Shown here: positions 1 to 64,000 of the stretch, one piece after another
Numbering within the stretch: position 1 is the first letter of the stretch
Layout of the letters: each line of letters begins with the position of its first letter
Assembly: GCF_900095855.1 (NCBI RefSeq)
Contig: NZ_FMIY01000002.1
Span: 1,231,322 to 1,295,321 of the forward strand
Direction: 5' to 3'
DNA: 64,000 nt
From: Megasphaera coli
GTDB taxonomy: Bacteria > Bacillota > Negativicutes > Veillonellales > Megasphaeraceae
Notes under the pieces: model-generated
Seen by the model: the letters and a program-made list of their open reading frames with translations, nothing else
Database searches by the model: none
What the model was told of the DNA's origin: nothing
Position numbers and translations under genes: made by a program

Positions 1-15
1 GGAGGAATTTCAAAT

Positions 16-120
16 TTATGTTATTGTATCATACGAGTCACCACCGCGGTAGATAAAACATTCCAGATAAAGACATTCCGTCTCCTCATCTGTCCATTTA
101 CAAACTCCTTGTTTTTCCAT
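16..120 (-). CDS. Possible 34-residue peptide, unrecognised
   Basis: An ATG-initiated frame of 34 codons runs divergently from the kinase gene and ends in TAA. The peptide is acidic, with a WTDEE stretch near residue 9 and two cysteines. I see no Shine-Dalgarno sequence near the ATG, only an AT-rich tract. It could be the truncated front of a longer gene, or chance. I do not recognise the family. Confidence 0.18.
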   Translation of the reverse strand: MEKQGVCKWTDEETECLYLECFIYRGGDSYDTIT

Positions 121-157
121 AAAATATAAGTACAGTTTTTTCTAAGGAGTGATATAT

Positions 158-1000
158 ATGTCTACAAAACGAGTCTTGGCAATACATGATTTATGCTCTT
201 TCGGCCGGTGCTCTCTGACGGCGGCCATTCCTGTCATTTCCGTACTCGGCAGTCAGGTATGTCCTTTTCCGACAGCTGTTTTCAGCAATAATTTGACGTA
301 CGGCGAATTTACAAACACCGACTTGACGCCGCAAATGTCCGAATTTCTCGCTATGTGGGAGAAATTAGGTTTCCGGTATGACGCCATATACAGCGGCTTC
401 CTGGCAAATGCCGCCCAAGTAACGCTCGTAAAAGAAACAATTGCCCGTTTTGCTGCCGACGGCACGCTCGTCGTCGTCGATCCGGCAATGGCCGATAACG
501 GTGAACTATATCCTGTTTTCGACGAATCCATCATCGGTGCCATGCGTACCCTTATTGCAGATGCCGTACTGATTACACCGAATTATACGGAGGCGGCCCT
601 CCTCTTGGGCGAAGATCCGCATATTTCAGGTATTCCGACAACAAAATCGCTCCTGCAAAAATGTAAAGACTTGTCCAAGCACGGACCGAAGCGGATCATT
701 ATTACGAGCGTACCTACGCAAACGGGCATAAAGAATATCAGCTATGACAGTATAAGTGAATCTTTTGACGAAGCGACGACATATAAGGTACCTTTCGCAA
801 CCTGCGGTACGGGCGACCTCTTTACCTCCACCGTTACGGGACTGCTCCTAAAAGGCATGGACCTTCATACGGCCGCCGAAACGGCAACAAAGTTCCTCAC
901 GCGCGTCCTCGACTATACGCACGAGTCGGGCTCCGATTATCGTGAAGGCGTTCAGGTAGAACCGTGTTTGGGGCTGTTAGCAACACCCGAATTGCTGTAA
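158..1000 (+). CDS. Pyridoxamine/pyridoxal kinase (ribokinase superfamily)
   Basis: A 280-residue PfkB/ribokinase-fold kinase that most resembles the PdxY-like pyridoxamine kinases of Firmicutes, which phosphorylate B6 vitamers with ATP in the cytoplasm for pyridoxal phosphate salvage. The N-terminus (AIHDLCSFGRCS) matches the usual substrate-binding start. A VDPAMADNG segment precedes the nucleotide site, and the GTGD motif with the catalytic aspartate at residue 220 (ATCGTGDLFTS) is intact. I chose the ATG at 158, eight bases after AAGGAG, rather than the GTG at 149, which is too close to that site. The gene stands alone and converges on the amino acid ABC operon with only four bases between, so the transcripts probably overlap. 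Hydroxymethylpyrimidine kinase activity is a less likely alternative. Confidence 0.85.
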   Translation: MSTKRVLAIHDLCSFGRCSLTAAIPVISVLGSQVCPFPTAVFSNNLTYGEFTNTDLTPQMSEFLAMWEKLGFRYDAIYSGFLANAAQVTLVKETIARFAADGTLVVVDPAMADNGELYPVFDESIIGAMRTLIADAVLITPNYTEAALLLGEDPHISGIPTTKSLLQKCKDLSKHGPKRIIITSVPTQTGIKNISYDSISESFDEATTYKVPFATCGTGDLFTSTVTGLLLKGMDLHTAAETATKFLTRVLDYTHESGSDYREGVQVEPCLGLLATPELL

Positions 1001-1004
1001 TCCC

Positions 1005-1772
1005 TTAGAAGTGCAGCATAGAGTTTAAAAAATTTTTTGTCCGTTCATTTTTGGGCTGACCGAAAATCTCTTCCGGCGTACCTTCTTCCTGAATCATACC
1101 GTCAGCCATAAATATAATCCGGTCCGCCACTTCTCTGGCAAAGGCCATTTCATGAGTTACGATGAGCATAGTCATGTCGTCATCAGCCAGTTGTTTAATC
1201 GTCTGCAGCACTTCGCCCGTCAATTCCGGATCGAGCGCCGATGTAGGCTCGTCAAAAAGCATAATATCCGGATTCATCGCCAAGGCGCGGGCAATAGCAA
1301 CGCGCTGCTTTTGGCCGCCTGATAACTGAGACGGATATACATCCCGTTTTTCCCACAATCCGACCTTGCGGAGCAAGTTTTCCGCCAACGGTCGGATTTC
1401 TTCGTCCTGCAACCCCTTTACAATGCGCGGCGCTTCCATAATATTGGCCAAAATCGTCATATGCGGAAAGAGATTGAACTGTTGAAAGACCATCCCCATA
1501 CGGCGGCAAATAGCGCGAACTTTCGCCGTCGGCGCATATACGGAACGCTGACCGCCTTCAGGTTGCCGGACCATCACTTCACCGCCGACAACAATTTCGC
1601 CCTTATCGATTGTTTCCAATTCACAAAGACAGCGCAAGAACGTGCTCTTACCGCTGCCTGACGGACCGATGATGGAAACAACTTCACCTGCCTCCATATG
1701 GAGGGAAACATCTTTCAATACTTCCAGAGTTCCGAAATATTTTCCGATATGATTCATTTCAATAAAACTCAT
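1005..1772 (-). CDS. Polar amino acid ABC transporter, ATP-binding protein
   Basis: A 255-residue ATPase of the GlnQ/HisP type that powers uptake of a polar amino acid. Walker A is at residues 36-44 (GPSGSGKST). The Q-loop lies in the [11 protein letters not shown] stretch, followed by the signature LSGGQKQR, Walker [11 protein letters not shown] and the switch histidine in VTHEM. All catalytic positions are intact. It is the last gene of a three-gene operon (binding protein, permease, ATPase) and starts 12 bases after the permease stop. The substrate cannot be read from the sequence. Glutamine, cystine, arginine or histidine are all possible for this family. Confidence 0.93.
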
Positions 1773-1784
1773 TTGCAGTTCCTC

Positions 1785-2435
1785 CTACCCCTCATATACG
1801 GCAAAGCGGTTTTCAAGATACATGAACAGTCGTGTCAGGACGAAGGTAAATACCAGGTAAAATACGGCGGCTACTACGAAGGCGGTCGTATCGAAATCGC
1901 GCTGTACAATGGAGCGCGTAATGCGCAGAACATCGTTCATAGCAAGAATATACACGAGAGACGTATCCTTCAGAAGATTAATCGTTTCATTGGCTACAGG
2001 CGGTAATACGCGTTTAATAACCTGCGGCAAAATGACATGGCGCATGGCCTGCTTATATGTCATGCCCAAGACCTTGGCACCTTCATACTGCCCCCTGTCG
2101 ATGGACTGAATACCGCCGCGGAAAATTTCCGCAAAGTATGCGGCGTAGTTAAAGACAAAGGCGATGATGGCTGCCGGAAAATCAGGCAATCGCAGACCGG
2201 ACACAAGAAAGGGCAGACCGTAATAGATAAAAAGAATCTGCAGCATGAGCGGCGTACCGCGCATAAGATAAATATAGGCGGCCATGAATTTCCGCAGCGG
2301 CACGAACGGCGCGAGACGCGCCATAGCCATGAAAATGCCGAGAGGCAAACTGAGGACGATGGTAATGACAAAAATCTTCAACGTAATCTGTAGGCCTTCG
2401 GCAATGGAAGGCACAATGGCAAGCATATAATCCAT
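1785..2435 (-). CDS. Polar amino acid ABC transporter, permease
   Basis: A 216-residue inner-membrane permease of the HisMQ family with about five hydrophobic segments. The conserved EAA loop is visible as the stretch beginning GAKVLGMTYKQAMRHVILPQ. I start it at the internal ATG (MDYMLAIVPS), which has GGGGTG eight bases upstream and gives the usual family length. The longer frame to 2489 adds 18 residues without membrane character. It sits between the substrate-binding protein gene and the ATPase gene in one operon. Confidence 0.9.
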   Translation of the reverse strand: MDYMLAIVPSIAEGLQITLKIFVITIVLSLPLGIFMAMARLAPFVPLRKFMAAYIYLMRGTPLMLQILFIYYGLPFLVSGLRLPDFPAAIIAFVFNYAAYFAEIFRGGIQSIDRGQYEGAKVLGMTYKQAMRHVILPQVIKRVLPPVANETINLLKDTSLVYILAMNDVLRITRSIVQRDFDTTAFVVAAVFYLVFTFVLTRLFMYLENRFAVYEG

Positions 2436-2507
2436 TAAAAACACCCCGTTGTGTAAACGAACGAAATGAGGGACATAAGCGCCCCTCATATGCGTACGTA
2501 TAAATTG

Positions 2508-3308
2508 CTATTGAACTTTTATCGTAATATCTTCACCAAACCACTTTTGCGACAGCTTGGTCATCGTACCGTCTTCACTCAATTGTTTTAAAACACCGTC
2601 GAGTTTTTCTTTCAAGAGCGTATCTTCCCGGCGCATGCCTATGCCGAATTCTTCATCGCCCATATTTTGATCGACCACCTTGAACTGTCCCGGTTTCTTG
2701 CTCATATAATATCTGCCGACAACGCTGTCTACGAGAACCCCGTCAATACGACCTACTTCCAAGTCCATCAGAGCCGCCACGTAGTCGCCGTACATTTTAA
2801 TATTTCCCAAGGAAGATTTAAATTCCGCTGCCTTATTTAAGGCATCTACGGCGCTGCTGCCTTCCTGCGTGCCCAAGACCTTGCCGGCCAGCCCGGCTTT
2901 GTCGTTGATATTCGCATCAGCACGTACAACAAGGAGCTGTGCATTTTTCATGTAAGGCTTGGAAAAAGCAATCTGTTGCTTTCGTTCGTCCGTAATCGTA
3001 AGGCCGTTCCAAAGAAGGTCTACCTGTTTACTCTTTAAGGCCGCTTCCTTGCTGTCCCAGTCAATGGGCTTAAATTCTACGGGCACACCCAAACGACTGC
3101 CCGCCTCTTTAGCCAAGTCAATATCAAACCCGACGATTTGACCGCTGTCATCACGGAAGCCCATGGGAGGAAAATTGTCATCGAAGCCGATAACAATTTT
3201 ATTGGGCATTTTCTGCTCCGTTTTCGCCGAATCGCTGCCGCATCCTGTAAGTACCGCGGCTATTGTTGTTGCTGCTATTGCCGTTATTATCCATTTTTTC
3301 ACATTCAT
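2508..3308 (-). CDS. Amino acid ABC transporter, substrate-binding lipoprotein
   Basis: A 266-residue family-3 solute-binding protein. The N-terminus is a lipoprotein signal: a hydrophobic run, then the lipobox LTGC with cysteine near residue 23. The mature part opens with the typical IVIGFDDNFPPMGFRDDSG, followed by GFDIDLAKE and the later LLWNGLTITDERKQ signature of polar amino acid binders. It is the first gene of the ABC operon, so its upstream region (3309-3400) should hold the promoter. I could not pick a convincing operator or T-box there. Confidence 0.92.
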   Translation of the reverse strand: MNVKKWIITAIAATTIAAVLTGCGSDSAKTEQKMPNKIVIGFDDNFPPMGFRDDSGQIVGFDIDLAKEAGSRLGVPVEFKPIDWDSKEAALKSKQVDLLWNGLTITDERKQQIAFSKPYMKNAQLLVVRADANINDKAGLAGKVLGTQEGSSAVDALNKAAEFKSSLGNIKMYGDYVAALMDLEVGRIDGVLVDSVVGRYYMSKKPGQFKVVDQNMGDEEFGIGMRREDTLLKEKLDGVLKQLSEDGTMTKLSQKWFGEDITIKVQ

Positions 3309-3504
3309 GATGATTTCCTCCTGAACTTACTATACTTCCGGTAAGAACCTTGTGCCGGCTAATCTCTTTAGAAGGTCTTCCCTGTAAGATGTATTTCATT
3401 TTACTTTATCATGTTAAATTAGTAAAGATTCCTTATATTAAAAAATCATTATATCAATCCTATTTATCTTCTATTATATTTTCATTTCTTTCTTATTCTT
3501 CTTT

Positions 3505-4029
3505 TTATTCCTCTCTTTCCTGTTCACGTCGTATTCTCTCTAAAATATTTTGTTTTGCTTCCTTTGAAAGAAATCGTAACCGCACCGCCTGAATAACGAT
3601 ACCGCCGATTTCCGGCTGCCCCAGTTCAAAATCAGCCCATTCGGGGGATACGGAGAAAATAATTTCATAAGGAATAAACACTAAATACTCGGTCCCTTTT
3701 ATCTGCTCGGAAAAAAATTCATATAAGGAATGACATTGCTTTCGCACGACAAGCCCTTTTTCCGTCACGTAGCAGACAATATCACGCTGCCTGTAAATAC
3801 GCAGCAAGCAAAAGAAAAGCCCTGCCAGCAAATAAATTTTATGCCCCGCACTTGTCTCACGCATAAAAAGGCAAAAAAAGTAAATACTGACAACGGCGAA
3901 CACGGCTTGCAAAACAAAGACAACCAGTCGCCCGTTTTCATATGTTTTTTCTACGGCGCCGCAAGAAAACCGCCGTTGTAATTCTTCCGCTTTCACTATC
4001 TCCGCCTCCGTTCGGACTTTGCAAGGCAT
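3505..4029 (-). CDS. Small membrane protein of unknown function
   Basis: About 174 residues starting MPCKVRTEAE. There are two adjacent hydrophobic segments (roughly residues 30-52 and 58-72), then a soluble C-terminal half rich in beta-type sequence and ending in charged residues. The layout resembles bacterial PH-domain-like or DUF membrane proteins, but I do not recognise the family. A weak AGAGG precedes this ATG. A GTG about 10 codons inside, just after GGAGG, is an alternative start. The open frame continues upstream to 4395, but that part overlaps the divergent GntR gene and looks non-coding. The gene is transcribed away from GntR across a gap of about 50 bases. Confidence 0.5.
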   Translation of the reverse strand: MPCKVRTEAEIVKAEELQRRFSCGAVEKTYENGRLVVFVLQAVFAVVSIYFFCLFMRETSAGHKIYLLAGLFFCLLRIYRQRDIVCYVTEKGLVVRKQCHSLYEFFSEQIKGTEYLVFIPYEIIFSVSPEWADFELGQPEIGGIVIQAVRLRFLSKEAKQNILERIRREQEREE

Positions 4030-4080
4030 GCCTCTATAGTATATGATATTTATATAGGGATTACATAGCAGGAGTGTATG

Positions 4081-4782
4081 ATGAAAAAAAATAATATGCC
4101 TGCCCTCAAGGATCAGGTCTATACAATCATAAAAAATCGATTGCTTGAACAAACATATCAAGGCGGTCATATTCTGACGGAGCGCGCCTTGGCGGAAGAA
4201 CTGCGCGTAAGTCGTACACCTGTGCGCGCAGCCTTGCAGCAGCTGCAAAAAGAAAGCTGGCTTCGTTATGTGCCGCATAAGGGAATTGTCGTTCGCAACC
4301 TGGACGAAAAAAACTTGACCCATATTTTTCAAATTCGAACGGCATTGGAAGAGTTGGCAGTCCGTTTGGCCTGTGAAAAAATCACGAAAGATCAACTGGA
4401 GCTTCTGCGCTTACTCGTTAATCAGCAAAAAAAACTGGCTCAGCGCGCCTTGCCCACATACAACGAATTTATTTTCAGCGACACGGAATTTCACAATATC
4501 ATTGTTACCGCTACGGGAAACGCTTTACTTCGCACACTGGTAGACGAGATTCGCGACAAGATAAAACGAACCGGCATAAACTCCCTGTACAGTCGCCCAA
4601 ACCGCATACAGGAAGCGGCCCAGGAACACGAAGCCATTGTCGACGCGTTGCAACGCGGTGATGAGGACAAGGCCCTTTTAGCCATGAAAGAGCATCTCCA
4701 CCTCTGTTATACGTCCGCCTACAGCTATATCGTCTCCGAAACTGCTGAAACAGCTCCCATTGAATGCGATTCCGACATATGA
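4081..4782 (+). CDS. GntR family transcriptional regulator (FCD type)
   Basis: A 233-residue regulator. Residues about 8-70 form the GntR winged helix (LTERALAEELRVSRTPVRAAL is the recognition region). Residues 80-220 form an all-helical FCD ligand-binding domain with the usual scattered histidines (EFHNIIV, EHEAI, MKEHLHL) that bind a metal and a carboxylate ligand in this family. ATG 4081 has AGGAG six bases upstream. ATG 4078 is only three bases away from it. Its stop overlaps the start of the QueG-like gene in an ATGA, so the two are translated together. No metabolic target gene is adjacent, so the ligand is unknown. Confidence 0.88.
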   Translation: MKKNNMPALKDQVYTIIKNRLLEQTYQGGHILTERALAEELRVSRTPVRAALQQLQKESWLRYVPHKGIVVRNLDEKNLTHIFQIRTALEELAVRLACEKITKDQLELLRLLVNQQKKLAQRALPTYNEFIFSDTEFHNIIVTATGNALLRTLVDEIRDKIKRTGINSLYSRPNRIQEAAQEHEAIVDALQRGDEDKALLAMKEHLHLCYTSAYSYIVSETAETAPIECDSDI

Positions 4783-5660
4783 ATAAAGAGATTTTAAAGG
4801 ACTTCTGTCTTTCTCTCGGTCTGGACGCGGTAGGCATCGCATCGGTCGACTTACCGCCGGAAGACTTGCAGTCTCCCATTTGCCCTCTGGCCGCAGGTCA
4901 AGGCAAAAGCAGGTACGACCCGCGGCGTATTATGCCGGACTGCAGATCCCTCATTGTGGTTCTCTTTCCTTACTTTTACGGCTATCCCCCTGAAAGTAAT
5001 CTGGCCCTGTACTGTCACGGCCCGGATTACCACAACGTTATAAAATCATATTTGCATAAAATCGGCACCTTCCTACGGTCCGATGACGCAACGCTCACGT
5101 ATATGCCCGTTGCCGATACTTCACCGCTGGCGGATCGCCTGCTGGCACGCATGGCAGGACTTGGATTCATAGGCGACAACCAATGCCTTATTAACGAAAA
5201 GTACGGTTCCTATTGTTTTATCGGCACCATTTTAGTGAATCGCTTCTTTGAACCGGACAGTCCGTCTGCAGGCGAATGCCTGCACTGTCGTGCTTGCAGT
5301 CACAGTTGTCCGGGCCGCTGTTTTGCACTTGACAGGACATACGACTATCGCTTGTGCAAGTCCTATTTGACACAGAAAAAAGGAGACCTTACGGCAAAAG
5401 AAATCGCCGTAATCCGCAAGACCGCCTATATTTTCGGCTGCGACGAGTGCCAACGCGTCTGCCCGCACAATGCGTCCGTCGCCGTAACACCCCTGCCGGA
5501 GTTCCGCGAAGACTTGCTTCCCTATCTGGATGCAACCGAATTGGAACCGATGACAAACGGAGAGTTTAAAGAACGCTACGGCACCAGAGCTTTTTCATGG
5601 CGCGGAAAAAAAATACTTATCCGCAATGCCGAATACTTAAGAAGCACGCTCAAAAAATAG
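4779..5660 (+). CDS. queG: Epoxyqueuosine reductase QueG-like iron-sulfur protein
   Basis: A 293-residue protein of the QueG family, which uses cobalamin and two [4Fe-4S] clusters for the last step of tRNA queuosine synthesis. The DUF1730 core is seen in ARMAGLGFIGDNQCLINEKYG. The cluster ligands are in CLHCRACSHSCP and CDECQRVCPHN. It lacks the C-terminal HEAT repeats of the roughly 380-residue E. coli enzyme, as do many Firmicutes versions. The start is the ATG overlapping the GntR stop. I see no strong Shine-Dalgarno sequence, so translation is probably coupled. A related ferredoxin-like reductase role is the main alternative. Confidence 0.8.
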   Translation: MNKEILKDFCLSLGLDAVGIASVDLPPEDLQSPICPLAAGQGKSRYDPRRIMPDCRSLIVVLFPYFYGYPPESNLALYCHGPDYHNVIKSYLHKIGTFLRSDDATLTYMPVADTSPLADRLLARMAGLGFIGDNQCLINEKYGSYCFIGTILVNRFFEPDSPSAGECLHCRACSHSCPGRCFALDRTYDYRLCKSYLTQKKGDLTAKEIAVIRKTAYIFGCDECQRVCPHNASVAVTPLPEFREDLLPYLDATELEPMTNGEFKERYGTRAFSWRGKKILIRNAEYLRSTLKK

Positions 5661-5680
5661 TCTTGAACGTGCTTCTTTTT
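5639..5680 (+). terminator. Intrinsic terminator after queG
   Basis: The ten-base arms AAGAAGCACG (5639) and CGTGCTTCTT (5668) flank a loop that contains the stop codon and are followed by a T run. It overlaps the last codon of dnaB, which converges from the other strand. Confidence 0.85.
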
Positions 5681-7016
5681 ATTGCGGCGGCTCCGTGTGC
5701 TGCGTATCCAAATTCATAAACAGTGTGTACTCGCCCCTGAAATAAAGCTTCACCGTGCCGACGGGGCCGTTGCGATGCTTCGCAACGATAACTTCCGTTA
5801 TATGCTGATTTTCCGTTTCCTTATTATAATAATCTTCCCTGTAGAGGAAGGAGACGATGTCCGCATCCTGCTCGAGTGCTCCCGATTCACGCAGGTCGCT
5901 GAGCATGGGCCGTTTGTCCTGCCTGGATTCAACGCTGCGGCTCAACTGCGAAAGCGCTATGAGCGGCACCTTCAATTCTCGCGCCAAGGCCTTTAAAGAA
6001 CGGGAAATATCGGAAATCTCCTGCTGCCGACTTTCCGCGTTTCGCCCCTGCATGAGCTGCAAATAATCGACGACGATTAAATCGAGACCGTTCTCCGATT
6101 TGAGCCGTCTTGCTTTAGAACGCATTTCCGCAATGCCGATACCCGGCGTGTCGTCAATATAAATGGGCGCGTCGTAGAGCTTGCTGCATGCCTCCGTCAG
6201 CTTCGCCCATTCCTCATCCGTATTCAGCTGGCCTGTACGCAGTTTTTGCGAATCGACGTGCGAAAGTTGGCATAATAAGCGCTGAACCAGTTGTTCCTGT
6301 GACATTTCCAGGGAGAAAAAAGCGACTGTTTTGCGTTGCCGCACGCCGACATTTTGTGCAATATTCAGCGTAAAAGCAGTCTTTCCCATACTCGGCCGGG
6401 CTGCAACAAGAACCAGGTCGGAAGACTGCAGGCCCGACGTCAGCTGATCGAAATCGCGAAATCCCGTGGGCAGGCCGGTCAGGCCCTCTTTATTTTCATA
6501 GAGCTTGGTTATTTTATCCAGGGCCACGTCGACGACTTTCCCGACGGAAGCAAAATCGCCGTGTCGTCGTTTATCACCTAAACGCAGGATTTTCCGTTCC
6601 GCATTGTCCAGGAGTTCTTCCGTTTCCTTTTCGCCGCCGTACGCCTCTGCAGCCAAATCGGTACACGTATGAATAAGATTGCGGGCCAACGCTTTTTCCG
6701 AAACGATATTGGCATGGTATTCAATATTAGCGGCCGTCGCCACAAGATTGGGCAGACTGAGCACATACTCCAGGCCTCCGGCCTCGTCTATCTTTTTCAT
6801 GCGCCGCAATTCTTCGGACAAGGTAATTACGTCAATTTCTTTATTCTCTTTATGTAAGTGCTCCATAGCCTCGAAAATAATGCGGTGCGTGTCGCGATAG
6901 AAATCATCGGACTTCAGCATTTCCAGACCTGTAACGACGGCGTTGCGCTCAATGAGCATGGCACCTAAGACGGCCTGTTCCGCTTCTACATTTTGAGGCG
7001 GTATACGTTGTTCCAT
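5679..7016 (-). CDS. dnaB: Replicative DNA helicase DnaB
   Basis: A 445-residue hexameric replicative helicase. Residues 1-110 form the N-terminal primase-interacting domain (PPQNVEAEQAVLGAML). A linker follows, then the RecA-like motor with Walker A ARPSMGKT at 207-213, Walker B LIVVDYLQLM and the arginine-finger region SGALEQDADIV. There is no intein and the length is normal. It is the last gene of the housekeeping block and starts nine bases after the lonC stop. The order rplI-lonC-dnaB is familiar from Negativicutes and other Firmicutes chromosomes. Confidence 0.97.
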   Translation of the reverse strand: MEQRIPPQNVEAEQAVLGAMLIERNAVVTGLEMLKSDDFYRDTHRIIFEAMEHLHKENKEIDVITLSEELRRMKKIDEAGGLEYVLSLPNLVATAANIEYHANIVSEKALARNLIHTCTDLAAEAYGGEKETEELLDNAERKILRLGDKRRHGDFASVGKVVDVALDKITKLYENKEGLTGLPTGFRDFDQLTSGLQSSDLVLVAARPSMGKTAFTLNIAQNVGVRQRKTVAFFSLEMSQEQLVQRLLCQLSHVDSQKLRTGQLNTDEEWAKLTEACSKLYDAPIYIDDTPGIGIAEMRSKARRLKSENGLDLIVVDYLQLMQGRNAESRQQEISDISRSLKALARELKVPLIALSQLSRSVESRQDKRPMLSDLRESGALEQDADIVSFLYREDYYNKETENQHITEVIVAKHRNGPVGTVKLYFRGEYTLFMNLDTQHTEPPQ

Positions 7017-7025
7017 ACGCGGCTC

Positions 7026-8933
7026 CTACTCGACAAGCAACAAGGCAAGAACTTCATCAACAGTTTTAACGGCATGTATGGACATCTGCAAGTGACTCGC
7101 TCCTATGTCGTCCTTATTTTCAGAAGGAATAATCATTTCTTTCATACCCGCTCTGGCGGCGCCATAAGCCTTTTCAAATATACCGCCAACGGCTCTTACG
7201 CGGCTGCGCACGGAAATTTCTCCCGTTACGGCCGCATCCTGGCGAACTGCCCTGCCTGTTATGGCCGAAATGAGTGCAACCGTTACGGCAACGCCGGCCG
7301 ACGGTCCGTCTATTTGCCCGCCGCCAATAAAGTTGACGTTAATATCGTAATCGGACAATTCTTTCCCCGTTACGGCGCGGACAACGGCAGCTGCATTAAA
7401 GAGGGAATCTTTGGCCATAGAGCCGGCCGTATCATTGAAGCGGAAATACCCCTTTCCCTGCTGTCGTGCCGGAAAAGCGACTGCTTCGATTTCAATAACC
7501 GAGCCCAAGTAGCCGGCTACACCGAGACCGAAAACCTTGCCTACTACGGGCGTAGACGAGGCCTTTTCCGTAACATACGGCACATGCCTGCCGATACGGG
7601 CAACATGCCTTGCCGTATTCGTCGTAATGGTGATGCCGTCTGCCGTTCCTGCCGTGTATACTGCATAACCGTACATGTCGGCAAGGATATTGACGGCCTT
7701 TCGCCCTTCCACCGTAAATTCACTGATATAGGAGGCAACGCCATCAGCAAGGTTCACGTGCAAATCGTTGGCCGCATTTACAACGATTTGCTCAATATGC
7801 TGAGGCGTGAGCGGCTCGAAGAACACTTCTGCGCAACGGGAACGGATAGCCGGATTAATTTCGCCGGGGCTGCGCGTCGTCGCACCGATTAAGATAAAAT
7901 CGGCCGGAGCACCTTCGGCAAAGAGCTTGCGAATGTAGGTCGGTATAGCCGGATCCGTTTCGTCATAATAGGCCGATTCGAATTGAACTCGCTTGTCTTC
8001 CAGTACTTTCAATAATTTATTGAGCAGGAGCGGATCCATTTCACCGATTTCATCAATAAAGAGGATACCGCCGTGCGCTTCCGTCACAAGACCCGGTTTC
8101 GGCTCGGGAATCCCCGTATCCGCCAAATCTCTGCGCGCGCCCTGATAAATGGGATCATGCACGGATCCGATGAGGGGATTAGTCATATCGCGAGCATCCC
8201 AACGCAATGTCGTACCGTCCGTTTCCACAAAAGGGGCATCTTTACCGAACGGTGTATAGGTAAGCTTTTTCGCTTCTTCCAGAATAATTCGCGCCGCCGT
8301 AGTCTTACCTACGCCGGGCGGGCCGTAGAGAAGGATATGTTGCGGATAAACGGAGGCCAGTTTGCCGCGCATCGCCTCAACGGCGCGTTCCTGACCGATA
8401 ATGCGATCCAACTGCCTGGGGCGCACTTTTTCCATAACCGATGCGGTCAGCTTCACCTTGTCCAACGCTTCGAGGCGTTCCAATTTTTGCTTTGTTTGCG
8501 GCGTCTCTACATCCTGCTGCTCTTCCTGAATAATCTGCATTTTAATTTCCTGCACATATTCCTGCTGCTTTTCTTCCATACGGCGGGAAATCTTTTTCTC
8601 CAAGCGCTCCTCTACAGCTTGACGCGCCAGCATTTCAGCCAGTACATTTTCCAAATCATCGAGGACGACTACAACTTCTTCATCAGTCGGCACGTTTTTA
8701 TAGGACGTGTCCTCATAAATAAGGCGCTGCAGCCCGACGAGACGGCGCCGCGGATCGGCCGAGTGAATATACGCCAAAGCGGAATACTTACCGGCCCGCA
8801 GAACCATCTTTTCCGGCCCGATAAGTCCCGTAAAGGCGCCGTACAGTACATTGACCTGTCGGCGCAATTCCTCTTCTGCCGACGGCTCCAAATATTTCTG
8901 CCGCTGCAGGAGTTTTTCCAGCAATTCCTTCAT
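7026..8933 (-). CDS. lonC: Lon-family ATP-dependent protease, LonC type
   Basis: A 635-residue protease that combines an AAA+ motor with a Lon-type Ser-Lys peptidase. The N-terminal 190 residues include a charged coiled coil (EERLEKKISRRMEEKQQEY). Walker A is LYGPPGVGKTT, Walker B is ILFIDEIGEMD. The C-terminal protease has the serine in DGPSAGVAV and the lysine in FEKAYGAARAG, so the dyad looks complete. It lacks the large substrate-binding N-domain of LonA and resembles the family named for a sporulation-type Lon. I start at the ATG four bases after the rplI stop. The ATG at 8954 lies inside rplI and is less likely. Confidence 0.88.
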   Translation of the reverse strand: MKELLEKLLQRQKYLEPSAEEELRRQVNVLYGAFTGLIGPEKMVLRAGKYSALAYIHSADPRRRLVGLQRLIYEDTSYKNVPTDEEVVVVLDDLENVLAEMLARQAVEERLEKKISRRMEEKQQEYVQEIKMQIIQEEQQDVETPQTKQKLERLEALDKVKLTASVMEKVRPRQLDRIIGQERAVEAMRGKLASVYPQHILLYGPPGVGKTTAARIILEEAKKLTYTPFGKDAPFVETDGTTLRWDARDMTNPLIGSVHDPIYQGARRDLADTGIPEPKPGLVTEAHGGILFIDEIGEMDPLLLNKLLKVLEDKRVQFESAYYDETDPAIPTYIRKLFAEGAPADFILIGATTRSPGEINPAIRSRCAEVFFEPLTPQHIEQIVVNAANDLHVNLADGVASYISEFTVEGRKAVNILADMYGYAVYTAGTADGITITTNTARHVARIGRHVPYVTEKASSTPVVGKVFGLGVAGYLGSVIEIEAVAFPARQQGKGYFRFNDTAGSMAKDSLFNAAAVVRAVTGKELSDYDINVNFIGGGQIDGPSAGVAVTVALISAITGRAVRQDAAVTGEISVRSRVRAVGGIFEKAYGAARAGMKEMIIPSENKDDIGASHLQMSIHAVKTVDEVLALLLVE

Positions 8934-8937
8934 ACCC

Positions 8938-9384
8938 TTATCCTTCGACAACATGAACTTTAATAGCCGCCGTAATCGTCGGATGCACGCGAATGACGAC
9001 TTCGTATGTCCCCAATGCCTTAATGGGCGCCTTTATTTCCACTTTCCGCTTGTCCAGCTCCAAATCATACTGCGCTTTTGCCGCATCGCTGATGTCTTTG
9101 CCCGTAACGGCGCCGAAGACTTTACCTTCCTTGCCGATGCGAACGGGTATCGTCAGCTCCACCTTCTTCAATTCGCTGGCCAGGACAACCGCTTCATCCG
9201 ACGCAACTTGCGCCTTATGTGCAGCTGCCGCTTTTTTCTGCTTTGCATCGTTTATATTTTCAGTTGTTCCCGGTGCAGCCAATTTTCGGGCCAATAAATA
9301 ATTACGGCCGTACCCGTCGGATACTTCTACGATTTCACCTTTTTTACCGAGTTTCTTTACATCTTGCAATAAAATTACTTTCAT
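8938..9384 (-). CDS. rplI: 50S ribosomal protein L9
   Basis: A 148-residue two-domain L9. The N-terminal rRNA-binding domain carries the family signature GYGRNYLLARKLAAPGT, then a long connecting helix rich in lysine and alanine, then the C-terminal domain from about residue 75 (GKEGKVFGAVTGKDI). Its ATG overlaps the gdpP stop by four bases and lonC follows closely, so all three are co-translated on one messenger. Confidence 0.97.
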   Translation of the reverse strand: MKVILLQDVKKLGKKGEIVEVSDGYGRNYLLARKLAAPGTTENINDAKQKKAAAAHKAQVASDEAVVLASELKKVELTIPVRIGKEGKVFGAVTGKDISDAAKAQYDLELDKRKVEIKAPIKALGTYEVVIRVHPTITAAIKVHVVEG

Positions 9385-11393
9385 GCCTGCTCAACCTCCG
9401 TTTCTTCCGTAACTTCCTTCAGCGCCTTCCACACGGCTGCCTGCGCTTCTTCCGTTGTCATGCCTTTAAGCTGTGCCCCGGCAACGTTGCTGTGCCCGCC
9501 GCCGCCGATAAGTTCCATAACACGCTGCACATTGACTTCACCCTTGGACCGGGCGCTGATACCAATAGTGTTTTCAGGAAGTTCATAAAAAGTAAAGCTT
9601 ACTTTTACGTCTTTAATATTGACCAGCAGGTCTGCCAATTGGGCCGCCACCATGGATGCGTTCTCTTCCAGCCGGCCGCAGTCGGTCATGACGGCGCCGT
9701 CACGAACGACAGCCCTCGAAATAAGTTCCGCCTTCAATTTAACCGTATTGAAATCAGAACGGAAAATGCTGCGCACAATTTCCGGATCTGCGCCGCAGCG
9801 GCGCAAATAAGCGGCTGCATCAAAGGTACGTACGCCCGTCTGTACGGCGAAGTTCTTCGTATCGACAACAATGCCCGCATAGAGGGCCGTCGCCTCAAGC
9901 TTACTGAGCTCCACGTCTTCCTGATAGTACTGAATCAGCTCCGTAACGAGTTCGCTCGTAGAAGAGCTTGACGTTTCCATATACGTCAAGAGGGGACGTT
10001 TAATGATTTCCGCACAGCGGCGGTGGTGGTCGATAACCACTCGCTGCGGCGTCATGTCGAGAAGATTACTTGCGGCCGTCATGTCGCCACGATGCGTATC
10101 GACGACAAAAAGGAGTGTCTGCTCCGTGCAAATCCGCGCCGCTTCGTCAGCCGAAATAAGTAAATCGTCAAAGGCCTCGTCGGCGTGCAGCTGTTCTGTC
10201 AAAGGCCGGACAGCATCATTTTGGTCGCTGACTACAATGTGCACAGGATGACCCGACAGACGGGCCATATGGGCTACACCGATAGCCGCACCGAGGCAGT
10301 CATAGTCTTCACGCGTATGTCCCATAATGAGGACGGAATCGCAATTGGCAATGAGTTCGTGCATGGCCTGAGCCACAACGCGCGCACGTACACGCGTATG
10401 CTTTTCGACAGACTGACTCTTGCCGCCGTAAAAATGAGCATCGCCGTCATCTTCATAAACGACGACCTGATCGCCGCCGCGGCCGAGCGCAAGATCTAAA
10501 CCGGCGCGGGATTTTTCCGCCAAGCCGTCAAAGTTGGTCCTGCCCGACTTGATGAGCTCTTCCGAAATGGCGGCCACGCCCATACTGATCGTAACGGGAA
10601 TGCGATTGACCGTATGAATGGTCCGAATCTTATCTAAGAAGGAAAAATTCTCCTCCTTCAGCGTATCAAGTGCTTCCCTGCTGAGGCAGGCAAAGTATTT
10701 GCCGTTGCTGTACGAGTGTATGTAGCACCCCAGGGCCGTCAATTCGCTGACAATGCAGTTATTGACGTCCGTCCACAGTGTCGCCTGCTGCACGGCCGAC
10801 ATACCCTTGGCAACTTCTTCCATGTTGTCGATTTCGATTTCCCCGAAAACGGGAACCGCTTTCAGGCACAAGGACTTTTGCTGCTCCGTCTCCGTAATAT
10901 CGTCAAAATAAAGGATAAGATAACCGTCTCCCTCAGTCACTTCGCTTGAGAGACTCTTATACACGACGCGATACGTGCGGCTGTCAATTACTTCAAAAAA
11001 GTATCCCGCCTTGGTCCACATCTTCTCAATCTGCAAATTATCCATGACCCGATCGAGCCGATCACTTTCGGATACGGAACCAACCCAATCGAGAAAAACG
11101 CTGTTTGCCCAGCAAAGACTCGTTTCTTTATCAATAATGGCGATGCCGATGGGAAGATTTTGAACAGCATAAGTCGTTGCCTGATCGACGCTTTGCGAAA
11201 TGGCATCAAAATAACGGCTTATTTCCCGGTTGCGCTCCGTATCGCTTTTATGAGTCAATACGAGAACGCCTGCAATTAAAATCAATGCCAATACGGCAAT
11301 AACCCAATTGTAAAAAGCCAACGAGGCCACAAGAATAAGAATGACCGCCAAGTATACAAATTCAGCTTTACCTGAAAATAGGTGTTTAAGCAT
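9381..11393 (-). CDS. gdpP: Cyclic-di-AMP phosphodiesterase GdpP
   Basis: A 670-residue membrane phosphodiesterase that degrades cyclic di-AMP to pApA. Two N-terminal transmembrane segments (residues 12-50) precede a PAS-like sensor region, a degenerate GGDEF domain (about 180-315), and a DHH/DHHA1 catalytic part. Metal-binding motifs are visible in MGHTREDYDCLGAAIG, VVDTHRGD and VIDHHRR. The C-terminal glycine-rich GGGGHSNVAGAQ of DHHA1 is present. It lies between the DUF2232 protein and L9, the arrangement common in Firmicutes. Confidence 0.95.
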   Translation of the reverse strand: MLKHLFSGKAEFVYLAVILILVASLAFYNWVIAVLALILIAGVLVLTHKSDTERNREISRYFDAISQSVDQATTYAVQNLPIGIAIIDKETSLCWANSVFLDWVGSVSESDRLDRVMDNLQIEKMWTKAGYFFEVIDSRTYRVVYKSLSSEVTEGDGYLILYFDDITETEQQKSLCLKAVPVFGEIEIDNMEEVAKGMSAVQQATLWTDVNNCIVSELTALGCYIHSYSNGKYFACLSREALDTLKEENFSFLDKIRTIHTVNRIPVTISMGVAAISEELIKSGRTNFDGLAEKSRAGLDLALGRGGDQVVVYEDDGDAHFYGGKSQSVEKHTRVRARVVAQAMHELIANCDSVLIMGHTREDYDCLGAAIGVAHMARLSGHPVHIVVSDQNDAVRPLTEQLHADEAFDDLLISADEAARICTEQTLLFVVDTHRGDMTAASNLLDMTPQRVVIDHHRRCAEIIKRPLLTYMETSSSSTSELVTELIQYYQEDVELSKLEATALYAGIVVDTKNFAVQTGVRTFDAAAYLRRCGADPEIVRSIFRSDFNTVKLKAELISRAVVRDGAVMTDCGRLEENASMVAAQLADLLVNIKDVKVSFTFYELPENTIGISARSKGEVNVQRVMELIGGGGHSNVAGAQLKGMTTEEAQAAVWKALKEVTEETEVEQA

Positions 11394-11409
11394 ATTCCAC
11401 TCCTACGCA

Positions 11410-12366
11410 TCAGTTGACGCGATATTTACGGCGATACGTAAAAATAATATCCGCAATACCTGCCAGAAATGTTATGTACTGCGTCGGCACAGGTAAAAAC
11501 CAATATACGAAAATAAGTATTCCCTGGCTGAATGTGCTCATTATAAATCGCCGCTGTAAAAAAAAGAATATAACAGCCAAGCCATTGAGGGAAATGAGGA
11601 AAAACATGAGATTATCCAAGTTTATTCCGCATCCGTTCAGAAGCATAATTTCCCGCGTCGTTCCCCAATACTGCATGATTTGCGCTAATACATATAAGTA
11701 TAACACAGGCCTTCCCATTTCCCAATAACGGATGGGCAGAAGCGGCGCGACTTCAAGCCCTGAAAAGTTTAAGAGAAGCCGCGTAAGCTTCGCTTCCGCA
11801 TATGTCATGACGGCGACGGCAATAACGAGGGCTGACGGGATCATAAGGGGAATGACATCCGTAAGAGCGACTATGTTATATTTCACATTCATAATTTCCA
11901 AATCGGAAACACCGGCTGCCGTCGCATTTTGCAGCGCCTGCTCAAAAGCCGCTGCCAGACTTTCCCGAGCAACTGCAAAAAGGTTAAAACCCATGGTCAC
12001 ATATAAGATCACAAAAAAAGCGGTCATAACGACGGTCATATAGCCTACAGTCACGGCAAGCATTTTTTTCAGCGACCAGCCGTAACGAAAAGCCGCGCCT
12101 ATACATACACCGAAAGGGGCGCCGACGGCCAATAAAAACAGGGCCGTTGCCGCCGTTGACACCAAGGCCGCAGCAATTCCCGTGAAAACGATAAAACCGA
12201 AGGTGCGATAAAGGCCGAAAACCGCAAACACAACTGCCGCAGCCAAAGAAAAAGCGATTAAACTGAAAGGAAAGGTCACCGGCAAGATAATAAACAGCAC
12301 GGTCAATACGGTCAAAATACCCGTAATGAGTGCCGCCCCGGGGACAGACCTTATATTTTCTTCCAC
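11410..12366 (-). CDS. DUF2232 (YybS-like) membrane protein
   Basis: A 318-residue integral membrane protein with about eight hydrophobic segments. It belongs by position and topology to the DUF2232/YybS family usually found next to gdpP. The molecular role is not established. An S-component-like transport or membrane organisation role has been suggested for relatives only by fold. The start is a GTG with a strong GGAGGA seven bases upstream. It ends 16 bases before gdpP and so belongs to the same operon. Confidence 0.85.
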   Translation of the reverse strand: MEENIRSVPGAALITGILTVLTVLFIILPVTFPFSLIAFSLAAAVVFAVFGLYRTFGFIVFTGIAAALVSTAATALFLLAVGAPFGVCIGAAFRYGWSLKKMLAVTVGYMTVVMTAFFVILYVTMGFNLFAVARESLAAAFEQALQNATAAGVSDLEIMNVKYNIVALTDVIPLMIPSALVIAVAVMTYAEAKLTRLLLNFSGLEVAPLLPIRYWEMGRPVLYLYVLAQIMQYWGTTREIMLLNGCGINLDNLMFFLISLNGLAVIFFFLQRRFIMSTFSQGILIFVYWFLPVPTQYITFLAGIADIIFTYRRKYRVN

Positions 12367-12401
12367 CGTAGTCCTCCTTCATGTCTTCTTTACAACTCAG
12401 A

Positions 12402-12426
12402 ACAGCGGAGGACGCCGCCTCCGCTG
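12402..12426 (-). other. Hairpin between RNase J and DUF2232 genes
   Basis: Perfect ten-base arms ACAGCGGAGG and CCTCCGCTGT enclose a five-base loop directly after the RNase J stop. On the minus strand it is not followed by a T run, so it may be an RNA-processing or stability element rather than a complete terminator. Confidence 0.5.
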
Positions 12427-12445
12427 TCTCTTGTGCCGTTAAATT

Positions 12446-14107
12446 TTATACTTCCATAATAATCGGCAAGATCATGGGACGCCGCCGCGTTTTTTCAAAC
12501 AAATACCGGCTGAGCGTATCCCGTACTTGCGACTTAATGACCGACCATTCACGAATTTTTTCTTCTTCGCATCGTTCCAAAACGGCGGCCACTTTCTCAT
12601 GAGCCTCTTTCATAAGCTCTTCCGAATCGCGAACGTACACAAATCCGCGCGAAACGATATCCGGTCCCGCCAATGCATGACTTGTTCCTTGAGCCAAAGT
12701 CATGACAACAATAACCATCCCTTCCATAGCAAGCTGCTGACGATCACGGATAACAATATTGCCGACGTCGCCGACCCCGAGGCCGTCAACGAAAACCCGT
12801 CCCGCATTAACACGGCCCGCTTTTTGTCCGGACCGGGATGTAAATTCAAAAATCTGCCCGTTGTCGCCAATGAGAACGTGATCTTTTTCTACACCCATTT
12901 CGACAGCAATATCGCCGTGTTTTCTGAGCATTCTGTATTCACCGTGAACGGGAATAAAATACTTCGGCTTGATGAGGCCAAGCATAAGCTTCAACTCTTC
13001 CTGACTGCCGTGACCGGAAACGTGGATCCGCTTATTGCTGCCGAAAACTACCTTTGCACCGAGGCGCATGAGATTATCAATTGTCCGGCCTACACCCGTT
13101 TCGTTGCCGGGAATGGGCGTTGCCGAAATGATTACCGTATCACCGGGCATAATGCTGACGCTGCGATGGTTGTTGGACGCCATGCGGGACAAGCCGGCCA
13201 TCGGTTCACCCTGACTGCCTGTCGTCAAAATAAGAATTTGCTCAGCCGTATATCGGCTCAATTCATCCGCTTCAATAAGCACACCGTCAGGTACATTCAA
13301 ATACCCCAGCTCCGATGCAATCTGTACATTATTAACCATGCTTCTGCCCATGACAAGGACCTTGCGCTTGTACAGAACCGCCGTATTGACAGCCTGCTGA
13401 ATGCGCGAAATATTAGAGGCGAAAGTCGCCAAAATAATGCGTCCCGTCGCTTCTTTAAACTCTTTACGGAAGGCTTCACCTACAGTGCGTTCCGACTCCG
13501 TATATCCCGGTCGTAAGGCATTGGTACTGTCCGACATTAAGAGCAGTACGCCGCGCCTGCCCAGTTCCGCAAATTTGTGCATGTCCATGAGCAGGCCGTC
13601 AACAGGCGTCAAATCGACTTTAAAGTCCCCTGTGTGCACAATCGTGCCGACAGGTGTCTTAAAATAAAGGGCGCTCGCATCGGGGATGGAGTGATTTGTA
13701 TGAATAAAACCGACCTTCATGCAACCGATTTTCACTTCATCGCCATGGCGCACTTCATTTAACGTGTACTGACCGATATGATTTTCCTTCAGTTTTCCTT
13801 CAACAAGGCCGCAAACAAGCTTTGTTGCATACACGGGCACATTAATTTCGTTCAGCAAATACGCCAAACTGCCGATATGGTCTTCGTGTCCGTGCGTAAT
13901 GACAACAGCTCGCACCTTATCTTTATTCTCAATCAAATAGCTTATATCGGGAATTACAAGGTCGATTCCGAACATGTCATCATCAGGAAACGCTAAGCCG
14001 GCATCAAGAACAATAATATCCTCACCGAACTGAATAGCCGTCATGTTCTTGCCGATTTCCCCGAGTCCGCCTAAGGGAATAATCATAAGCTTTTCCTTCT
14101 TAGCCAA
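12446..14107 (-). CDS. rnj: Ribonuclease J
   Basis: A 553-residue metallo-beta-lactamase/beta-CASP ribonuclease with endonuclease and 5'-exonuclease activity in mRNA turnover. The zinc motif HGHEDHIG is at residues 72-79. Further ligands are in HTGDFKVD, and the beta-CASP motifs SDSTNA and HVSGHG are intact. The C-terminal dimerisation domain is present (RDTLSRYLFEKTRRRPMI). It heads the housekeeping block and is followed by the DUF2232 gene after 79 bases. An ATG with CCTCC-complement GGAGG nearby sets the start. Confidence 0.96.
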   Translation of the reverse strand: MAKKEKLMIIPLGGLGEIGKNMTAIQFGEDIIVLDAGLAFPDDDMFGIDLVIPDISYLIENKDKVRAVVITHGHEDHIGSLAYLLNEINVPVYATKLVCGLVEGKLKENHIGQYTLNEVRHGDEVKIGCMKVGFIHTNHSIPDASALYFKTPVGTIVHTGDFKVDLTPVDGLLMDMHKFAELGRRGVLLLMSDSTNALRPGYTESERTVGEAFRKEFKEATGRIILATFASNISRIQQAVNTAVLYKRKVLVMGRSMVNNVQIASELGYLNVPDGVLIEADELSRYTAEQILILTTGSQGEPMAGLSRMASNNHRSVSIMPGDTVIISATPIPGNETGVGRTIDNLMRLGAKVVFGSNKRIHVSGHGSQEELKLMLGLIKPKYFIPVHGEYRMLRKHGDIAVEMGVEKDHVLIGDNGQIFEFTSRSGQKAGRVNAGRVFVDGLGVGDVGNIVIRDRQQLAMEGMVIVVMTLAQGTSHALAGPDIVSRGFVYVRDSEELMKEAHEKVAAVLERCEEEKIREWSVIKSQVRDTLSRYLFEKTRRRPMILPIIMEV

Positions 14108-14323
14108 AACTTTTACCTCCTATATAGTTTTAAACAAAACATCCTGTATATCCGGGCCCTCCTTCGGGCTTATAAAAAGTCACGTCCGTTTACGGTTTAT
14201 CATATTTTCCACTTTTTTACGGCTCCTGTCAATATCAATCAGATAACAGAGCTATACCCAATTCCAGAGCTTTTAAGCGGAACCCCTTTCATTTGGCGCG
14301 AACTCTTACGGACATTTTTTCTC

Positions 14324-15184
14324 TTATCTGCGGCCGGCCTGCTCTTTTACATAGTCGGGTACACGTAAATCCACGTCAGCCGATAATTCAGTATAATCCA
14401 AAGTGAACATACCCGTACTGTATTCGGCTATCTGTCGGCCGACAGCTTGTTCTTCCGGTGTCAGCGAACCGCTCATAGTCAGGGCGTAATTTAAAATACC
14501 GCGCAGCTGTCCCGTCAAGGGAATTTCAATATGTGTAATTTTATGAATTGCCGGATCAACGTAAACCGTTGCCGTAACGCTTCCGCTTTGTTTGATCGCA
14601 TTCAGAATGCCTACGGCATTTTCCATGTCTTTCTCGCTTACACCTGCCGCTTGATGAGAGTTTTTCCAATGCTTCACCATACTGTCGACATCAAGCTGTG
14701 ATAAATCGACGGTCGCCGTATATGTGTCGGGACGTATTTCTTCGACATTGCCCCACTGATTTGCAGTCACTTTCCGTTTACCGATCTTTTCCGCCAAGGG
14801 CACGGCATCTTTCAGTTTCTCCGTACCTGATTTCCACCGCTCATCATTTTTATGGTAATAATAGGCCAAGGTGTCTTCTATCTGTTCGGCATATACATCG
14901 GCGCGGCCTGAAAAAGTCAGAAGACCCGTGGAATTTACATCCGCATGTCCCTTAGCCCGAAAGGGAGTCATTTGCACGGATAATGTTTCATTTACGGCAG
15001 CCGTCATGGCAAAGGGAATCTGCGTACTTACATGTAAGGTATACACACCTTCCGGATGAGATGCCAAATTACCGGCAGCCTCACTGAGTACTTCCTTCGG
15101 CGTCGCTGCCATTACCGTTCCCGACAAAGCGGCCAGCATCGCCAGGGCACAGCAACCACGTTTTACATGGGTCATAAGTTTCAT
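14324..15184 (-). CDS. Secreted protein of unknown function
   Basis: 286 residues with a clear Sec signal peptide (hydrophobic stretch CALAMLAALSGTVMA, cleavage expected after AMA near residue 27). The mature part is beta-rich and reads like the lipoprotein-carrier or DUF6612-type fold that binds hydrophobic ligands (alternating strands such as YTLHVSTQIPF, TYTATVDLSQ, SGSVTATVYVD). No lipobox is seen, so it should be periplasmic. It is the last gene after arsR, the phosphatase and thiD, 18 bases behind thiD. The family assignment is a guess from pattern only. Confidence 0.65.
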   Translation of the reverse strand: MKLMTHVKRGCCALAMLAALSGTVMAATPKEVLSEAAGNLASHPEGVYTLHVSTQIPFAMTAAVNETLSVQMTPFRAKGHADVNSTGLLTFSGRADVYAEQIEDTLAYYYHKNDERWKSGTEKLKDAVPLAEKIGKRKVTANQWGNVEEIRPDTYTATVDLSQLDVDSMVKHWKNSHQAAGVSEKDMENAVGILNAIKQSGSVTATVYVDPAIHKITHIEIPLTGQLRGILNYALTMSGSLTPEEQAVGRQIAEYSTGMFTLDYTELSADVDLRVPDYVKEQAGRR

Positions 15185-15202
15185 GATTACTCTCCTTTAT
15201 AA

Positions 15203-16000
15203 TTATATACCCGCTCTTTTATAAAGCTCATAAAAATGATGAATCGGTCCGTGTCCTTTCCCGATCGGCTCTGCATGAGAAATACCGTCAAAGACATATC
15301 GCTTAGCTTCCCTCACGGCTTCGACGAGCGGCATACCCTTGGCCAAGTCGGACGCAATGGCGCTGGAAAGAGAACATCCCGTACCGTGCGTACTCGTGCT
15401 TTCAACACGTTCCCCTTTAAAATAGTGAAATTCTTTACCGTCAAACAGAACATCTGTAGTATCGTCAGCACGGTGCCCGCCTTTGACCAGGATCGCCCTT
15501 GAACCGAAGGCGGCAATCTTACGAGCTGCCTTTTCCATGTCGCCGAAGTTCTTAATTTTCATTTCCGCCAGCACTTCCGCTTCCGGAATATTCGGTGTCA
15601 ATACGGTCGCCCACGGTAAGAGAACTTCTTTTAATTCTTTTTCCGCTTCCGGCGCCAACAGTCTGTGACCGCTCGTTGCCACCATGACCGGGTCGATGAC
15701 GACAATATCCGGTTTGTACTGCAACAATTTTGCCGCAATGACGCGTATTGTTTCGGGCACACTTACCATCCCGATTTTCACGGCGTCTACAGAAATATCT
15801 TCAAAGACCGCATCGATTTGCGAGGCGATTAATTCAGGCGACACATCCATATAAGCGCGAACACCTTGCGTATTTTGAGAAACTACTGCCGTAATAACAT
15901 TGAGGGCAAAACAGCCGTGCGCACAAAAGGTCTTGCAATCGGCCGCTGCGCCGGCTCCGCCTGACGGGTCCGTACCGGCAATAGATAAGACATGTTTCAT
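15203..16000 (-). CDS. thiD: Hydroxymethylpyrimidine/phosphomethylpyrimidine kinase
   Basis: A 265-residue ribokinase-superfamily enzyme that phosphorylates HMP and then HMP-phosphate in thiamin synthesis. The N-terminus SIAGTDPSGGAGAAAD is the family hallmark. IDPVMVATSGHRLL and the anion-hole GTGCSLSSAIA with its general base region complete the active site. The ATG overlaps the phosphatase stop and has GGAGG upstream. I see no THI-box riboswitch in front of the operon and no other thiamin genes in the window, so salvage is a reasonable reading. Confidence 0.93.
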   Translation of the reverse strand: MKHVLSIAGTDPSGGAGAAADCKTFCAHGCFALNVITAVVSQNTQGVRAYMDVSPELIASQIDAVFEDISVDAVKIGMVSVPETIRVIAAKLLQYKPDIVVIDPVMVATSGHRLLAPEAEKELKEVLLPWATVLTPNIPEAEVLAEMKIKNFGDMEKAARKIAAFGSRAILVKGGHRADDTTDVLFDGKEFHYFKGERVESTSTHGTGCSLSSAIASDLAKGMPLVEAVREAKRYVFDGISHAEPIGKGHGPIHHFYELYKRAGI

Positions 16001-16503
16001 TCCGAATCCCTCCTTTCCGTCTGTTGTCTCAAAAGCGGCAAGACAGCGGGCTGTACATACAAAAGCAATTGCCCCGTGCCGACACTGTCACCGCCCTGTT
16101 TATAGTCGACAAAAGCTGCGGCAGCATGGGAAAAATCAATTTCCGCACCGGTCCAGTACTGCAGCCACTCTTCCAAATAAGGCGAATGACCTACGCAAAG
16201 CACCGTTTTTTCCGCCGTCTGTCGCAAAACATGCTCATAAAATCCGTTTATGTCGCCGTCAATCAAGGTCTCATGGCGCTGCACTTCATGCACACCCAAT
16301 TGTGTCGCCATGATTTCCGCCGTCTGAACGGCGCGCGTAATCAAGCTCGAATACACGGCAATATCATTTTTTCCCGTATAGGAACGAATGATTGCCGCCA
16401 TAGATTTGACATCGGCAACACCGCGTGCAGACAATCTATACTCCACATCCGCACCCTTTCCGGAAAGCTCCGTCGCCCCATGCCTCATGAGCCAAATATA
16501 CAT
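15997..16503 (-). CDS. Histidine phosphatase family protein (SixA-like)
   Basis: A 168-residue phosphohistidine-type phosphatase. The RHG motif is at the N-terminus (LMRHGATEL), a second conserved histidine is in CVGHSPYLEEW, and the arginine of YSSLITRAVQTAEI is present. The short length fits SixA and related small phosphatases that remove phosphate from proteins or small metabolites. I prefer the ATG at 16503, with AGGTG eight bases upstream, over the GTG at 16512. It follows arsR with no real gap and overlaps thiD by four bases. Confidence 0.8.
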   Translation of the reverse strand: MYIWLMRHGATELSGKGADVEYRLSARGVADVKSMAAIIRSYTGKNDIAVYSSLITRAVQTAEIMATQLGVHEVQRHETLIDGDINGFYEHVLRQTAEKTVLCVGHSPYLEEWLQYWTGAEIDFSHAAAAFVDYKQGGDSVGTGQLLLYVQPAVLPLLRQQTERRDSE

Positions 16504-16514
16504 ATTTGTCACAC

Positions 16515-16871
16515 CTATTCGGAAACGTGTTCCAAGCCTACTGCCAATAAAGCGTATACGTGGTCGTCAGCAAGCGAATAGTATACCTCTTTACCGGCCC
16601 GCCGGAACTGCACGAGCCGCGCGTTTCGCAAAATACGCAATTGATGGGAAACTGCCGACTGGCCCATATTGATTTGTCTCGATATATCATAAACGCATAC
16701 TTCGTCATGCAAGAGAACGCGTAAAATCCGTAACCTCGTCGGATCTCCCAATACCTTGTATATATCGGCCAAAGGCTGCACGTAATCATCATCCATAACG
16801 GGGTTCGGATTTACCTTAATATGAACGCATGGGGTCCGTTGCGCCGCTCCCGTTTTTATTTCTTCCGTCAC
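16515..16871 (-). CDS. ArsR/SmtB family transcriptional regulator
   Basis: A 118-residue winged-helix repressor (ADIYKVLGDPTRLRILRVLL, then DISRQINMGQSAVSHQL). Cys39-region residues of arsenic sensors are replaced by EVCVYDIS, which keeps one cysteine. Histidines near both ends (CVHIKV, DDHVYALL, LEHVSE) could form the alpha-5 metal site found in zinc or nickel sensors. The start is a GTG preceded by GGAAGG. It heads the operon phosphatase-thiD-secreted protein and is separated from the Fur-family gene by 200 bases. Confidence 0.87.
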   Translation of the reverse strand: MTEEIKTGAAQRTPCVHIKVNPNPVMDDDYVQPLADIYKVLGDPTRLRILRVLLHDEVCVYDISRQINMGQSAVSHQLRILRNARLVQFRRAGKEVYYSLADDHVYALLAVGLEHVSE

Positions 16872-17070
16872 TGTTTCCTTCCTTCTCCTGCTATTTTCAG
16901 GTTACAAATATTTCTATATAGCCATTATAGCATACAATACTGCTTTCACTCATTTCCGCCCGTCACCACATCATACAGCCGGCCCATATCACGCGTCGTC
17001 GCCATGTTTTCCAAACCGCGCCGCCCTGTCGCACAAGTTCACAATACCGGGTCGGGTATCCTTTTCCACC

Positions 17071-17508
17071 TTATCGATCCGTTTTTTTAGAGCAATCACT
17101 GCAATAGCCGTAAAGCTCCAAGTTATGTCCGATAATCTCGAATCCCGTATCTGCCGCTACGTGTTGTTCAAATTCACTCAGCGGACAATGAGAAATATCG
17201 ACGTGTTTATGACAGCTCATGCAAATAATGCGGTGCGTGTGGCCCCCGGACTTGAGGGAAAAGCCGTAACTGCGCAAATCGGGGAAAAAGCTCTTTGTGA
17301 CAAGACCTTTTTCCGTAAAAAGCTCCAATACGCGGTAAATAGTGGAAAGATTGGCAGTTCCTCCGACTTCCAGGAGAATGCGGTAAATTTCTTCCGCCGT
17401 CAATACGGTTTTTCGCTCCGCCAACACGGTAAGTACGGCATTTCGCGGCTTTGTGCTTTTCAAATGACAGCGGTGCAATAATTCCGCGCAATTTACATCC
17501 TCTTTCAT
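17071..17508 (-). CDS. Fur family regulator, probably zinc-responsive
   Basis: A 145-residue Fur/Zur repressor. The winged helix spans about residues 10-85 (RNAVLTVLAERKTVLTAEEIY, LSTIYRVLELF). The dimerisation domain has the HxH region GGHTHRIICMSC and two CxxC pairs (CMSC, CSDC) for the structural zinc. I start at MKEDVNCAEL, with GGAGG ten bases upstream. The longer frame runs into the permease gene. Position directly behind an ABC pair of the zinc/manganese type suggests Zur-like control of that operon, but Fur or Mur function cannot be excluded. Confidence 0.85.
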   Translation of the reverse strand: MKEDVNCAELLHRCHLKSTKPRNAVLTVLAERKTVLTAEEIYRILLEVGGTANLSTIYRVLELFTEKGLVTKSFFPDLRSYGFSLKSGGHTHRIICMSCHKHVDISHCPLSEFEQHVAADTGFEIIGHNLELYGYCSDCSKKTDR

Positions 17509-17512
17509 GACA

Positions 17513-18331
17513 TTACACCTCCTCGGGCCGTCCGTCCATAATTTGACACACTTGCCGATACATAATGACGCCGAGGAGGACAATAACGGAAAGAACGGCG
17601 ATTAATCCTCCCGGAGCGGTCCCTATTTCGTAAGACAGGCAAAGTCCCGCAAGGACGTCAAAAAAGCTGAATACGACGGCATACACGACGGTACGGCGGA
17701 AGCCCTTATGCAGCTGGAGAGCCGTCGCTACGGGCAGGGCAATAAGCGAGCTGATGACAAGAATGCCGACAATGCGAATGGCTACGGATATGGTCGCCGC
17801 CACGAGAACGGAAAAGATATAGTTAACGGTCCGGTTTTTCACTCCCGCAATCCTGGCCGCATCTTCATCAAAGGTCAGCATCAGCAGCTGTGGGAATAAA
17901 AGCACCACCGTTCCGATAGTCACGGCACTGAGAAGGATGACGGAGAGGACGTCGTCGTCCGTAACCGTCAAAATACTGCCGAAGAGGAAAGACTCTACGT
18001 TGGCCCGTACGGCGCCGGAACTGATGATCGTAATAGCGATACCTACGGAAAAGGATAAAACGATGACTAAAATCAGTTCGGCATAGCGTTTAAATTTGTT
18101 ACGCAACACTTCAATGAGCACGCCGAAAAAAGACGTAACCGCGAAAGCGCTTAAAATCGGATTCGCGTGAACAAGAAGACCGACGGCCACACCCGCCAGC
18201 GAAGCGTGTGACAAGGCATCGCCAATCATGGAATAACGCCGCAAAACTAAAAATATACCGATTAAGGGGCAAACAAGGGAAATCAATATGGCCACGATAA
18301 CGGCATTCTGCATGAATCCGTACTCAAACAT
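17513..18331 (-). CDS. Zinc/manganese-type ABC transporter, permease
   Basis: A 272-residue ABC-3 family permease with about eight membrane segments. The family stretch GDALSHASLAGVAVG is present. The gene start overlaps the ATPase stop by eight bases (ATGTTTGA) with AAGGTGAGG upstream. The stop lies four bases before the Fur-family start. The operon as seen has ATPase, permease and regulator but no solute-binding protein, which must lie elsewhere. Confidence 0.92.
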   Translation of the reverse strand: MFEYGFMQNAVIVAILISLVCPLIGIFLVLRRYSMIGDALSHASLAGVAVGLLVHANPILSAFAVTSFFGVLIEVLRNKFKRYAELILVIVLSFSVGIAITIISSGAVRANVESFLFGSILTVTDDDVLSVILLSAVTIGTVVLLFPQLLMLTFDEDAARIAGVKNRTVNYIFSVLVAATISVAIRIVGILVISSLIALPVATALQLHKGFRRTVVYAVVFSFFDVLAGLCLSYEIGTAPGGLIAVLSVIVLLGVIMYRQVCQIMDGRPEEV

Positions 18332-18998
18332 AGGCCTCACCTTCCGTATTGGCCGAGATATATTCACGCACGTACTCGTCAGGCGAACAGAGATGCCCCT
18401 TTCCTGAAGCGAGATGGAACATATAATCAGAATTGCGTTTAGCCGCCCTCAAGTTATGTTCAACCGTAATAACCGTCATCCCAGATTCATTGAGCTGCCG
18501 CAAAAGAGCGTATAATTCACGCTGTCCGCGCACGTCGATGCCGGCAGACGGTTCATCAAGAATGAGCAAATCCGGCTGTGCCATTAAGGCCCGCGCAACA
18601 AAGACGCGCTGGCACTGTCCGCCCGATAAATTACCGATAAGGGCATGCACGAACTCTTCCATGCCGACAAGATGCAAATAATGCCGTATGGCGCTTCGGT
18701 CCTTTATTTTCATGATTTTCCCGTAATAATTCATGACTTCCCATACAGTAATGGGAAACTGACTGTTCAAAGCATCAAAACGCTGCGGTACATAGGCGGG
18801 CCGTGTAAAATCATTGAAAATTTCGCCGTGTGTCGGCGTTTGCAGTTTTAAAATCAACTTTATGAGCGTACTCTTACCGGAACCGTTTTCGCCGACAACG
18901 GAAATATAATCACCGTCACGAACGGTTAAATTGATATCGCTCAATACATAGGGCGACGTCAAATCATAAGCAAAATAAATATGTTTTAACTCAAGCAC
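18324..18998 (-). CDS. Zinc/manganese-type ABC transporter, ATP-binding protein
   Basis: A 224-residue ATPase of the ZnuC/MntB type. Walker A GENGSGKST, Q-loop YVPQRFD, signature LSGGQCQR, Walker B LLILDEPSAGID and the switch histidine VEHNL are intact. The protein is at the short end of the family. First gene of the operon. The roughly 160 bases upstream contain the terminator of the uspA operon, then an AT-rich stretch (TTATATAG near 19022) that may carry the promoter. Confidence 0.92.
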   Translation of the reverse strand: MLELKHIYFAYDLTSPYVLSDINLTVRDGDYISVVGENGSGKSTLIKLILKLQTPTHGEIFNDFTRPAYVPQRFDALNSQFPITVWEVMNYYGKIMKIKDRSAIRHYLHLVGMEEFVHALIGNLSGGQCQRVFVARALMAQPDLLILDEPSAGIDVRGQRELYALLRQLNESGMTVITVEHNLRAAKRNSDYMFHLASGKGHLCSPDEYVREYISANTEGEAYV

Positions 18999-19101
18999 GG
19001 GAATTCCCCCCTCGTCAGATTATTATATAGTCGCGCTTACGCAAATGCAAGTTATTCGCATACTCCAATCCGTCCGTGCCTGCGGCCCTTACGGATACAA
19101 A

Positions 19102-19147
19102 AATGCGTTTCCGCCTTACGGCCATCGCCGCTCTGCGGAAACGCATT
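19102..19147 (-). terminator. Intrinsic terminator of the uspA operon
   Basis: A perfect 13-base stem (AATGCGTTTCCGC at 19102, complement at 19135) with a 20-base loop. On the minus strand it is followed by TTTTTG. It closes the operon that ends with uspA. Confidence 0.85.
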
Positions 19148-19162
19148 CAACTATATCACTTT

Positions 19163-19603
19163 TTACTTTACGACGATGACGGGAGAGCTCACGTGTTCCA
19201 ACACATACGTACTCACAGAACCCATTGCGACACCTGCCAATGCTCCCAAACCGCGTGTTCCCATAACGACCAGATCAGTCCCGGAACGTTCCGCAACAGA
19301 GACAATGACCGCCCCGGGTGAACCGATTTCAAATAATTCATCCGCCGTGATCTCTGCAGGAATACGTTTTTTCGCTTCCTGCAGAACGGCATCACCCTTC
19401 TGCTGCACTTTTTTTGCAACTGCGCCGGCATCATAGCTGCCGAAAAATCCGTTAATACGCGTCATTGCCGACGTTAAGGAGGCAACATAAAGAACCGTAA
19501 CGGAGCTCTTCATTTCGCCGGCCAAATACACGGCATGCTCCAAGGCCAGTCGGGAATATGGCGAGCCGTCGAAAGGAACCAGTATTTTCTTATACTCCTT
19601 CAT
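19163..19603 (-). CDS. Universal stress protein (UspA family)
   Basis: A 146-residue single-domain Usp with the ATP-binding signature GTRGLGALAGVAMGSVS near the C-terminus and the N-terminal ILVPFDGSPYSRLALEHA. The G-2x-G-9x-G(S/T) pattern means it probably binds ATP. It is the last gene of the envelope operon and starts 12 bases after the small hypothetical gene, with AAGGTGGAG upstream. Confidence 0.92.
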   Translation of the reverse strand: MKEYKKILVPFDGSPYSRLALEHAVYLAGEMKSSVTVLYVASLTSAMTRINGFFGSYDAGAVAKKVQQKGDAVLQEAKKRIPAEITADELFEIGSPGAVIVSVAERSGTDLVVMGTRGLGALAGVAMGSVSTYVLEHVSSPVIVVK

Positions 19604-19615
19604 ATTATCTCCACC

Positions 19616-19945
19616 TTATGTACTGCGTTTTCCCGTTTTCGATCTCGTCTTTATAACAATATTACGTCCGTCTTTTACAACTTCCAATGAAATGTCGCCG
19701 ATACCGTCTTTATAATAGGCCAGCTTAATTTCCAACAGCAACGCCCCGACCTTTGTCTGCAAGTCTTCCGTAAAGAACTGTTTTCGCAAACCGGCTGCTT
19801 TGTCCTGCGGTTTTACAGACAAGGCCCGTTTTTTCGGTTTCACCGCTTCATCGTCCCAATCAGCCGTCTCAAAAGTTATATTTTCTTCCGCTCCGGCAAA
19901 CATATCTGCAAGGGAACGATTTTTCGGTATTTTATTTTTTCCCAT
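19616..19945 (-). CDS. Small hypothetical protein, lysine-rich
   Basis: 109 residues, unrecognised. The first 60 are polar and probably disordered, with a basic patch (KPKKRALSVKPQ). The last 50 form an alpha-beta unit (KVGALLLEIKLAYYKDGIGDISLEVVKDGRNIVIKT cut at the usual strand breaks). There is no signal peptide. A good AAGGTG lies before the ATG, and the gene sits tightly between the secreted 301-residue protein and uspA. Confidence 0.65.
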   Translation of the reverse strand: MGKNKIPKNRSLADMFAGAEENITFETADWDDEAVKPKKRALSVKPQDKAAGLRKQFFTEDLQTKVGALLLEIKLAYYKDGIGDISLEVVKDGRNIVIKTRSKTGKRST

Positions 19946-19960
19946 GTAATTACACCTTCT

Positions 19961-20866
19961 TTACTTATCGGTTTCGGCGTTTTCAACCTTATCCGAGGCT
20001 TCATGCATGCTGTCCAAGGTTATTTGACTGAAATCTTCCGGCGTTTTGTACGTTGCAATCTTCGTAAATCCCTTGCGCAAGCGACCGCGATACGCAGCAA
20101 TCACCTTATTGTCCGCATTCATTTCGGCAATGTAAATTTCTTGCCCGTCTATGCCGACGAGACGGAAATTTCCGTTCGGTGAAATTTCCCGCCATGTTCC
20201 CGTATCACCTTCAAGCATGTAAACAATACCCGTACGCAAATTATCGTAGAAGAACACGTCTTTATCGTAAAATACGGCAATTTTACCGATATTTTCCGCT
20301 TGCACGGGAATGCGCCGCGTGTCGTAGTTGGCGTCGGTGCGGTAAATGCGGTACTTGTCTTTATCCACTTCCAGCTTCATATAGACCACATTGGTCGCTA
20401 CGGAGTAAGCCACATCGACGATTTTGCTGTCTCGCGGCGCGTTTTCAATCTCCGTATCCAGTTCTCTGTCCGGTGCCAAGGGATTATATTGCGCTATATA
20501 AACGCCGTATTCGCCGGTCCGGTCGTCGCGGCCGTAGCTGGCAAAAATCGCCAAATTTCTGTCAGGCAGCCATTCAAAGAAAGAGAGCTTCCGTCCGTGT
20601 AAGCTGATGCGCTGCGGTTCGCCCTTTTTGCCGGCCTGATAAATAGTAACTCTGTCACCGACAACGGTGGCCATGAAGCGCTTATCAAAGGAGTAATAGG
20701 CCTGCCCGTCCGGCTCTACGCCGAATCCGAGGGCCTCCTGCTGATTCGTGCCGCCGATTTGATAATCCGACGTGGCCGCAAAGAGAATATTATCCAAGTA
20801 ATAATATATGCCCGCCTGCAGCAAGAGTCCGGCGGCAAACATGAGTGAAACTTTTTTTAACTTCAT
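19961..20866 (-). CDS. Signal-anchored protein of unknown function, propeller-like
   Basis: 301 residues with a hydrophobic N-terminus (residues 7-30) that can serve as a signal anchor. The rest is a series of short beta strands with repeating patterns such as RVTIYQAGKKGEP, NLAIFASYGRDDRTG, YRIYRTDANYD and VFFYDNLRTGIVYMLEGD. This suggests a beta-propeller outside the membrane. No catalytic motif is visible. GGGAGGGG precedes the ATG, 12 bases after the NAGPA-type gene. The function may be linked to cell-surface glycan work because of its neighbours. Confidence 0.65.
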   Translation of the reverse strand: MKLKKVSLMFAAGLLLQAGIYYYLDNILFAATSDYQIGGTNQQEALGFGVEPDGQAYYSFDKRFMATVVGDRVTIYQAGKKGEPQRISLHGRKLSFFEWLPDRNLAIFASYGRDDRTGEYGVYIAQYNPLAPDRELDTEIENAPRDSKIVDVAYSVATNVVYMKLEVDKDKYRIYRTDANYDTRRIPVQAENIGKIAVFYDKDVFFYDNLRTGIVYMLEGDTGTWREISPNGNFRLVGIDGQEIYIAEMNADNKVIAAYRGRLRKGFTKIATYKTPEDFSQITLDSMHEASDKVENAETDK

Positions 20867-20878
20867 TCCCGCCCCTCC

Positions 20879-21820
20879 CTATTTCACGATAAACGCGGTC
20901 GGAATCATGCGTTCGCCGAGCAAATCGGCCGGCTTATTGACGACATTGCCGTTCATATACAAGGTCGAGCTTGAGCCGCCGTCCAAGTTTGCCGCAATAT
21001 AGGCGCCTTCTTCATAAAGAATATTCTGTACATCGCGCAGTGTCGCGCCGATGGAGTAGGACGGCTGCCGTCCGTCGATGACAAGGAAAAGAACGGTACC
21101 GTCTTTACGCTGACCAATAGCCGTACGCGGGCCGACGCCCCAACCGCCGTCGCCGCTCGTAATCATTTTTTCGCCGTTCACAATGAGGGCGGGGCCGAAA
21201 GAAATGCCTTCGCGTACGTCAAGTGAAATCAGCTCGCCTTTACTGTAATTACCGGCAAGAAGATTGCCGTCCTTCGTAAAACCTACAAACTCGTTTACTT
21301 CGCTGTCCGCCACATGCTGCCCTAAAACAAAGGTGCCGTCATGGATGATGAAGCCGTACGGGCTGCGGCCCGTACCGGTTCCGTTGGCGTCATAAAAACC
21401 GCCGGCGTTAATGGCCGCAACAGCGTTATTACGTTGCGCGATGCCGCTCGTCGTATCCCCCTTTTCATCCAGATTTTCGGCTGTTGCAATTTCCACACGC
21501 TTCGGATCCGGAATTTCCAATAAAAACCCCTTAAAGCGGCTGGAATCGATATTTTTTAATTTCAAAGACGGATCCGTACGAGTCGTGAACTTAAAAAGCT
21601 CCTGCTTCGGAGCCGTACTGATACCGCCAAGAATCTTGTCAATTTCGTCCTGCGAAAAAAGCCAGGTTATATATTGCGGGTGTCTGCTTTTCAAAATAGC
21701 ACCGACAACGGTACGCTTAATATTGTCGAAAGGCCCGAAAAGCACGACGATCGGCGACGTAACCGCAAAAAACAGGAGCGTCACCACCAAAAATTTACCG
21801 ATTTCTTTAACTATCTTCAT
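20879..21820 (-). CDS. Phosphodiester glycosidase (NAGPA) domain protein
   Basis: A 313-residue membrane-anchored protein. One transmembrane helix near residues 8-28 is followed by an exported NAGPA/DUF2233 domain. The family motifs are seen in AAINAGGFYDANG, GPRTAIGQRKDGTVLFLVIDGRQ and AANLDGGSSSTLYMNG. Relatives hydrolyse phosphodiester-linked N-acetylglucosamine or modify exopolysaccharide and wall polymers. I chose the ATG with GAGG seven bases upstream. The frame before it reaches into the deacetylase gene. It is next to a polysaccharide deacetylase, which supports a glycan substrate. Confidence 0.85.
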   Translation of the reverse strand: MKIVKEIGKFLVVTLLFFAVTSPIVVLFGPFDNIKRTVVGAILKSRHPQYITWLFSQDEIDKILGGISTAPKQELFKFTTRTDPSLKLKNIDSSRFKGFLLEIPDPKRVEIATAENLDEKGDTTSGIAQRNNAVAAINAGGFYDANGTGTGRSPYGFIIHDGTFVLGQHVADSEVNEFVGFTKDGNLLAGNYSKGELISLDVREGISFGPALIVNGEKMITSGDGGWGVGPRTAIGQRKDGTVLFLVIDGRQPSYSIGATLRDVQNILYEEGAYIAANLDGGSSSTLYMNGNVVNKPADLLGERMIPTAFIVK

Positions 21821-21848
21821 ATATACCTCATATGCCGATACGCGCCGG

Positions 21849-22655
21849 TTAACGTTCTTCGTAATGTTCCGTCGTAACGCGTTGTTTGAAATTATCAATA
21901 TCCACTGCATTGCCTATCCAAATACGATGAATTGCATAGGGATTGTCACCGTATTTTGCCCAGCCCGGGTTCATCGTAAAAGCCAACTTAATACCGTTTT
22001 TCTTCATGACTGCCTGGGATGCGGCATCATTCGAGCCGTAAGGATAGCAGTAAAATTCGTTTGTAATTCCCAAGTGGTCTTTCAATTCCTTTTGGCACAT
22101 GGCGACTTCTTGGTTTAAGACGGTTTCGTTCATGCCCGCCAAGCGTTCATGATGGTATCCGTGACCGGCAATAGTCATGCCTGAAGCTTGCATTTCTTCA
22201 ATCTGTTCCCATGTCAAACGAGTCCCTTGATCGGCATCATACGTAGGAATAAAGACGGTGCACGCAAAGCCGAATTCCTTCATAAGCGGCATGACGACAG
22301 AATAGGTATCCGCATACCCGTCGTCAAAAGTAATAACCACCGGATTTACAGGTACGGGCTTGTTGAATACGACATAATCGTACAGCTGCCCCATCGTAAG
22401 AGGGTGGAAATCATTATCTTTTAAGTACCGCATTTGTTCCCGCAAATGAGATTCCTTCAAAACGGCATCATTATCTTCTATGTCGCCGATCATATGATAC
22501 ATGAGAACAGGAATCCCGTTTTCAGGCACTGCCATGGCGACTTCTCCGGGCGCCGTTTCTTTTCCCGTCGCTCCGTCCGATGGTGTATCCGTACTGCAGC
22601 CGGCCAAAAACAGGCCTGTCAGACATACACAAAAAAGCAGCTTTAAAATTCGCAA
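21849..22655 (-). CDS. Polysaccharide deacetylase lipoprotein
   Basis: A 268-residue NodB-fold deacetylase with a lipobox (LAGCS, cysteine near residue 20). The catalytic motifs are TFDDGYADTY (metal-binding aspartates) and HGYHHERL (HxxxH type). It probably removes N-acetyl groups from a surface glycan. The start appears to be a TTG at 22653-22655 with GGAGG at a proper distance. No ATG fits the signal peptide. It lies between the dehydrogenase-like gene and the NAGPA-type gene. Confidence 0.9.
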   Translation of the reverse strand: MRILKLLFCVCLTGLFLAGCSTDTPSDGATGKETAPGEVAMAVPENGIPVLMYHMIGDIEDNDAVLKESHLREQMRYLKDNDFHPLTMGQLYDYVVFNKPVPVNPVVITFDDGYADTYSVVMPLMKEFGFACTVFIPTYDADQGTRLTWEQIEEMQASGMTIAGHGYHHERLAGMNETVLNQEVAMCQKELKDHLGITNEFYCYPYGSNDAASQAVMKKNGIKLAFTMNPGWAKYGDNPYAIHRIWIGNAVDIDNFKQRVTTEHYEER

Positions 22656-22703
22656 GGCAATGCCTCCTCACACCCAATCATCGTTACAGCCGCCTGCACG
22701 CGT

Positions 22704-23675
22704 TTATTCTTCAACGGGAAGGCGCACAAAGGGAATATCTTCGTATTTTTCGTCTAAAAAGAGGCGAATAAACCGTTCCGCATCATCATACTTTTCTTTT
22801 TCCGCCTCTACGGAATGACACCGTACATCCGGCGTCAATAAAAATTCGGGCCGTTCCAACATTTCCAGCAACATGGCACTCGGGTGTTCCATGGTCAATA
22901 CGTCCAAGGCGACACTGCGAATATGTCCGTCGTCTACGGCATGATACAGCGCAGCTTCGTCGACAAGGCCGCCGCTGCCGCAGTTCACGAGCATAGCCCC
23001 CCGCTTCATGCATTCAAACTGTTCTTCCTGGAACATGTTGCGTGTCGATTCTTCTATAGGTAAATGGAGAGAAATTAAATCACTGGTTTTTAACAATTTA
23101 TCAAAGTCCACGGGGTTTACGCCGTTGTCGGACATAATTTTTTCACTGACAAACGGATCGTAGGCCTGAAGCTTACATCCGAAAGGCTGCAAACGCCGAG
23201 CCACGGCCTGTCCTACACGGCCGAAACCGACAAGGCCCAGCGTGTTGGCGCTGACACGATGGAGCGGCCAGGGAATTGCCCCGAACTGCCACCGGCTGTT
23301 ATTGCGCACATCGCCGGCATACTCCGGTATTTGTCGGAGCAGGGCCAGAATCATGGCGCAGGCATGATCGGCCACGTCTTCCTCAAAATAGCCGTGCAGG
23401 CAGGCAACCTTGATGCCGTGTTCTTCAGCTGCCTTTAAATCTACATTGGCAGCCGATTCGCCCAACACGACGATAAATTTCAAATCATTCAGTTCCGTCA
23501 ACACGGCCTGCGACACGACTTCATCTTCACAAATGAGCACATCGGCATCATCCAATTGTTCTATTAATTCTTCATCATCTGTGGCGGAGCAATATTCCAC
23601 ATCGGCAATATCGCTCAACCTCTCTCCAAAATCATCTTCATCCTGGTGACCTGTAAGAACACGTATGTGGTACAT
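22704..23675 (-). CDS. 2-hydroxyacid dehydrogenase-like protein with altered active site
   Basis: 323 residues of the D-isomer-specific 2-hydroxyacid dehydrogenase family. The NAD-binding Rossmann motif GFGRVGQAV is intact and the substrate domain is of normal length. The usual catalytic arginine in the N-x-x-R-G-G segment is replaced: the sequence here is NCGSGGLVDEAAL. The usual TPH histidine is an aspartate (LLTPDVRCH). The glutamate equivalent may remain in LTMEHPS. The protein may therefore bind NAD without normal turnover. ATG 23675 has AAGGAG eight bases upstream. First gene of the envelope operon. Confidence 0.82.
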   Translation of the reverse strand: MYHIRVLTGHQDEDDFGERLSDIADVEYCSATDDEELIEQLDDADVLICEDEVVSQAVLTELNDLKFIVVLGESAANVDLKAAEEHGIKVACLHGYFEEDVADHACAMILALLRQIPEYAGDVRNNSRWQFGAIPWPLHRVSANTLGLVGFGRVGQAVARRLQPFGCKLQAYDPFVSEKIMSDNGVNPVDFDKLLKTSDLISLHLPIEESTRNMFQEEQFECMKRGAMLVNCGSGGLVDEAALYHAVDDGHIRSVALDVLTMEHPSAMLLEMLERPEFLLTPDVRCHSVEAEKEKYDDAERFIRLFLDEKYEDIPFVRLPVEE

Positions 23676-23984
23676 ATCACTGCTCCTTTTCTGCAAAACC
23701 CGTTTAAAGATATAAAGATACAGTTAAATATATAACATAAATGCAGTGAAATAGCAAGGCTGCAGAAGCGCCGTCGTCTCAAAAAACACACGACAGTTAC
23801 CTGTTGTGACACGGAGTTCATCTCATCGATAATACAAAAATATATTTTTGAAATCTTTGCGGACCTTACCTCATCCGCAAAGACCGCGGGAATGAAAAAG
23901 AGGAATCACCAAACAGTTTTTAAACCGCTTGCATAATAGCGGCTTAAATGGACTGAAAGTGTTTCCTCTTCTTATTTATAAATA
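23676..23984. other. Intergenic region with terminator hairpin
   Basis: About 300 bases between the dehydrogenase-like gene and tRNA-Ser. It holds the probable promoter of the envelope operon (AT-rich part near 23700-23750, no clear consensus found) and the long hairpin at 23898-23970. I see no protein-coding gene. Confidence 0.6.
23898..23970 (-). terminator. Long stem-loop terminator behind tRNA-Ser
   Basis: Outer arms AAGAGGAA and TTCCTCTT (23898 and 23963) enclose an inner pair (ACAGT/ACTG and TTTAAACCGC against GCGGCTTAAA) around a short loop. The T run lies on the minus-strand side, so it fits termination of the tRNA transcript. Confidence 0.7.
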
Positions 23985-24073
23985 TGGCGGAAGGGGTGGG
24001 ATTCGAACCCACGGTACCTCGCGGTATCACTAGTTTTCAAGACTAGCTCCTTAAACCTCTCGGACACCCTTCC
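23985..24073 (-). tRNA. tRNA-Ser (anticodon UGA)
   Basis: An 89-base class II tRNA with encoded CCA. The acceptor stem GGAAGGG pairs with CCCTTCC, discriminator G. The T arm carries GGTTCGAATCC, the anticodon loop CTTGAAAA gives UGA (forward 24037-24039), and the long variable arm is typical of serine. It stands 76 bases behind the end of the ABC exporter gene on the same strand. Confidence 0.96.
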
Positions 24074-24148
24074 GCAACGAAACAAGTATAGCAAATTCAA
24101 AAGTTTATCGTCAAGAAAGGCCGTTGCGTGGAAATAAAGCCGTCACGT

Positions 24149-25873
24149 TCAATAAACAAAATCTTCCGCCAGCCGTGCATTATACACCAGACTTGCATAT
24201 ACTTTTGAACTGCGGATAAGGTCATCGTGCTTTCCGCAGGCGTCGGTCTTCCCGTTATCGATGACGACGATCCGGTCGGCATTTTCAACGGATTTCAGCC
24301 GATGCGAGATGATGAGAACCGTTTTTCCCTTTATGAGCTTGTTTAGACTGTCCTGTATCTTTTTTTCATTATCCACATCCAGGGCGGCAGCTATCTCATC
24401 CAGGATGATGATGGGGGCATCCTTTAAAAATGCACGGGCAATCGAAAGCCGCTGCCTTTCCCCGCCTGAAAGAAGGGCTCCGTTTTCCCCAATAACTGTT
24501 TCATACCCGTCCGGGAGCTTATTTATAAACTCTTCGCAGTTCGCAAGCCGCGCCGCATTTTTGATCTCTTCGTAAGACGCATCTTTTTTCCCGATCCGTA
24601 TATTTTCCGCAATCGACGTATTGAAAAGAGTCACATCCTGGAAGACGATAGATATCTTTTCGAATAAAGTCTTTGTAGAAAGCCGTTTAATATCTTTTCC
24701 GCCGATCGTTATCGTGCCGCCGTCATAATCATAGAGCCGGGAAATAAGCCGCAGGATGCTTGTTTTTCCGCAGCCGCTTCGCCCTACCAACGCGGTCACC
24801 TCATTTTGAGCGGCTTTGAAGCTAACGTCGTCCAATACCTTCGTCCGGCCGTCATAGGAAAAAGACACATTTTTGAATACGACGTCATAGCCGGACAACT
24901 TCGTATCTTCACCTTTCTGTATTTCCGTTTCCCTGATTTCTTTTATCCTGTTAATTCTGGCGTCGAGATAAAATAATTCCGCTATATTTTGATTAACGCC
25001 GTCGGCAGATTCTTTCAGCTTCATTGCCGCCAGTATATAGCCGATCAGATAAAGTATCGTGACCTGCCCGGCCGCATACAGGGTAATCCCCGTAATGATG
25101 ACAACGGCAAGAGAAAGCTGCAAGAGCAGTCCGGCGAATACGACGGGAATGAAGACCATAAGTTCCGCTTTTATATGCATTCTTTCGCTTTCTTCCATTT
25201 TTTTATACAAGAGGCATTTGATCTTTTCCGACAATCCGAAGCTTTTGATATCTTGCTGCAGCTCAATGGTTTCCTGAAAATAGTCCGAATTATCTCTGAG
25301 TTTTTTGTAATATTTCAGATTTTCCCTCAGCTGCATCTTTTTAGACAGCCATATAAGGAAGAAATTCAACAGGACCGGCAGGATAACGGCAAGGCCGAGG
25401 AATATATTTCCCCACAACAGCAGAGCCGTAAAAACAGGGAAAAAAATAAAGAATCCCGCCGCCATTGCCATGGCATGGCTCATGGCGTGTTCGACGGCTT
25501 CGACATCGCTCATGACAGTTTGAGAGATGTCGGCGACGTCATGCTTTGAAAAATAAGACAGCGGCAGTTCCTTCAATATTTCTACAATTTGTATCCGTAA
25601 ATTGGCACTTTCCTTATAAGTAGCATTATATAAGCTGTCATACTGTATACTCAACAATATATACATGGCAATCAGGATCACGACAGACAGCACGATATAT
25701 AAATACCCGCTTTTAGTATTTCCCAGTATGAGTCCATCTGTCATCAGCATGAGGAGTATGAGGGGAAACATATTTATTATGTAAACGGAAAGGGATGCAA
25801 AGGTCGCTTTTACCAAATCCCCGGCCCCTTGCTCGGTCAACGCGAAGTATTTTTTAAACATCTCTTTCATCAT
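24149..25873 (-). CDS. ABC half-exporter (membrane and ATPase domains), second of pair
   Basis: 574 residues with six membrane segments (about 25-300), then a nucleotide-binding domain. Walker A is GRSGCGKTS, the signature is LSGGERQR, Walker B is IIILDEIAAALD with catalytic glutamate, and the switch is ISHRL. It should form a heterodimer with the preceding half-transporter, because its start (ATGA) overlaps that gene's stop and GGAGG lies just upstream. Such pairs in Firmicutes handle peptides, metallophores or drugs. The substrate here is not visible. The start could also be the next ATG at 25870. Confidence 0.9.
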   Translation of the reverse strand: MMKEMFKKYFALTEQGAGDLVKATFASLSVYIINMFPLILLMLMTDGLILGNTKSGYLYIVLSVVILIAMYILLSIQYDSLYNATYKESANLRIQIVEILKELPLSYFSKHDVADISQTVMSDVEAVEHAMSHAMAMAAGFFIFFPVFTALLLWGNIFLGLAVILPVLLNFFLIWLSKKMQLRENLKYYKKLRDNSDYFQETIELQQDIKSFGLSEKIKCLLYKKMEESERMHIKAELMVFIPVVFAGLLLQLSLAVVIITGITLYAAGQVTILYLIGYILAAMKLKESADGVNQNIAELFYLDARINRIKEIRETEIQKGEDTKLSGYDVVFKNVSFSYDGRTKVLDDVSFKAAQNEVTALVGRSGCGKTSILRLISRLYDYDGGTITIGGKDIKRLSTKTLFEKISIVFQDVTLFNTSIAENIRIGKKDASYEEIKNAARLANCEEFINKLPDGYETVIGENGALLSGGERQRLSIARAFLKDAPIIILDEIAAALDVDNEKKIQDSLNKLIKGKTVLIISHRLKSVENADRIVVIDNGKTDACGKHDDLIRSSKVYASLVYNARLAEDFVY

Positions 25874-27612
25874 TTTACCCTCCATTCGTTGGCCCGGCCG
25901 TAAAGCTGCTGAAGCGCCCTGTACTTGCTGTCTCTACCCATCAGAAATTCGTCGGTGCCTCTTTCTATGACTGTGCCGTTATCCAACACTAAAATCTCGT
26001 CCACCTTCCGTATGCTGGTCAATCTATGGGCGATCATCAATACCGTTTTTCCTTTCATCAGGCGAGAGAATGTCTTTTGAAATTCATGCTCGTTTTCAGC
26101 ATCGATGGCGGCGCTGGCTTCATCCAGGATAATGATACCGGCATTTTTCAAAAGCGCTCTGGCAATAGCAATCCGCTGCTTTTCCCCGCCCGATAAATAA
26201 ACGCCGGCCGTACCGAGCATTGTATTCTCTCTTGCCGGAAATTTATCGAGAATACTGCCGCACCCTGCCTGATAAAGAGCTTCCAGCACCTGCTCCCGTG
26301 AGGCATTTTTATTGGCAAGCCTGACGTTTTCGAAAATAGTGTCTTTAAACAGCTTCGCATCTTGAAAAACAAAGGCAATATTTTGAATAAGCGCTTTTTC
26401 CGTATAACTTTCCAACGGCCGGCCGCCTATTTTTATGGAACCGGAATTAACGTTATAAAAACCGGAAATCAGCTTCGCTATAGTGGACTTTCCGCTTCCG
26501 GAAGCACCTACAAGGGCATAGCTCCTGTTTCCCGCCAATTTGAAGCTCAGGTTCCGTATGACCGGCTCATCACGGTAACCAAAGCTCACCCTATCGAATT
26601 CGATGTCAAAATTCTCAAAAACCGTATTACTTCCGAAGGTAAGCCGGTCACGGTACATCTCGTCAAAAAGCCGCTCAAGTTTTTCTACTGCAGATGTTCC
26701 TTGGAAAGCATACATGGATACATACATGATCTTCATAAAAGCATTGAACAGAACGCCGCTCAGGAAGAACAGCATGATCAGTTCGACAGCAAGAGCCTTC
26801 GGCTGCTCCTGCAGGTTTAGAAGAAGGACAACAACTAATATTACAATAGGTATTACCCCGAAAAAGATCAGTTGAAAGATTGTATAAGGCCTTTTACAGC
26901 TCATTGAATAATTAAAGGCATAACGGGAATAATCTCTGATAGCTTTATTAAGCGCTTTAAAAGAGGCAAGGCCGGCACTGAAAATCTTGACTACCGGTAT
27001 GCCTCGTACATACTCGACGGTTGCACTGCTGAGATCTTCAAGGGCGGCGTAATATATCTTCATAAAATTTTGGTCACCCATCATGAAATATACAAGGATA
27101 CCTGCGGAGACCGTCAAAACGGTCAATGCGACGCCGACCTTCGCACTGATAAAAAAGCCCAGAATCAATATGAAAACAGGAGTAAGAACGGCACCGGCAT
27201 TATCCGGTATCAGATGAGCGACGATCATATGTGTTTGCGAGGCATTATCATCTATTATTTTTCGTATTTTTCCCGAAGTTTCAAAATCAAAAAACCGAAA
27301 ACTCGCATTTGCCAGGCCGTCGATCCCCTTTTTTCTCAGATTTGTTTCTAATCGGAAGCCCAGAAAATGAGTGAACAAAACGGAAAAATAGTATAATATA
27401 GCGCCGCCGGCCAACATTGCCGCAATCAGTACGGCAAAAAACCGGGATTGTTCCGTCTGCTCCAAGACGATCAGTTTATGCAGGAACTCATATGTATAAT
27501 AATAAGCCCCGCATATCATAATTGTCGACAGAATCGTAAATACTATAGCCAAATACGCCAATTTCTTTTCTTTAGGAACATAGTACAGGAGTTTTTTATA
27601 TGCACGGATCAT
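25870..27612 (-). CDS. ABC half-exporter (membrane and ATPase domains), first of pair
   Basis: 580 residues with an N-terminal six-helix membrane domain and a C-terminal ATPase: Walker A GASGSGKST, signature LSGGEKQR, Walker B IIILDEASAAID, switch IAHRL. Both halves of the pair appear catalytically competent, unlike many heterodimers with one degenerate site. It is preceded after 100 bases by a methyltransferase gene on the same strand. The pair resembles the YbtP/YbtQ arrangement, where two fused half-transporters act in metal-chelate uptake, but there is no direct evidence of that here. Confidence 0.9.
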   Translation of the reverse strand: MIRAYKKLLYYVPKEKKLAYLAIVFTILSTIMICGAYYYTYEFLHKLIVLEQTEQSRFFAVLIAAMLAGGAILYYFSVLFTHFLGFRLETNLRKKGIDGLANASFRFFDFETSGKIRKIIDDNASQTHMIVAHLIPDNAGAVLTPVFILILGFFISAKVGVALTVLTVSAGILVYFMMGDQNFMKIYYAALEDLSSATVEYVRGIPVVKIFSAGLASFKALNKAIRDYSRYAFNYSMSCKRPYTIFQLIFFGVIPIVILVVVLLLNLQEQPKALAVELIMLFFLSGVLFNAFMKIMYVSMYAFQGTSAVEKLERLFDEMYRDRLTFGSNTVFENFDIEFDRVSFGYRDEPVIRNLSFKLAGNRSYALVGASGSGKSTIAKLISGFYNVNSGSIKIGGRPLESYTEKALIQNIAFVFQDAKLFKDTIFENVRLANKNASREQVLEALYQAGCGSILDKFPARENTMLGTAGVYLSGGEKQRIAIARALLKNAGIIILDEASAAIDAENEHEFQKTFSRLMKGKTVLMIAHRLTSIRKVDEILVLDNGTVIERGTDEFLMGRDSKYRALQQLYGRANEWRVK

Positions 27613-27712
27613 TTATTTCACCCTTTCCTACCGGCGGACCGGAAAGATTACAACAATGATCTTTGAATATACTGCAGTTTGTCCATTGTCGGGGAAGTGC
27701 GTATGATACGTA

Positions 27713-28327
27713 TTACTTACGGGCAATTATACAAAGACGCCCTCTTTTTATTATTTCTGCCGGTTCCATACGGATGGACAAAAAACCGCAGTCCCGTAAA
27801 TAGCCCCGAAGCTCCTGCGGAGAATAAACGGTCATCCCCTCAATTCGCGAAGACCATGTCTTATCAGACGGGTCACCTGCCTCAAGGCCGATCACCAGTC
27901 TGCCGCCTTCCTTCAGAACTCGATATATTTCAGCAAAACCTTTACGCACATCCTGCCAAAAATACACAGATTCAAATGTAGTTACCAGTTCAAAGGACGC
28001 ATCATTATAAGGCAGCGATTCTGCACAGCCCTGCTCGATACGGCAGCGTTTTCCCAAGTACTGCCGGTTCTCTTTCCTGCTGTAAGCCACAGCTTCCGCC
28101 GATACATCGACAGCGTCGACAAGCAGCGTCGGATGCCGGTCCAACAATTTTCTGATCATCTTCCCGCCGCCGCAGCCTACATCAAGCAGACGAAAATTTT
28201 TACCGATCCGCACTTTAGCCAAGCACCAATTCCACAAAGGCCGATGCCCGATATTCATGGCGCGAATAATAAATCGTCCCCACGTCCCCTCAGGGCAGCC
28301 GAACTGATTCAACAACCGCCATTTCAT
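27713..28327 (-). CDS. SAM-dependent methyltransferase, class I
   Basis: A 204-residue Rossmann-fold methyltransferase of the UbiE/Methyltransf_11 type. Motif I is LLDVGCGGGKMIRKL, the acidic residue after beta-2 is in VDAVDVSAEAV, and motif II/III are FELVTTFESVYFW and LKEGGRLVIGLEAG. ATG 28327 with AAGGTGG upstream is preferred over GTG 28339. It probably leads an operon with the two half-exporters, so it may modify the exported or imported small molecule. Its promoter region carries a strong AT-rich dyad. Confidence 0.87.
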   Translation of the reverse strand: MKWRLLNQFGCPEGTWGRFIIRAMNIGHRPLWNWCLAKVRIGKNFRLLDVGCGGGKMIRKLLDRHPTLLVDAVDVSAEAVAYSRKENRQYLGKRCRIEQGCAESLPYNDASFELVTTFESVYFWQDVRKGFAEIYRVLKEGGRLVIGLEAGDPSDKTWSSRIEGMTVYSPQELRGYLRDCGFLSIRMEPAEIIKRGRLCIIARK

Positions 28328-28370
28328 GGTTATTCCCACCTTTACATATAATCGGACCGCTGCAGTTTTT

Positions 28371-28402
28371 ATATAGTTTACTATATAAGTATACTATATA
28401 TG
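28371..28402. promoter_or_regulatory. AT-rich dyad, candidate operator
   Basis: A perfect inverted repeat ATATAGT-TT-ACTATAT at 28371-28386 is followed by a further copy of ACTATAT at 28393-28399. It lies about 45 bases upstream of the methyltransferase start, as expected for a repressor site. No regulator gene is adjacent. Confidence 0.5.
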
Positions 28403-28468
28403 TTTGTCGACAACCAGTCAAAAAGAGAAATTCTCTGAACGGAATAGATAAGAAATTTCAAAATAACA

Positions 28469-29041
28469 CTAAATATCCAACAGTCCCAACAACCCCAAGA
28501 CAAGTCCCAAAATACCGGAACCGACAAGAATTTGAATGACACCCGTTTTGCGGCGTACTGCCAAAATGGCGACAGCGAGAATAATGATGCCGCCGATGCT
28601 GAAATCGCTCCATATGAGAGGAGCATCTTCCGTATTCCACACGGAAAGGAGAACGAAGCTGATAGAAGCGGCACAGATAAGAGCAACAACGGCGGGACGC
28701 AGGCCATTCAAAACGCCTCTGATCGGACCTATATCTCCGTACTTCAAAAATATCTTTGCCAAGATGACACCTATTATCAAGGACGGGACGACAAATCCTG
28801 CTGTAGCAGAAATTCCGCCAAACAGCCCGGCCGTTTTCATACCGGCAAAAGTGGCGGCATTGATACCGATAGGCCCGGGGGTCATTTGCGAAATCGTGAA
28901 AACGTCAATAAATTCACTCATTGTCAACCAATGATATGTGTCGACGACGCCGGCCTGAATAAGAGGCATCGATGCATAGCCGCCGCCGACACAGAAAATA
29001 CTTACTTTACAAAATTCCCAAAAAAGCTGCCCATAGATCAT
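28469..29041 (-). CDS. Chromate transporter family protein, second half
   Basis: A 190-residue CHR-family membrane protein with five or six segments. The family signature is GGGYASMPLIQ near the N-terminus, followed by QMTPGPIGINAATFAG. Short-chain CHR proteins work as pairs encoded side by side. This one follows its partner after 14 bases. The real substrate in anaerobes (chromate, sulfate or another anion) is not known. Confidence 0.9.
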   Translation of the reverse strand: MIYGQLFWEFCKVSIFCVGGGYASMPLIQAGVVDTYHWLTMSEFIDVFTISQMTPGPIGINAATFAGMKTAGLFGGISATAGFVVPSLIIGVILAKIFLKYGDIGPIRGVLNGLRPAVVALICAASISFVLLSVWNTEDAPLIWSDFSIGGIIILAVAILAVRRKTGVIQILVGSGILGLVLGLLGLLDI

Positions 29042-29055
29042 ATCCGATACCTCCT

Positions 29056-29637
29056 CTAGTTATACTTGGTTGAACGCATGAACAAGAGCCCGATCAGTCC
29101 GTCGATCAAAATCAAATACATGATATTTACGCTAAAGACCGTATTGGCAATAAAAGTACAGACAATAATGAGGAGCGGGAGGGCAAGCTTTCTTCGGCAT
29201 TGACGGAGAAAAAGATCAATGCCGACATTAACGATGAGGGCGGTTGCTCCGCACTGCATACCGCGCAAAATAAGCTTGATAATATGATTTTGAATAAAAA
29301 ATTCATAAAAAACGGAAATAATGGATAATGTTATGAGAGGAGGCAGCACAGTCGCAGTCATAGCCGTAACGGCTCCCGGAAACCCCGCCATGCGATACCC
29401 CAATATGATAGCCGAATTAACGGCCACAACGCCGGGCATGGATTGCGCGACGGCAACGAGGTCAAGCGTTTCCTTATCGGAGAGCCACCCATATTCATCT
29501 ACATATTTTCCCTTTAGAAGAGGAATAATGACAAAGCCTCCGCCGACCGTAACGGCACTGATAACAAAGGTCGATTTAAAAAGGGTCCAATAAAAATGAG
29601 CGGTACGCTCTTCTCCCGGTAATTTGATATTCGCCAA
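29056..29637 (-). CDS. Chromate transporter family protein, first half
   Basis: A 193-residue CHR-family membrane protein with the signature VGGGFVIIPLLKGKYVDEYGW and AQSMPGVVAVNSAIILGYR. It is the partner of the following short CHR gene. Together they equal one long-chain ChrA. A two-gene operon without other members. Upstream about 125 bases separate it from the ABC ATPase gene. Confidence 0.9.
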   Translation of the reverse strand: MANIKLPGEERTAHFYWTLFKSTFVISAVTVGGGFVIIPLLKGKYVDEYGWLSDKETLDLVAVAQSMPGVVAVNSAIILGYRMAGFPGAVTAMTATVLPPLITLSIISVFYEFFIQNHIIKLILRGMQCGATALIVNVGIDLFLRQCRRKLALPLLIIVCTFIANTVFSVNIMYLILIDGLIGLLFMRSTKYN

Positions 29638-29762
29638 TTCCCTCGCCTCCCAAACAAGCAGTATGCCCTATTATAGCACTCGCGCCAACCCAATTTGCAC
29701 AGCTCTTTTTCCATATTATTTCTACTTATCCGAATTAGCACGAACACATTTGTCCTATATCC

Positions 29763-30527
29763 CTAAATATCTCCGGCGACGCTGACGCTCCGTTTGCCGA
29801 TGTCACCGATATGAACGGGCAAACCGTATAATTCCGTCATTGACGCTTCATCAATGATCTCCTTTGCAAGGCCCCGCTTCCAAAGCTTCGTATCTTTAAG
29901 AATAAGTGTTTCCGATGCTAAATATAAGGCCTGATCCGGAAAATGAGTCGTCATAAAGATGCCGATGCCTTCCGACTGCAGACGCAAAACGAGATCAAGA
30001 AACCGCTGCGCATTGCCGAAGTCGAGATGGGCCGTCGGCTCGTCAAGAATAAGAAATTCAGGCTCCTGCGTCAAGGCGGCCGCCAACATGACCAGCTGGC
30101 GCTCGCCGCCGGATATTTCCGTATATGCCTTGGGCGCCAACGGAGCCACACCGAGGAAATCTAAATTTTTCAGTGCCATTTCCTGCTCCGTTTTCCCGGG
30201 TACGCCGAAATAACGCATATGCGAAATGCGCCCCATCATGACGACATCAAGAACGCGATACGGGAATATGGGGACATGGCTCTGCGGAATATACGCAATT
30301 TTCCGTGCCAATTCATAGTAACTGTAATCCCTGCGACTGCGGCCGTCAATGCGTACATTCCCGGTTCCCTTATTTTCCCCGATAATACATTTTAAAAGCG
30401 TACTCTTGCCGGTACCGTTTTTTCCGAGGAGTGTAACTATACGGTTTCCTTCAAAAGAAAAAGAAATATTATCCAGCACTTTCCTGTCGTCATAGCCGAA
30501 CGAAAGTTGTTCCACATCGAGCTTCAT
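29763..30527 (-). CDS. FecCD-type ABC transporter, ATP-binding protein
   Basis: A 254-residue ATPase of the FecE/BtuD type. Walker A is LGKNGTGKST, the signature is ISGGERQLV, Walker B is FLILDEPTAHLD and the switch is TTHFP. It overlaps the permease stop by four bases and ends the operon. The cargo is an iron chelate, cobalamin, heme or another metal complex. The sequence does not decide. Confidence 0.92.
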   Translation of the reverse strand: MKLDVEQLSFGYDDRKVLDNISFSFEGNRIVTLLGKNGTGKSTLLKCIIGENKGTGNVRIDGRSRRDYSYYELARKIAYIPQSHVPIFPYRVLDVVMMGRISHMRYFGVPGKTEQEMALKNLDFLGVAPLAPKAYTEISGGERQLVMLAAALTQEPEFLILDEPTAHLDFGNAQRFLDLVLRLQSEGIGIFMTTHFPDQALYLASETLILKDTKLWKRGLAKEIIDEASMTELYGLPVHIGDIGKRSVSVAGDI

Positions 30528-31549
30528 CCCCAGCTCACCTTCTTCCGCAAAATGAAGTAAATGAACAGGGGAATACTGATGATACCCGTAATAACACCGA
30601 TAGGGATTTCAAGAGATGTCAAAGTTCGGCACAGGTCATCGATAACAAGAAGATAACAAATACCGATTGAAGCGGCTACGGGCATAAAGCGACGGAAGTC
30701 GGGGCCTGCCAACATCCGCGCAAAATGAGGAATGACAATACCTACCCAGCCGATAATGCCGGCAATGCTGACAATAAGAGCCGTCAAAAAAGTAGCTGCA
30801 ATGATGACAATAGTTCGATCCTGCGAAACATTTATCCCCATTGACCGAGCTTCCACCGTTCCCATACTCAAAATATTAATGCGCCATCTATATAAGAATA
30901 AAACGGTTAAGGCAACCAGAAAAGGGGGCAAGACCGGCAGTAAGCTTGCATATCCGACACTTGCAAGAGAGCCCATAAGCCAATAGACGATTTGCGGCAG
31001 CTTTTCTTCCGAATCGGCCGTAAACTTCAGCAGCGCCACGAGAGAGGCAAAAAAAGCGCTTACGAGCATTCCCGACAGAATAATGGTTACATTCGTATGC
31101 ACCCGTTTACCGGCAAGGAGAAAGGCCAGCCCCATAGATAAAATCCCGAAAAAAAGCGCGGCACCTTGGATCATACCGAAGGGCAGGGATAAAACAATCG
31201 CCAATGCCGCACCGAACCCGGCACCGTTGGATACGCCGAGCGTATAAGGACTGGCCAAAGGATTGCCGAAAAGAGCCTGAAATACCCCGCCTGCAACAGC
31301 CAATCCGCACCCGGCCAAAACGGCGCCGAACACGCGCGGCAAGCGAACATCCAAAATCATAGACCGTTCAATGGGTGCAATATTCGCCGAGCCGTCGCCC
31401 GTCACTGTATTCACCAAAATTTGAGCCACATGATCGGGAGCAATATAAAAAGCCCCGATACCCAGGGAAAAGAGAATAACGAGAAGAGGGAGGGCGACCA
31501 AAAGGCCGGCCTCCCTCTTCCGCAATCCCATAGTATAGGTCTGTTTCAT
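30524..31549 (-). CDS. FecCD-type ABC transporter, permease
   Basis: A 341-residue permease with about ten membrane segments. The family stretches DVRLPRVFGAVLAGCGLAVAG and LASPYTLGVSNGAGFGAA are clear, and GIIGWVGIVIPHFARMLAG forms the ATPase contact loop. It starts at the last base of the binding-protein stop region, so the three genes are one operon. Confidence 0.94.
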   Translation of the reverse strand: MKQTYTMGLRKREAGLLVALPLLVILFSLGIGAFYIAPDHVAQILVNTVTGDGSANIAPIERSMILDVRLPRVFGAVLAGCGLAVAGGVFQALFGNPLASPYTLGVSNGAGFGAALAIVLSLPFGMIQGAALFFGILSMGLAFLLAGKRVHTNVTIILSGMLVSAFFASLVALLKFTADSEEKLPQIVYWLMGSLASVGYASLLPVLPPFLVALTVLFLYRWRINILSMGTVEARSMGINVSQDRTIVIIAATFLTALIVSIAGIIGWVGIVIPHFARMLAGPDFRRFMPVAASIGICYLLVIDDLCRTLTSLEIPIGVITGIISIPLFIYFILRKKVSWG

Positions 31550-32676
31550 TATCGTCTCATTCCTTCTCCGACGGTACCCGTAAAATCGACACCGTAGAAG
31601 GTTTTATAAAATTCTTTGGCCCGTTGCAGAACCGCATCCGCACTGACCTTGTCGGGGTAGAAAATATGTGCCATCCATAATTCGCCGAGGGCAAAAGAGT
31701 CGGCATCGGGATTGCCCCACGGTTTAGTCCAGTACGGTGCTTCAATGACGTTACCGTTTTGAACGGCCCGCAACTGCGCATATGCCGGATCTTCCGTAAA
31801 CATTCGGTACACGTCGTGATGACGATCCTGCGTAATGATCACATCGGGATCCCATTTAGCTATCTGTTCAGGCGTAAACGCACCGTTGCCTTGAATATCG
31901 GCTGCCGCCGCATTGATTCCGCCGGCACGCTGGAGCATACAGCCCACGTACTTGTCGTTACCGTACATGGAATCTTTTCGTTCCACAGCAATAGCACGAA
32001 CCCGTTGGGCGTCATCCATATTACCGACCGCGTCTTCCACCATAGTACGGCTTTCTTCGCAGAAAGCCTGCAGTTTCTTCGCCTGTTCATCACGGCCGGT
32101 CAGCTTGCCGAGAATAGAGATTGCCTGATAAAGTCCGTCCGTATAGGCTTTATCCGCATTGGCAAGACGCGGATTCTGCGCTTCTTTCTGTTTCCCTTCA
32201 CCGCGAAGAGAAATAACGGCGACGGGAATACCCATTTCGCGGAGTTTTTTCGCCGTCGCCTGGTCGGATTGAGACGCAACGATGACGATATCCGGATGAA
32301 GCTTGGCTATTTCTTCAACGTTCGGCTGTTTAAGCGTACCCGGCGTCGGCAAATCTTTAATGGCCGGCCAAATATCGGCAATATAACTGCCTAAATCATT
32401 CTTCCAAGTCGATTCGACACCGACGATTTTATCCTGGCCGCCGAGCTGACAAATGATATCCAATGAATGGTGCTGCAAAACAACCATGCGATCTACCGGT
32501 GTTTTAACAGTTACTTCATTGCCTGCCTGATCGACAAAATTCCAAGTTTCTTTCTGTTGCTGCACGGCACTCGTCGTTTGCTCCTGCCGTTCCGCGCCGC
32601 AGCCTGTCAAAAAAGTGACGGTCATAACGACACAAGTCAGCAGAGCAATACACCTTTTTCCGAACAACTTGTTCAT
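31549..32676 (-). CDS. FecB/BtuF-type substrate-binding lipoprotein
   Basis: A 375-residue periplasmic-binding lipoprotein (lipobox LTGCG, cysteine near residue 26). The N-lobe begins NFVDQAGNEVTVKTPVDRMVVLQ, and the conserved HPDIVIVASQSDQATA and WDPDVIITQDRHHD segments bridge the lobes. The motif set is typical for iron-complex or corrinoid binding proteins. SD AGGAGG lies before the ATG. The gene is divergent from the small ferredoxin gene. Confidence 0.92.
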   Translation of the reverse strand: MNKLFGKRCIALLTCVVMTVTFLTGCGAERQEQTTSAVQQQKETWNFVDQAGNEVTVKTPVDRMVVLQHHSLDIICQLGGQDKIVGVESTWKNDLGSYIADIWPAIKDLPTPGTLKQPNVEEIAKLHPDIVIVASQSDQATAKKLREMGIPVAVISLRGEGKQKEAQNPRLANADKAYTDGLYQAISILGKLTGRDEQAKKLQAFCEESRTMVEDAVGNMDDAQRVRAIAVERKDSMYGNDKYVGCMLQRAGGINAAAADIQGNGAFTPEQIAKWDPDVIITQDRHHDVYRMFTEDPAYAQLRAVQNGNVIEAPYWTKPWGNPDADSFALGELWMAHIFYPDKVSADAVLQRAKEFYKTFYGVDFTGTVGEGMRR

Positions 32677-32736
32677 AACGTCCTCCTGTCCGCTTTGATA
32701 TCATCAAGATTAAAGACCAATAAAAATTTCATTTGC

Positions 32737-32764
32737 ATTATACTACAAAAGAACAGGTTATTAA
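32737..32764 (-). promoter_or_regulatory. Candidate promoter of the metal ABC operon
   Basis: Read on the minus strand: TTAATA, a 16-base spacer, then TATAAT, about 60 bases before the binding-protein start. The -10 is perfect, the -35 is weak. An imperfect dyad near 32782-32799 lies just upstream and may be an operator. Confidence 0.4.
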
Positions 32765-32893
32765 AGATTAATGATTTACAGTAATTTCCGTTGGAATTAT
32801 CACGTTTTTTATTAGCTTTTTGTAGTATTATATAAGCACCACCGGTTGATAATACTCTATACCGCCTCGGGCGGTCCGAAAGGAGGCGTACCT

Positions 32894-33142
32894 ATGTGGG
32901 AAGTCATTCCGGATTATTATAAGGATGAGACGCGCTGCGTCAGCTGCGGTTGCTGCGCCGCCTTATGTCCCGTCGGCGCTCTGGAAATGAAAGCCGATGA
33001 AACGGGCCGCGTGATGCCGGTCTTTGACAAGTATAAATGTATCCGCTGTAATCGCTGCGTAGATGCTTGTCGCATTTACGAAAGCTACTCGCCTCACCCC
33101 TTCAATCATGCCGTTTCTCCTCTTGAAACGGCAATGAAATAG
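32894..33142 (+). CDS. Small 2x[4Fe-4S] ferredoxin-like protein
   Basis: An 82-residue protein with two cluster motifs: CVSCGCCAALCPVGAL and CIRCNRCVDACRIY. The second lacks the proline after the fourth cysteine. It should bind two [4Fe-4S] clusters and carry electrons in the cytoplasm. I start at MWEVIPDYYKDE, with AGGAGG eight bases upstream. The preceding codons of the open frame have no function signal. Its partner enzyme is not evident. The downstream gene is 29 bases away. Confidence 0.85.
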   Translation: MWEVIPDYYKDETRCVSCGCCAALCPVGALEMKADETGRVMPVFDKYKCIRCNRCVDACRIYESYSPHPFNHAVSPLETAMK

Positions 33143-33171
33143 ATCCGTACACACGCCAAGGAGATTGTCAT

Positions 33172-33759
33172 ATGTCCGAAACGATTGAACTGCGCCCTTT
33201 TCCGCCTTTTTTGCCGCCACAGGCAACAGTGCTTATGATGGGCAGTTTTCCGCCGGCTGCGGAAAAAAGGGCCATGGACTTTCACTATCCGAATTTTCAA
33301 AACGATATGTGGCGCGTATACGGCCTTGTATTCTTCGGTGACAAAGATCATTTCCGCAAAGGAGCGGAACACGCCTTTGACGCAGACAAAATCAAAGCAT
33401 TTTTAACAAAAAAAGGGATTGCGTCCTGCCCGTCCGTCGTCAGAGCCGTTCGCGAAAAAGGAAATGCGTCCGATAAATTCCTGAAGGTCGTCGAAAGGGT
33501 AGATTTGACGGCACTCTTAGGGCAAATTCCGTTCTGCCGCCATATTTGCACGACCGGCGGTAAAGCGACGGAAATCATCCTGTCCCTCATAGAAAATGCG
33601 CCGAAGGCTCCGAAGACAAATGAAGTCGTAACGTTTACGTGTGCAGGCAGGCAGATTTCCCTGACTCGACTCCCGTCCACATCCCGTGCCTACCCGCTCG
33701 GCTTAGAACGCAAGGCGGCGGCATATAAGAACTTTTTCGTATCTGTCGGCTTACTGTAA
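33172..33759 (+). CDS. Uracil-DNA glycosylase superfamily protein
   Basis: A 195-residue protein of the UDG superfamily, in the branch with the N-terminal motif MGSFPPAAEKR and FHYPNFQNDMWRV. The C-terminal motif SRLPSTSRAYPLG replaces the usual HPSPxS loop (LPSTSRA). It probably removes uracil or another damaged base. It is distinct from classical Ung and from the four-cluster-cysteine UdgA type, as no cysteine set is seen. It may share a transcript with the ferredoxin gene. Confidence 0.78.
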   Translation: MSETIELRPFPPFLPPQATVLMMGSFPPAAEKRAMDFHYPNFQNDMWRVYGLVFFGDKDHFRKGAEHAFDADKIKAFLTKKGIASCPSVVRAVREKGNASDKFLKVVERVDLTALLGQIPFCRHICTTGGKATEIILSLIENAPKAPKTNEVVTFTCAGRQISLTRLPSTSRAYPLGLERKAAAYKNFFVSVGLL

Positions 33760-33810
33760 GTTTAGATACATCAATTGCGAATACAACGAAATTAGTATAT
33801 GATAACAAAC

Positions 33811-33840
33811 AAAAAGCGACGATGAATTCGTCGCTTTTTT
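33811..33840 (+). terminator. Intrinsic terminator after the UDG-like gene
   Basis: Stem AAAAAGCGACGA against TCGTCGCTTTTT with a six-base loop and a T6 tail. It separates the ferredoxin/UDG unit from the M20 gene. Confidence 0.9.
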
Positions 33841-33858
33841 CACACGGAGGTGTATACT

Positions 33859-35124
33859 ATGTTGGCTGTAAAGGAATTGGCACTTCAGGAAAAGGAAACG
33901 ATTATCGCCTTGCGCCGTCATTTCCATGAATATCCCGAATTATCTCAACAGGAATTTGCCACGATGGACTATATTGAAGAACAACTTCACGCATGGAATA
34001 TTCCGACTGTTCGCGTGCCCAAAGGCGGCGTTGTCGCCACTGTCGACAGCGGCAAGCCGGGTTGGACGGTTCTAGTCCGCGCCGACATCGACGCCTTGGC
34101 AATTGACGAAAAGGAAACCAACTTGACGACAAAGAAGGTCGTCCTCTCCAAAGCAAAGGGCGTCATGCACGCCTGCGGTCATGACGGCCACATGGCCATG
34201 GCCCTGACGGAAGCGAAGATTCTCGCCGCCCGTAAAAATGCCTGGGACGGCAAGGTCATCTTCATTTTTGAAGAAGCGGAAGAATTCGGCGAACGAGGCG
34301 TTTCGCCGCTGCTTCAATATTTGCACGATGAAAAAATTCATATTGACATGTGCTACGGCACACATGTCATGTGGCGACTGCCTGCAGGCAAGGTCGGCAT
34401 CGTCTACGGCACGGCCATGGCGGGCGCTTTCTTTTTTAACGTCACCATTCACGGCTGCGGCGGCCACGGTTCCCGTCCGGACATGGCATCAAGCCCGATT
34501 GAAGCCTTTGTTTCCATAGCCAATGAAGTTCGTGCCTTTCGCATGCGTGCCGTTGCCCCCGAAGAAAGCCTTACGTACTCCTTCGGCAGCGTAAACGCCG
34601 GTTCGAAACCGAACATCATTCCGTCGGAACTTTCCTTCTCCGGAACCATGCGCTGCACGCGCAACGAAGACGGCCTGGCGTTCCGTACCTTCATGAAGAC
34701 CACGCTCCCCCGTATTGCCGAAGAATACGGCTGCACTGTCGAATTTACGGAGGATCAATATATGCCGGCCGCGGTCAATACGAAAGAATGTGTTGATCTC
34801 GCCCGCCGAGCCGTCGTCACAGCCCTCGGAAAAGATGTGCTCGATGAAGATTGCCCCATGTGGATGGCTTCGGAAACGTTCGCTCTCATTGAAAGCACCT
34901 ACCCCGGTGTCCTCGTTTTCACGGGCATTCAGGACGAACATGTCGGCAGCGGCGCGCCCCATCACACACCGGAATTCGATCTGGCCGAAGACGGTCTTGT
35001 CTCCGGCGTAGGCACTGCTCTCGCTTATATTTTGACGGTACTTGAAGAAAAACCGGCCACGCCGTCTTTCAAGGCTGCCGACTTAAAGACCATGATCGAC
35101 ATGCTCGACCCGACAAAATCATAG
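33859..35124 (+). CDS. M20 family amidohydrolase
   Basis: A 421-residue metallo-amidohydrolase of the M20D/IAA-amino-acid hydrolase type. The metal ligands are visible in HACGHDGHMAM, EEAEEFGERG, YGTHVMW and GSGAPHHTPEFD. The dimerisation domain runs about residues 195-310. Such enzymes cleave N-acyl or gamma-glutamyl amides of amino acids. ATG 33859 has GGAGG eight bases upstream and is preferred over GTG 33850. It stands alone between two terminators. Confidence 0.9.
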   Translation: MLAVKELALQEKETIIALRRHFHEYPELSQQEFATMDYIEEQLHAWNIPTVRVPKGGVVATVDSGKPGWTVLVRADIDALAIDEKETNLTTKKVVLSKAKGVMHACGHDGHMAMALTEAKILAARKNAWDGKVIFIFEEAEEFGERGVSPLLQYLHDEKIHIDMCYGTHVMWRLPAGKVGIVYGTAMAGAFFFNVTIHGCGGHGSRPDMASSPIEAFVSIANEVRAFRMRAVAPEESLTYSFGSVNAGSKPNIIPSELSFSGTMRCTRNEDGLAFRTFMKTTLPRIAEEYGCTVEFTEDQYMPAAVNTKECVDLARRAVVTALGKDVLDEDCPMWMASETFALIESTYPGVLVFTGIQDEHVGSGAPHHTPEFDLAEDGLVSGVGTALAYILTVLEEKPATPSFKAADLKTMIDMLDPTKS

Positions 35125-35145
35125 TTCGTCCTTATTTTTCCATAT

Positions 35146-35181
35146 AAAAAGGCAGTCTCCTTTGCAGAGACCGCCTTTTTT
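35146..35181 (+). terminator. Intrinsic terminator after the M20 gene
   Basis: Stem AAAAAGGCaGTCTC against GAGACcGCCTTTTT with one mismatch and a seven-base loop, then T6. It also lies just behind the convergent UroD-like gene and may serve both. Confidence 0.85.
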
Positions 35182-35201
35182 GATGCACGCTCAATTTTGC
35201 T

Positions 35202-36293
35202 TTATTCCGCTTGTTTCAATCCTTTCGGATACATACCTTTTCTGGCACCTTTGCCGTAAACGGCGGCGGCATTCATGACAGCGACGAGGTTTTCCTTCGA
35301 CGTGCCTACCGGCGTCGTACAGCCCGGGCTGATTACAAAGCCGCGAGGATTGTCGCCGGCATCGCGGAGGCAGCGGACAACTTCATTTTTCATATCTTCC
35401 GGCGTACCGTTGCGCAACAAGTCGACAGGGTCGATATTGCCGATAATGCCGATTTTGTCACCGTATCGGTCTTTCAAATCCTTCATGCTTTCAATGTTGT
35501 CGACGGAAAAAGCGGAAATACCGAAGTCGACGATTTCTTCCCACCGGTCATGAGTCGTGCCGCAAATATGAATGCCCGGCTTGGAACCGTAAATCTTTTC
35601 CAGTCGTTCACAAGTCTGCTTCATGAAAGGAACTGCATATTTTTTAAACATGCGCGGCGAAAGAAGATTGCGTGCAATAATCGGCTCCGCCAGGGATGCT
35701 TTAATGCCCGCATGCTTGTACAAGCCTTCCGCACAGGCAACGACGTTGTCCGTTGCGTACTGCAGGAGCTTGTTGACTTCATCGGGCTTTTTCACCATAT
35801 CCTTCAAGAATTTTTCCGTACCGATGAGGAAGGCCGCCACGGTAAAGGGCGCACCCATACCGGTACCGATGATATGTGTCTTGCCGTATTTTTCCTGCAA
35901 GCGGTTAAAGGCTTCCAGCATAATGGGGAAACGGCCGTCCTTAGTAACGTCCATAATCTTTCTGCCGTCCAGCTCGGCATAATCCGTAATGGCCATGCCT
36001 TCTACATGAGAAACATTGTTTTCCGGCGTCACAACAGGCACGCCCAAGGCTTCCGCCACGCCGCGCAAACCGACGCCCATACCCATGTTATCGGCACCGA
36101 AATCCTCGGCAATATGCGATTCCACCTCGACCATAAGATCGGCGGAAAAGTAGTAATCCCTGTTCTGAATGCCGTAACGTAAAGGACTCGTTTCCGCCGC
36201 CGTCAGGACCGTCGGTATACGGTCCACTTCTTCGCCTGCCGCATACGCGGTCAGTCGTTCTCGCGGCGTCATTTCGGTCTTAATCAATTCCAT
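35202..36293 (-). CDS. UroD/MtaA-type methyltransferase
   Basis: A 363-residue protein of the uroporphyrinogen decarboxylase fold, in the MtaA/CmuA branch that moves methyl groups to or from a corrinoid protein. The zinc ligands of that branch are present as His-x-Cys in GIHICGTTHD and a later cysteine in SPGCTTPVGT. It lacks the N-terminal arginine pattern of true heme-pathway UroD. ATG 36293 follows AAGGAG by eight bases; GTG 36302 abuts it. It belongs by function to the corrinoid cluster but is separated from the enolase-type gene by 238 bases with a hairpin. It could be the substrate demethylase or the second methyltransferase. Confidence 0.85.
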   Translation of the reverse strand: MELIKTEMTPRERLTAYAAGEEVDRIPTVLTAAETSPLRYGIQNRDYYFSADLMVEVESHIAEDFGADNMGMGVGLRGVAEALGVPVVTPENNVSHVEGMAITDYAELDGRKIMDVTKDGRFPIMLEAFNRLQEKYGKTHIIGTGMGAPFTVAAFLIGTEKFLKDMVKKPDEVNKLLQYATDNVVACAEGLYKHAGIKASLAEPIIARNLLSPRMFKKYAVPFMKQTCERLEKIYGSKPGIHICGTTHDRWEEIVDFGISAFSVDNIESMKDLKDRYGDKIGIIGNIDPVDLLRNGTPEDMKNEVVRCLRDAGDNPRGFVISPGCTTPVGTSKENLVAVMNAAAVYGKGARKGMYPKGLKQAE

Positions 36294-36457
36294 GTCCGTC
36301 ACTCCTTAGTTATATAGAATAGTAAATTCCCTTTATGCAGTTGAAAAAACATACATGTTCACCGTCCCAATATAAACCGCTTTGCACATATATGCACCCG
36401 TTCAATTATACCATCCGCAATTAACAGCCTGCCAATAAAATAATCTTCGCAATAAGG

Positions 36458-36488
36458 CTGTATTTATTTTCATTCAAAATAAATACAG
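36458..36488. repeat. Perfect AT-rich inverted repeat
   Basis: Arms CTGTATTTATTTT and AAAATAAATACAG (13 bases each) with a five-base loop lie between the enolase-type gene and the UroD-like gene. There is no T run on the minus strand, so an operator or RNA stability element is as likely as a terminator. Confidence 0.55.
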
Positions 36489-36531
36489 GGCATACCGTCT
36501 CCATAAAAGATATTCCTTGTACAACGTATAA

Positions 36532-37713
36532 TTACTTCACTGTCGTCAATTCGCAATGTTTGAACGCATAGTCGCTCCATTCATTACCGATACCCGGAAC
36601 TTCGGGTATCGTAAAATATCCATTTTCCGGTTGATAGTCATGCACGCATAATTGCCGGTTGTACTCGTGCAGATAATATACATGGTGCTCATGAATCGTG
36701 AAATTCGGCAATACCGCCTCCAGGTGGAGTGCCGCCGGTACCAGCAAGGGACTGCAACATACATGGATTTGCACCCCTATGTCATAGGCATGTGCCATGT
36801 CGCAAACTTTCTTCGTTTCCGTAATGCCGCCGCAGGTTCCCAGGTCGGGCTGAATCATTTGAATAGAGCCGTCTTTAAAATACTGCTTATACTGCCAGCG
36901 CGTGTAAATGCGTTCGCCTTGAGAAATGGGAATACGCACATGATCATGAACGAATTTATTTACGTCCGGCGACGGCGTGCACGGTTCTTCAAACATAAAG
37001 ATATTGTATTTTTCCATTATCCGCGCCAGTTGCACCGCCCCTTGCGCATCAATATTGGAATGGTTCTCCATGATAAGATCCGTATCGTGCCCGATAGCAT
37101 CACGCACGGCGGCAACACGTTCTTCTATCATGTTCGCATACTTTGCCGGCAATAACCGCGTCGTCATTTCATGGCCGAGACGATTACCGTCTTTGTCGAA
37201 GTTGAAAAAGTCCACCTTAACGGCCGTATACCCTTCGGCAACGGCTTTTTTCGCCGCGTCAGCGTATTCCTGCGCCGATTTCAGCCCCAATCGAACAGGT
37301 CCCCAGCCGAACTGCAACTGACTTGCGTAGGCACGTAATGTATTGCGCATCTTGCCGCCGAGCAGTTTATAGAGCGGCACGTTAAAATACTTGGCCTTTA
37401 TATCCCACAAAGCGATGTCAATGGCCGAAATGGCGCCGAATATAACGGGGCCGCCGTTTTGTGCCCAAAAGGTGGATTTATACAAATCTTCCCAAATGAC
37501 TTCCGTATCCAGCGGATCTTTGCCGATAACTTTTTCGGAAAAATCCAAAAGCGCGCCGTACGCACCGTGTGAAGCAGCGCCATATGCCAATGCCGTTTCA
37601 CCGTCGCCGTAAAGTCCCTCGTCCGTATATACACGAATACCTACCGGCGTCCAAGGTTTATTGTCTTCCGCATGGGGATTAATCAACATGACATCAACCT
37701 TTGTTATTTTCAT
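36532..37713 (-). CDS. Enolase-superfamily enzyme (mandelate racemase/sugar acid dehydratase type)
   Basis: 393 residues with the capping domain (1-125), then a modified TIM barrel. Visible catalytic positions are Lys166 and Asp168 in VKVDFF, metal ligands Glu216 (ENHS), Glu242 (FEEP) and Glu267 (GER), and His317 in IHVCC. His218 next to the first ligand is the arrangement known from D-galactonate and related sugar-acid dehydratases. The substrate is not decided by the sequence. GGGAGGAG precedes the ATG. Its place between the ASKHA activator and a UroD-like protein suggests it feeds or uses the same substrate. Confidence 0.85.
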   Translation of the reverse strand: MKITKVDVMLINPHAEDNKPWTPVGIRVYTDEGLYGDGETALAYGAASHGAYGALLDFSEKVIGKDPLDTEVIWEDLYKSTFWAQNGGPVIFGAISAIDIALWDIKAKYFNVPLYKLLGGKMRNTLRAYASQLQFGWGPVRLGLKSAQEYADAAKKAVAEGYTAVKVDFFNFDKDGNRLGHEMTTRLLPAKYANMIEERVAAVRDAIGHDTDLIMENHSNIDAQGAVQLARIMEKYNIFMFEEPCTPSPDVNKFVHDHVRIPISQGERIYTRWQYKQYFKDGSIQMIQPDLGTCGGITETKKVCDMAHAYDIGVQIHVCCSPLLVPAALHLEAVLPNFTIHEHHVYYLHEYNRQLCVHDYQPENGYFTIPEVPGIGNEWSDYAFKHCELTTVK

Positions 37714-37817
37714 TGGTCTCCTCCCGTCTTATGAAATGAGCAGGACCGATGCGGCCTGCACCGTATGCTATCCTTACTTATCAAGCGTCACATAACTGCC
37801 TTGGAACAGTTTGGCAA

Positions 37818-39395
37818 TTAAAACAACAGGCACTTGGCAAAAAGCCGTTCGTAGCCTTCACTGTTGCTGAGCTCAATATAATTTATGTACGCAGCCAGAT
37901 GTTCCACGTCCTGCTTTGCCCGTTCCGATAACAACGTTGCCATGGCACCGGTTTTTGCGGAGTTACCGGCATACACCAGTTTTTCCGGTGCAACCGGCGG
38001 CAATAAGCCGATTTCCAGCAGAGACTCGGCAGGCAAATGGGCACCGAATTGCCCTGCAATCAATATGCGGTTCAAGTCCTCCGCGCAAAGGCCGGCTTGC
38101 TTCATGAGCACTTCAATGCCGGAACGAATGGCGCCTTTCGCCAGTTGTACCTGCCGAATATCTCCTTGCGTGACGACAAGCTCTTTGCCGTCTTTTCCTT
38201 CACCGAGCACGACTTCCCGTTTGGTTCCGCAGTACCGAAGTATGGTACGCCTGTAATCGCCTGCCGCAAAGTCTTCGGGCTTGGCAAAAACTCCCCGCTT
38301 TGTGACCATACCCGTACGCACGAGCTCACGAACTACGGCGAGAATGCCGCTGCCGCACAAACCGGCAGGCTTTCCGCCGCCGATGACGGCCGCAGAAATC
38401 CCTTTTTTATCAATATGCACATCCTCTACGGCGCCTGCGGCCGCGCGCATACCGGATGTAATATTCATTCCTTCCAGTGCCGGCCCGGCCGCACAGGAGC
38501 AGGAGTACATGCGGTGCTTTGTTGCCAAGACAAGTTCTCCGTTTGTGCCGATATCGATAAAAAGGACGTTGTCCGCCGCATTTTTTAAATCGCAAATATG
38601 TACGCCCGCCACAATATCGGCACCGATATAGGCCGAAACGGACGGCAATAAATACACAAGAGCATCATCTTTACAATGAAGCCCCAAGTCACAAGCTTTA
38701 TATCGCCGCGCTTCCACAAAAACAGGCTTGTACGGAGCCTTGCCGATGGGCCGCGCGTCCACGGCGGCGAGCATATGGAGCATCGTACAGTTGGCAGCTA
38801 TGTCAATTTCGATAATGTCCGGCGCCGAAATACCGGCCTGCCTGCAAACATCGGCCATAAGCTCATTCAGGCCACCTATAATCGCCCTCTGCAGATTGGC
38901 AATACCGGCATCGCCACTTTCCGTCTCGTACGTAATGCGCGTCAGCACATCGAGGCCGTAGCGCTTCTGCGGATTGATCATGGCCGCCGTCGCTGCTTCC
39001 GCACCGCTTCGTAAATCGGTCAGAGACATGACTACCGTCGTCGTGCCGATATCTACGGCCAAACCGTATCCGTCCCGCCGTATTTCGGGCACAAGCTTCG
39101 GCATGAAGCCGTCCGTTGTAAAGACATGCTCCGTTTCTTCTTCTCCCGTCTCTACAACAAGTTCTTCGCCCTGTCCGTAAGTCATGCAGGCCAGGCGTAT
39201 GCCCTTTTGCAGCTCTTCCTCCGTCAGCAGATGTCGTTCCGGTGCGGTCATCTCGTTTACAGCACCGTCTACGACCCGAATCTTACATTTACCGCACGTC
39301 CCCTTGCCGTTGCAACTGTTCGCAAGCGGTACATTTTCGACAAGGAGCCGCTCCATAACGGAACGGCTCCTGTCTCCTTTCACGGTTATTTTCAT
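37818..39395 (-). CDS. ASKHA-domain corrinoid activator (RamA-like, DUF4445)
   Basis: 525 residues. Residues 1-85 form a [2Fe-2S] ferredoxin domain with ligands Cys28, Cys34, Cys37 and Cys70. The remainder is an actin-like ATPase fold (AVDIGTTTVVMSL, LFIDIGTNGELVLA, GLCGSGILAVV, AGQFGAHLP). Proteins of this build reduce inactive Co(II) corrinoid to Co(I) using ATP. It follows the corrinoid protein gene after three bases. The C-terminus is complete (EGYERLFAKCLLF). Confidence 0.9.
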   Translation of the reverse strand: MKITVKGDRSRSVMERLLVENVPLANSCNGKGTCGKCKIRVVDGAVNEMTAPERHLLTEEELQKGIRLACMTYGQGEELVVETGEEETEHVFTTDGFMPKLVPEIRRDGYGLAVDIGTTTVVMSLTDLRSGAEAATAAMINPQKRYGLDVLTRITYETESGDAGIANLQRAIIGGLNELMADVCRQAGISAPDIIEIDIAANCTMLHMLAAVDARPIGKAPYKPVFVEARRYKACDLGLHCKDDALVYLLPSVSAYIGADIVAGVHICDLKNAADNVLFIDIGTNGELVLATKHRMYSCSCAAGPALEGMNITSGMRAAAGAVEDVHIDKKGISAAVIGGGKPAGLCGSGILAVVRELVRTGMVTKRGVFAKPEDFAAGDYRRTILRYCGTKREVVLGEGKDGKELVVTQGDIRQVQLAKGAIRSGIEVLMKQAGLCAEDLNRILIAGQFGAHLPAESLLEIGLLPPVAPEKLVYAGNSAKTGAMATLLSERAKQDVEHLAAYINYIELSNSEGYERLFAKCLLF

Positions 39396-39398
39396 GCC

Positions 39399-40049
39399 TT
39401 AACCGATTCCCAACAAACGATCCGCCTGTTTGACCGCATCCACGGCGTTGGGCGAAAATGTATCGGCGCCGATTTTATCGGCAAAAACCTGGGTAATCGG
39501 CGCGCCGCCTATCATGACCTTCACGTTATCACGTAAGCCCCGTTCTTTCAGCATGTCAATGACCGTACCCATGCCTTCCATGGTGGTCGTCATGAGCGTG
39601 GACATGCACAGTACGTCGGCATGTTCCTTTTCCACCGTATCGACAAAATTTTGCAGCGGCACATCTTTACCGAGGTCAATAACCCGATACCCGCCCGTTT
39701 CCATCATCGTCTTGACGAGGTTCTTGCCGATATCGTGCGTATCTCCTTCAATAACGCCGATAACGGCCGTCCGCACTTCCGATTCCGCTTTTTGTTCCAA
39801 ATGAGGCTTCAGCAAATCAAGCCCGGCATACATGGCATCGGCACACAAAAGGATGTCGGACACAAAGTATTCTTCCTCCTCGTACAGTCTGCCGGCCCGG
39901 CTCATGCCGTCGACGAGACCTTCCATAATGCCGTCCAGCGCTTCGTAACCGTCGTTAATATATTCTTCACAGGCGGGAATAATATCTTCGTCATCCATTT
40001 CAAATACATCGTCCGACATGCGCTGCAATAACTCTGTTTTTTCACTCAT
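39399..40049 (-). CDS. Corrinoid-binding methyl-carrier protein
   Basis: A 216-residue B12-binding protein of the MtaC/MttC type. Residues 1-90 form the helical cap (GLVDGMSRAGRLYEEEEYFVSDIL). Residues 92-213 form the Rossmann-like cobalamin domain with the lower axial ligand motif GDTHDIGKN, STLMTTTM and the glycine-rich GGAPIT. It carries a methyl group between two methyltransferases. It sits between the short UroD-like protein and its reductive activator, separated by three bases on either side. Confidence 0.94.
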   Translation of the reverse strand: MSEKTELLQRMSDDVFEMDDEDIIPACEEYINDGYEALDGIMEGLVDGMSRAGRLYEEEEYFVSDILLCADAMYAGLDLLKPHLEQKAESEVRTAVIGVIEGDTHDIGKNLVKTMMETGGYRVIDLGKDVPLQNFVDTVEKEHADVLCMSTLMTTTMEGMGTVIDMLKERGLRDNVKVMIGGAPITQVFADKIGADTFSPNAVDAVKQADRLLGIG

Positions 40050-40052
40050 CTT

Positions 40053-40940
40053 TTATTCCCCTTCCTCTTTTAAACGGATTTCATATATCTTATCTGCCGC
40101 AACAACGGATTTTGCATTCTTAATACACATCTGCCCCATAAAGCCGACCTTGCCGACGCCGTACAGCCAGCCGTCTTCGTATGTGAGCCCGGGCCTATCG
40201 TCAAGACCCAAGGGAACGTATTTGCCGGTTCCCGTACCGTCCAGAGCGTAAGCCGTCTTCGGACAAAGGAGGATCAGTGCCTTGCGGCCGATCATATCGT
40301 CAAGGGAACGAAGAAACGGTGCTACCCGTGAAACCGTGTAGTCCTGCAGCACTTTCGGTCCCATGATATTGAGTCCCGCAACGGAATCGGCGTAACTGAT
40401 AATCTTAACTCCTGCCGCCACTGCCGCTTCTATGTATGTAAACAAGTTTTTTTCTATCTTGCCGAATACCTGTGCCATCAGCTCCGGCTTACGCCGCAGC
40501 CCTTTGAACACGTATTTCAGATCGACGAGTCCGTTTAAAAGCGTAATGGGACCACACACTTCCAGAATAACCGTTTCTCCCTCGTCGGCCAGGCGCTTGC
40601 AGGCCTTGAGCACTTCCGCCACACGCCCTTGGGCGACATCCATGTCGGGCAGGCTCAGTACATCTTCCAAGGAAGTGCAAACGTATTCACCCGTCCGCGG
40701 TCCGGCCTGGACACTGCCGTAATTGACAACGGCTCCTAAGGCCTCCGCTTCGACAACATGATCAAAGGGAAGATACACGACCTGATCGTGCAGGCCTTCT
40801 TTTACGGTACGGGCCAATTTCACCATGGAGTCAGCCCGTTGATACACGTCCGGTACGGCAAGGCCGCATTTTTCTAAAAGGCCTGCGACGGAATCCTCCT
40901 TTGAACCGTAGGTGCAAGGGTAATCTTTTATTTCTCCCAC
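40053..40940 (-). CDS. Short UroD/MtaA-like protein
   Basis: A 295-residue relative of MtaA/CmuA, shorter than the 340-370 residues usual in the family. Barrel elements are recognisable (VVYLPFDHVVEAEALG, LEVCGPITLLNG, ISYADSVAGLNIMGP). The His-x-Cys zinc site expected before the sixth strand reads LLCPKTA here, so the histidine is missing while a cysteine remains; a second cysteine is in GQMCIKNA. It starts with GTG, eight bases after AGGAGATGG. Its role may be methyl transfer with an altered metal site, or a structural partner. It is translated with the corrinoid protein. Confidence 0.78.
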   Translation of the reverse strand: MGEIKDYPCTYGSKEDSVAGLLEKCGLAVPDVYQRADSMVKLARTVKEGLHDQVVYLPFDHVVEAEALGAVVNYGSVQAGPRTGEYVCTSLEDVLSLPDMDVAQGRVAEVLKACKRLADEGETVILEVCGPITLLNGLVDLKYVFKGLRRKPELMAQVFGKIEKNLFTYIEAAVAAGVKIISYADSVAGLNIMGPKVLQDYTVSRVAPFLRSLDDMIGRKALILLCPKTAYALDGTGTGKYVPLGLDDRPGLTYEDGWLYGVGKVGFMGQMCIKNAKSVVAADKIYEIRLKEEGE

Positions 40941-40951
40941 ATTGCCATCTC

Positions 40952-42103
40952 CTAAAGCATTTCAATGAACGCCGCCAAGCGCGTGTTAAGCTGTCCCACA
41001 TCCGTCTTGGAATAATCCGTTTCAATATAAATATAAGGAATGCCTTTCGTTTCCGTTACAAAGCGGTGAATCGATTTGGATTCCACGCTGTACGTATGAC
41101 AAGCCTGGAGTACCATTTCAACAACACCGTCTACGTGATATTCGTCGATCATTGAGCCGAGGAGCTCGAAGCGGTTGTCGTTCGGCGTCATGACGGAGCA
41201 GCCGATACCGAGATACCGTTCGGCAACGGCTTTACAAATATCGTCCGTATCTTCGTCGACGAGCCGTTCAATAGCCTTGGCGCCCGAACAATTTTCATAG
41301 GAAACGACAACGCCGCCGTTATCTTCAACGGCCTGAATAACCTTTTCCGTCGCGCCGCCCATGGGACAGCCTGTAATCAAGATGCGCGGCCGCTTGTCCA
41401 GGCGCTTGCCTGCAGCATATTCGGCTTCGATCTTTTCCGTCAGCCCGTTCAATTCGGCGGCGAGTACCGTACGGTCCAGTTTAAATGTACTGCCGTAAAG
41501 AACCTTAAATAAGTCGTGGCCCGAAATAGGTGCCGGATCGTGCTTCATAATGTGATAGAGTCCTTGCAGGGCACGGCGAACGCCGTTTTCCGTGTGAACT
41601 GCCCGGCGTATGTCTTGGTCCGTAATGGTAACCCCGAATTTTTCTTCAAGGCGCTCTTTCAGTCGCCGCACGGAATCGGTCCAAAAGGCGAGTCCCCGTT
41701 CGCCCTGCGACTGCGGCAGTTCCATGACATACACATCTTTAAACTGTCCCATCAATTCGTACATCTTCTTTTTTCCGTCACACGTCGTTTCACTGATGAT
41801 GAGATCGGAAAAGTAAAAATAAGGACACTTGTCCGTTTTTGCAAAGCCGTAGCTGGCCTTGATCAGAGGACAGAGGTTTTTCGGTAAATCCCTTTCGGCC
41901 ACTTCAATCGTTTCGTCCGACATGGAGCAGAGGCTGACAGTCGCCGCCCCCATGGCCATAGGCAATTCCTTCGGGAAGTACGTACAGTACGAGCCGATAA
42001 CGGGAATGCCCTTGTCTTTTGCTTCTTTCACGGCGAGAAAGGAGTTTTTCCTCTGTTCCGCAAATTCATCAAATACTTGCGGCAATTTTTTTATAAGTTC
42101 CAT
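40952..42103 (-). CDS. yjiM: Double-cubane-cluster reductase (YjiM/HgdB family)
   Basis: 383 residues, the same length as E. coli YjiM as I recall it, which supports the ATG at 42103 after GGGGGAA over the upstream ATG at 42151. Family cysteines are seen in SYCTYFPKELP, NLCPLIKASYG, ETTCDGKKKM, ENCSGAK, IGCSVMTPND and QACHTYSVES. Proteins of this group receive electrons from an ATP-driven activase and reduce difficult substrates. True 2-hydroxyacyl-CoA dehydratases have two different subunits, and only one is present here, which fits the single-subunit reductase type. The substrate is unknown. Confidence 0.87.
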   Translation of the reverse strand: MELIKKLPQVFDEFAEQRKNSFLAVKEAKDKGIPVIGSYCTYFPKELPMAMGAATVSLCSMSDETIEVAERDLPKNLCPLIKASYGFAKTDKCPYFYFSDLIISETTCDGKKKMYELMGQFKDVYVMELPQSQGERGLAFWTDSVRRLKERLEEKFGVTITDQDIRRAVHTENGVRRALQGLYHIMKHDPAPISGHDLFKVLYGSTFKLDRTVLAAELNGLTEKIEAEYAAGKRLDKRPRILITGCPMGGATEKVIQAVEDNGGVVVSYENCSGAKAIERLVDEDTDDICKAVAERYLGIGCSVMTPNDNRFELLGSMIDEYHVDGVVEMVLQACHTYSVESKSIHRFVTETKGIPYIYIETDYSKTDVGQLNTRLAAFIEML

Positions 42104-42205
42104 GTCATGTTCCCCCAATTTCAAGCGGCATTGCTCTAAAGAATACGTCATACCGTCAATATGTCGGCTTTTTTAAGTATAACAATAGTAATAATGCCCC
42201 ATCAA

Positions 42206-42254
42206 AAAGAGTATTGATTTGCAATAAAAGTGTCTGCATTTATCAATACTCTTT
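42206..42254 (-). terminator. Terminator-like hairpin inside the corrinoid operon
   Basis: A perfect 13-base stem (AAAGAGTATTGAT at 42206 with its complement at 42242) is followed on the minus strand by TTTTTG. It lies between the activase stop and the reductase start, so it may reduce read-through from activase into the rest of the operon. Confidence 0.75.
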
Positions 42255-42274
42255 ATGAAAACTCCTTATTCAAT

Positions 42275-43054
42275 TTATCTGTTTTCTCCCGCGTCCACAG
42301 CAAGAGCCGCCGCTCCGATGGCACCGGCAAAGCGTGCCAAGTGATGAGAGTGTACGAGCCGGCCGAAAGACTCGCTCAAAAGCTCCAGGAAGTACTCGTC
42401 ATCGCAGAGGCCGCCGGTCAGGAAAATCGGTTTCTCCCCGTCCGTCAGCTTGGCGTATTCTTGGCGCACCTTTTTTACGACCGACTGCAATACACCCCAG
42501 GCGATATTCGGCTTTGACGTTCCCCTGCCGATAAGAGAGACGATCTCCGATTCGGCAAAGACCGTACACATAGCACTGATCTGCAGCTTCTCCGTATGTT
42601 CGCGCGCAATATTATCCAGCTCCGTCAGAGATACGTTGAGGCGATTGGCCATAATTTCCAAAAACTTGCCCGTCCCGGCGGAGCACTTATCATTCATGTA
42701 AAACTCCATGACCTTGCCGTTGCGACAGGCAATAACCTTCGTATCCTGACCGCCGATATCGACGATGTTAAAGACAGTCTCGTCATAAAGCATGGAAGCT
42801 CCCTTGGCGTGACACGTAATTTCAGTTACCTTTTTCCGAGCACCTTCGACGGCTTGCCGGCCGTAACCGGTAGAAATACAATACATATCGTCAAAGTTAT
42901 AGCCCTTACCGGCCAATTTTTTCTTAATATCCTTTAATGCTTCCAAGCTGCTCCAGCCCGTAGGAATAACAAAGGTGTCCAAAATCTCTTTATCGGCGTT
43001 CATGAGAGCCGTCTTGCTGCACGTTGAACCGATGTCAATGCCTATATATTCCAT
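42275..43054 (-). CDS. yjiL: ATP-dependent activase (YjiL/HgdC family)
   Basis: A 259-residue ASKHA-fold ATPase. GIDIGSTCSKTALM forms the phosphate-1 loop and VDIGGQDTKVI the phosphate-2 loop. Cys124 (DKCSAGTGKF) and Cys163 (AMCTVFAESE) bind the [4Fe-4S] cluster that bridges the homodimer. It injects electrons into the double-cubane reductase on ATP hydrolysis. It is first in the cluster and is divergent from the LysR gene. SD AAGGAG precedes the ATG. Confidence 0.93.
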   Translation of the reverse strand: MEYIGIDIGSTCSKTALMNADKEILDTFVIPTGWSSLEALKDIKKKLAGKGYNFDDMYCISTGYGRQAVEGARKKVTEITCHAKGASMLYDETVFNIVDIGGQDTKVIACRNGKVMEFYMNDKCSAGTGKFLEIMANRLNVSLTELDNIAREHTEKLQISAMCTVFAESEIVSLIGRGTSKPNIAWGVLQSVVKKVRQEYAKLTDGEKPIFLTGGLCDDEYFLELLSESFGRLVHSHHLARFAGAIGAAALAVDAGENR

Positions 43055-43101
43055 GCTGTTTCTCCTTATAATAAATAACCCCTGTTCTTCTCTTCATAAC
43101 A

Positions 43102-43129
43102 ATTATACATGATGAGTAAAGTATTCGAA
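43102..43129 (-). promoter_or_regulatory. Candidate promoter of the corrinoid cluster
   Basis: On the minus strand TTCGAA, a 16-base spacer and TATAAT lie about 50 bases upstream of the activase start, between it and the divergent LysR gene. The -35 is weak, as expected for an activator-dependent promoter. Confidence 0.35.
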
Positions 43130-43239
43130 TTTTGCAAGTTATATCGGTAAGTTTATTATTATTGATATTTGTTCTATTTGTTTTTCTTATGAATGTATGC
43201 TATGATGACTTCGTCTCAATTATCAGAAGGAGTATATTC

Positions 43240-44148
43240 ATGGAATTAAAGCAACTCGAATCATTTGTCGCCGTCATCAAGTACGGCAGTTTTACTAAGG
43301 CCGCTCACGTCCTCTATATGTCGCAGCCTTCTATCAGTACGCACATACGGGCCTTGGAAAAACGACTCGATACTCCCCTTATTATTCGCACGACCAAGCA
43401 GATTCGCATTACCCCGCGCGGCCGGGAACTTTACGACATGGCAACGGCAATGCTGAAATTGCGGGATGACTTATTCAGCAAGTGGCAGCACGAAGATTCT
43501 CACGAAATAATCATCAGTGCTTCAACAATTCCGTCTATTTATTTGTTGCCCCAAATATTGCGCGGCTTCCGAAAAATTTATCCGGACATCCCCTTTACAA
43601 TTACGCAGGATGTAAGCGGCAATGTCATTACCTCTCTTCTCAAAGGTCAGACACAAGTAGGTTTTACGGGCATGAAAATCGACGAAGACTCATTAGAGTT
43701 TTTACCTGTCGCCTTCGACAAAATGGTTGTCATTACGCCGAACACCCCTGCCTTTCGGGCATGGCGGTCCCGAGAAAACGCAGCCGTCCAAATTATTTCC
43801 AAGTGCCCCCTTATTTTACGCGATAAAGGCAGCGGCAGTAAGTCTCATATTGACACTATTTTCGAAAAACTCCGCCTGACACCGGAAAATCTGCATATTA
43901 CGGCACGGCTTAACGAACCGGAAGGCATTAAAAATCTCGTCATCAACCAGGTCGGCGTTTCCGTCATTTCTGAAGCGGCCGTAACGGCCGCCGTCAAAGA
44001 CGGTACGCTCCTCAAATTCGAATTGCCGAAAGAATTGGCCCTGCGCCGACTTTACATGATATATCTCAAACACGGCACGCAGTCCAGTCATGTTAAACAA
44101 TTTATTCATTATGTCAAATCACTGGCATGGGAAAAGAAGGACCAATAG
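43240..44148 (+). CDS. LysR family transcriptional regulator
   Basis: A 302-residue LTTR. The N-terminal helix-turn-helix is MELKQLESFVAVIKYGSFTKAA with SQPSISTHIRALEKRL. The effector domain runs from residue 90. I start at the ATG preceded by AAGGAG. The upstream frame encodes only a hydrophobic non-coding-like stretch. Divergence from the activase gene, with 185 bases between, marks it as the likely activator of the corrinoid cluster. It resembles CysB/CbbR-like regulators found next to sulfur or C1 genes, but the inducer is unknown. Confidence 0.9.
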   Translation: MELKQLESFVAVIKYGSFTKAAHVLYMSQPSISTHIRALEKRLDTPLIIRTTKQIRITPRGRELYDMATAMLKLRDDLFSKWQHEDSHEIIISASTIPSIYLLPQILRGFRKIYPDIPFTITQDVSGNVITSLLKGQTQVGFTGMKIDEDSLEFLPVAFDKMVVITPNTPAFRAWRSRENAAVQIISKCPLILRDKGSGSKSHIDTIFEKLRLTPENLHITARLNEPEGIKNLVINQVGVSVISEAAVTAAVKDGTLLKFELPKELALRRLYMIYLKHGTQSSHVKQFIHYVKSLAWEKKDQ

Positions 44149-44182
44149 AAAAGAGCTTCCGGCCGGAAGCTCTTTTCTATTG
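44143..44182. terminator. Bidirectional terminator, 40-base perfect palindrome
   Basis: Arms of 20 bases meet with no spacer (CAATAGAAAAGAGCTTCCGG and its complement). The palindrome contains the stop codons of both the LysR gene and the convergent lipoprotein gene, and has A/T runs at both ends. Confidence 0.85.
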
Positions 44183-44734
44183 CAGGCCTGACGGATTAAC
44201 GGATGTGACCTGACCCTTGCAAAGGCCGACACGAATAAACGAACCGTCGGCGTTGCTCCATTCATATTCTCTATGTATGTGCCCCATGGTTGTGCTTTCG
44301 AGCACCAAAGTCCCGTCATAGGCCATGACGTCTTTCACTTCGTCGTAGGTCATACCTACATGGATGGCGCTGAGCGTATCCTTGGATACTACATGCCGCT
44401 CTTTGTCGTAACGATGATAGCCCGTAATTTCCTTCCACACGGCTTTGTCATTTTTAAGCTTCACGGCAATTTGTGCGCCTTCCGGCCCATCCCAGTCATA
44501 CATCACAACTTTTTCATCGTCGTATACTTTTTCTTCTTTTACTGTACCGTCTCTTCCGAAAGCCGTCTTGAGGGCGGCGTAATCCTCATCCATAGCGATG
44601 TCCGTAAATTTTTCATAAAAGGCCGTTACTTCCGGCGAAGCTTCCGCCACGGGCGCATCACTGCAGCCGGCGGCAAAAAGAGCAAAACACAAGAGCATAA
44701 GAACGGATAATACAGATTTTCCCAATCGCAACAT
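44177..44734 (-). CDS. Lipoprotein, SmpA/DUF3862-like
   Basis: 185 residues with a lipoprotein signal (FALFAAGCSD, cysteine near residue 24). The second half (DTLSAIHVGMTYDEVKDVMAYDGTL) matches the SmpA/BamE-like fold seen in DUF3862 proteins, where a HVGMTYDEV motif is usual. The first half has a similar unit (EKFTDIAMDEDYAALKTAFG), which hints at two tandem copies. The function is unknown, perhaps envelope assembly. Single gene. Confidence 0.72.
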   Translation of the reverse strand: MLRLGKSVLSVLMLLCFALFAAGCSDAPVAEASPEVTAFYEKFTDIAMDEDYAALKTAFGRDGTVKEEKVYDDEKVVMYDWDGPEGAQIAVKLKNDKAVWKEITGYHRYDKERHVVSKDTLSAIHVGMTYDEVKDVMAYDGTLVLESTTMGHIHREYEWSNADGSFIRVGLCKGQVTSVNPSGLQ

Positions 44735-44832
44735 AGCGGTTCTCCTTACATAACAATATAGACTTTAATGTATTTTCCAGTTTATTTTATACTAAACGGA
44801 TGACATATAAAAGGAAAATATATTACCGCTTC

Positions 44833-46311
44833 TCAATCTTCTGCCGAAAAAACCGTTCTCGGCTCATCCTGCGGTTCTTCAATGGTTTTAACGAAATATA
44901 TATGATCGGCAAATTTGTCCTTGTACCGCCACTTACAATAGGCACCGAATGCCGCACCCAGCACACTCCAGCCCAAAACCATGGTCCATTCCTGCAAAAC
45001 AAGGTCCGATCCCGAACCAGGAATGATGTACATAAGAAGCATAAATCCCGACAGAAGAATGGCCATTATCCCGACAACCCTGTACGGCCCGACCTTATAA
45101 GGCCGTTCCATATCCGGTTCTTTCATGCGCAGGACAAGAAATGAAACGGAGACGATAAAATAAGCCAGAACACAACCGAAATTGCCGGCATTGACAACCC
45201 AAAGAAGCATCTTTTTACCGAAGAAAACGGCGAGCATCGTTACAATCCCCATGAGTACCAGAGCATTGACAGGCGTCTTATAGACCGGATGCAGCCTGGC
45301 AAAGGCCGGCGGAATCATATGGGCGCAGGCCATGGAGTACATAGCGCGGCTGCCGCCTATAAGGAAAGAATTCCAGCTCGTAACGATACCGCAGATGCCA
45401 CCTACAATGAGAACCTTTGCCATCATGTCGCTGTTAAATGCAATAGCCATCGCATCGGCCGTAACCAGACCGCCGACACTGTTCATGGACGAAAAGATAG
45501 CCCTGCTGTCCATTAAATACCCTACGGCCCCGATGACGAAAGAGTAAAAGGCAACGGCAAGGACGATGGAGAGAACGAGAATTCGGCCGATATTTTTCAG
45601 CGAGGCCGCTATCTCCTCGGCCGCTTGGGGGATAACGTTGAAACCGATGAAAAAGAACGGCGTCATGACGGCAACGGCAAGTGTATTTTTTACCGTTTCC
45701 GCCGGCGTCGAACCGAGAAAAAGATGCCCTTCCAAGTTAGCTGCGCTGCCGGTAAGAGCCGAAGCGACAATGAGAAGAATACCTATGGCACCGATGATTA
45801 AGGTGAGAACGGTCTGCAGGACAGCCGCCGTTTTGGTCCCGACTATATTGATATACGTAATAGCCGCAACGAAAACAAGGGCCAGGATCAGCCATGTCGC
45901 ATAGATATCGAAACCGCCGACGGAATAGAGATAATACTGCAAAAAGTCGGGATATAAATATGCAAAAATCGTCGGCAGCGCACAAGCTTCAAAACAAACA
46001 ACGCCCGTATAGCCGAAGATAATAGCCCATGTACAAATAAAGGAACCGAGCTTTCCGAAAGCCCTGTAACTGAAGACGTGCTCGCCGCCGCTTTGGGGCA
46101 TTGCCGTCGTCAATTCCGCGTAAGTAAGGCCGACAAAGAAAATCGTAATGCCGCCGATAACAAAACCGAGCATGGCGCCGACTACCCCTCCCTGCATGAT
46201 CCAGTCGCCTGTCGAGACAACCCAGGCCCACCCGATCATGGCGCCGAAAGCCAATACCAATATATCCCATAAATTAAGTACTTTATTAAACTCCGAAGTT
46301 TTTCGTGCCAT
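44833..46311 (-). CDS. APC family amino acid permease
   Basis: A 492-residue secondary transporter with about twelve membrane segments. The first helix holds GAMIGWAWVVSTGDW and the later GFNVIPQAAEEIAASLKNI is typical for APC transporters of the YfnA/EAT kind. ATG 46311 has GAGAGG nine bases upstream. Possible cargo is an amino acid, ethanolamine or a polyamine. Single gene facing the flavodiiron operon's end. Confidence 0.88.
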   Translation of the reverse strand: MARKTSEFNKVLNLWDILVLAFGAMIGWAWVVSTGDWIMQGGVVGAMLGFVIGGITIFFVGLTYAELTTAMPQSGGEHVFSYRAFGKLGSFICTWAIIFGYTGVVCFEACALPTIFAYLYPDFLQYYLYSVGGFDIYATWLILALVFVAAITYINIVGTKTAAVLQTVLTLIIGAIGILLIVASALTGSAANLEGHLFLGSTPAETVKNTLAVAVMTPFFFIGFNVIPQAAEEIAASLKNIGRILVLSIVLAVAFYSFVIGAVGYLMDSRAIFSSMNSVGGLVTADAMAIAFNSDMMAKVLIVGGICGIVTSWNSFLIGGSRAMYSMACAHMIPPAFARLHPVYKTPVNALVLMGIVTMLAVFFGKKMLLWVVNAGNFGCVLAYFIVSVSFLVLRMKEPDMERPYKVGPYRVVGIMAILLSGFMLLMYIIPGSGSDLVLQEWTMVLGWSVLGAAFGAYCKWRYKDKFADHIYFVKTIEEPQDEPRTVFSAED

Positions 46312-46491
46312 AACAAAATACCTCTCATTCATAGTTCATCAAGCCGTACAAATGTATTCATTCGACATTCTAATGCTTGTGGATGTAAGCACGACAGTAA
46401 GGCAGCTTGTTCAGTCCGATCGTATTGCTCACATGTATATTTTACCGTATCGGCATGTATTTTGTATACTTTTAATATTTGCTCCAATAAT

Positions 46492-46537
46492 AAAAGGAAC
46501 AGCTCCCAAAGGCAGAAACCCCTTGAAGCTGTTCCCT
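46492..46537 (-). terminator. Intrinsic terminator of the flavodiiron gene
   Basis: Nine-base arms GGAACAGCT and AGCTGTTCC enclose a 22-base loop, followed on the minus strand by TTTTATTATT, 12 bases after the stop. Confidence 0.8.
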
Positions 46538-46549
46538 TTATTGTATTTC

Positions 46550-47773
46550 TTATTTTGCCGTTTCCGTCAGGGAATCCACTATGGCCTGTGCCATAGCATT
46601 CAGTTCCGTTTCTTTGTCGGCATGAAGTGCAGATGCCATGGTAACGCGTTCATTTAAAACGAGCATATTCTTCAAACTATTATCGACAAATTGCTGTATC
46701 AAGTCTCCGGACTTCACGGCCCATGAGCCGTTTTCCATGATGGCGACCGTACGGTTTTGTACATGCAGCGCTTTCATATGTTCAAGGAAATCCAGCATAA
46801 CCGGATAGATCCCCAAATTATATGTCACCGATGCCAGGACCAGGTGTGAGTATTTGAAGGTCAGCGAAATCAGCTCGGACACGTGCGTCGTCGATACGTC
46901 GCAAACGCGGACGTTCGTCATTCCCGTTTCACAGAGGCGGCTTGCCAACTTCTGCGCAGCCCCTTCCGTATTACCGTACATGGATGCATAGACGATGAGA
47001 ACGCCCTTTTCTTCCGGCTCGTACGTGCTCCAATGCTGGTATTTGTCAAGAAGATAGGCGAAGTCGGAGCGCCAGACCGGGCCGTGCAAGGGACAAATAA
47101 ACTTGATCTTGTCCAGGACGGCTGCAGCCTTGCCGAGGAGGAATTGGACATGGGGTCCGTATTTGCCGACAATATTTGTATAGTACCGCCGTGCTTCATC
47201 AATCCAGTCGCGGTCAAAGTTTACTTCATCCGCAAAAAGTTTTCCGTCCAAGGCGATGAATGAACCGAAAGCATCGGCTGAAAAGAGAGCCCCGTTCGTG
47301 AGATCAAGTGTAACCATCGCTTCGGGCCAGTGTACCATCGGCGCGGCGACAAAGGTCACTTTGTGCTTGCCGAAAGATTGCACGTCCCCTTCCTTAACTT
47401 CGATGAGTTCCTGTTTGTCGACAGAGAAGCCGAACTGCCGCATGAACATGAAGGATTTTTCCGTACTGATAATCTTTACCTTCGGATAGCGGAGCAAAAT
47501 TTCTTCAATGCTCGCACCGTGATCGGGTTCCATATGATTGATGACGAGATAATCAAGATCTCTGCCGTTTAATACGTATTCAATATTTTCAAGCAGTTGC
47601 CGGCATGCGCCCCAATCGACCGTGTCAAAAAGAACCGTGCTTTTATCGAGCAATAAGTAGGCGTTATATGAAACACCTAAGGGGATGGGATGAATATTTT
47701 CAAACAGATGGGTCCGATGATCGTTGGCCCCGACCCAGTAAAGGTCTTCCGTTATGTTACGTACGCAATACAT
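46550..47773 (-). CDS. Flavodiiron protein (FprA type)
   Basis: A 407-residue A-type flavoprotein that reduces O2 to water or NO to N2O. The metallo-beta-lactamase domain carries all diiron ligands: NHMEPDHGAS, PMVHWPEAM, FSADAFG and CPLHGPVWR. The C-terminal flavodoxin domain (from about residue 255) has the FMN loop YASMYGNTEG. Electrons normally come from rubredoxin. A rubredoxin domain occurs in the next gene upstream (33 bases away on the same strand), which is suggestive. Confidence 0.95.
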   Translation of the reverse strand: MYCVRNITEDLYWVGANDHRTHLFENIHPIPLGVSYNAYLLLDKSTVLFDTVDWGACRQLLENIEYVLNGRDLDYLVINHMEPDHGASIEEILLRYPKVKIISTEKSFMFMRQFGFSVDKQELIEVKEGDVQSFGKHKVTFVAAPMVHWPEAMVTLDLTNGALFSADAFGSFIALDGKLFADEVNFDRDWIDEARRYYTNIVGKYGPHVQFLLGKAAAVLDKIKFICPLHGPVWRSDFAYLLDKYQHWSTYEPEEKGVLIVYASMYGNTEGAAQKLASRLCETGMTNVRVCDVSTTHVSELISLTFKYSHLVLASVTYNLGIYPVMLDFLEHMKALHVQNRTVAIMENGSWAVKSGDLIQQFVDNSLKNMLVLNERVTMASALHADKETELNAMAQAIVDSLTETAK

Positions 47774-47806
47774 AGGAAAAGCTCCTTTCTCTATAATATA
47801 TTTGTA

Positions 47807-49720
47807 TTATTCTCTAATAAAAGCGGCCTTTTCTTCGGCACATTCCGGGCAGACCCAATCTTCCGGCAAGGCACTGAACAAGGTTCCCGGTGCAACATCC
47901 GCCTCCTCATCGCCGCGTTCGGGAATATACTCATAACCACAGCCGCTGCAGACATATACGGGACCGATGGGCTCCGCTTTCGGCGGCAGGGGCCGTTTCA
48001 TCTTGACCATAGGCGGTGCCGCTTTCTTTTCACCTCTGCCGAGAGCGTCCGCCAGAAGCGGCAGTATTTCTCCGACATCGCCGACAATACCGTAGTCGCA
48101 GTTCTTAAAAATCGGCGCATTTCTATTCTTGTTGACGGCCACAATTGTAGAGGCATCCTTAATGCCTTTCAAATGCTGCTTGGCGCCGGAAATACCACAG
48201 GCAATATAAAGGTTACCCGTAAACTTTTGTCCCGACATGCCCACATACCGTTCCAAAGGAATATACTTGAGCGTTTCCGCAACGGGGCGTGACGAGCCGA
48301 TGGCGGCGCCGGCGGCGGCTGCGAGGTCTTCAACGAGTTTCATATTTTCTTTATCACCGATGCCCTTGCCGGCGGAGACGACGCGTTCAGCCTGCGCAAT
48401 AGGCGTATCTGCAGGAATACCGACGGAAAAATCATAGCCGTCTTTGACGAGGGCCGCGACCAGTTCGGCCACCTTGGCTTTACTGTCGCCTTCCGTAATG
48501 ATTTTGCCCTTGCGGATGCCCGTAACGGGAGCCGCCTTTTTAGCGGCGCCCGGCCGTGCTTCATGACCGGAATTGCCGAGCTTGCCCAGAAGATGAGCCG
48601 CAATGACGAGGCGCTGAATTTCGTTGGTTCCTTCGTAAATCGTCGTAATCTTCGCATCTCTGTAAGCCCGTTCCACATCCATTCCTTTGAGGAAGCCGGA
48701 ACCGCCGAAAATCTGCAGCGCATCGTTCGTGATTTCCATAGCCGAATCGGAAGCGTACATTTTTGCCATAGCGGCCTCCATGCCGTAGGCCGCATGTTGC
48801 TCCTTCAGTTCGGCCGCCGAGTAAACGAGATAGCGCGAAGCACGCAGCTTCGTAGCCATGTCGGCGAGCTTAAAAGACACGCCCTGATGTACGCCGATGG
48901 GAGCGCCGAACTGGTGCCGTTCTTTAGCGTAATCCAAAGCGCTTTCATAAGCGCCCTGAGCAATGCCCAAGGCTTGAGACGCAATGCCGATGCGGCCGCC
49001 GTCCAAGGTCGCCATGGCGATTTTAAAGCCTTGTCCTTCTTTGCCGAGAAGGTTTTCCTTCGGTACTTTCACGTCATTAAAAATGAGTTCCGCCGTCGAC
49101 GACGAGCGAATGCCCAATTTATCGTAATGGTCACCGAATTCAAAACCCTGCCGCTCTTTTTCCACAATGAAGGCCGATATGCCCTTTGTGCCGATGTCAG
49201 GTGTCGTAACGGCAAAGACAACGTAGATATCCGCCTTCGGTGCATTCGTAATAAAGATTTTGCCGCCGTTCAGGAGATAATAGTCGCCCTTATCGACAGC
49301 CGTCGTTTCCGTACCGCCCGCATCGGATCCGGCGTTTTCTTCGGTCAAACCGAAGGCACCCAATTTCTCGCCCTTCGCCAAAGGCACCAAGTATTTTTTC
49401 TTCTGCTCTTCCGTCCCGAAGGCCGCAATAGGATACGATCCGAGGGATACGTGAGCCGACAGGATGACGCCTATGCCGCCGTCGACGCGGGACAATTCTT
49501 CGACGGCAATAGCATAGCTGAGTATGTCCCTGCCGGCGCCGCCATATTTCTCTTCATAAGGCAGGCCGAGCCAGCCGTTGGCGGCCATTTTCTTCACCAC
49601 GTCATCGGGAAACTCATTGTTTTGATCCAGGCTGAAAGCAATGGGCCGTATTTCCTTTTCCGCAAAAGTCCGAATTTCTTTGCGAAGCGCTTCATGCGCT
49701 TCCGTCGTTTGAAATAACAT
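47807..49720 (-). CDS. Acyl-CoA dehydrogenase / ETF-alpha / rubredoxin fusion
   Basis: 637 residues with three modules. Residues 1-380 are a complete acyl-CoA dehydrogenase (LTEENAGSDAGGTET, catalytic glutamate in IYEGTNEIQR). Residues about 405-570 resemble an ETF alpha FAD-binding part (GGAEKIG-type region ERVVSAGKGIGDKEN, GSSRPVAETLKYIP, CGISGAKQHLKGIK). The C-terminal 50 residues are rubredoxin with CSGCGY and CPEC iron ligands. The fusion should allow electron transfer between flavins and a rubredoxin iron, but ETF beta is not in the window. An Rrf2-type gene lies three bases upstream. Confidence 0.92.
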   Translation of the reverse strand: MLFQTTEAHEALRKEIRTFAEKEIRPIAFSLDQNNEFPDDVVKKMAANGWLGLPYEEKYGGAGRDILSYAIAVEELSRVDGGIGVILSAHVSLGSYPIAAFGTEEQKKKYLVPLAKGEKLGAFGLTEENAGSDAGGTETTAVDKGDYYLLNGGKIFITNAPKADIYVVFAVTTPDIGTKGISAFIVEKERQGFEFGDHYDKLGIRSSSTAELIFNDVKVPKENLLGKEGQGFKIAMATLDGGRIGIASQALGIAQGAYESALDYAKERHQFGAPIGVHQGVSFKLADMATKLRASRYLVYSAAELKEQHAAYGMEAAMAKMYASDSAMEITNDALQIFGGSGFLKGMDVERAYRDAKITTIYEGTNEIQRLVIAAHLLGKLGNSGHEARPGAAKKAAPVTGIRKGKIITEGDSKAKVAELVAALVKDGYDFSVGIPADTPIAQAERVVSAGKGIGDKENMKLVEDLAAAAGAAIGSSRPVAETLKYIPLERYVGMSGQKFTGNLYIACGISGAKQHLKGIKDASTIVAVNKNRNAPIFKNCDYGIVGDVGEILPLLADALGRGEKKAAPPMVKMKRPLPPKAEPIGPVYVCSGCGYEYIPERGDEEADVAPGTLFSALPEDWVCPECAEEKAAFIRE

Positions 49721-49723
49721 ATG

Positions 49724-50152
49724 TCAAACCTCCTCACACTGATGTATGTAACTGCCGTTTATAATGGTCATCAGGCTCGTAGCACGCAGTTTTTCTTCAA
49801 TTTCCCGCTGAATGGCGCGCAAGTTTCCGTGAATTCGACACAGACCATGCACTCTCTGCCACTCACAGTCGTAGTCGTTGCGCATACAGCCTGTAACATG
49901 TACAGCCTCTTCCATGGTGATGATGAGGTCATAGAGAGAGACCTCTTTTAAATCTACAAGGAGACAACAGCCGCCTTTCGGTCCCCGTTCCAAACCGACA
50001 ATACCGGCCTTGGACAACTGCTTCAGTATTTTATACACAAAGGCCAGGGGAATTTGTTCATCTGCCGCCAATACGGGTGCAATACGTACCTTCCCGTCCT
50101 GCAGCGACCGAAGAATCCGTAAGGCATAATCTGATTTTCTATTCATTAACAC
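49724..50152 (-). CDS. Rrf2 family transcriptional regulator
   Basis: A 142-residue Rrf2/IscR-like repressor. The N-terminal winged helix is KSDYALRILRSLQDG with IPLAFVYKILKQLSKAGIV and the wing GLERGPKGGC. Cysteines in TGCMRNDYDCEWQRVHGLC could bind an iron-sulfur cluster as in IscR and NsrR. The GTG at 50152 has better spacing to GGAAG; ATG 50146 is the alternative. It leads the acyl-CoA dehydrogenase fusion. The split RIC operon is divergent. Confidence 0.88.
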   Translation of the reverse strand: MLMNRKSDYALRILRSLQDGKVRIAPVLAADEQIPLAFVYKILKQLSKAGIVGLERGPKGGCCLLVDLKEVSLYDLIITMEEAVHVTGCMRNDYDCEWQRVHGLCRIHGNLRAIQREIEEKLRATSLMTIINGSYIHQCEEV

Positions 50153-50168
50153 GATATCGCTTCCTATT

Positions 50169-50183
50169 CAATAACAGTTATTG
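50169..50183. promoter_or_regulatory. Palindromic operator of the Rrf2 gene
   Basis: The 15-base perfect palindrome CAATAACAGTTATTG lies a few bases downstream of the -10 box, at the presumed transcription start, so a bound repressor would block the promoter. Autoregulation by Rrf2 is the simple reading. Confidence 0.6.
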
Positions 50184-50188
50184 TCTAC

Positions 50189-50217
50189 ATTTTATTATTC
50201 TGGACAGGCAAGGTCAA
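50189..50217 (-). promoter_or_regulatory. Promoter of the Rrf2/acyl-CoA dehydrogenase operon
   Basis: Minus-strand TTGACC, exactly 17 bases, then TAAAAT, about 40 bases before the Rrf2 start. Confidence 0.6.
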
Positions 50218-50584
50218 GAATATGAGTGTTTCTCATAAAGTTCTTGGCTGTGTTTTTATACATCCCATATTTTTTTCTTCTCCTTTTTCTTTCAATTAAA
50301 AGATTTTGCCAATGCCCTTTATACTTATATAATTCTTCTAATCGGTCGCCCGTTTTCTATTCTTTGCAAAAACGACCACTTTCGCATAAATATGGCCGAA
50401 TGGCCCGAAAAAAAATATTATTTCAATTCTTTTTACAAAAACATAAAATCATCTTATGCAATTACGGCATTGGAGAATTTTTTGCCTGTTGCTTTTACAA
50501 CCGTCAAAGGCGCCGGACTGCGCTATACTGGTCTCAGAAATGAAGAGCCCCGCATTACGGGAATAGCTAAAGGAGGAACTCACT

Positions 50585-50830
50585 ATGTTAAAAACAGTTT
50601 TGAAAAAATTTGAAGATATGAACGATACGGTTACGGAAGATATGCTCGTCGGCGACATTGTCCGCCTTCATCCGGAAGTCATAGACACCTTGCTTTCTCA
50701 GGGCATGCACTGTCTCGGCTGCCCGTCATCACAGCAGGAAAGCCTCGCCAATGCCTGCATGGTACACGGCCTTGACCCCGCTAAAATCACGACGGCCGTA
50801 AACGTTGCCATTCAGGCAAATAAGCAGTAG
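50585..50830 (+). CDS. DUF1858 (ScdA N-terminal-like) protein
   Basis: An 81-residue protein with the DUF1858 domain (DMLVGDIVRLHPEVIDTLLS, then GMHCLGCPSSQQ). The Cys-x-x-Cys pair resembles the N-terminal domain of ScdA/YtfE and of hybrid redox proteins. AAAGGAGG precedes the ATG. It is the first of three closely spaced genes whose last member is a hemerythrin, so together they look like a split iron-cluster repair protein. Confidence 0.85.
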   Translation: MLKTVLKKFEDMNDTVTEDMLVGDIVRLHPEVIDTLLSQGMHCLGCPSSQQESLANACMVHGLDPAKITTAVNVAIQANKQ

Positions 50831-50842
50831 GAGGATTTTCTA

Positions 50843-51430
50843 ATGAGCGCATTTTTAGGCCCCGTCCACTTTTGGTTATATAAAAAGATTCAACTGCAAG
50901 AAGGGCTGATTGACGCCATCGGCACCTACGCCGTAAAAAACGGCTGGCTCACGGCGGATGAAGTGAAAGCATACGAAACGGCGGAACGGCGCGACCTGGC
51001 CGAAGCCGTTGACGGCAGCAACATTCACGGCTGGCTTCAAAACCGTATCCATGACAGTGAAGGCCGCCTGGCCGACTTGGTGACAACGCTTACGGCAACC
51101 GACACTGTCCGCTTTGCCGATCTGAAAGAAGTCGCCTGCAACTTCGGCAAAGCGGCCGTTACGGAAGTTCCCGTAACGGCACCGGAAGCCTTTCATCTCT
51201 TGGACGACACCTTACTCAACGGTATGCCTTGCGACCAAGTTATGAAAGTCGTCGAAAGTACACCGGACACCGTTATCTGGGAAGAGACGCAGGATTTGCA
51301 CGGCGAATTTTGGAACGGTAAGGGCGATTGCTACTATAAACTGCGCAGCGCTTTGATTAAAGGTCTTCTCTCGGGCAGTACCTTTAAGCTTAAGAGCCTC
51401 GGCGGGCGGCAGTATGAAATCAGCAAGTAA
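50843..51430 (+). CDS. Hypothetical protein between DUF1858 and hemerythrin genes
   Basis: 195 residues, no known domain recognised. Two similar parts: the first is rich in tryptophan and charged helix (NGWLTADEVKAYETAERRD), the second contains VIWEETQDLHGEFWNGKGDC and a basic C-terminus. One CxxH-free cysteine pair is not obvious, so metal binding is uncertain. AGGAGG lies 12 bases after the previous stop, which makes co-expression sure. Function is inferred only by neighbours. Confidence 0.75.
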   Translation: MSAFLGPVHFWLYKKIQLQEGLIDAIGTYAVKNGWLTADEVKAYETAERRDLAEAVDGSNIHGWLQNRIHDSEGRLADLVTTLTATDTVRFADLKEVACNFGKAAVTEVPVTAPEAFHLLDDTLLNGMPCDQVMKVVESTPDTVIWEETQDLHGEFWNGKGDCYYKLRSALIKGLLSGSTFKLKSLGGRQYEISK

Positions 51431-51453
51431 ATTTTACGAAAAGAGGTATTGTT

Positions 51454-52044
51454 ATGTACGCTACGGATGTTATGATTGAGGAACATGCCAATATTTCCCG
51501 CATGCTTCGGGTCATTAAAAATATGTGCTGTTCCATTCTGGACGGAGCGGCAATCAATCAACGGGATTTCGCGGACATCATTGATTTTATCCGTAATTAT
51601 GCCGACGCCAACCATCATCAAAAAGAAGAACACGTGCTCTTCCCGGAAATGGTTGAACACATGGGGCCCGTTGCCAACACGATTATTACGCACGGCATGC
51701 TCGTCGAACACGATTTGGCACGTAGTTATGTGCGCAGCCTTGACGAAGCGCTGAAATTATACGACAAGGATCCGCGCACGGAATATAAGCTTGATATTTT
51801 AACGGAAATCATGGCCTACGCCAACCGCCTGCAAGTCCATGTGGAAAAAGAAAACAACGTCGTCTATCCCTTTGCAAACCGTGAATTATCCGAAGAAATC
51901 AAGACAAAAATAAATGACGAAGTTCGCCGTATTGCCGACGAAAACGAAAAAACCGGCTTCGTCGTCAAATACGTGGACATGCTCGCACGACTGGAAGAAA
52001 AATACAACCCCCTCGCCTATGTAGCGGCGCCGGAGGCATCTTAA
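51454..52044 (+). CDS. Hemerythrin domain protein
   Basis: A 196-residue HHE-domain protein. Candidate diiron ligands are His11, His54/His55 with Glu58-Glu59, His60, His80, His86, His129 and Glu133 in the four-helix bundle (ADANHHQKEEHVLFPEM and RLQVHVEKENNV). Such proteins sense or store O2/NO or help iron-cluster repair. It follows the unknown gene after 23 bases with GAGG upstream. Together with DUF1858 it equals the two ends of an ScdA-like protein. Confidence 0.88.
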   Translation: MYATDVMIEEHANISRMLRVIKNMCCSILDGAAINQRDFADIIDFIRNYADANHHQKEEHVLFPEMVEHMGPVANTIITHGMLVEHDLARSYVRSLDEALKLYDKDPRTEYKLDILTEIMAYANRLQVHVEKENNVVYPFANRELSEEIKTKINDEVRRIADENEKTGFVVKYVDMLARLEEKYNPLAYVAAPEAS

Positions 52045-52082
52045 TAAAACGCACAGCACACGGCTGCTGCAGACAAAAAAAC

Positions 52083-52127
52083 GAGGCGGTAAGGAAATGA
52101 ACACGAGGTCCATTTCCTTACCGCCTC
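52083..52127 (-). terminator. Bidirectional terminator between hemerythrin and aminotransferase
   Basis: A perfect 17-base stem (GAGGCGGTAAGGAAATG and complement) with an 11-base loop. The minus-strand side has a T7 run, so it mainly ends the aminotransferase transcript. The plus side has a weaker tail. Confidence 0.85.
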
Positions 52128-52142
52128 TATTGTATGTATATT

Positions 52143-53315
52143 TTATTTTCTATACTTATTCACGAATCGGCCCATGCGCACCAAGCTTTCTTTTATGTTT
52201 TCCATACTGGACGCATAGGAAATCCGCACAAACCCTTCGCCGCAGTCGCCGAAAGCCGAACCGGGGACGACGGCGACCTTTTCTTCCTGTACGAGTTTTT
52301 CGCAAAAATCGGAAGACGTCATGCCCGTGCAGCGAATATCGGGGAAGATATAAAAAGCGCCCTTCGGCTCAAATACGGGCAAGCCCATATCCTTCAAGCC
52401 CTGATAGATGACCTTACGCCGTTCGTCATAGGATCGACGCATTTCCTCCACCTCTGCGGCACATTCCTTGAGCGCCGTAATACCGCCGTATTGGGCTTGC
52501 GTATTCGCGCTCATGATCGCGTACTGATGAAGCTTTAAAACAGGATCAATCGCTTCTTTCGGCGCGCACACATAACCGAGCCGCATCCCCGTCATAGCCC
52601 ATGCCTTGGAGAATCCGTTGAAGACGACCGTCCGCTCTCTCATGCCCGGCAATTTCGCAAAGGTCGTAAACTGCGTGCCTCCGTAAACCAACTCGCAGTA
52701 AATTTCATCGGCCAGAACGACAAGATTATGCTTCCGAGCAAATTCTGCAATGGGCAACAATTCTTCCGCCGTCATAACCGTACCGGTCGGATTATTGGGA
52801 TAGCCGATAACAAGGGCTTTCGTCTTCGGCGTAACGACCTTTTCCAGTGCTTCCGCCGACAGTTTAAAATCGTCTTCCGGATATGTCGGTACCATAACGG
52901 GAACGCCGCCTGCAAGCTGTACGCTGGCAGGGTAAGCGACATATGCCGGATCGGGAATAAGCACTTCGTCTCCCGGTTCCACAAGGGCCAGAAGTGCCAT
53001 GGCCAAACCTTCCGATACGCCGACTGTAACGATGATTTCACTGACCGGGTCATATTTTACACCGTAATGGGCCTCAAAATATTCCGCAATGGCGGCACGC
53101 AATTCGGGCAGGCCCGAATTCCCCGTATAGCCCGTTTTCTTTTCCTTCAGGCTGGTTATCATCGCATCGATGATTTTATCAGGTGCTGCAAAATCCGGTT
53201 CCCCGATGCTCAGTGACAATACGCCTTCTATTTGGTTGGCAATATCAAAGAACTTACGAATACCTGACGGTTTGATTGCTTTTACATTATTTGAAATAAA
53301 TTCATCCCATTTCAT
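52143..53315 (-). CDS. PLP-dependent aminotransferase, class I/II
   Basis: A 390-residue fold-type I aminotransferase related to aspartate/aromatic enzymes. The pyridoxal-lysine is in FNGFSKAWAMTGMRLG, the aspartate and tyrosine in VVLADEIYCELVY, and the phosphate site in VGVSEGLAMAL. The arginine near the C-terminus (GFVRISYASS) binds the substrate carboxylate. ATG 53315 is preferred over GTG 53324 because AGAGGTG spacing is better. An amino acid permease gene lies 35 bases upstream on the same strand, suggesting amino acid use. Confidence 0.92.
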   Translation of the reverse strand: MKWDEFISNNVKAIKPSGIRKFFDIANQIEGVLSLSIGEPDFAAPDKIIDAMITSLKEKKTGYTGNSGLPELRAAIAEYFEAHYGVKYDPVSEIIVTVGVSEGLAMALLALVEPGDEVLIPDPAYVAYPASVQLAGGVPVMVPTYPEDDFKLSAEALEKVVTPKTKALVIGYPNNPTGTVMTAEELLPIAEFARKHNLVVLADEIYCELVYGGTQFTTFAKLPGMRERTVVFNGFSKAWAMTGMRLGYVCAPKEAIDPVLKLHQYAIMSANTQAQYGGITALKECAAEVEEMRRSYDERRKVIYQGLKDMGLPVFEPKGAFYIFPDIRCTGMTSSDFCEKLVQEEKVAVVPGSAFGDCGEGFVRISYASSMENIKESLVRMGRFVNKYRK

Positions 53316-53350
53316 TTTGATCACCTCTTTCTAACGAACGTCGGCATTCC

Positions 53351-54760
53351 TTATTTTTCTTCTTCATATCGGGAGAATTCTACCTTTTCCTGTTTATTAA
53401 GACCTGCAATATAGTATACGCATACGAGAAATACCAGCCAGATAACCGTTGCGATGATGCCGATACGGGTATTCGCATTAAAGAGGGCCGACACGAGAAC
53501 GACGGCAAAAAAGATCAGTGTGAGATAGTTGGAATACGGTGTAAACGGCATTTTATAGCGAATTTTTTCAATTCCCTCACTGCCGACTTTTTTGCGGAAA
53601 CTCATCTGGCAGAAGAGAATCATTATCCACGTCACCATGCAGGCAAAGGCGCTGACGGATGTGACAATTTCAAAAACATCTTTAGGCAGGTAGTAATTTA
53701 AGGCAACGCCGATGAGCATAAATACAACGGAAATCCCTAATGCTTTATAAGGAACTTTGTTGGCGCTGACCGTGGCAAAAGCTTTCGGCGCCTTGCCCTG
53801 GAGGGACAGGTTGTACAGCATGCGGCCCGTACTGTAAATACCGGAATTGCACGAAGACAAGGCTGCCGTGATGACGACGAAATTAATAACATGCGCGGCA
53901 CCGCTGATGCCGAGCTTTTCAAAAACCATGACGAAGGGACTTCCCGCATGTCCCAATTGATCCCAAGGATAAATAGACATAATGACCAGTAACGCTAAGA
54001 CATAAAATAAGAGGATTCGATAAAGGACCTTATCGATTGCCGCAGACAGTGTCTTTTCCGGGTTAGCCGCTTCACCGGCCGTGACACCGATAACTTCAAT
54101 GCCTACATAGGCGAAGAGAACCATCAGCAGCGTATCGAATACACCGCCGAAGCCATGGGGAAGAAATCCGCCGTGTGCAGTCAAATTGGAAATCCCGACT
54201 GCGACGCCGTCATTGCCGAGGCCGAAGAAGATCATACCTGCACCGGTTATAATGAGGAAGATGATTGTAACGATCTTGATCAGCGCAAACCAAAATTCAA
54301 ACTCACCGTAGGCCTTAACGGAAATCAAGTTGGCGCATGTCATCAGGGCCAACGCGCAAAGGCACGATATCCATTGCGGCAAATCGGGCAGCCAAAGATG
54401 GACATATACGCCGACGGCCGTTATTTCGGCCATGCACGTGACGACCCATACATACCAGTAGTTCCAGCCGGAAACATACCCTGCCAACGGATTCAGGAAC
54501 TGGTAAGCATGCGCGCTGAACGAGCCGGATACGGGATATTCTATCGTAATTTCACCCATTGCGCGCATAACGAAAAAGATGGCAATTCCGGCAATGATAT
54601 AGGCAAGAACAACACCGGGACCGGCCTTTTCAATCGCCGACGCGGATCCCAGAAACAGTCCGACACCGATAGCCCCGCCAAGCGCTATCAGCTGAATATG
54701 CCGTTCCTGAAGGCCGCGATTCAGGTCTTCATGCACAATTTGCCTTTTTTCTTCACTCAC
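53351..54760 (-). CDS. Amino acid permease (AAT family, APC superfamily)
   Basis: A 469-residue transporter with twelve membrane segments. The AAT hallmarks are RGLQERHIQLIALGGAIGVG and FLGSASAIEKAGPG at the first helix, then YPVSGSFSAHAYQFLNP. It starts with GTG after AAGGAG. Relatives import proline, histidine, lysine or aromatic acids by proton symport. With the aminotransferase it probably forms an amino acid catabolic unit. Confidence 0.93.
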   Translation of the reverse strand: MSEEKRQIVHEDLNRGLQERHIQLIALGGAIGVGLFLGSASAIEKAGPGVVLAYIIAGIAIFFVMRAMGEITIEYPVSGSFSAHAYQFLNPLAGYVSGWNYWYVWVVTCMAEITAVGVYVHLWLPDLPQWISCLCALALMTCANLISVKAYGEFEFWFALIKIVTIIFLIITGAGMIFFGLGNDGVAVGISNLTAHGGFLPHGFGGVFDTLLMVLFAYVGIEVIGVTAGEAANPEKTLSAAIDKVLYRILLFYVLALLVIMSIYPWDQLGHAGSPFVMVFEKLGISGAAHVINFVVITAALSSCNSGIYSTGRMLYNLSLQGKAPKAFATVSANKVPYKALGISVVFMLIGVALNYYLPKDVFEIVTSVSAFACMVTWIMILFCQMSFRKKVGSEGIEKIRYKMPFTPYSNYLTLIFFAVVLVSALFNANTRIGIIATVIWLVFLVCVYYIAGLNKQEKVEFSRYEEEK

Positions 54761-54859
54761 GATACTTCAACTCCTTTACATAAAAATTAAATACACCCCA
54801 TAACAGCAATCCGGCTATTAAATAAATGCATGTTCGCTATTATGGTTTCAGATATATTG

Positions 54860-54888
54860 ATTATAGTATGTTTTTATAAACTCGTCCA
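54860..54888 (-). promoter_or_regulatory. Candidate promoter of the amino acid permease operon
   Basis: Minus-strand TGGACG, 17 bases, then TATAAT, about 95 bases before the GTG start, leaving a leader. Confidence 0.4.
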
Positions 54889-55127
54889 CATTGCCACATC
54901 AAGCTTATATGTGGTTTTTATACTTTTTCTTTCACATTAAAATTCTTCTCCGTTTTCTCTCTAATATATTTAGATTTACAGCATTTATGCAGTAAATTTG
55001 CAAATCCCGCCCGGCCCGAATCAATTCATTTTTATGCAAATAATATGCCGATTTCTCTGTTCATTTTTCTATAAACGCATGAATATCTTTTTTTATTGCA
55101 TTATTGATAAGCTGCATTTTCCTCTTT

Positions 55128-55157
55128 TCGACAATATGTATTTTTTTGTGCTAAGAT
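55128..55157 (+). promoter_or_regulatory. Candidate promoter of niaR
   Basis: TCGACA, an 18-base spacer rich in T, then TAAGAT, about 30 bases before the ATG. Confidence 0.5.
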
Positions 55158-55188
55158 AGAACTATACTTTATAAGTCAGGAGAACCAT

Positions 55189-55701
55189 ATGAACACAAGT
55201 AAGCGAAGGCTTCGTATCATGGAGCTTCTCTCTCGGGCAAACACGCCCCTCACCGGGTCGTCACTGGCCGATATCTGCCATGTTACGCGGCAGATCATCG
55301 TCAGTGATATCGCACGGCTCCGCGCGGAAGGTACACCTGTCATTTCCACGCCGCAGGGCTATCAACTCCTGCGCCGTCACGTGAGCGGCATCAAACGGAC
55401 GATCGTCTGTAAACACGGTCAGGAAGAAACGGAGCGGGAGCTGCTCACGATTATAAAAAACGGCGGCACCGTCCACAATGTAACAGTTGAACACGGAGTA
55501 TACGGCAATCTCGAGGGCAGTCTCCATTTGACCTCGGAAAACGATGTCAGTCAATATATGAAGCGTATGAGAAATACGAATGCCGCCGTCCTCAGCAGCA
55601 TCAGCGGCGGTATCCATACACATCTCATTGAGGCCCCGACGGCGGAAATAATGGAGAGAATACTAAAAGCACTGGAAAAAGAAGGATTTCTCTACTCATA
55701 A
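55189..55701 (+). CDS. niaR: Niacin-responsive repressor NiaR
   Basis: A 170-residue regulator. Residues 5-60 are an HTH_11 winged helix (GSSLADICHVTRQIIVSDIARL). Residues 70-168 are the 3H domain with conserved histidines in VEHGVYG and GGIHTHLIEA. In Firmicutes such proteins bind nicotinic acid and a metal and repress NAD salvage genes. It has CAGGAG before the ATG and is followed, after its terminator, by a transporter of the NiaP type, a classic target. A matching palindrome overlies that promoter. Confidence 0.9.
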   Translation: MNTSKRRLRIMELLSRANTPLTGSSLADICHVTRQIIVSDIARLRAEGTPVISTPQGYQLLRRHVSGIKRTIVCKHGQEETERELLTIIKNGGTVHNVTVEHGVYGNLEGSLHLTSENDVSQYMKRMRNTNAAVLSSISGGIHTHLIEAPTAEIMERILKALEKEGFLYS

Positions 55702-55733
55702 AAAAGCAACGGAAATATTTCCGTTGCTTTTTT
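55700..55733 (+). terminator. Intrinsic terminator after niaR
   Basis: Stem AAAAAGCAACGGAAAT against its complement with almost no loop, then T7. The niaP promoter overlaps the right arm. Confidence 0.88.
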
Positions 55734-55752
55734 ATCTTCTCATGTGTATACT
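55724..55752 (+). promoter_or_regulatory. Promoter of niaP
   Basis: TTGCTT (within the terminator stem), 17 bases, then TATACT. It is overlapped by the candidate NiaR site. Confidence 0.5.
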
Positions 55753-55763
55753 CTATGTATACA
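55745..55763. promoter_or_regulatory. Candidate NiaR operator
   Basis: TGTATAC-N5-GTATACA, a perfect inverted repeat over the -10 box of niaP. An outer pair CATGTGTA (55741) and TACACATG (55772) extends the symmetry. The position and the adjacent regulator make NiaR the likely binder. Confidence 0.6.
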
Positions 55764-55809
55764 AAAAACTTTACACATGTTAATTGCATGAGGGAAGGAG
55801 AAATTAACT

Positions 55810-57126
55810 ATGTTGGATCGCTTGAACATGCTGCCGGTCAGCTCTTTTCATTACAAGTTGCTCGTCGTCGCCGGTATCGGCTGGGTTTTTGACTCAATGG
55901 ATACAGGGCTTATCGCTTTCGTCCTGCCGCTTTTGATCAAAGAATGGGGACTGACCGGAGCACAGGCGGGAATGCTCGGCAGCATCGGCCTCATCGGCAT
56001 GGCCTTAGGCGCGGTCATTGCAGGCACGATAGCTGATCGCATAGGCCGAAAAAAAGTATTTTCCCTGACGATTTTGCTCTACAGTATCTCCACCGGTATC
56101 TGTGCCGTCGTGCCGAATTATGAAAGCTTACTCGTTTTTCGTTTTCTCGTCGGTCTCGGCCTGGGCGGAGAACTTCCCGTAGCGGCAACATTAGTAACGG
56201 AATATGTTCCCGGCCGCGTACGTGGCCGCTTCATGGTCATGCTCGAAAGCTTCTGGGCCATCGGTTGGCTCCTGGCAGCACTTATCGCCTACTGCATCAT
56301 TCCCGTTACGGGATGGCGCGCCGCATTTATTATCGGCGCCGTTCCCGCCTTATATACCGTTATCATCCGTTCGCATTTGCCCGAATCGGTCCGTTACCTT
56401 TTGAAAGAAGGGCGAGCACAGGAAGCATGCCGTATCGTTGCGGACCTGGAAGAAAAATCGGGCGTGCCGTTCAAGCCGTTTACGGCGACAGACCTGACAG
56501 CACATGAGCGGAATATTTCTCCGTCCTTTATAACCTTGTGGTCGGACCGTTTTATCAAGCGGACCGTTATGCTTTGGGCGGTCTGGTTCGGCATCGTATT
56601 CAGCTACTACGGGATCTTTATGTGGCTGCCGTCTCTCGTCTTTAAACAAGGATTTGCCGTCGTCAAGACCTTCGAATACGTGCTTATTATGACACTGTCC
56701 CAGCTGCCGGGATATTACTCTGCCGCGTGGCTCGTCGATCGCCTCGGCAGACGGTATACCCTATCATTATTCCTTTTATGCAGCGGTATTTCCAGTTACT
56801 TTTTCGGCCATGCCGGCTCGGTCACGGCACTGCTGTTCTGGGGCGGCTCCATGTCCTTTTTCAACCTCGGTGCCTGGGGCGTTGTCTATACGTATACACC
56901 GGAGCTCTATCCTACGTCTATCCGCGGTCTCGGCTGCGGCTGGGCAGCCGGTTTCGGGCGAATCGGCGGTATGGCGGCTCCTTTCCTGGTCGGCGCACTT
57001 CTCAGCGCATCATGGGATATAAGCGGCATTTTCTATATCTTCGCTTCTGTCTTCGTCATCATCTCAATCATCGTTATTTCTTTGGGAACGGAAAGCAAGA
57101 AAAAAGAATTGGAAAGTCTTTCATAG
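55810..57126 (+). CDS. niaP: MFS transporter, niacin importer NiaP type
   Basis: A 438-residue major facilitator with twelve membrane segments. The N-terminal GWVFDSMDTGLIAFVLPLL is the hallmark of NiaP and related aromatic acid transporters. GTIADRIGRKKVF is the loop 2-3 motif. NiaP takes up nicotinic acid or nicotinamide for NAD synthesis. Position behind niaR with a palindromic operator supports this over other MFS substrates. GGGAAGGAG is upstream. Confidence 0.87.
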   Translation: MLDRLNMLPVSSFHYKLLVVAGIGWVFDSMDTGLIAFVLPLLIKEWGLTGAQAGMLGSIGLIGMALGAVIAGTIADRIGRKKVFSLTILLYSISTGICAVVPNYESLLVFRFLVGLGLGGELPVAATLVTEYVPGRVRGRFMVMLESFWAIGWLLAALIAYCIIPVTGWRAAFIIGAVPALYTVIIRSHLPESVRYLLKEGRAQEACRIVADLEEKSGVPFKPFTATDLTAHERNISPSFITLWSDRFIKRTVMLWAVWFGIVFSYYGIFMWLPSLVFKQGFAVVKTFEYVLIMTLSQLPGYYSAAWLVDRLGRRYTLSLFLLCSGISSYFFGHAGSVTALLFWGGSMSFFNLGAWGVVYTYTPELYPTSIRGLGCGWAAGFGRIGGMAAPFLVGALLSASWDISGIFYIFASVFVIISIIVISLGTESKKKELESLS

Positions 57127-57138
57127 CTGAAGAGCTAT

Positions 57139-57180
57139 AAAAGGCATAGACGCAACGAGTCGCTGCGTCTATGCCTTTTT
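57139..57180 (+). terminator. Intrinsic terminator after niaP
   Basis: A 16-base stem starting AAAAGGCATAGACGCA with a nine-base loop and a T5 tail. It may also serve the convergent amidase gene. Confidence 0.9.
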
Positions 57181-57203
57181 CGGTTAATTCGGGAATAAAG
57201 CGG

Positions 57204-57782
57204 TCAACAATATTTAGCCACGCCGCTGCGAATAGCCGTCAGTTCACTATAGAGATTGCGGCCCGGGCAGAGTGTATCACAAAGATCGCGGTGACCGACG
57301 ATCGTCTTGGTCCCCGGCGTAAGGCCGTAAGTCTTGCAGATATATGCCAGAAGGATCTGTCCTGAAGCGATGGCCGCTTCCGTCGGCACGGCCCGTTCAT
57401 AATCACCGACAAAGCAGACCCCCACCGTATTGTGATTATGGTTATAACAATGGGCACCGACGGCATTCATAGGCCGCCCCCGTTCAACGGTACCGTTTTT
57501 ATGAATAATGTAATGATAGCCTATGCCTGCCCATTTATTGGCCAAGTGCCATTGATGAATCTTGGCGGCCGACACGTCCTGATCCGTCCCGCCTACGTGG
57601 TGAACGATAACGGCCTCGGTTTTAGCCCTTCTCACCAGCGGCTCCTGAAATTTAAAGTGATTTTCTTTGACAGTCAATTTAGCCTGTTTACCGGCAGCCA
57701 TGGCGGGAACGGCAATACCCGACGACAAAACGGTCACGACGCCGGTAAAAAAGGTTCGCCGTAAAAATTCTCTTCTATTCAT
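57204..57782 (-). CDS. N-acetylmuramoyl-L-alanine amidase (PGRP fold), exported
   Basis: A 192-residue amidase. The N-terminus RREFLRRTFF followed by a hydrophobic stretch resembles a Tat signal (twin arginine at positions 3-4). The Zn ligands of the type-2 amidase fold are in VIVHHVGG, GAHCYNHNHNT and DTLCPGRN, with the catalytic tyrosine/glutamate region GIGYHYIIHKNG. It cleaves the lactyl-amide bond of peptidoglycan. Single gene near the L,D-transpeptidase. Confidence 0.88.
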   Translation of the reverse strand: MNRREFLRRTFFTGVVTVLSSGIAVPAMAAGKQAKLTVKENHFKFQEPLVRRAKTEAVIVHHVGGTDQDVSAAKIHQWHLANKWAGIGYHYIIHKNGTVERGRPMNAVGAHCYNHNHNTVGVCFVGDYERAVPTEAAIASGQILLAYICKTYGLTPGTKTIVGHRDLCDTLCPGRNLYSELTAIRSGVAKYC

Positions 57783-57964
57783 ATTTTATACGTCTCTCTT
57801 CCAAACGATAAATTTTATTAAAATCTCTATGGGATGGTTATTATACACCTATTACAAAGGTCGCGGCAACCCCAAAAGCAAAGTCTTCGCCATCTTTGGA
57901 AGATATAGTATGAAAAAAAATTCATTCTACATTATAGAGAAGAATTATTTTCTGTAAAAATACT

Positions 57965-59047
57965 TTATTCAGATTTTTCGAGCGCCTTCATTTCATAGAC
58001 AAAATCGTTCCTTAACGCTCCCGTCAACGGAAAAATATCGCCCGCATACATATCGGCCACATAAAGAATATCACTGCATACGACCCCCGGTGCTTCTCCG
58101 TAAGATGTTGACAGCATGCCTCTGCTGCCGTTCCATACCAGAGCCGTATCGACAGCGTCGGCAATAACCTGTGCCGGCAAATAGACAATCCCGTCCCTGC
58201 CGAGAGCGCGGCGGGAAAGCTTCTTGCCGTCCACGACCAGATCGTAGGCTTTGGCCACATAGGCAGGATTACCGTCGGAAGCTATAATCTTTTCATACAC
58301 GGCTCCGTCTTCGGCAAACGTGTCGACGCCGTATCCCGCCAACGCCTGTTTGACGGCCGCCACCGTCAAGGGCTGCCGCTCATAGCCGTCAGGGTATATA
58401 TAATACGATACGGTATGATCCGGTGACGCCTCAATAACGATACGATTATAATATACTTCCACGTCTGTACCGACGCGAACGCGTTCATACAGGTCTTCCA
58501 CATCGCATTCCCGCATACGCACGCAGCCGTTGGAAGCATAATGTCCCACCGTGTCGGGGCGGTTCGTACCGTGAATACCGTAATTTCCGGAAAAGCCGAT
58601 CCATCGATAGCCCAAGGGATTGGCGCCACCAGCCGGAATGCTCACATCCGTATCGTCCGGATCAATCCACGTAGGGTTGATTTCTTTATTTTCTACGGTA
58701 TAATACCCGACCGGTGTCGGTGTAGAATATTTTCCTACGCCGACAGGATAACTCCTCTCCCGCACGTTGCCCCGATACAAAGTAAGAATCCTGCTGGCCA
58801 GGTTAATACTTATTTTTTCTTTCGTCGCCGTCGTTACAGGCGCCGGTTCTATGGCTGCTTTTGCCGGCGGATTTTCCTTGGAAACCGTAACCGTACCGGT
58901 CTTCACAATACTGACGAGCGGCGTTTCTCCCTTTTCGTCCCTGTTCGCCTTTTCCGCTGCTGCGGCAAAACTGCCGCAGGGCAGGGACAACACAAGCATC
59001 GCGGCTAAAACGGCGCATATCGTGCGCATGCTATTATACCCGTTCAT
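57965..59047 (-). CDS. L,D-transpeptidase (YkuD) with extra C-terminal domain
   Basis: A 360-residue exported protein. A signal peptide spans about residues 8-30. The YkuD domain (about 90-225) has the catalytic signature HGTNRPDTVGHYASNGCVRM with the nucleophile cysteine. The last 130 residues (LVVDGKKLSRRALGRDG, TALVWNGSRG) resemble a copper-amine-oxidase N-terminal-like stalk repeat. It forms 3-3 peptidoglycan cross-links or attaches proteins. The start at 59047 is preferred. The ATG at 59029 and longer frames are possible. Confidence 0.85.
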   Translation of the reverse strand: MNGYNSMRTICAVLAAMLVLSLPCGSFAAAAEKANRDEKGETPLVSIVKTGTVTVSKENPPAKAAIEPAPVTTATKEKISINLASRILTLYRGNVRERSYPVGVGKYSTPTPVGYYTVENKEINPTWIDPDDTDVSIPAGGANPLGYRWIGFSGNYGIHGTNRPDTVGHYASNGCVRMRECDVEDLYERVRVGTDVEVYYNRIVIEASPDHTVSYYIYPDGYERQPLTVAAVKQALAGYGVDTFAEDGAVYEKIIASDGNPAYVAKAYDLVVDGKKLSRRALGRDGIVYLPAQVIADAVDTALVWNGSRGMLSTSYGEAPGVVCSDILYVADMYAGDIFPLTGALRNDFVYEMKALEKSE

Positions 59048-59249
59048 ACGTTTTCTTTTCCGTCCTTTATGCGTTACCTTGCCGTAATCAATAACTGCTT
59101 CTATTATAGCGGAAAAAAGAATTTTTTCTATGAATTTTTCTATTATGTTATAAATACAACGGCTCATTCTCAATTTATGAATTATACTTGAGTCCGTAAT
59201 GAGAAATAGTCAGTTCTGTTCATCCGTATTTCTTTAGGAGGTGCCCATT

Positions 59250-59585
59250 ATGGCATATATCAAAAATATAGCGCATGAAGAAGTATTGGCCCTTGCCGAC
59301 CAGGTACAGGTCGCTCCGGGGCAGGTCGTCAGCCGCACATTGGCACAAAACGACGCTGTAAGCATTACGGTTTTCGCCTTCGCCGCAGGGGAAGAAATCG
59401 GTACACACGATTCTGCAGGCGACGCTCTGGTCACGGTTCTCGAAGGAACGGGCCGCTTCATCGTTGACGGCAAGGAATATATCGTTAAAAGCGGCGAATC
59501 CCTCGTCATGCCGGCAACGAAGCCTCATTCCGTACATGCGCCGGAAGATTTCAAAATGCTCTTAACCGTAGTTTTCCCCAGATAA
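59250..59585 (+). CDS. Cupin domain protein
   Basis: A 111-residue single-domain cupin. Motif 1 appears as GEEIGTHDSAGDALVTVLEG and motif 2 as SLVMPATKPHSVHAP, so a metal site of one to three histidines and glutamates is plausible. AGGAGG lies upstream. It precedes hcp by 35 bases and is probably co-transcribed. Small cupins next to hcp are common, but their role is unknown. Confidence 0.85.
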   Translation: MAYIKNIAHEEVLALADQVQVAPGQVVSRTLAQNDAVSITVFAFAAGEEIGTHDSAGDALVTVLEGTGRFIVDGKEYIVKSGESLVMPATKPHSVHAPEDFKMLLTVVFPR

Positions 59586-59620
59586 ATCGCAATCAGTCAC
59601 ACGTACAGGAGGTTTTTGAC

Positions 59621-61231
59621 ATGGAACGGAAAATGTTTTGCTTTCAATGTGAACAAACGGCAGGCGGTACCGGGTGCACCGGCTGCGCCGGCGTATGCGG
59701 CAAGTCTTCGACAGTCGCAAATCTTCAGGATGAATTGACGGGTGCCTTAATCGGTCTGGCCCGTGTCTGTCTTACGGCCGCTCCGACGGCCTACACGCAT
59801 CGTATCGTCCTGGAAGGCCTGTTCACAACCATAACGAACGTCAACTTTAACGAAGAAACGATGCACGTCATAATCGATAAGGTAAACGCGGAAAAAGCGG
59901 CTCTTTTGAGCGGTAAATCCGTGAACGGCAGTCTTCCGTCCTCTACGGAAACGGATCGTGCCGCCGCCAATTATGAAGTACAAAAAATTTGGCACGCCGA
60001 TGAAGACATTCGTTCTTTGAAATCCCTTATTCTCTTCGGCATGCGCGGCATGGCCGCCTATGCATACCACGCCCTCATGCTCGGCCGGTCCGATCAAAGC
60101 GTGGACGACTTCTTCCTCAAGGGCCTGCGCACGCTCGGCGAAGATTTGACCATGGAAGATCTCCTGCCGGTCGTCTTGGAAACGGGCACGGTCAACTTAA
60201 CCTGCATGGAAATGCTCGACCGCGCCAATACGACGGCCTACGGCACGCCTGTACCGACAACGGTTCCCCTGACCATTGAAAAGGGCCCGTTCATCGTCGT
60301 AACGGGGCACGATTTGAAAGACTTGGAGCTTCTTTTAAAGCAGACGGAAGGCAAAGGAGTTAACATATATACGCACGGTGAAATGTTGCCGGCTCACGGT
60401 TATCCGGAACTGAAGAAATACAAACACCTGAAGGGCAACTTCGGCACGGCTTGGCAGAATCAGCAGAAAGAATTCGCCAACGTTCCCGGTGCCTTCCTCT
60501 TCACGACGAACTGCCTCATGCCCGTTCGTCCCTCTTATGCGGATCGCGTCTTCACTACGGAAGTCGTGTCCTACCCCGAGCTCGTCCATATCGACGACAA
60601 CAAGGACTTCACGCCGGTTATCGAAAAAGCATTGGAGCTCGGCGGTTATACGGAAGACCATGTTATGACCGGCATCAACGGCGGTAATACGGTCATGACC
60701 GGCTTCGCTCACGGCACCGTTCTCGGCGTGGCCGACAAGGTCATTGACGCAGTCAAAGCCGGCGCCATTAAACACTTCTTCTTAGTCGGCGGCTGTGACG
60801 GTGCCCGCCCGGGCCGCAACTACTATACGGAATTTGTTAAGCAGTCCCCGGCGGACACGGTTATCTTGACCCTCGCTTGCGGCAAATACCGTTTTAACGA
60901 CCTTGATATCGGTTCTATCGGCGGTCTGCCCCGCATCATGGATATGGGCCAATGCAACGATGCATACAGCGCCATTAAAGTTGCCGTTGCCCTTTCTGAA
61001 GCCTTCGGCTGCGGCGTAAACGATTTGCCCTTGACGCTTGTTCTCTCATGGTACGAACAAAAGGCTGTCTGTATCCTCCTGACGCTGCTTGCACTGGGCC
61101 TCAAGAATTTCTATCTCGGACCTACGCTGCCGGCCTTCGTATCACCGAACGTCCTCAACTACCTTGTAGAAAACTTCAATATCCACCCGACAAGCACGCC
61201 GGAAGCGGATTTGAAAGCCATCCTGGGCTAA
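59621..61231 (+). CDS. hcp: Hybrid cluster protein / hydroxylamine reductase
   Basis: A 536-residue iron-sulfur enzyme that detoxifies NO or hydroxylamine. N-terminal cysteines Cys7, Cys10, Cys19 and Cys26 hold the cubane. The hybrid 4Fe cluster ligands are in THGEMLPAHGYPE, TTNCLMP, GGCDGARPG and LACGKYRF. Full length. It ends with a strong terminator. Together with flavodiiron and hemerythrin proteins in this region it points to nitrosative stress defence. Confidence 0.95.
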   Translation: MERKMFCFQCEQTAGGTGCTGCAGVCGKSSTVANLQDELTGALIGLARVCLTAAPTAYTHRIVLEGLFTTITNVNFNEETMHVIIDKVNAEKAALLSGKSVNGSLPSSTETDRAAANYEVQKIWHADEDIRSLKSLILFGMRGMAAYAYHALMLGRSDQSVDDFFLKGLRTLGEDLTMEDLLPVVLETGTVNLTCMEMLDRANTTAYGTPVPTTVPLTIEKGPFIVVTGHDLKDLELLLKQTEGKGVNIYTHGEMLPAHGYPELKKYKHLKGNFGTAWQNQQKEFANVPGAFLFTTNCLMPVRPSYADRVFTTEVVSYPELVHIDDNKDFTPVIEKALELGGYTEDHVMTGINGGNTVMTGFAHGTVLGVADKVIDAVKAGAIKHFFLVGGCDGARPGRNYYTEFVKQSPADTVILTLACGKYRFNDLDIGSIGGLPRIMDMGQCNDAYSAIKVAVALSEAFGCGVNDLPLTLVLSWYEQKAVCILLTLLALGLKNFYLGPTLPAFVSPNVLNYLVENFNIHPTSTPEADLKAILG

Positions 61232-61260
61232 AAATAATTTTAACATCTCAATTACTCCCT

Positions 61261-61296
61261 AAAGACAGGCGCAAACATATTTCGCCTGTCTTTTTT
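61261..61296 (+). terminator. Intrinsic terminator after hcp
   Basis: An 11-base stem AAAGACAGGCG with its complement, an 11-base loop and a T6 run. Confidence 0.9.
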
Positions 61297-61431
61297 ATAC
61301 AACCTTTCAGATCAGATTGTCTGCAAAAAACCGAATTCAAACACTGTTCCTATAAGAAAGCCTCTGTTATACTTATAGAAAATTTATTTTTAACTTCCCC
61401 TGTCCCGTATTCTTGAAAAGAGGTAATACGC

Positions 61432-62556
61432 ATGCAATTAAACGAAGAGGCGGCAATGCGTAATAAAGGCATCACCGTTGCCAGCCTGAAAGGCATAGGC
61501 AGCAATATGCTGCTCGTTATCTTCAAGGTGATCATCGGGCTGTCTTCCCATTCTATCGCTATCATCCTCGATGCCGTAAACAACTTGACGGATATTCTTT
61601 CTTCCGTCCTGACCGTCGCAGGTACCAGGCTGGCCGGCAAGAGAGCCGATAAAGAACATCCCTTCGGCCACGGCCGCATCGAATATATAACGACCATGGC
61701 CATCGCGTTCATCATTCTCAGTGCAGGTCTTATTTCTTTGAAGGAATCGGTCGAGCATATCCTTCATCCCGTTACATCGACCTTTGCTTTAACGGATCTT
61801 CTCATTATTTCCGCAGCTGTTATCGTAAAAATCTTCATGGGATTCTATTTCCGCAAGGAAGGAAAACGCTGGCAGTCCGACGCACTCTCCGCCTCCGCTG
61901 TTGACGCACTCTACGACGCTTTTTTAACAGGTGCCACACTCGTCTCGTCCCTTCTCGTATATCTCTTCCGCTTCGATATCCAAGGTTACGTCGGTGCCGT
62001 TATCGGTATTTGTATCATCAGAGCGGCCATCGGCATCGTCCACGATATGTATAATCATCTTATCGGTATTCGCGCCGATGATACGCTGGTCCGCAAGCTG
62101 AAAGAAACAATTGCTTCTTACCCGCACGTAGGCGGCGTATACGATCTTATTTTAAACAGTTACGGCCCGGGAGAAACGATCGGCTCCGTTCATATCTCCC
62201 TTCCGGATACGCTGACCATTGCCGACGTACATCCTTTAAACAAGCGCATTGCTTCCGATATTTACGACAAATTCGGCATCGTCATGACTATCGGCGTGTA
62301 TGCGGAAAATCAAAATGACCTGAAAGCGCTGCAGATCAAAAAAGAACTGGATGATATTTTAAGTCTGTATCCTCACGTACTCCAAATCCATGCCTTCTAT
62401 GTACAGGAATGCGAGAAAACGATTTATTACGACCTCATCTTCGACTTTGACGAGCCGGATCCCCGCGGCGCGCTGGAAAGCATCGAAAAAGAACTGCAAA
62501 AGCGCATTCCCGAATACAGGCAGTTTGCCATTTTGGATACGGATTTCAGTAATTAA
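61432..62556 (+). CDS. Cation diffusion facilitator family transporter
   Basis: A 374-residue metal efflux protein. Six membrane segments occupy residues 15-210. The zinc-type metal motif is SIAIILDAVNNLTDILSS, and HPFGHGRIEYI follows. The soluble domain (from about 215) is larger than in small CDF proteins and ends in a ferredoxin-like cytosolic fold. It exports Zn, Mn or Fe. AAAGAGG precedes the ATG. Terminated by its own hairpin. Confidence 0.92.
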   Translation: MQLNEEAAMRNKGITVASLKGIGSNMLLVIFKVIIGLSSHSIAIILDAVNNLTDILSSVLTVAGTRLAGKRADKEHPFGHGRIEYITTMAIAFIILSAGLISLKESVEHILHPVTSTFALTDLLIISAAVIVKIFMGFYFRKEGKRWQSDALSASAVDALYDAFLTGATLVSSLLVYLFRFDIQGYVGAVIGICIIRAAIGIVHDMYNHLIGIRADDTLVRKLKETIASYPHVGGVYDLILNSYGPGETIGSVHISLPDTLTIADVHPLNKRIASDIYDKFGIVMTIGVYAENQNDLKALQIKKELDDILSLYPHVLQIHAFYVQECEKTIYYDLIFDFDEPDPRGALESIEKELQKRIPEYRQFAILDTDFSN

Positions 62557-62578
62557 AAAAGGCCTGCCGGGCCTTTTT
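62555..62578 (+). terminator. Intrinsic terminator after the CDF gene
   Basis: Stem AAAAAGGCC against GGCCTTTTT with a short loop, starting at the CDF stop codon. Confidence 0.85.
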
Positions 62579-62701
62579 ATATCTAAAAAATACGTGTGCC
62601 CCTCTTGCTGCAGGAGAGTTGTACATATAGTTATTCTCCGCCTCTCGTGCTATAATACTGGCAATGAATTAAACGTATAATCTCAGATGCAGGGAGACTC
62701 T

Positions 62702-63511
62702 ATGGATAATGTAAATTATTTGGAAATGGTAAAGCGCAACCCGTATACCCTGGAACATATTGAAAATCCGACGGAAGAAATCATGCTCGCCGCCGTTAAA
62801 CAAAACGGTATGGTTCTGCAATATATTAAAAATCCGTCTCTCGCCGTCCAGGAAGCGGCTATTGAAAACGAAGCAAGAGCCGTTCAGTTCATCCCGGATC
62901 CGCCGGAGCACCTGGCGGAAAAAGCCGTAAAAAAGAGCTGGGCCAATCTGGAATATATCAAGCATCCGTCGGGCCGGCTTATACGCCTGGCCCTGTCTTA
63001 CTCGGGCTGGGCTTTAAAGTATATTAAAGACGCCGACGAAGAACTGCAGCTCACGGCAATCCGCAAAAATTACGACGCCGTAAAATATATTGATTCTCCA
63101 TCCGTTGCCGTTCAGGAAGCGGCGGCGGCACAAAACTACGCTGCCCTGCGCTACATCGATAAGCCCGCCTTCAGTACGGAATGCATTGCCGTAAAAAATG
63201 ATGAACAGGCCCTGCGTTTTATAAAAAATCTGACTGCGGAAAAATTTCTCGCTCTCATGAAAGTAAACACGCTTATCGTAAAATACATGCCCACGGGCTT
63301 TGCCGTCGCCGTCGACGCCGTGGAAAACGCATTGCAGGAGGCCGTGGCGAATCCGGACGTGGACGAAAAGTACATCCGCGATTTCATCAACTGCCGCAGT
63401 ATCGGCAGAACCGTTTCGACCATGCCCATTGACAAAATTGCGCTCATCGACGAATACGGCAGCAAAAAGGCGCGCCGCATTGCGGTCGACGAAAAACTGA
63501 AATTCTCTTAG
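62702..63511 (+). CDS. Tandem repeat protein, DUF4116-like
   Basis: A 269-residue protein built of short helical repeats of about 22-24 residues, each with a pattern like ALxYIKNPS-x-VQEAAI (for example VLQYIKNPSLAVQEAAIEN, ALRYIDKPAFS and AVKYIDSPSVAVQEAA). The pattern resembles DUF4116, a repeat usually taken as a protein-binding scaffold. I start at the ATG preceded by AGGGAG; the ATG at 62687 is upstream of that site. The gene overlaps nothing and is followed after nine bases by a MoxR-type gene, so the pair is probably an operon. Confidence 0.75.
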   Translation: MDNVNYLEMVKRNPYTLEHIENPTEEIMLAAVKQNGMVLQYIKNPSLAVQEAAIENEARAVQFIPDPPEHLAEKAVKKSWANLEYIKHPSGRLIRLALSYSGWALKYIKDADEELQLTAIRKNYDAVKYIDSPSVAVQEAAAAQNYAALRYIDKPAFSTECIAVKNDEQALRFIKNLTAEKFLALMKVNTLIVKYMPTGFAVAVDAVENALQEAVANPDVDEKYIRDFINCRSIGRTVSTMPIDKIALIDEYGSKKARRIAVDEKLKFS

Positions 63512-63520
63512 AGGTACAGT

Positions 63521-64000
63521 ATGAACTTTACAGACACCTTAAAAAGCGTGGAACTCGTTTTGGCCGCCGGTCAGGTACCGCTCCTCGTCGGCAAGACGGG
63601 CATCGGCAAAACCGCCCTGGCTGTCGAAACGGCACGGCAAAACGGCTATAAACTGGTAACGATCGACGGCAACCTGCTGAAAGAAGGGGAAATCGGCGGC
63701 TTGCCCCTGATTGAAGACTTTTTCCGACAAACGGACACGTCCGCCGCAACGCGCGAAAAAACGACCGTATATGCAGTGCACCACAAACTGAAAGAAATTG
63801 ACGATCTGCTGTCGGCCGGTCATCAGGTTCTGCTTTTTATCGACGAAATAAACCGCTGTGAGCATGCAGTGCAGCAGGAACTGATGAACCTTATCTTGAA
63901 CCGTGAAATCAACGGTTACCGGCTTCGCCGGGACGTACATATCGTCGCCGCCATGAACCCGTCCGACACGTACGAGTATGAAGCCGTCGACATGGATGAC
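63521..64000 (+). CDS. MoxR-type AAA+ ATPase, cut by window end
   Basis: The first 160 codons of an AAA+ protein. Walker A is VGKTGIGKT, Walker B is LLFIDEINRCEHAVQQELM, and sensor 1 lies in HIVAAMNPSD. The order fits AAA_5/MoxR ATPases that act as chaperones together with VWA-domain proteins. There is a GAGG just upstream and no stop before 64000. Confidence 0.85.
   Translation, partial: MNFTDTLKSVELVLAAGQVPLLVGKTGIGKTALAVETARQNGYKLVTIDGNLLKEGEIGGLPLIEDFFRQTDTSAATREKTTVYAVHHKLKEIDDLLSAGHQVLLFIDEINRCEHAVQQELMNLILNREINGYRLRRDVHIVAAMNPSDTYEYEAVDMDD

Follow-up and report, generated by a model that had tools for sequence, protein, structure and literature searches.

A reduced mlp gene cluster, most likely for selenium reuse, in a bacterium of the Megasphaera/Anaeroglobus group

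The operon at positions 35202..44148 of the window (the whole stretch of 64,000 nucleotides that was analysed) belongs to a bacterium of the Megasphaera/Anaeroglobus group. It is a reduced variant of the mlp gene cluster (MGC), a B12-based methyl-transfer operon of an already described kind. Most likely the operon serves to demethylate selenium (or sulfur) compounds and so make the selenium available again. An earlier note on this DNA had described a candidate corrinoid methyl-transfer system that includes a double-cubane reductase, and the family matches bear this out: all eight genes lie at the coordinates and on the strands claimed, and each family name is backed by Pfam/NCBIfam. The combination had also been held to be undescribed. 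This does not apply to the corrinoid, UroD and YjiLM parts, as such clusters are described in PMC10418091, but the enolase-type gene is indeed absent from the main text of that paper, where “enolase” and “mandelate” give 0 hits. No pairing of an enolase with a corrinoid system was found in the literature searched, and one may be in print elsewhere.

Seven genes lie on the minus strand, with a divergent LysR gene outside them. The gaps between the seven are 123, 11, 3, 3, 104 and 229 bp. The genes of the double-cubane cluster protein (DCCP), the short UroD protein, the corrinoid protein and the RACo-type activase are tightly packed, and those of the enolase-type enzyme and the long UroD protein stand behind the longer gaps. 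A pattern scan gave no promoter-like or terminator-like sites within these two gaps (104 and 229 bp). Over 34900-44900, the same scan gave 17 promoter-like sites vs 12.1 expected and 15 terminator-like sites vs 11.9, which is near chance; thus, the empty gaps carry little information. A nucleotide search of the plasmid collection with the operon returned zero matches, and the protein search returned one record, Acetoanaerobium noterae NZ_CP154629 (unannotated there), used as locus L112. When the genome contig collection was scanned with a single sequence, A. geminatus was the sole match.

Two UroD-family proteins are encoded, and their tentative assignment among Mlp1, Mlp2 and Mlp3 follows gene order and model scores. 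The long methyltransferase (366 aa; 35202..36302, minus strand) is Mlp2-like by its PF01208 match (235 bits), a tree and an alignment to MtaA (PDB 4ay7). Its zinc ligands, His245-Cys247-Cys328, make up a complete His-Cys-Cys site, with the H-x-C and the distal Cys aligning with those of MtaA. Kinship to the MtaA/MtbA methylcobamide:CoM methyltransferases covers nearly the whole protein and all three ligands, whereas the scores on NF040654 and NF041608 are 131 and 117 bits, against cut-offs of 400 and 600.

The short protein (295 aa; 40053..40940, minus strand) is Mlp1-like by PF01208, the tree, a motif table and a family alignment. Leu224 replaces the zinc His, with Cys226 and Cys272 retained; this His is missing from Mlp1 in 7 of 15 rows, the window included. 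A loss of the third ligand, taken from a global alignment, was dropped, as the second Cys is present in all 15 rows of the family alignment. The AlphaFold model, built from 3 sequences, has a mean pLDDT of 65 and falls below 50 at residues 250-283, the stretch that holds Cys272. Foldseek ranked MtaA 4ay7 first for the short protein (E 3e-10, TM 0.53), with 22% identity in the Foldseek row.

The corrinoid carrier (39399..40049, minus strand) is a two-domain B12 protein (PF02607 and PF02310) with DTHDIG at residue 103, scoring 206 bits on TIGR02370, just below the cut-off of 215. In the tree it falls within a 22-row set (100/99) made up of all 12 MGC-labelled rows and 10 of the 34 other rows. 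Its ATP-dependent activase (37818..39395, minus strand) combines an N-terminal 2Fe-2S domain (Fer2, PF00111) with RACo middle and C-terminal domains (PF17651 and PF14574), matches PDB 3zyy at 3e-89 and groups within a 7-row set (98/96), all MGC. For the activator proposed as “RamA-like”, the RACo type fits better: among curated models it scores highest on AcsV (405 bits, cut-off 800), with RamA next (104 bits, cut-off 500), both below threshold. The length of 525 residues is shared with loci L007 and L113, and the other ten labelled loci having an activase show 556-666.

The arrangement agrees with the published description of an MGC, in which identity to a characterised CoM methyltransferase is bounded at >25% (PMC10418091). 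The seven genes run in one direction, no divergent gene intervenes, and core genes lie within 2 kb of each other; the widest separation, 1515 bp between the RACo and long UroD genes, includes the enolase-type gene. No tetrahydrofolate methylase was found within 20 kb; PF00809 matches in the genome only at C1:758649 and C1:268674, neither linked to the operon, and the 40 window proteins scanned hold no pterin-binding or MtrH match. The linked methyl-corrinoid:tetrahydrofolate methyltransferase of bacterial O-demethylases was thus not found by either search. Type 1 clusters encode both Mlp2 and Mlp3, with a His-Cys-Cys zinc site in the Mlps, several Mlp1 proteins excepted. The zinc site is present here in the long UroD protein; Mlp3 was not found in the genome (rated 90% complete), which has only two UroD matches, the Mlp2-like and the Mlp1-like. 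The operon therefore falls outside the “type 1” definition, as a reduced variant. The earlier note had asked that gene order be kept beyond one strain, and the core passes; the enolase-type gene is not conserved in the genomes searched.

A link to selenium is suggested by the regulator. The LysR protein (43240..44148, plus strand) scores 281 bits on the selenium-metabolism model NF040786 (cut-off 250), as does its A. geminatus orthologue (284 bits). The reading frame is listed from TTG 43132, but the start is probably ATG 43240, since family models match from residue 37. The host has the selenium machinery expected beside a selenium-type MGC, with SelB (332 bits), SelA (595 bits) and SelD (380 bits) over cut-off, the last with one in-frame TGA in an SCSGU motif, as well as a YedE selenium transporter (514 bits). 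In one relative (G144), a 29-kb contig (C32) holds SelA, SelB and DCCP together with, by BLAST kinship, SelD, YjiL, YedE, the Mlps and RACo, and also a corrinoid ORF; in another (G353), SelA and SelB are linked to the cluster. SelB is present in all 7 genomes of the class whose short-UroD match reaches E<=1e-49 (4 families), vs 44 of 380 overall (Fisher p 2e-7, kinship ignored). Of 13 other genomes of the same genus, which lack the cluster, 10 also have SelB above its cut-off; selenium use thus does not require the cluster.

The main rival is that the same machinery serves methyl-sulfur: demethylation of methionine, a methylthio-compound or methanethiol would then feed methionine salvage or provide sulfur, and the selenium genes would be there for other reasons. 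This has perhaps one chance in four. MetNIQ lies inside the clusters of A. geminatus and genome G454 (L113), with MetQ checked; the sister cluster's MetNIQ is compatible with methionine or sulfur as well as selenium. An M20 amidohydrolase (33850..35124, plus strand; TIGR01891 268 bits, cut-off 154), whose link to the system is uncertain, adjoins both the window and A. geminatus clusters, and the neighbour in L007 is 78% identical. Some short-UroD match occurs in 32 genomes of family f24, and none of them has SelB at E<=1e-75 (chance of 0 about 0.016). MetNIQ parts and M20 lie nearby in 2 of the 7 f24 stretches read (L047 and L048) and in L050 (family f5), these three more distant clusters being in genomes without SelB at the threshold and also near Cys/Met PLP enzymes by BLAST kinship. 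Related machinery can therefore be selenium-free. MarHDK-like genes are named for the sulfur-type MGC (PMC10418091). Against the methyl-sulfur reading stand the LysR score, the DCCP pair and the linkage to SelA/SelB/SelD in G144 and to SelA/SelB in G353. ClMlp2 methylates selenide from methylcobalamin, and its action on sulfide, 4.3-fold slower, counts for the sulfur reading (PMC10418091). For selenium, passages of PMC11097638 report that depletion of the element raises a UroD operon of M. maripaludis by 5.6-7.8 log2.

The double-cubane pair consists of the DCCP/YjiM protein (40952..42151, minus strand), which passes NF040772 (533 bits, cut-off 350), and a YjiL-type ATP-dependent activase (42275..43054, minus strand; TIGR00241 232 bits, cut-off 125; PF01869), the presumed DCCP reductase. 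The former is predicted to be an Fe8S9 double-cubane protein by family match. Kinship to the double-cubane cluster protein (PDB 6eno, 7yyl) spans residues 44-399 (phmmer 3e-79); by eye count, 8 of 10 query cysteines within this range align with cysteines of 6eno, and the activase gene adjoins. It is improbable that this pair alone is the selenium part, with the corrinoid genes serving another methyl reaction and merely sharing the operon. DCCP and YjiL occur together in just 6 of 14 clusters, and a second DCCP of A. geminatus adjoins SelA on contig C15, where UroD has no match. Besides the window and A. geminatus, however, 4 of 12 other labelled loci hold both halves in the stretch read (L039, L041 and L115; L117 on the opposite strand).

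The remaining gene (36532..37713, minus strand; PF13378 and PF02746) encodes a mandelate-racemase/enolase-type acid dehydratase or racemase, taken as an accessory outside the methyl-transfer core. It aligns nearly end to end with D-galactonate/mannonate dehydratase-like MR enzymes (PDB 2ox4, 2o56, 4e6m and 2gl5), but reaches the cut-off of none of the named models listed, and the four relatives with solved structures are themselves annotated “putative” only. The A. geminatus cluster has MetNIQ in the corresponding place. Arrival of the enolase-type gene and MetNIQ as one module, as neighbours in L119, was considered and dropped, since the MetNIQ of A. geminatus is no closer to that of L119 than to that of L113. 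Around enolase relatives at 20 loci, corrinoid-system genes are absent up to a distance of five genes.

Corrinoid/UroD O-demethylases are established enzymes. They are named in PMC10418091, and the enolase-type enzyme is kin to acid-sugar dehydratases and lies between activase and methyltransferase. The earlier note had suggested a methoxylated or methylated acid as a possible substrate; on this reading the enolase-type enzyme and UroD would share a sugar or aromatic acid. This is very unlikely: the long UroD has the His-Cys-Cys site of S/Se-methyltransferases, the genome search and 40 window proteins gave no linked tetrahydrofolate methylase, a search of A. geminatus at E<=1e-40 returned no enolase match, and the other MGC loci have none labelled. 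The LysR, genome content and relatives' gene order point to selenium. As a long shot, the enolase-type enzyme could be a cofactor-free C-Se/C-S lyase in series with the corrinoid system. By alpha-proton abstraction it would act on a 3-methylseleno (or methylthio) acid, itself made from Se-methylselenocysteine or a relative of methionine, and eliminate methylselenol (or methanethiol), which Mlp2 would then demethylate to give selenide. Were this true, the reaction would be new to the enolase superfamily, and organic selenium would have an entry route not seen before.

A reduced mlp cluster that demethylates selenium compounds for selenide supply is, as a whole, the probable reading. From the gene families, zinc ligands, kinship, SelA/SelB/SelD presence and linkage in relatives, we infer a substrate, an acceptor, a direction of methyl flow, a double-cubane role and a mode of regulation. 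The Mlp2-like protein, through its Zn(His-Cys-Cys), would take methyl from methylselenol, dimethyl selenide or a compound derived from selenomethionine or Se-methylselenocysteine and pass it to the corrinoid protein in its Co(I) state. From there the methyl may move to a thiol (sulfide, homocysteine or some other), either with Mlp2 catalysing both half-reactions or with the short Mlp1 assisting. The RACo protein would re-reduce Co(II) in an ATP-driven step, and DCCP with its activase could provide a second low-potential reductant, likewise driven by ATP, whose target may be oxidised selenium species. The selenide set free would feed SelD, whose gene carries the in-frame TGA, and a shortage of selenium would lead the divergent LysR to turn the operon on.

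This places a described but biochemically little-tested selenium-salvage machine in the Megasphaera/Anaeroglobus group. As a minimal natural version, with one UroD bearing a complete zinc site and no Mlp3, it could let the Mlp roles be separated. In the class sample, close clusters go together with the selenocysteine machinery and the distant matches of f24 occur without SelB, which offers a testable selenium/sulfur split.

Among known systems, the dimethyl-selenide system SdmABC of Methanococcus (Niess & Klein 2004, via PMC11097638 and PMC10418091) likewise frees selenide from methyl-selenium with a corrinoid protein and UroD-type methyltransferases. It is archaeal, and the passages of these papers that describe it name neither a DCCP pair nor an activase. 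The type 1 MGC (Kountz & Balskus 2023, PMC10418091) differs in its Mlp3, whereas the window operon has none, has an activase of 525 residues and an Mlp1 without the zinc His, and contains the enolase-type gene. The two are alike in having no tetrahydrofolate methylase found nearby and in their two MtaA-like UroD proteins, corrinoid protein and Ram/RACE activase, all in one direction, with DCCP, its activase, a selenium LysR and, in the A. geminatus cluster, a methionine transporter.

All eight genes that the earlier note had claimed are present as described, and every one is backed by both Pfam and NCBIfam. The predicted minus-strand operon (35202-43054), with a divergent LysR gene, reads YjiL activase, double-cubane protein (DCCP), short UroD, corrinoid protein, RACo activase, enolase-type enzyme and long UroD, the successive intergenic gaps being 123, 11, 3, 3, 104 and 229 bp. 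The double-cubane protein scores above its curated-model cut-off and is kin to PDB 6eno, and the corrinoid activator is of the RACo type with a 2Fe-2S domain. The HIC and PGC motifs of the long UroD align with those of MtaA (4ay7), which gives H245, C247 and C328 as zinc ligands. At 295 aa, the short UroD is a member of a distinct family whose proteins have 288-308 residues in the compared clusters. All 15 short-UroD rows retain a pair of cysteines, which are C226 and C272 in the window protein. The zinc histidine is replaced in seven of the rows, by leucine in the window protein. The host genome, from the Megasphaera group of the order Veillonellales, is 1.71 Mb in 2 contigs, with a completeness rating of 90%. 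Elsewhere in the window lie two neighbouring genes of the chromate-transporter family (28469-29637, minus strand) and a 637-residue protein that joins an acyl-CoA dehydrogenase, an ETF-alpha FAD domain and rubredoxin (47807-49720, minus strand). The latter is adjoined by an ODP-family protein at 46550-47773.

The short UroD served as the query for all relatives, and its presence in them is therefore by design. Matches were found in 2/61 same-order genomes and in 64/380 class genomes (E<=0.001), seven of the latter at E<=1e-49. In the phylum sample there were 8 among 398 genomes (E<=1e-30), the host and one class genome being among the 8. The gene-content comparison covered 20 class-sample stretches, each 20 kb long at most, and six stretches from genomes that are not of the class. 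Five more surround enolase relatives and another surrounds a second DCCP; the stretches of Anaeroglobus geminatus and Acetoanaerobium noterae were compared as well. Fourteen clusters (the window, L007, L037-L041 and L112-L118) were labelled as mlp gene clusters (MGCs). Fifteen stretches (L042-L056) were set apart for MtmB or pyrrolysine genes, called by model in L047 and L051 and by BLAST kinship in the rest, or for a more distant short UroD. This split is our own and was fixed before the trees were drawn.

A corrinoid ORF occurs in all 14 MGC clusters, L007 and L041 included. RACo lies within the stretch in 13 (exception L040), as does an Mlp2-like UroD (exception L116). A third UroD with the motif [SA]PACG is found in ten, the window, L007, L040 and L113 being those without it, and DCCP occurs with YjiL in six (the window, L007, L039, L041, L115 and L117); absences in L113 and L115 weigh little because their contigs are short. 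In the tree drawn here, the third kind is not united in one supported clade, and the sole member scanned (L038) scores 414 bits against the NF004889 cut-off of 244. In the corrinoid tree (46 rows, L007 and L041 left out), the window protein falls in a 22-row set (100/99) that takes in every one of the 12 MGC rows plus 10 of the remaining 34, so that some set-apart stretches have the same kind of corrinoid protein. The window RACo lies inside a 7-row set (98/96) of MGC rows only, in a tree of 28 rows; the RACo proteins of L115 and L117 have long branches outside the main MGC group.

Seven of the set-apart stretches (L042-L044, L049, L051, L054 and L056) hold MtmB as two ORFs split by a stop, PylS/PylB and a short-UroD-like gene. 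The Pyl genes were called by model in L051 and by BLAST kinship elsewhere, and PylB was not seen in L049. They are pyrrolysine methylamine clusters that include an Mlp1-like member. Three others (L047, L048 and L050) have a more distant short UroD with an M20 amidohydrolase gene, parts of the methionine-type transporter MetNIQ and, by BLAST kinship, Cys/Met PLP enzymes.

The cluster of the same-genus A. geminatus F0357 (L007) carries two short/long UroD pairs within a single operon, at 5404-7404 and 12588-14603, and the pairs have diverged. The first short UroD is without the zinc histidine and is 69% identical to that of the window; the second keeps the histidine and is 37% identical. MetN-MetI-MetQ lies between RACo and the second pair, the place held by the enolase in the window. 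M20 amidohydrolase and amino-acid permease flanks are common to both clusters, and MetNIQ is also held by the cluster L113. A second double-cubane protein gene of A. geminatus (9247-10518 of L124, contig C15) adjoins SelA; no UroD match was found on that contig.

An enolase match at 1e-40 occurs in 47/380 class genomes, the host counted; identity is highest for the relatives in G129, G357 and G064 (62, 60 and 59%). Twenty enolase loci were read (L119-L123 and L139-L153), with main copies 46-62% identical. UroD, corrinoid or RACo genes were found within five genes of the enolase in none of the 20. Nine (L122, L139-L141, L144, L147, L148, L150 and L151) share a run of genes for an NMT1-type binding protein, a permease, an ATPase and the enolase, in that order. 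In five (L120, L142, L143, L149 and L152), the enolase adjoins a gene of one BLAST group, its L120 member being an MFS protein. An SDF symporter adjoins it in L123 and MetNIQ directly adjoins it in L119; L149 also has MetQ-like and M20 genes, three and four genes away. The remaining four (L121, L145, L146 and L153) have other neighbours. These neighbourhoods suggest that the enolase is mostly a transporter-linked, acid-modifying enzyme, and it appears to have been placed into the operon within the window's lineage. At 0.486, its GC content lies below the 0.498-0.542 of the remaining six operon genes, which is no strong indication that the gene arrived recently. The protein aligns over nearly its full length with four solved relatives, these being named only "putative".

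The predicted substrate that we favour is methyl-selenium. The LysR protein scores 281 bits against a cut-off of 250 for the model "selenium metabolism-associated LysR", and its A. geminatus orthologue scores 284. PMC5322559 links one LysR subfamily with selenium genes. Among the STRING partners that it lists are a CoA-type activase and genes of the 2-hydroxyglutaryl-CoA-dehydratase type. The host SelD, about 46 kb from the operon, carries a single in-frame TGA within an SCSGU motif and is adjoined by the selenium transporter YedE (514 bits, cut-off 200). The same 20 kb holds two cysteine-desulfurase-family genes, both below the selenocysteine-lyase cut-off. SelA and SelB are both present in the host genome; no tRNA-Sec was reported in the window or in stretch L110, the two covered. 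On one contig (G144, C32), SelA, SelB, SelD, YjiL, YedE, DCCP and the MGC all lie within 29 kb. The SelA and SelB assignments there come from models, those of SelD, YjiL and YedE from BLAST kinship. The MGC of G353 is flanked by a YedE-linked set, and its contig also bears SelA and SelB. SelB is found at E<=1e-75, a threshold that fragments could escape, in 44/380 class genomes. All 7 class genomes that carry a close short UroD have it, and none of the 32 genomes of family f24 with any short-UroD match does. The Fisher value for SelB against the close short UroD is 2e-7, which overstates independence because the genomes are related; SelB occurs without the cluster in 10 of 13 other same-genus genomes. 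According to PMC11097638, a UroD operon of M. maripaludis is strongly induced under selenium depletion. The main rival is methyl-sulfur as the substrate instead. L047, L048 and L050 are likely a sulfur-type branch, and SelB was not found at E<=1e-75 in their genomes.

The mlp gene clusters are described in PMC10418091, where ClMlp2 was tested with selenide. That paper defines the clusters, with type 1 comprising those with Mlp2 and Mlp3. It also names methionine transporters, selR, and the dicubane cluster protein with its reductase. It gives the C. ljungdahlii order as Mlp1-Mlp2-corrinoid-Mlp3-Ram. L037, L038 and A. noterae (L112) show the parallel order short UroD, long UroD, corrinoid, third UroD, RACo, from which the short, long and third UroD may be read as Mlp1, Mlp2 and Mlp3. 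This numbering is supported by the third UroD of L038, the top scorer of the three kinds against the MtbA/MtaA models, as the paper likewise says of Mlp3. It is also supported by the short UroD without its histidine, a residue that the paper describes as missing only in several Mlp1 proteins. The window operon has all four MGC-defining features of PMC10418091. It is not of type 1, because the host genome has only two UroD matches. The operon is thus a known kind of system, in a reduced variant with an accessory enzyme.
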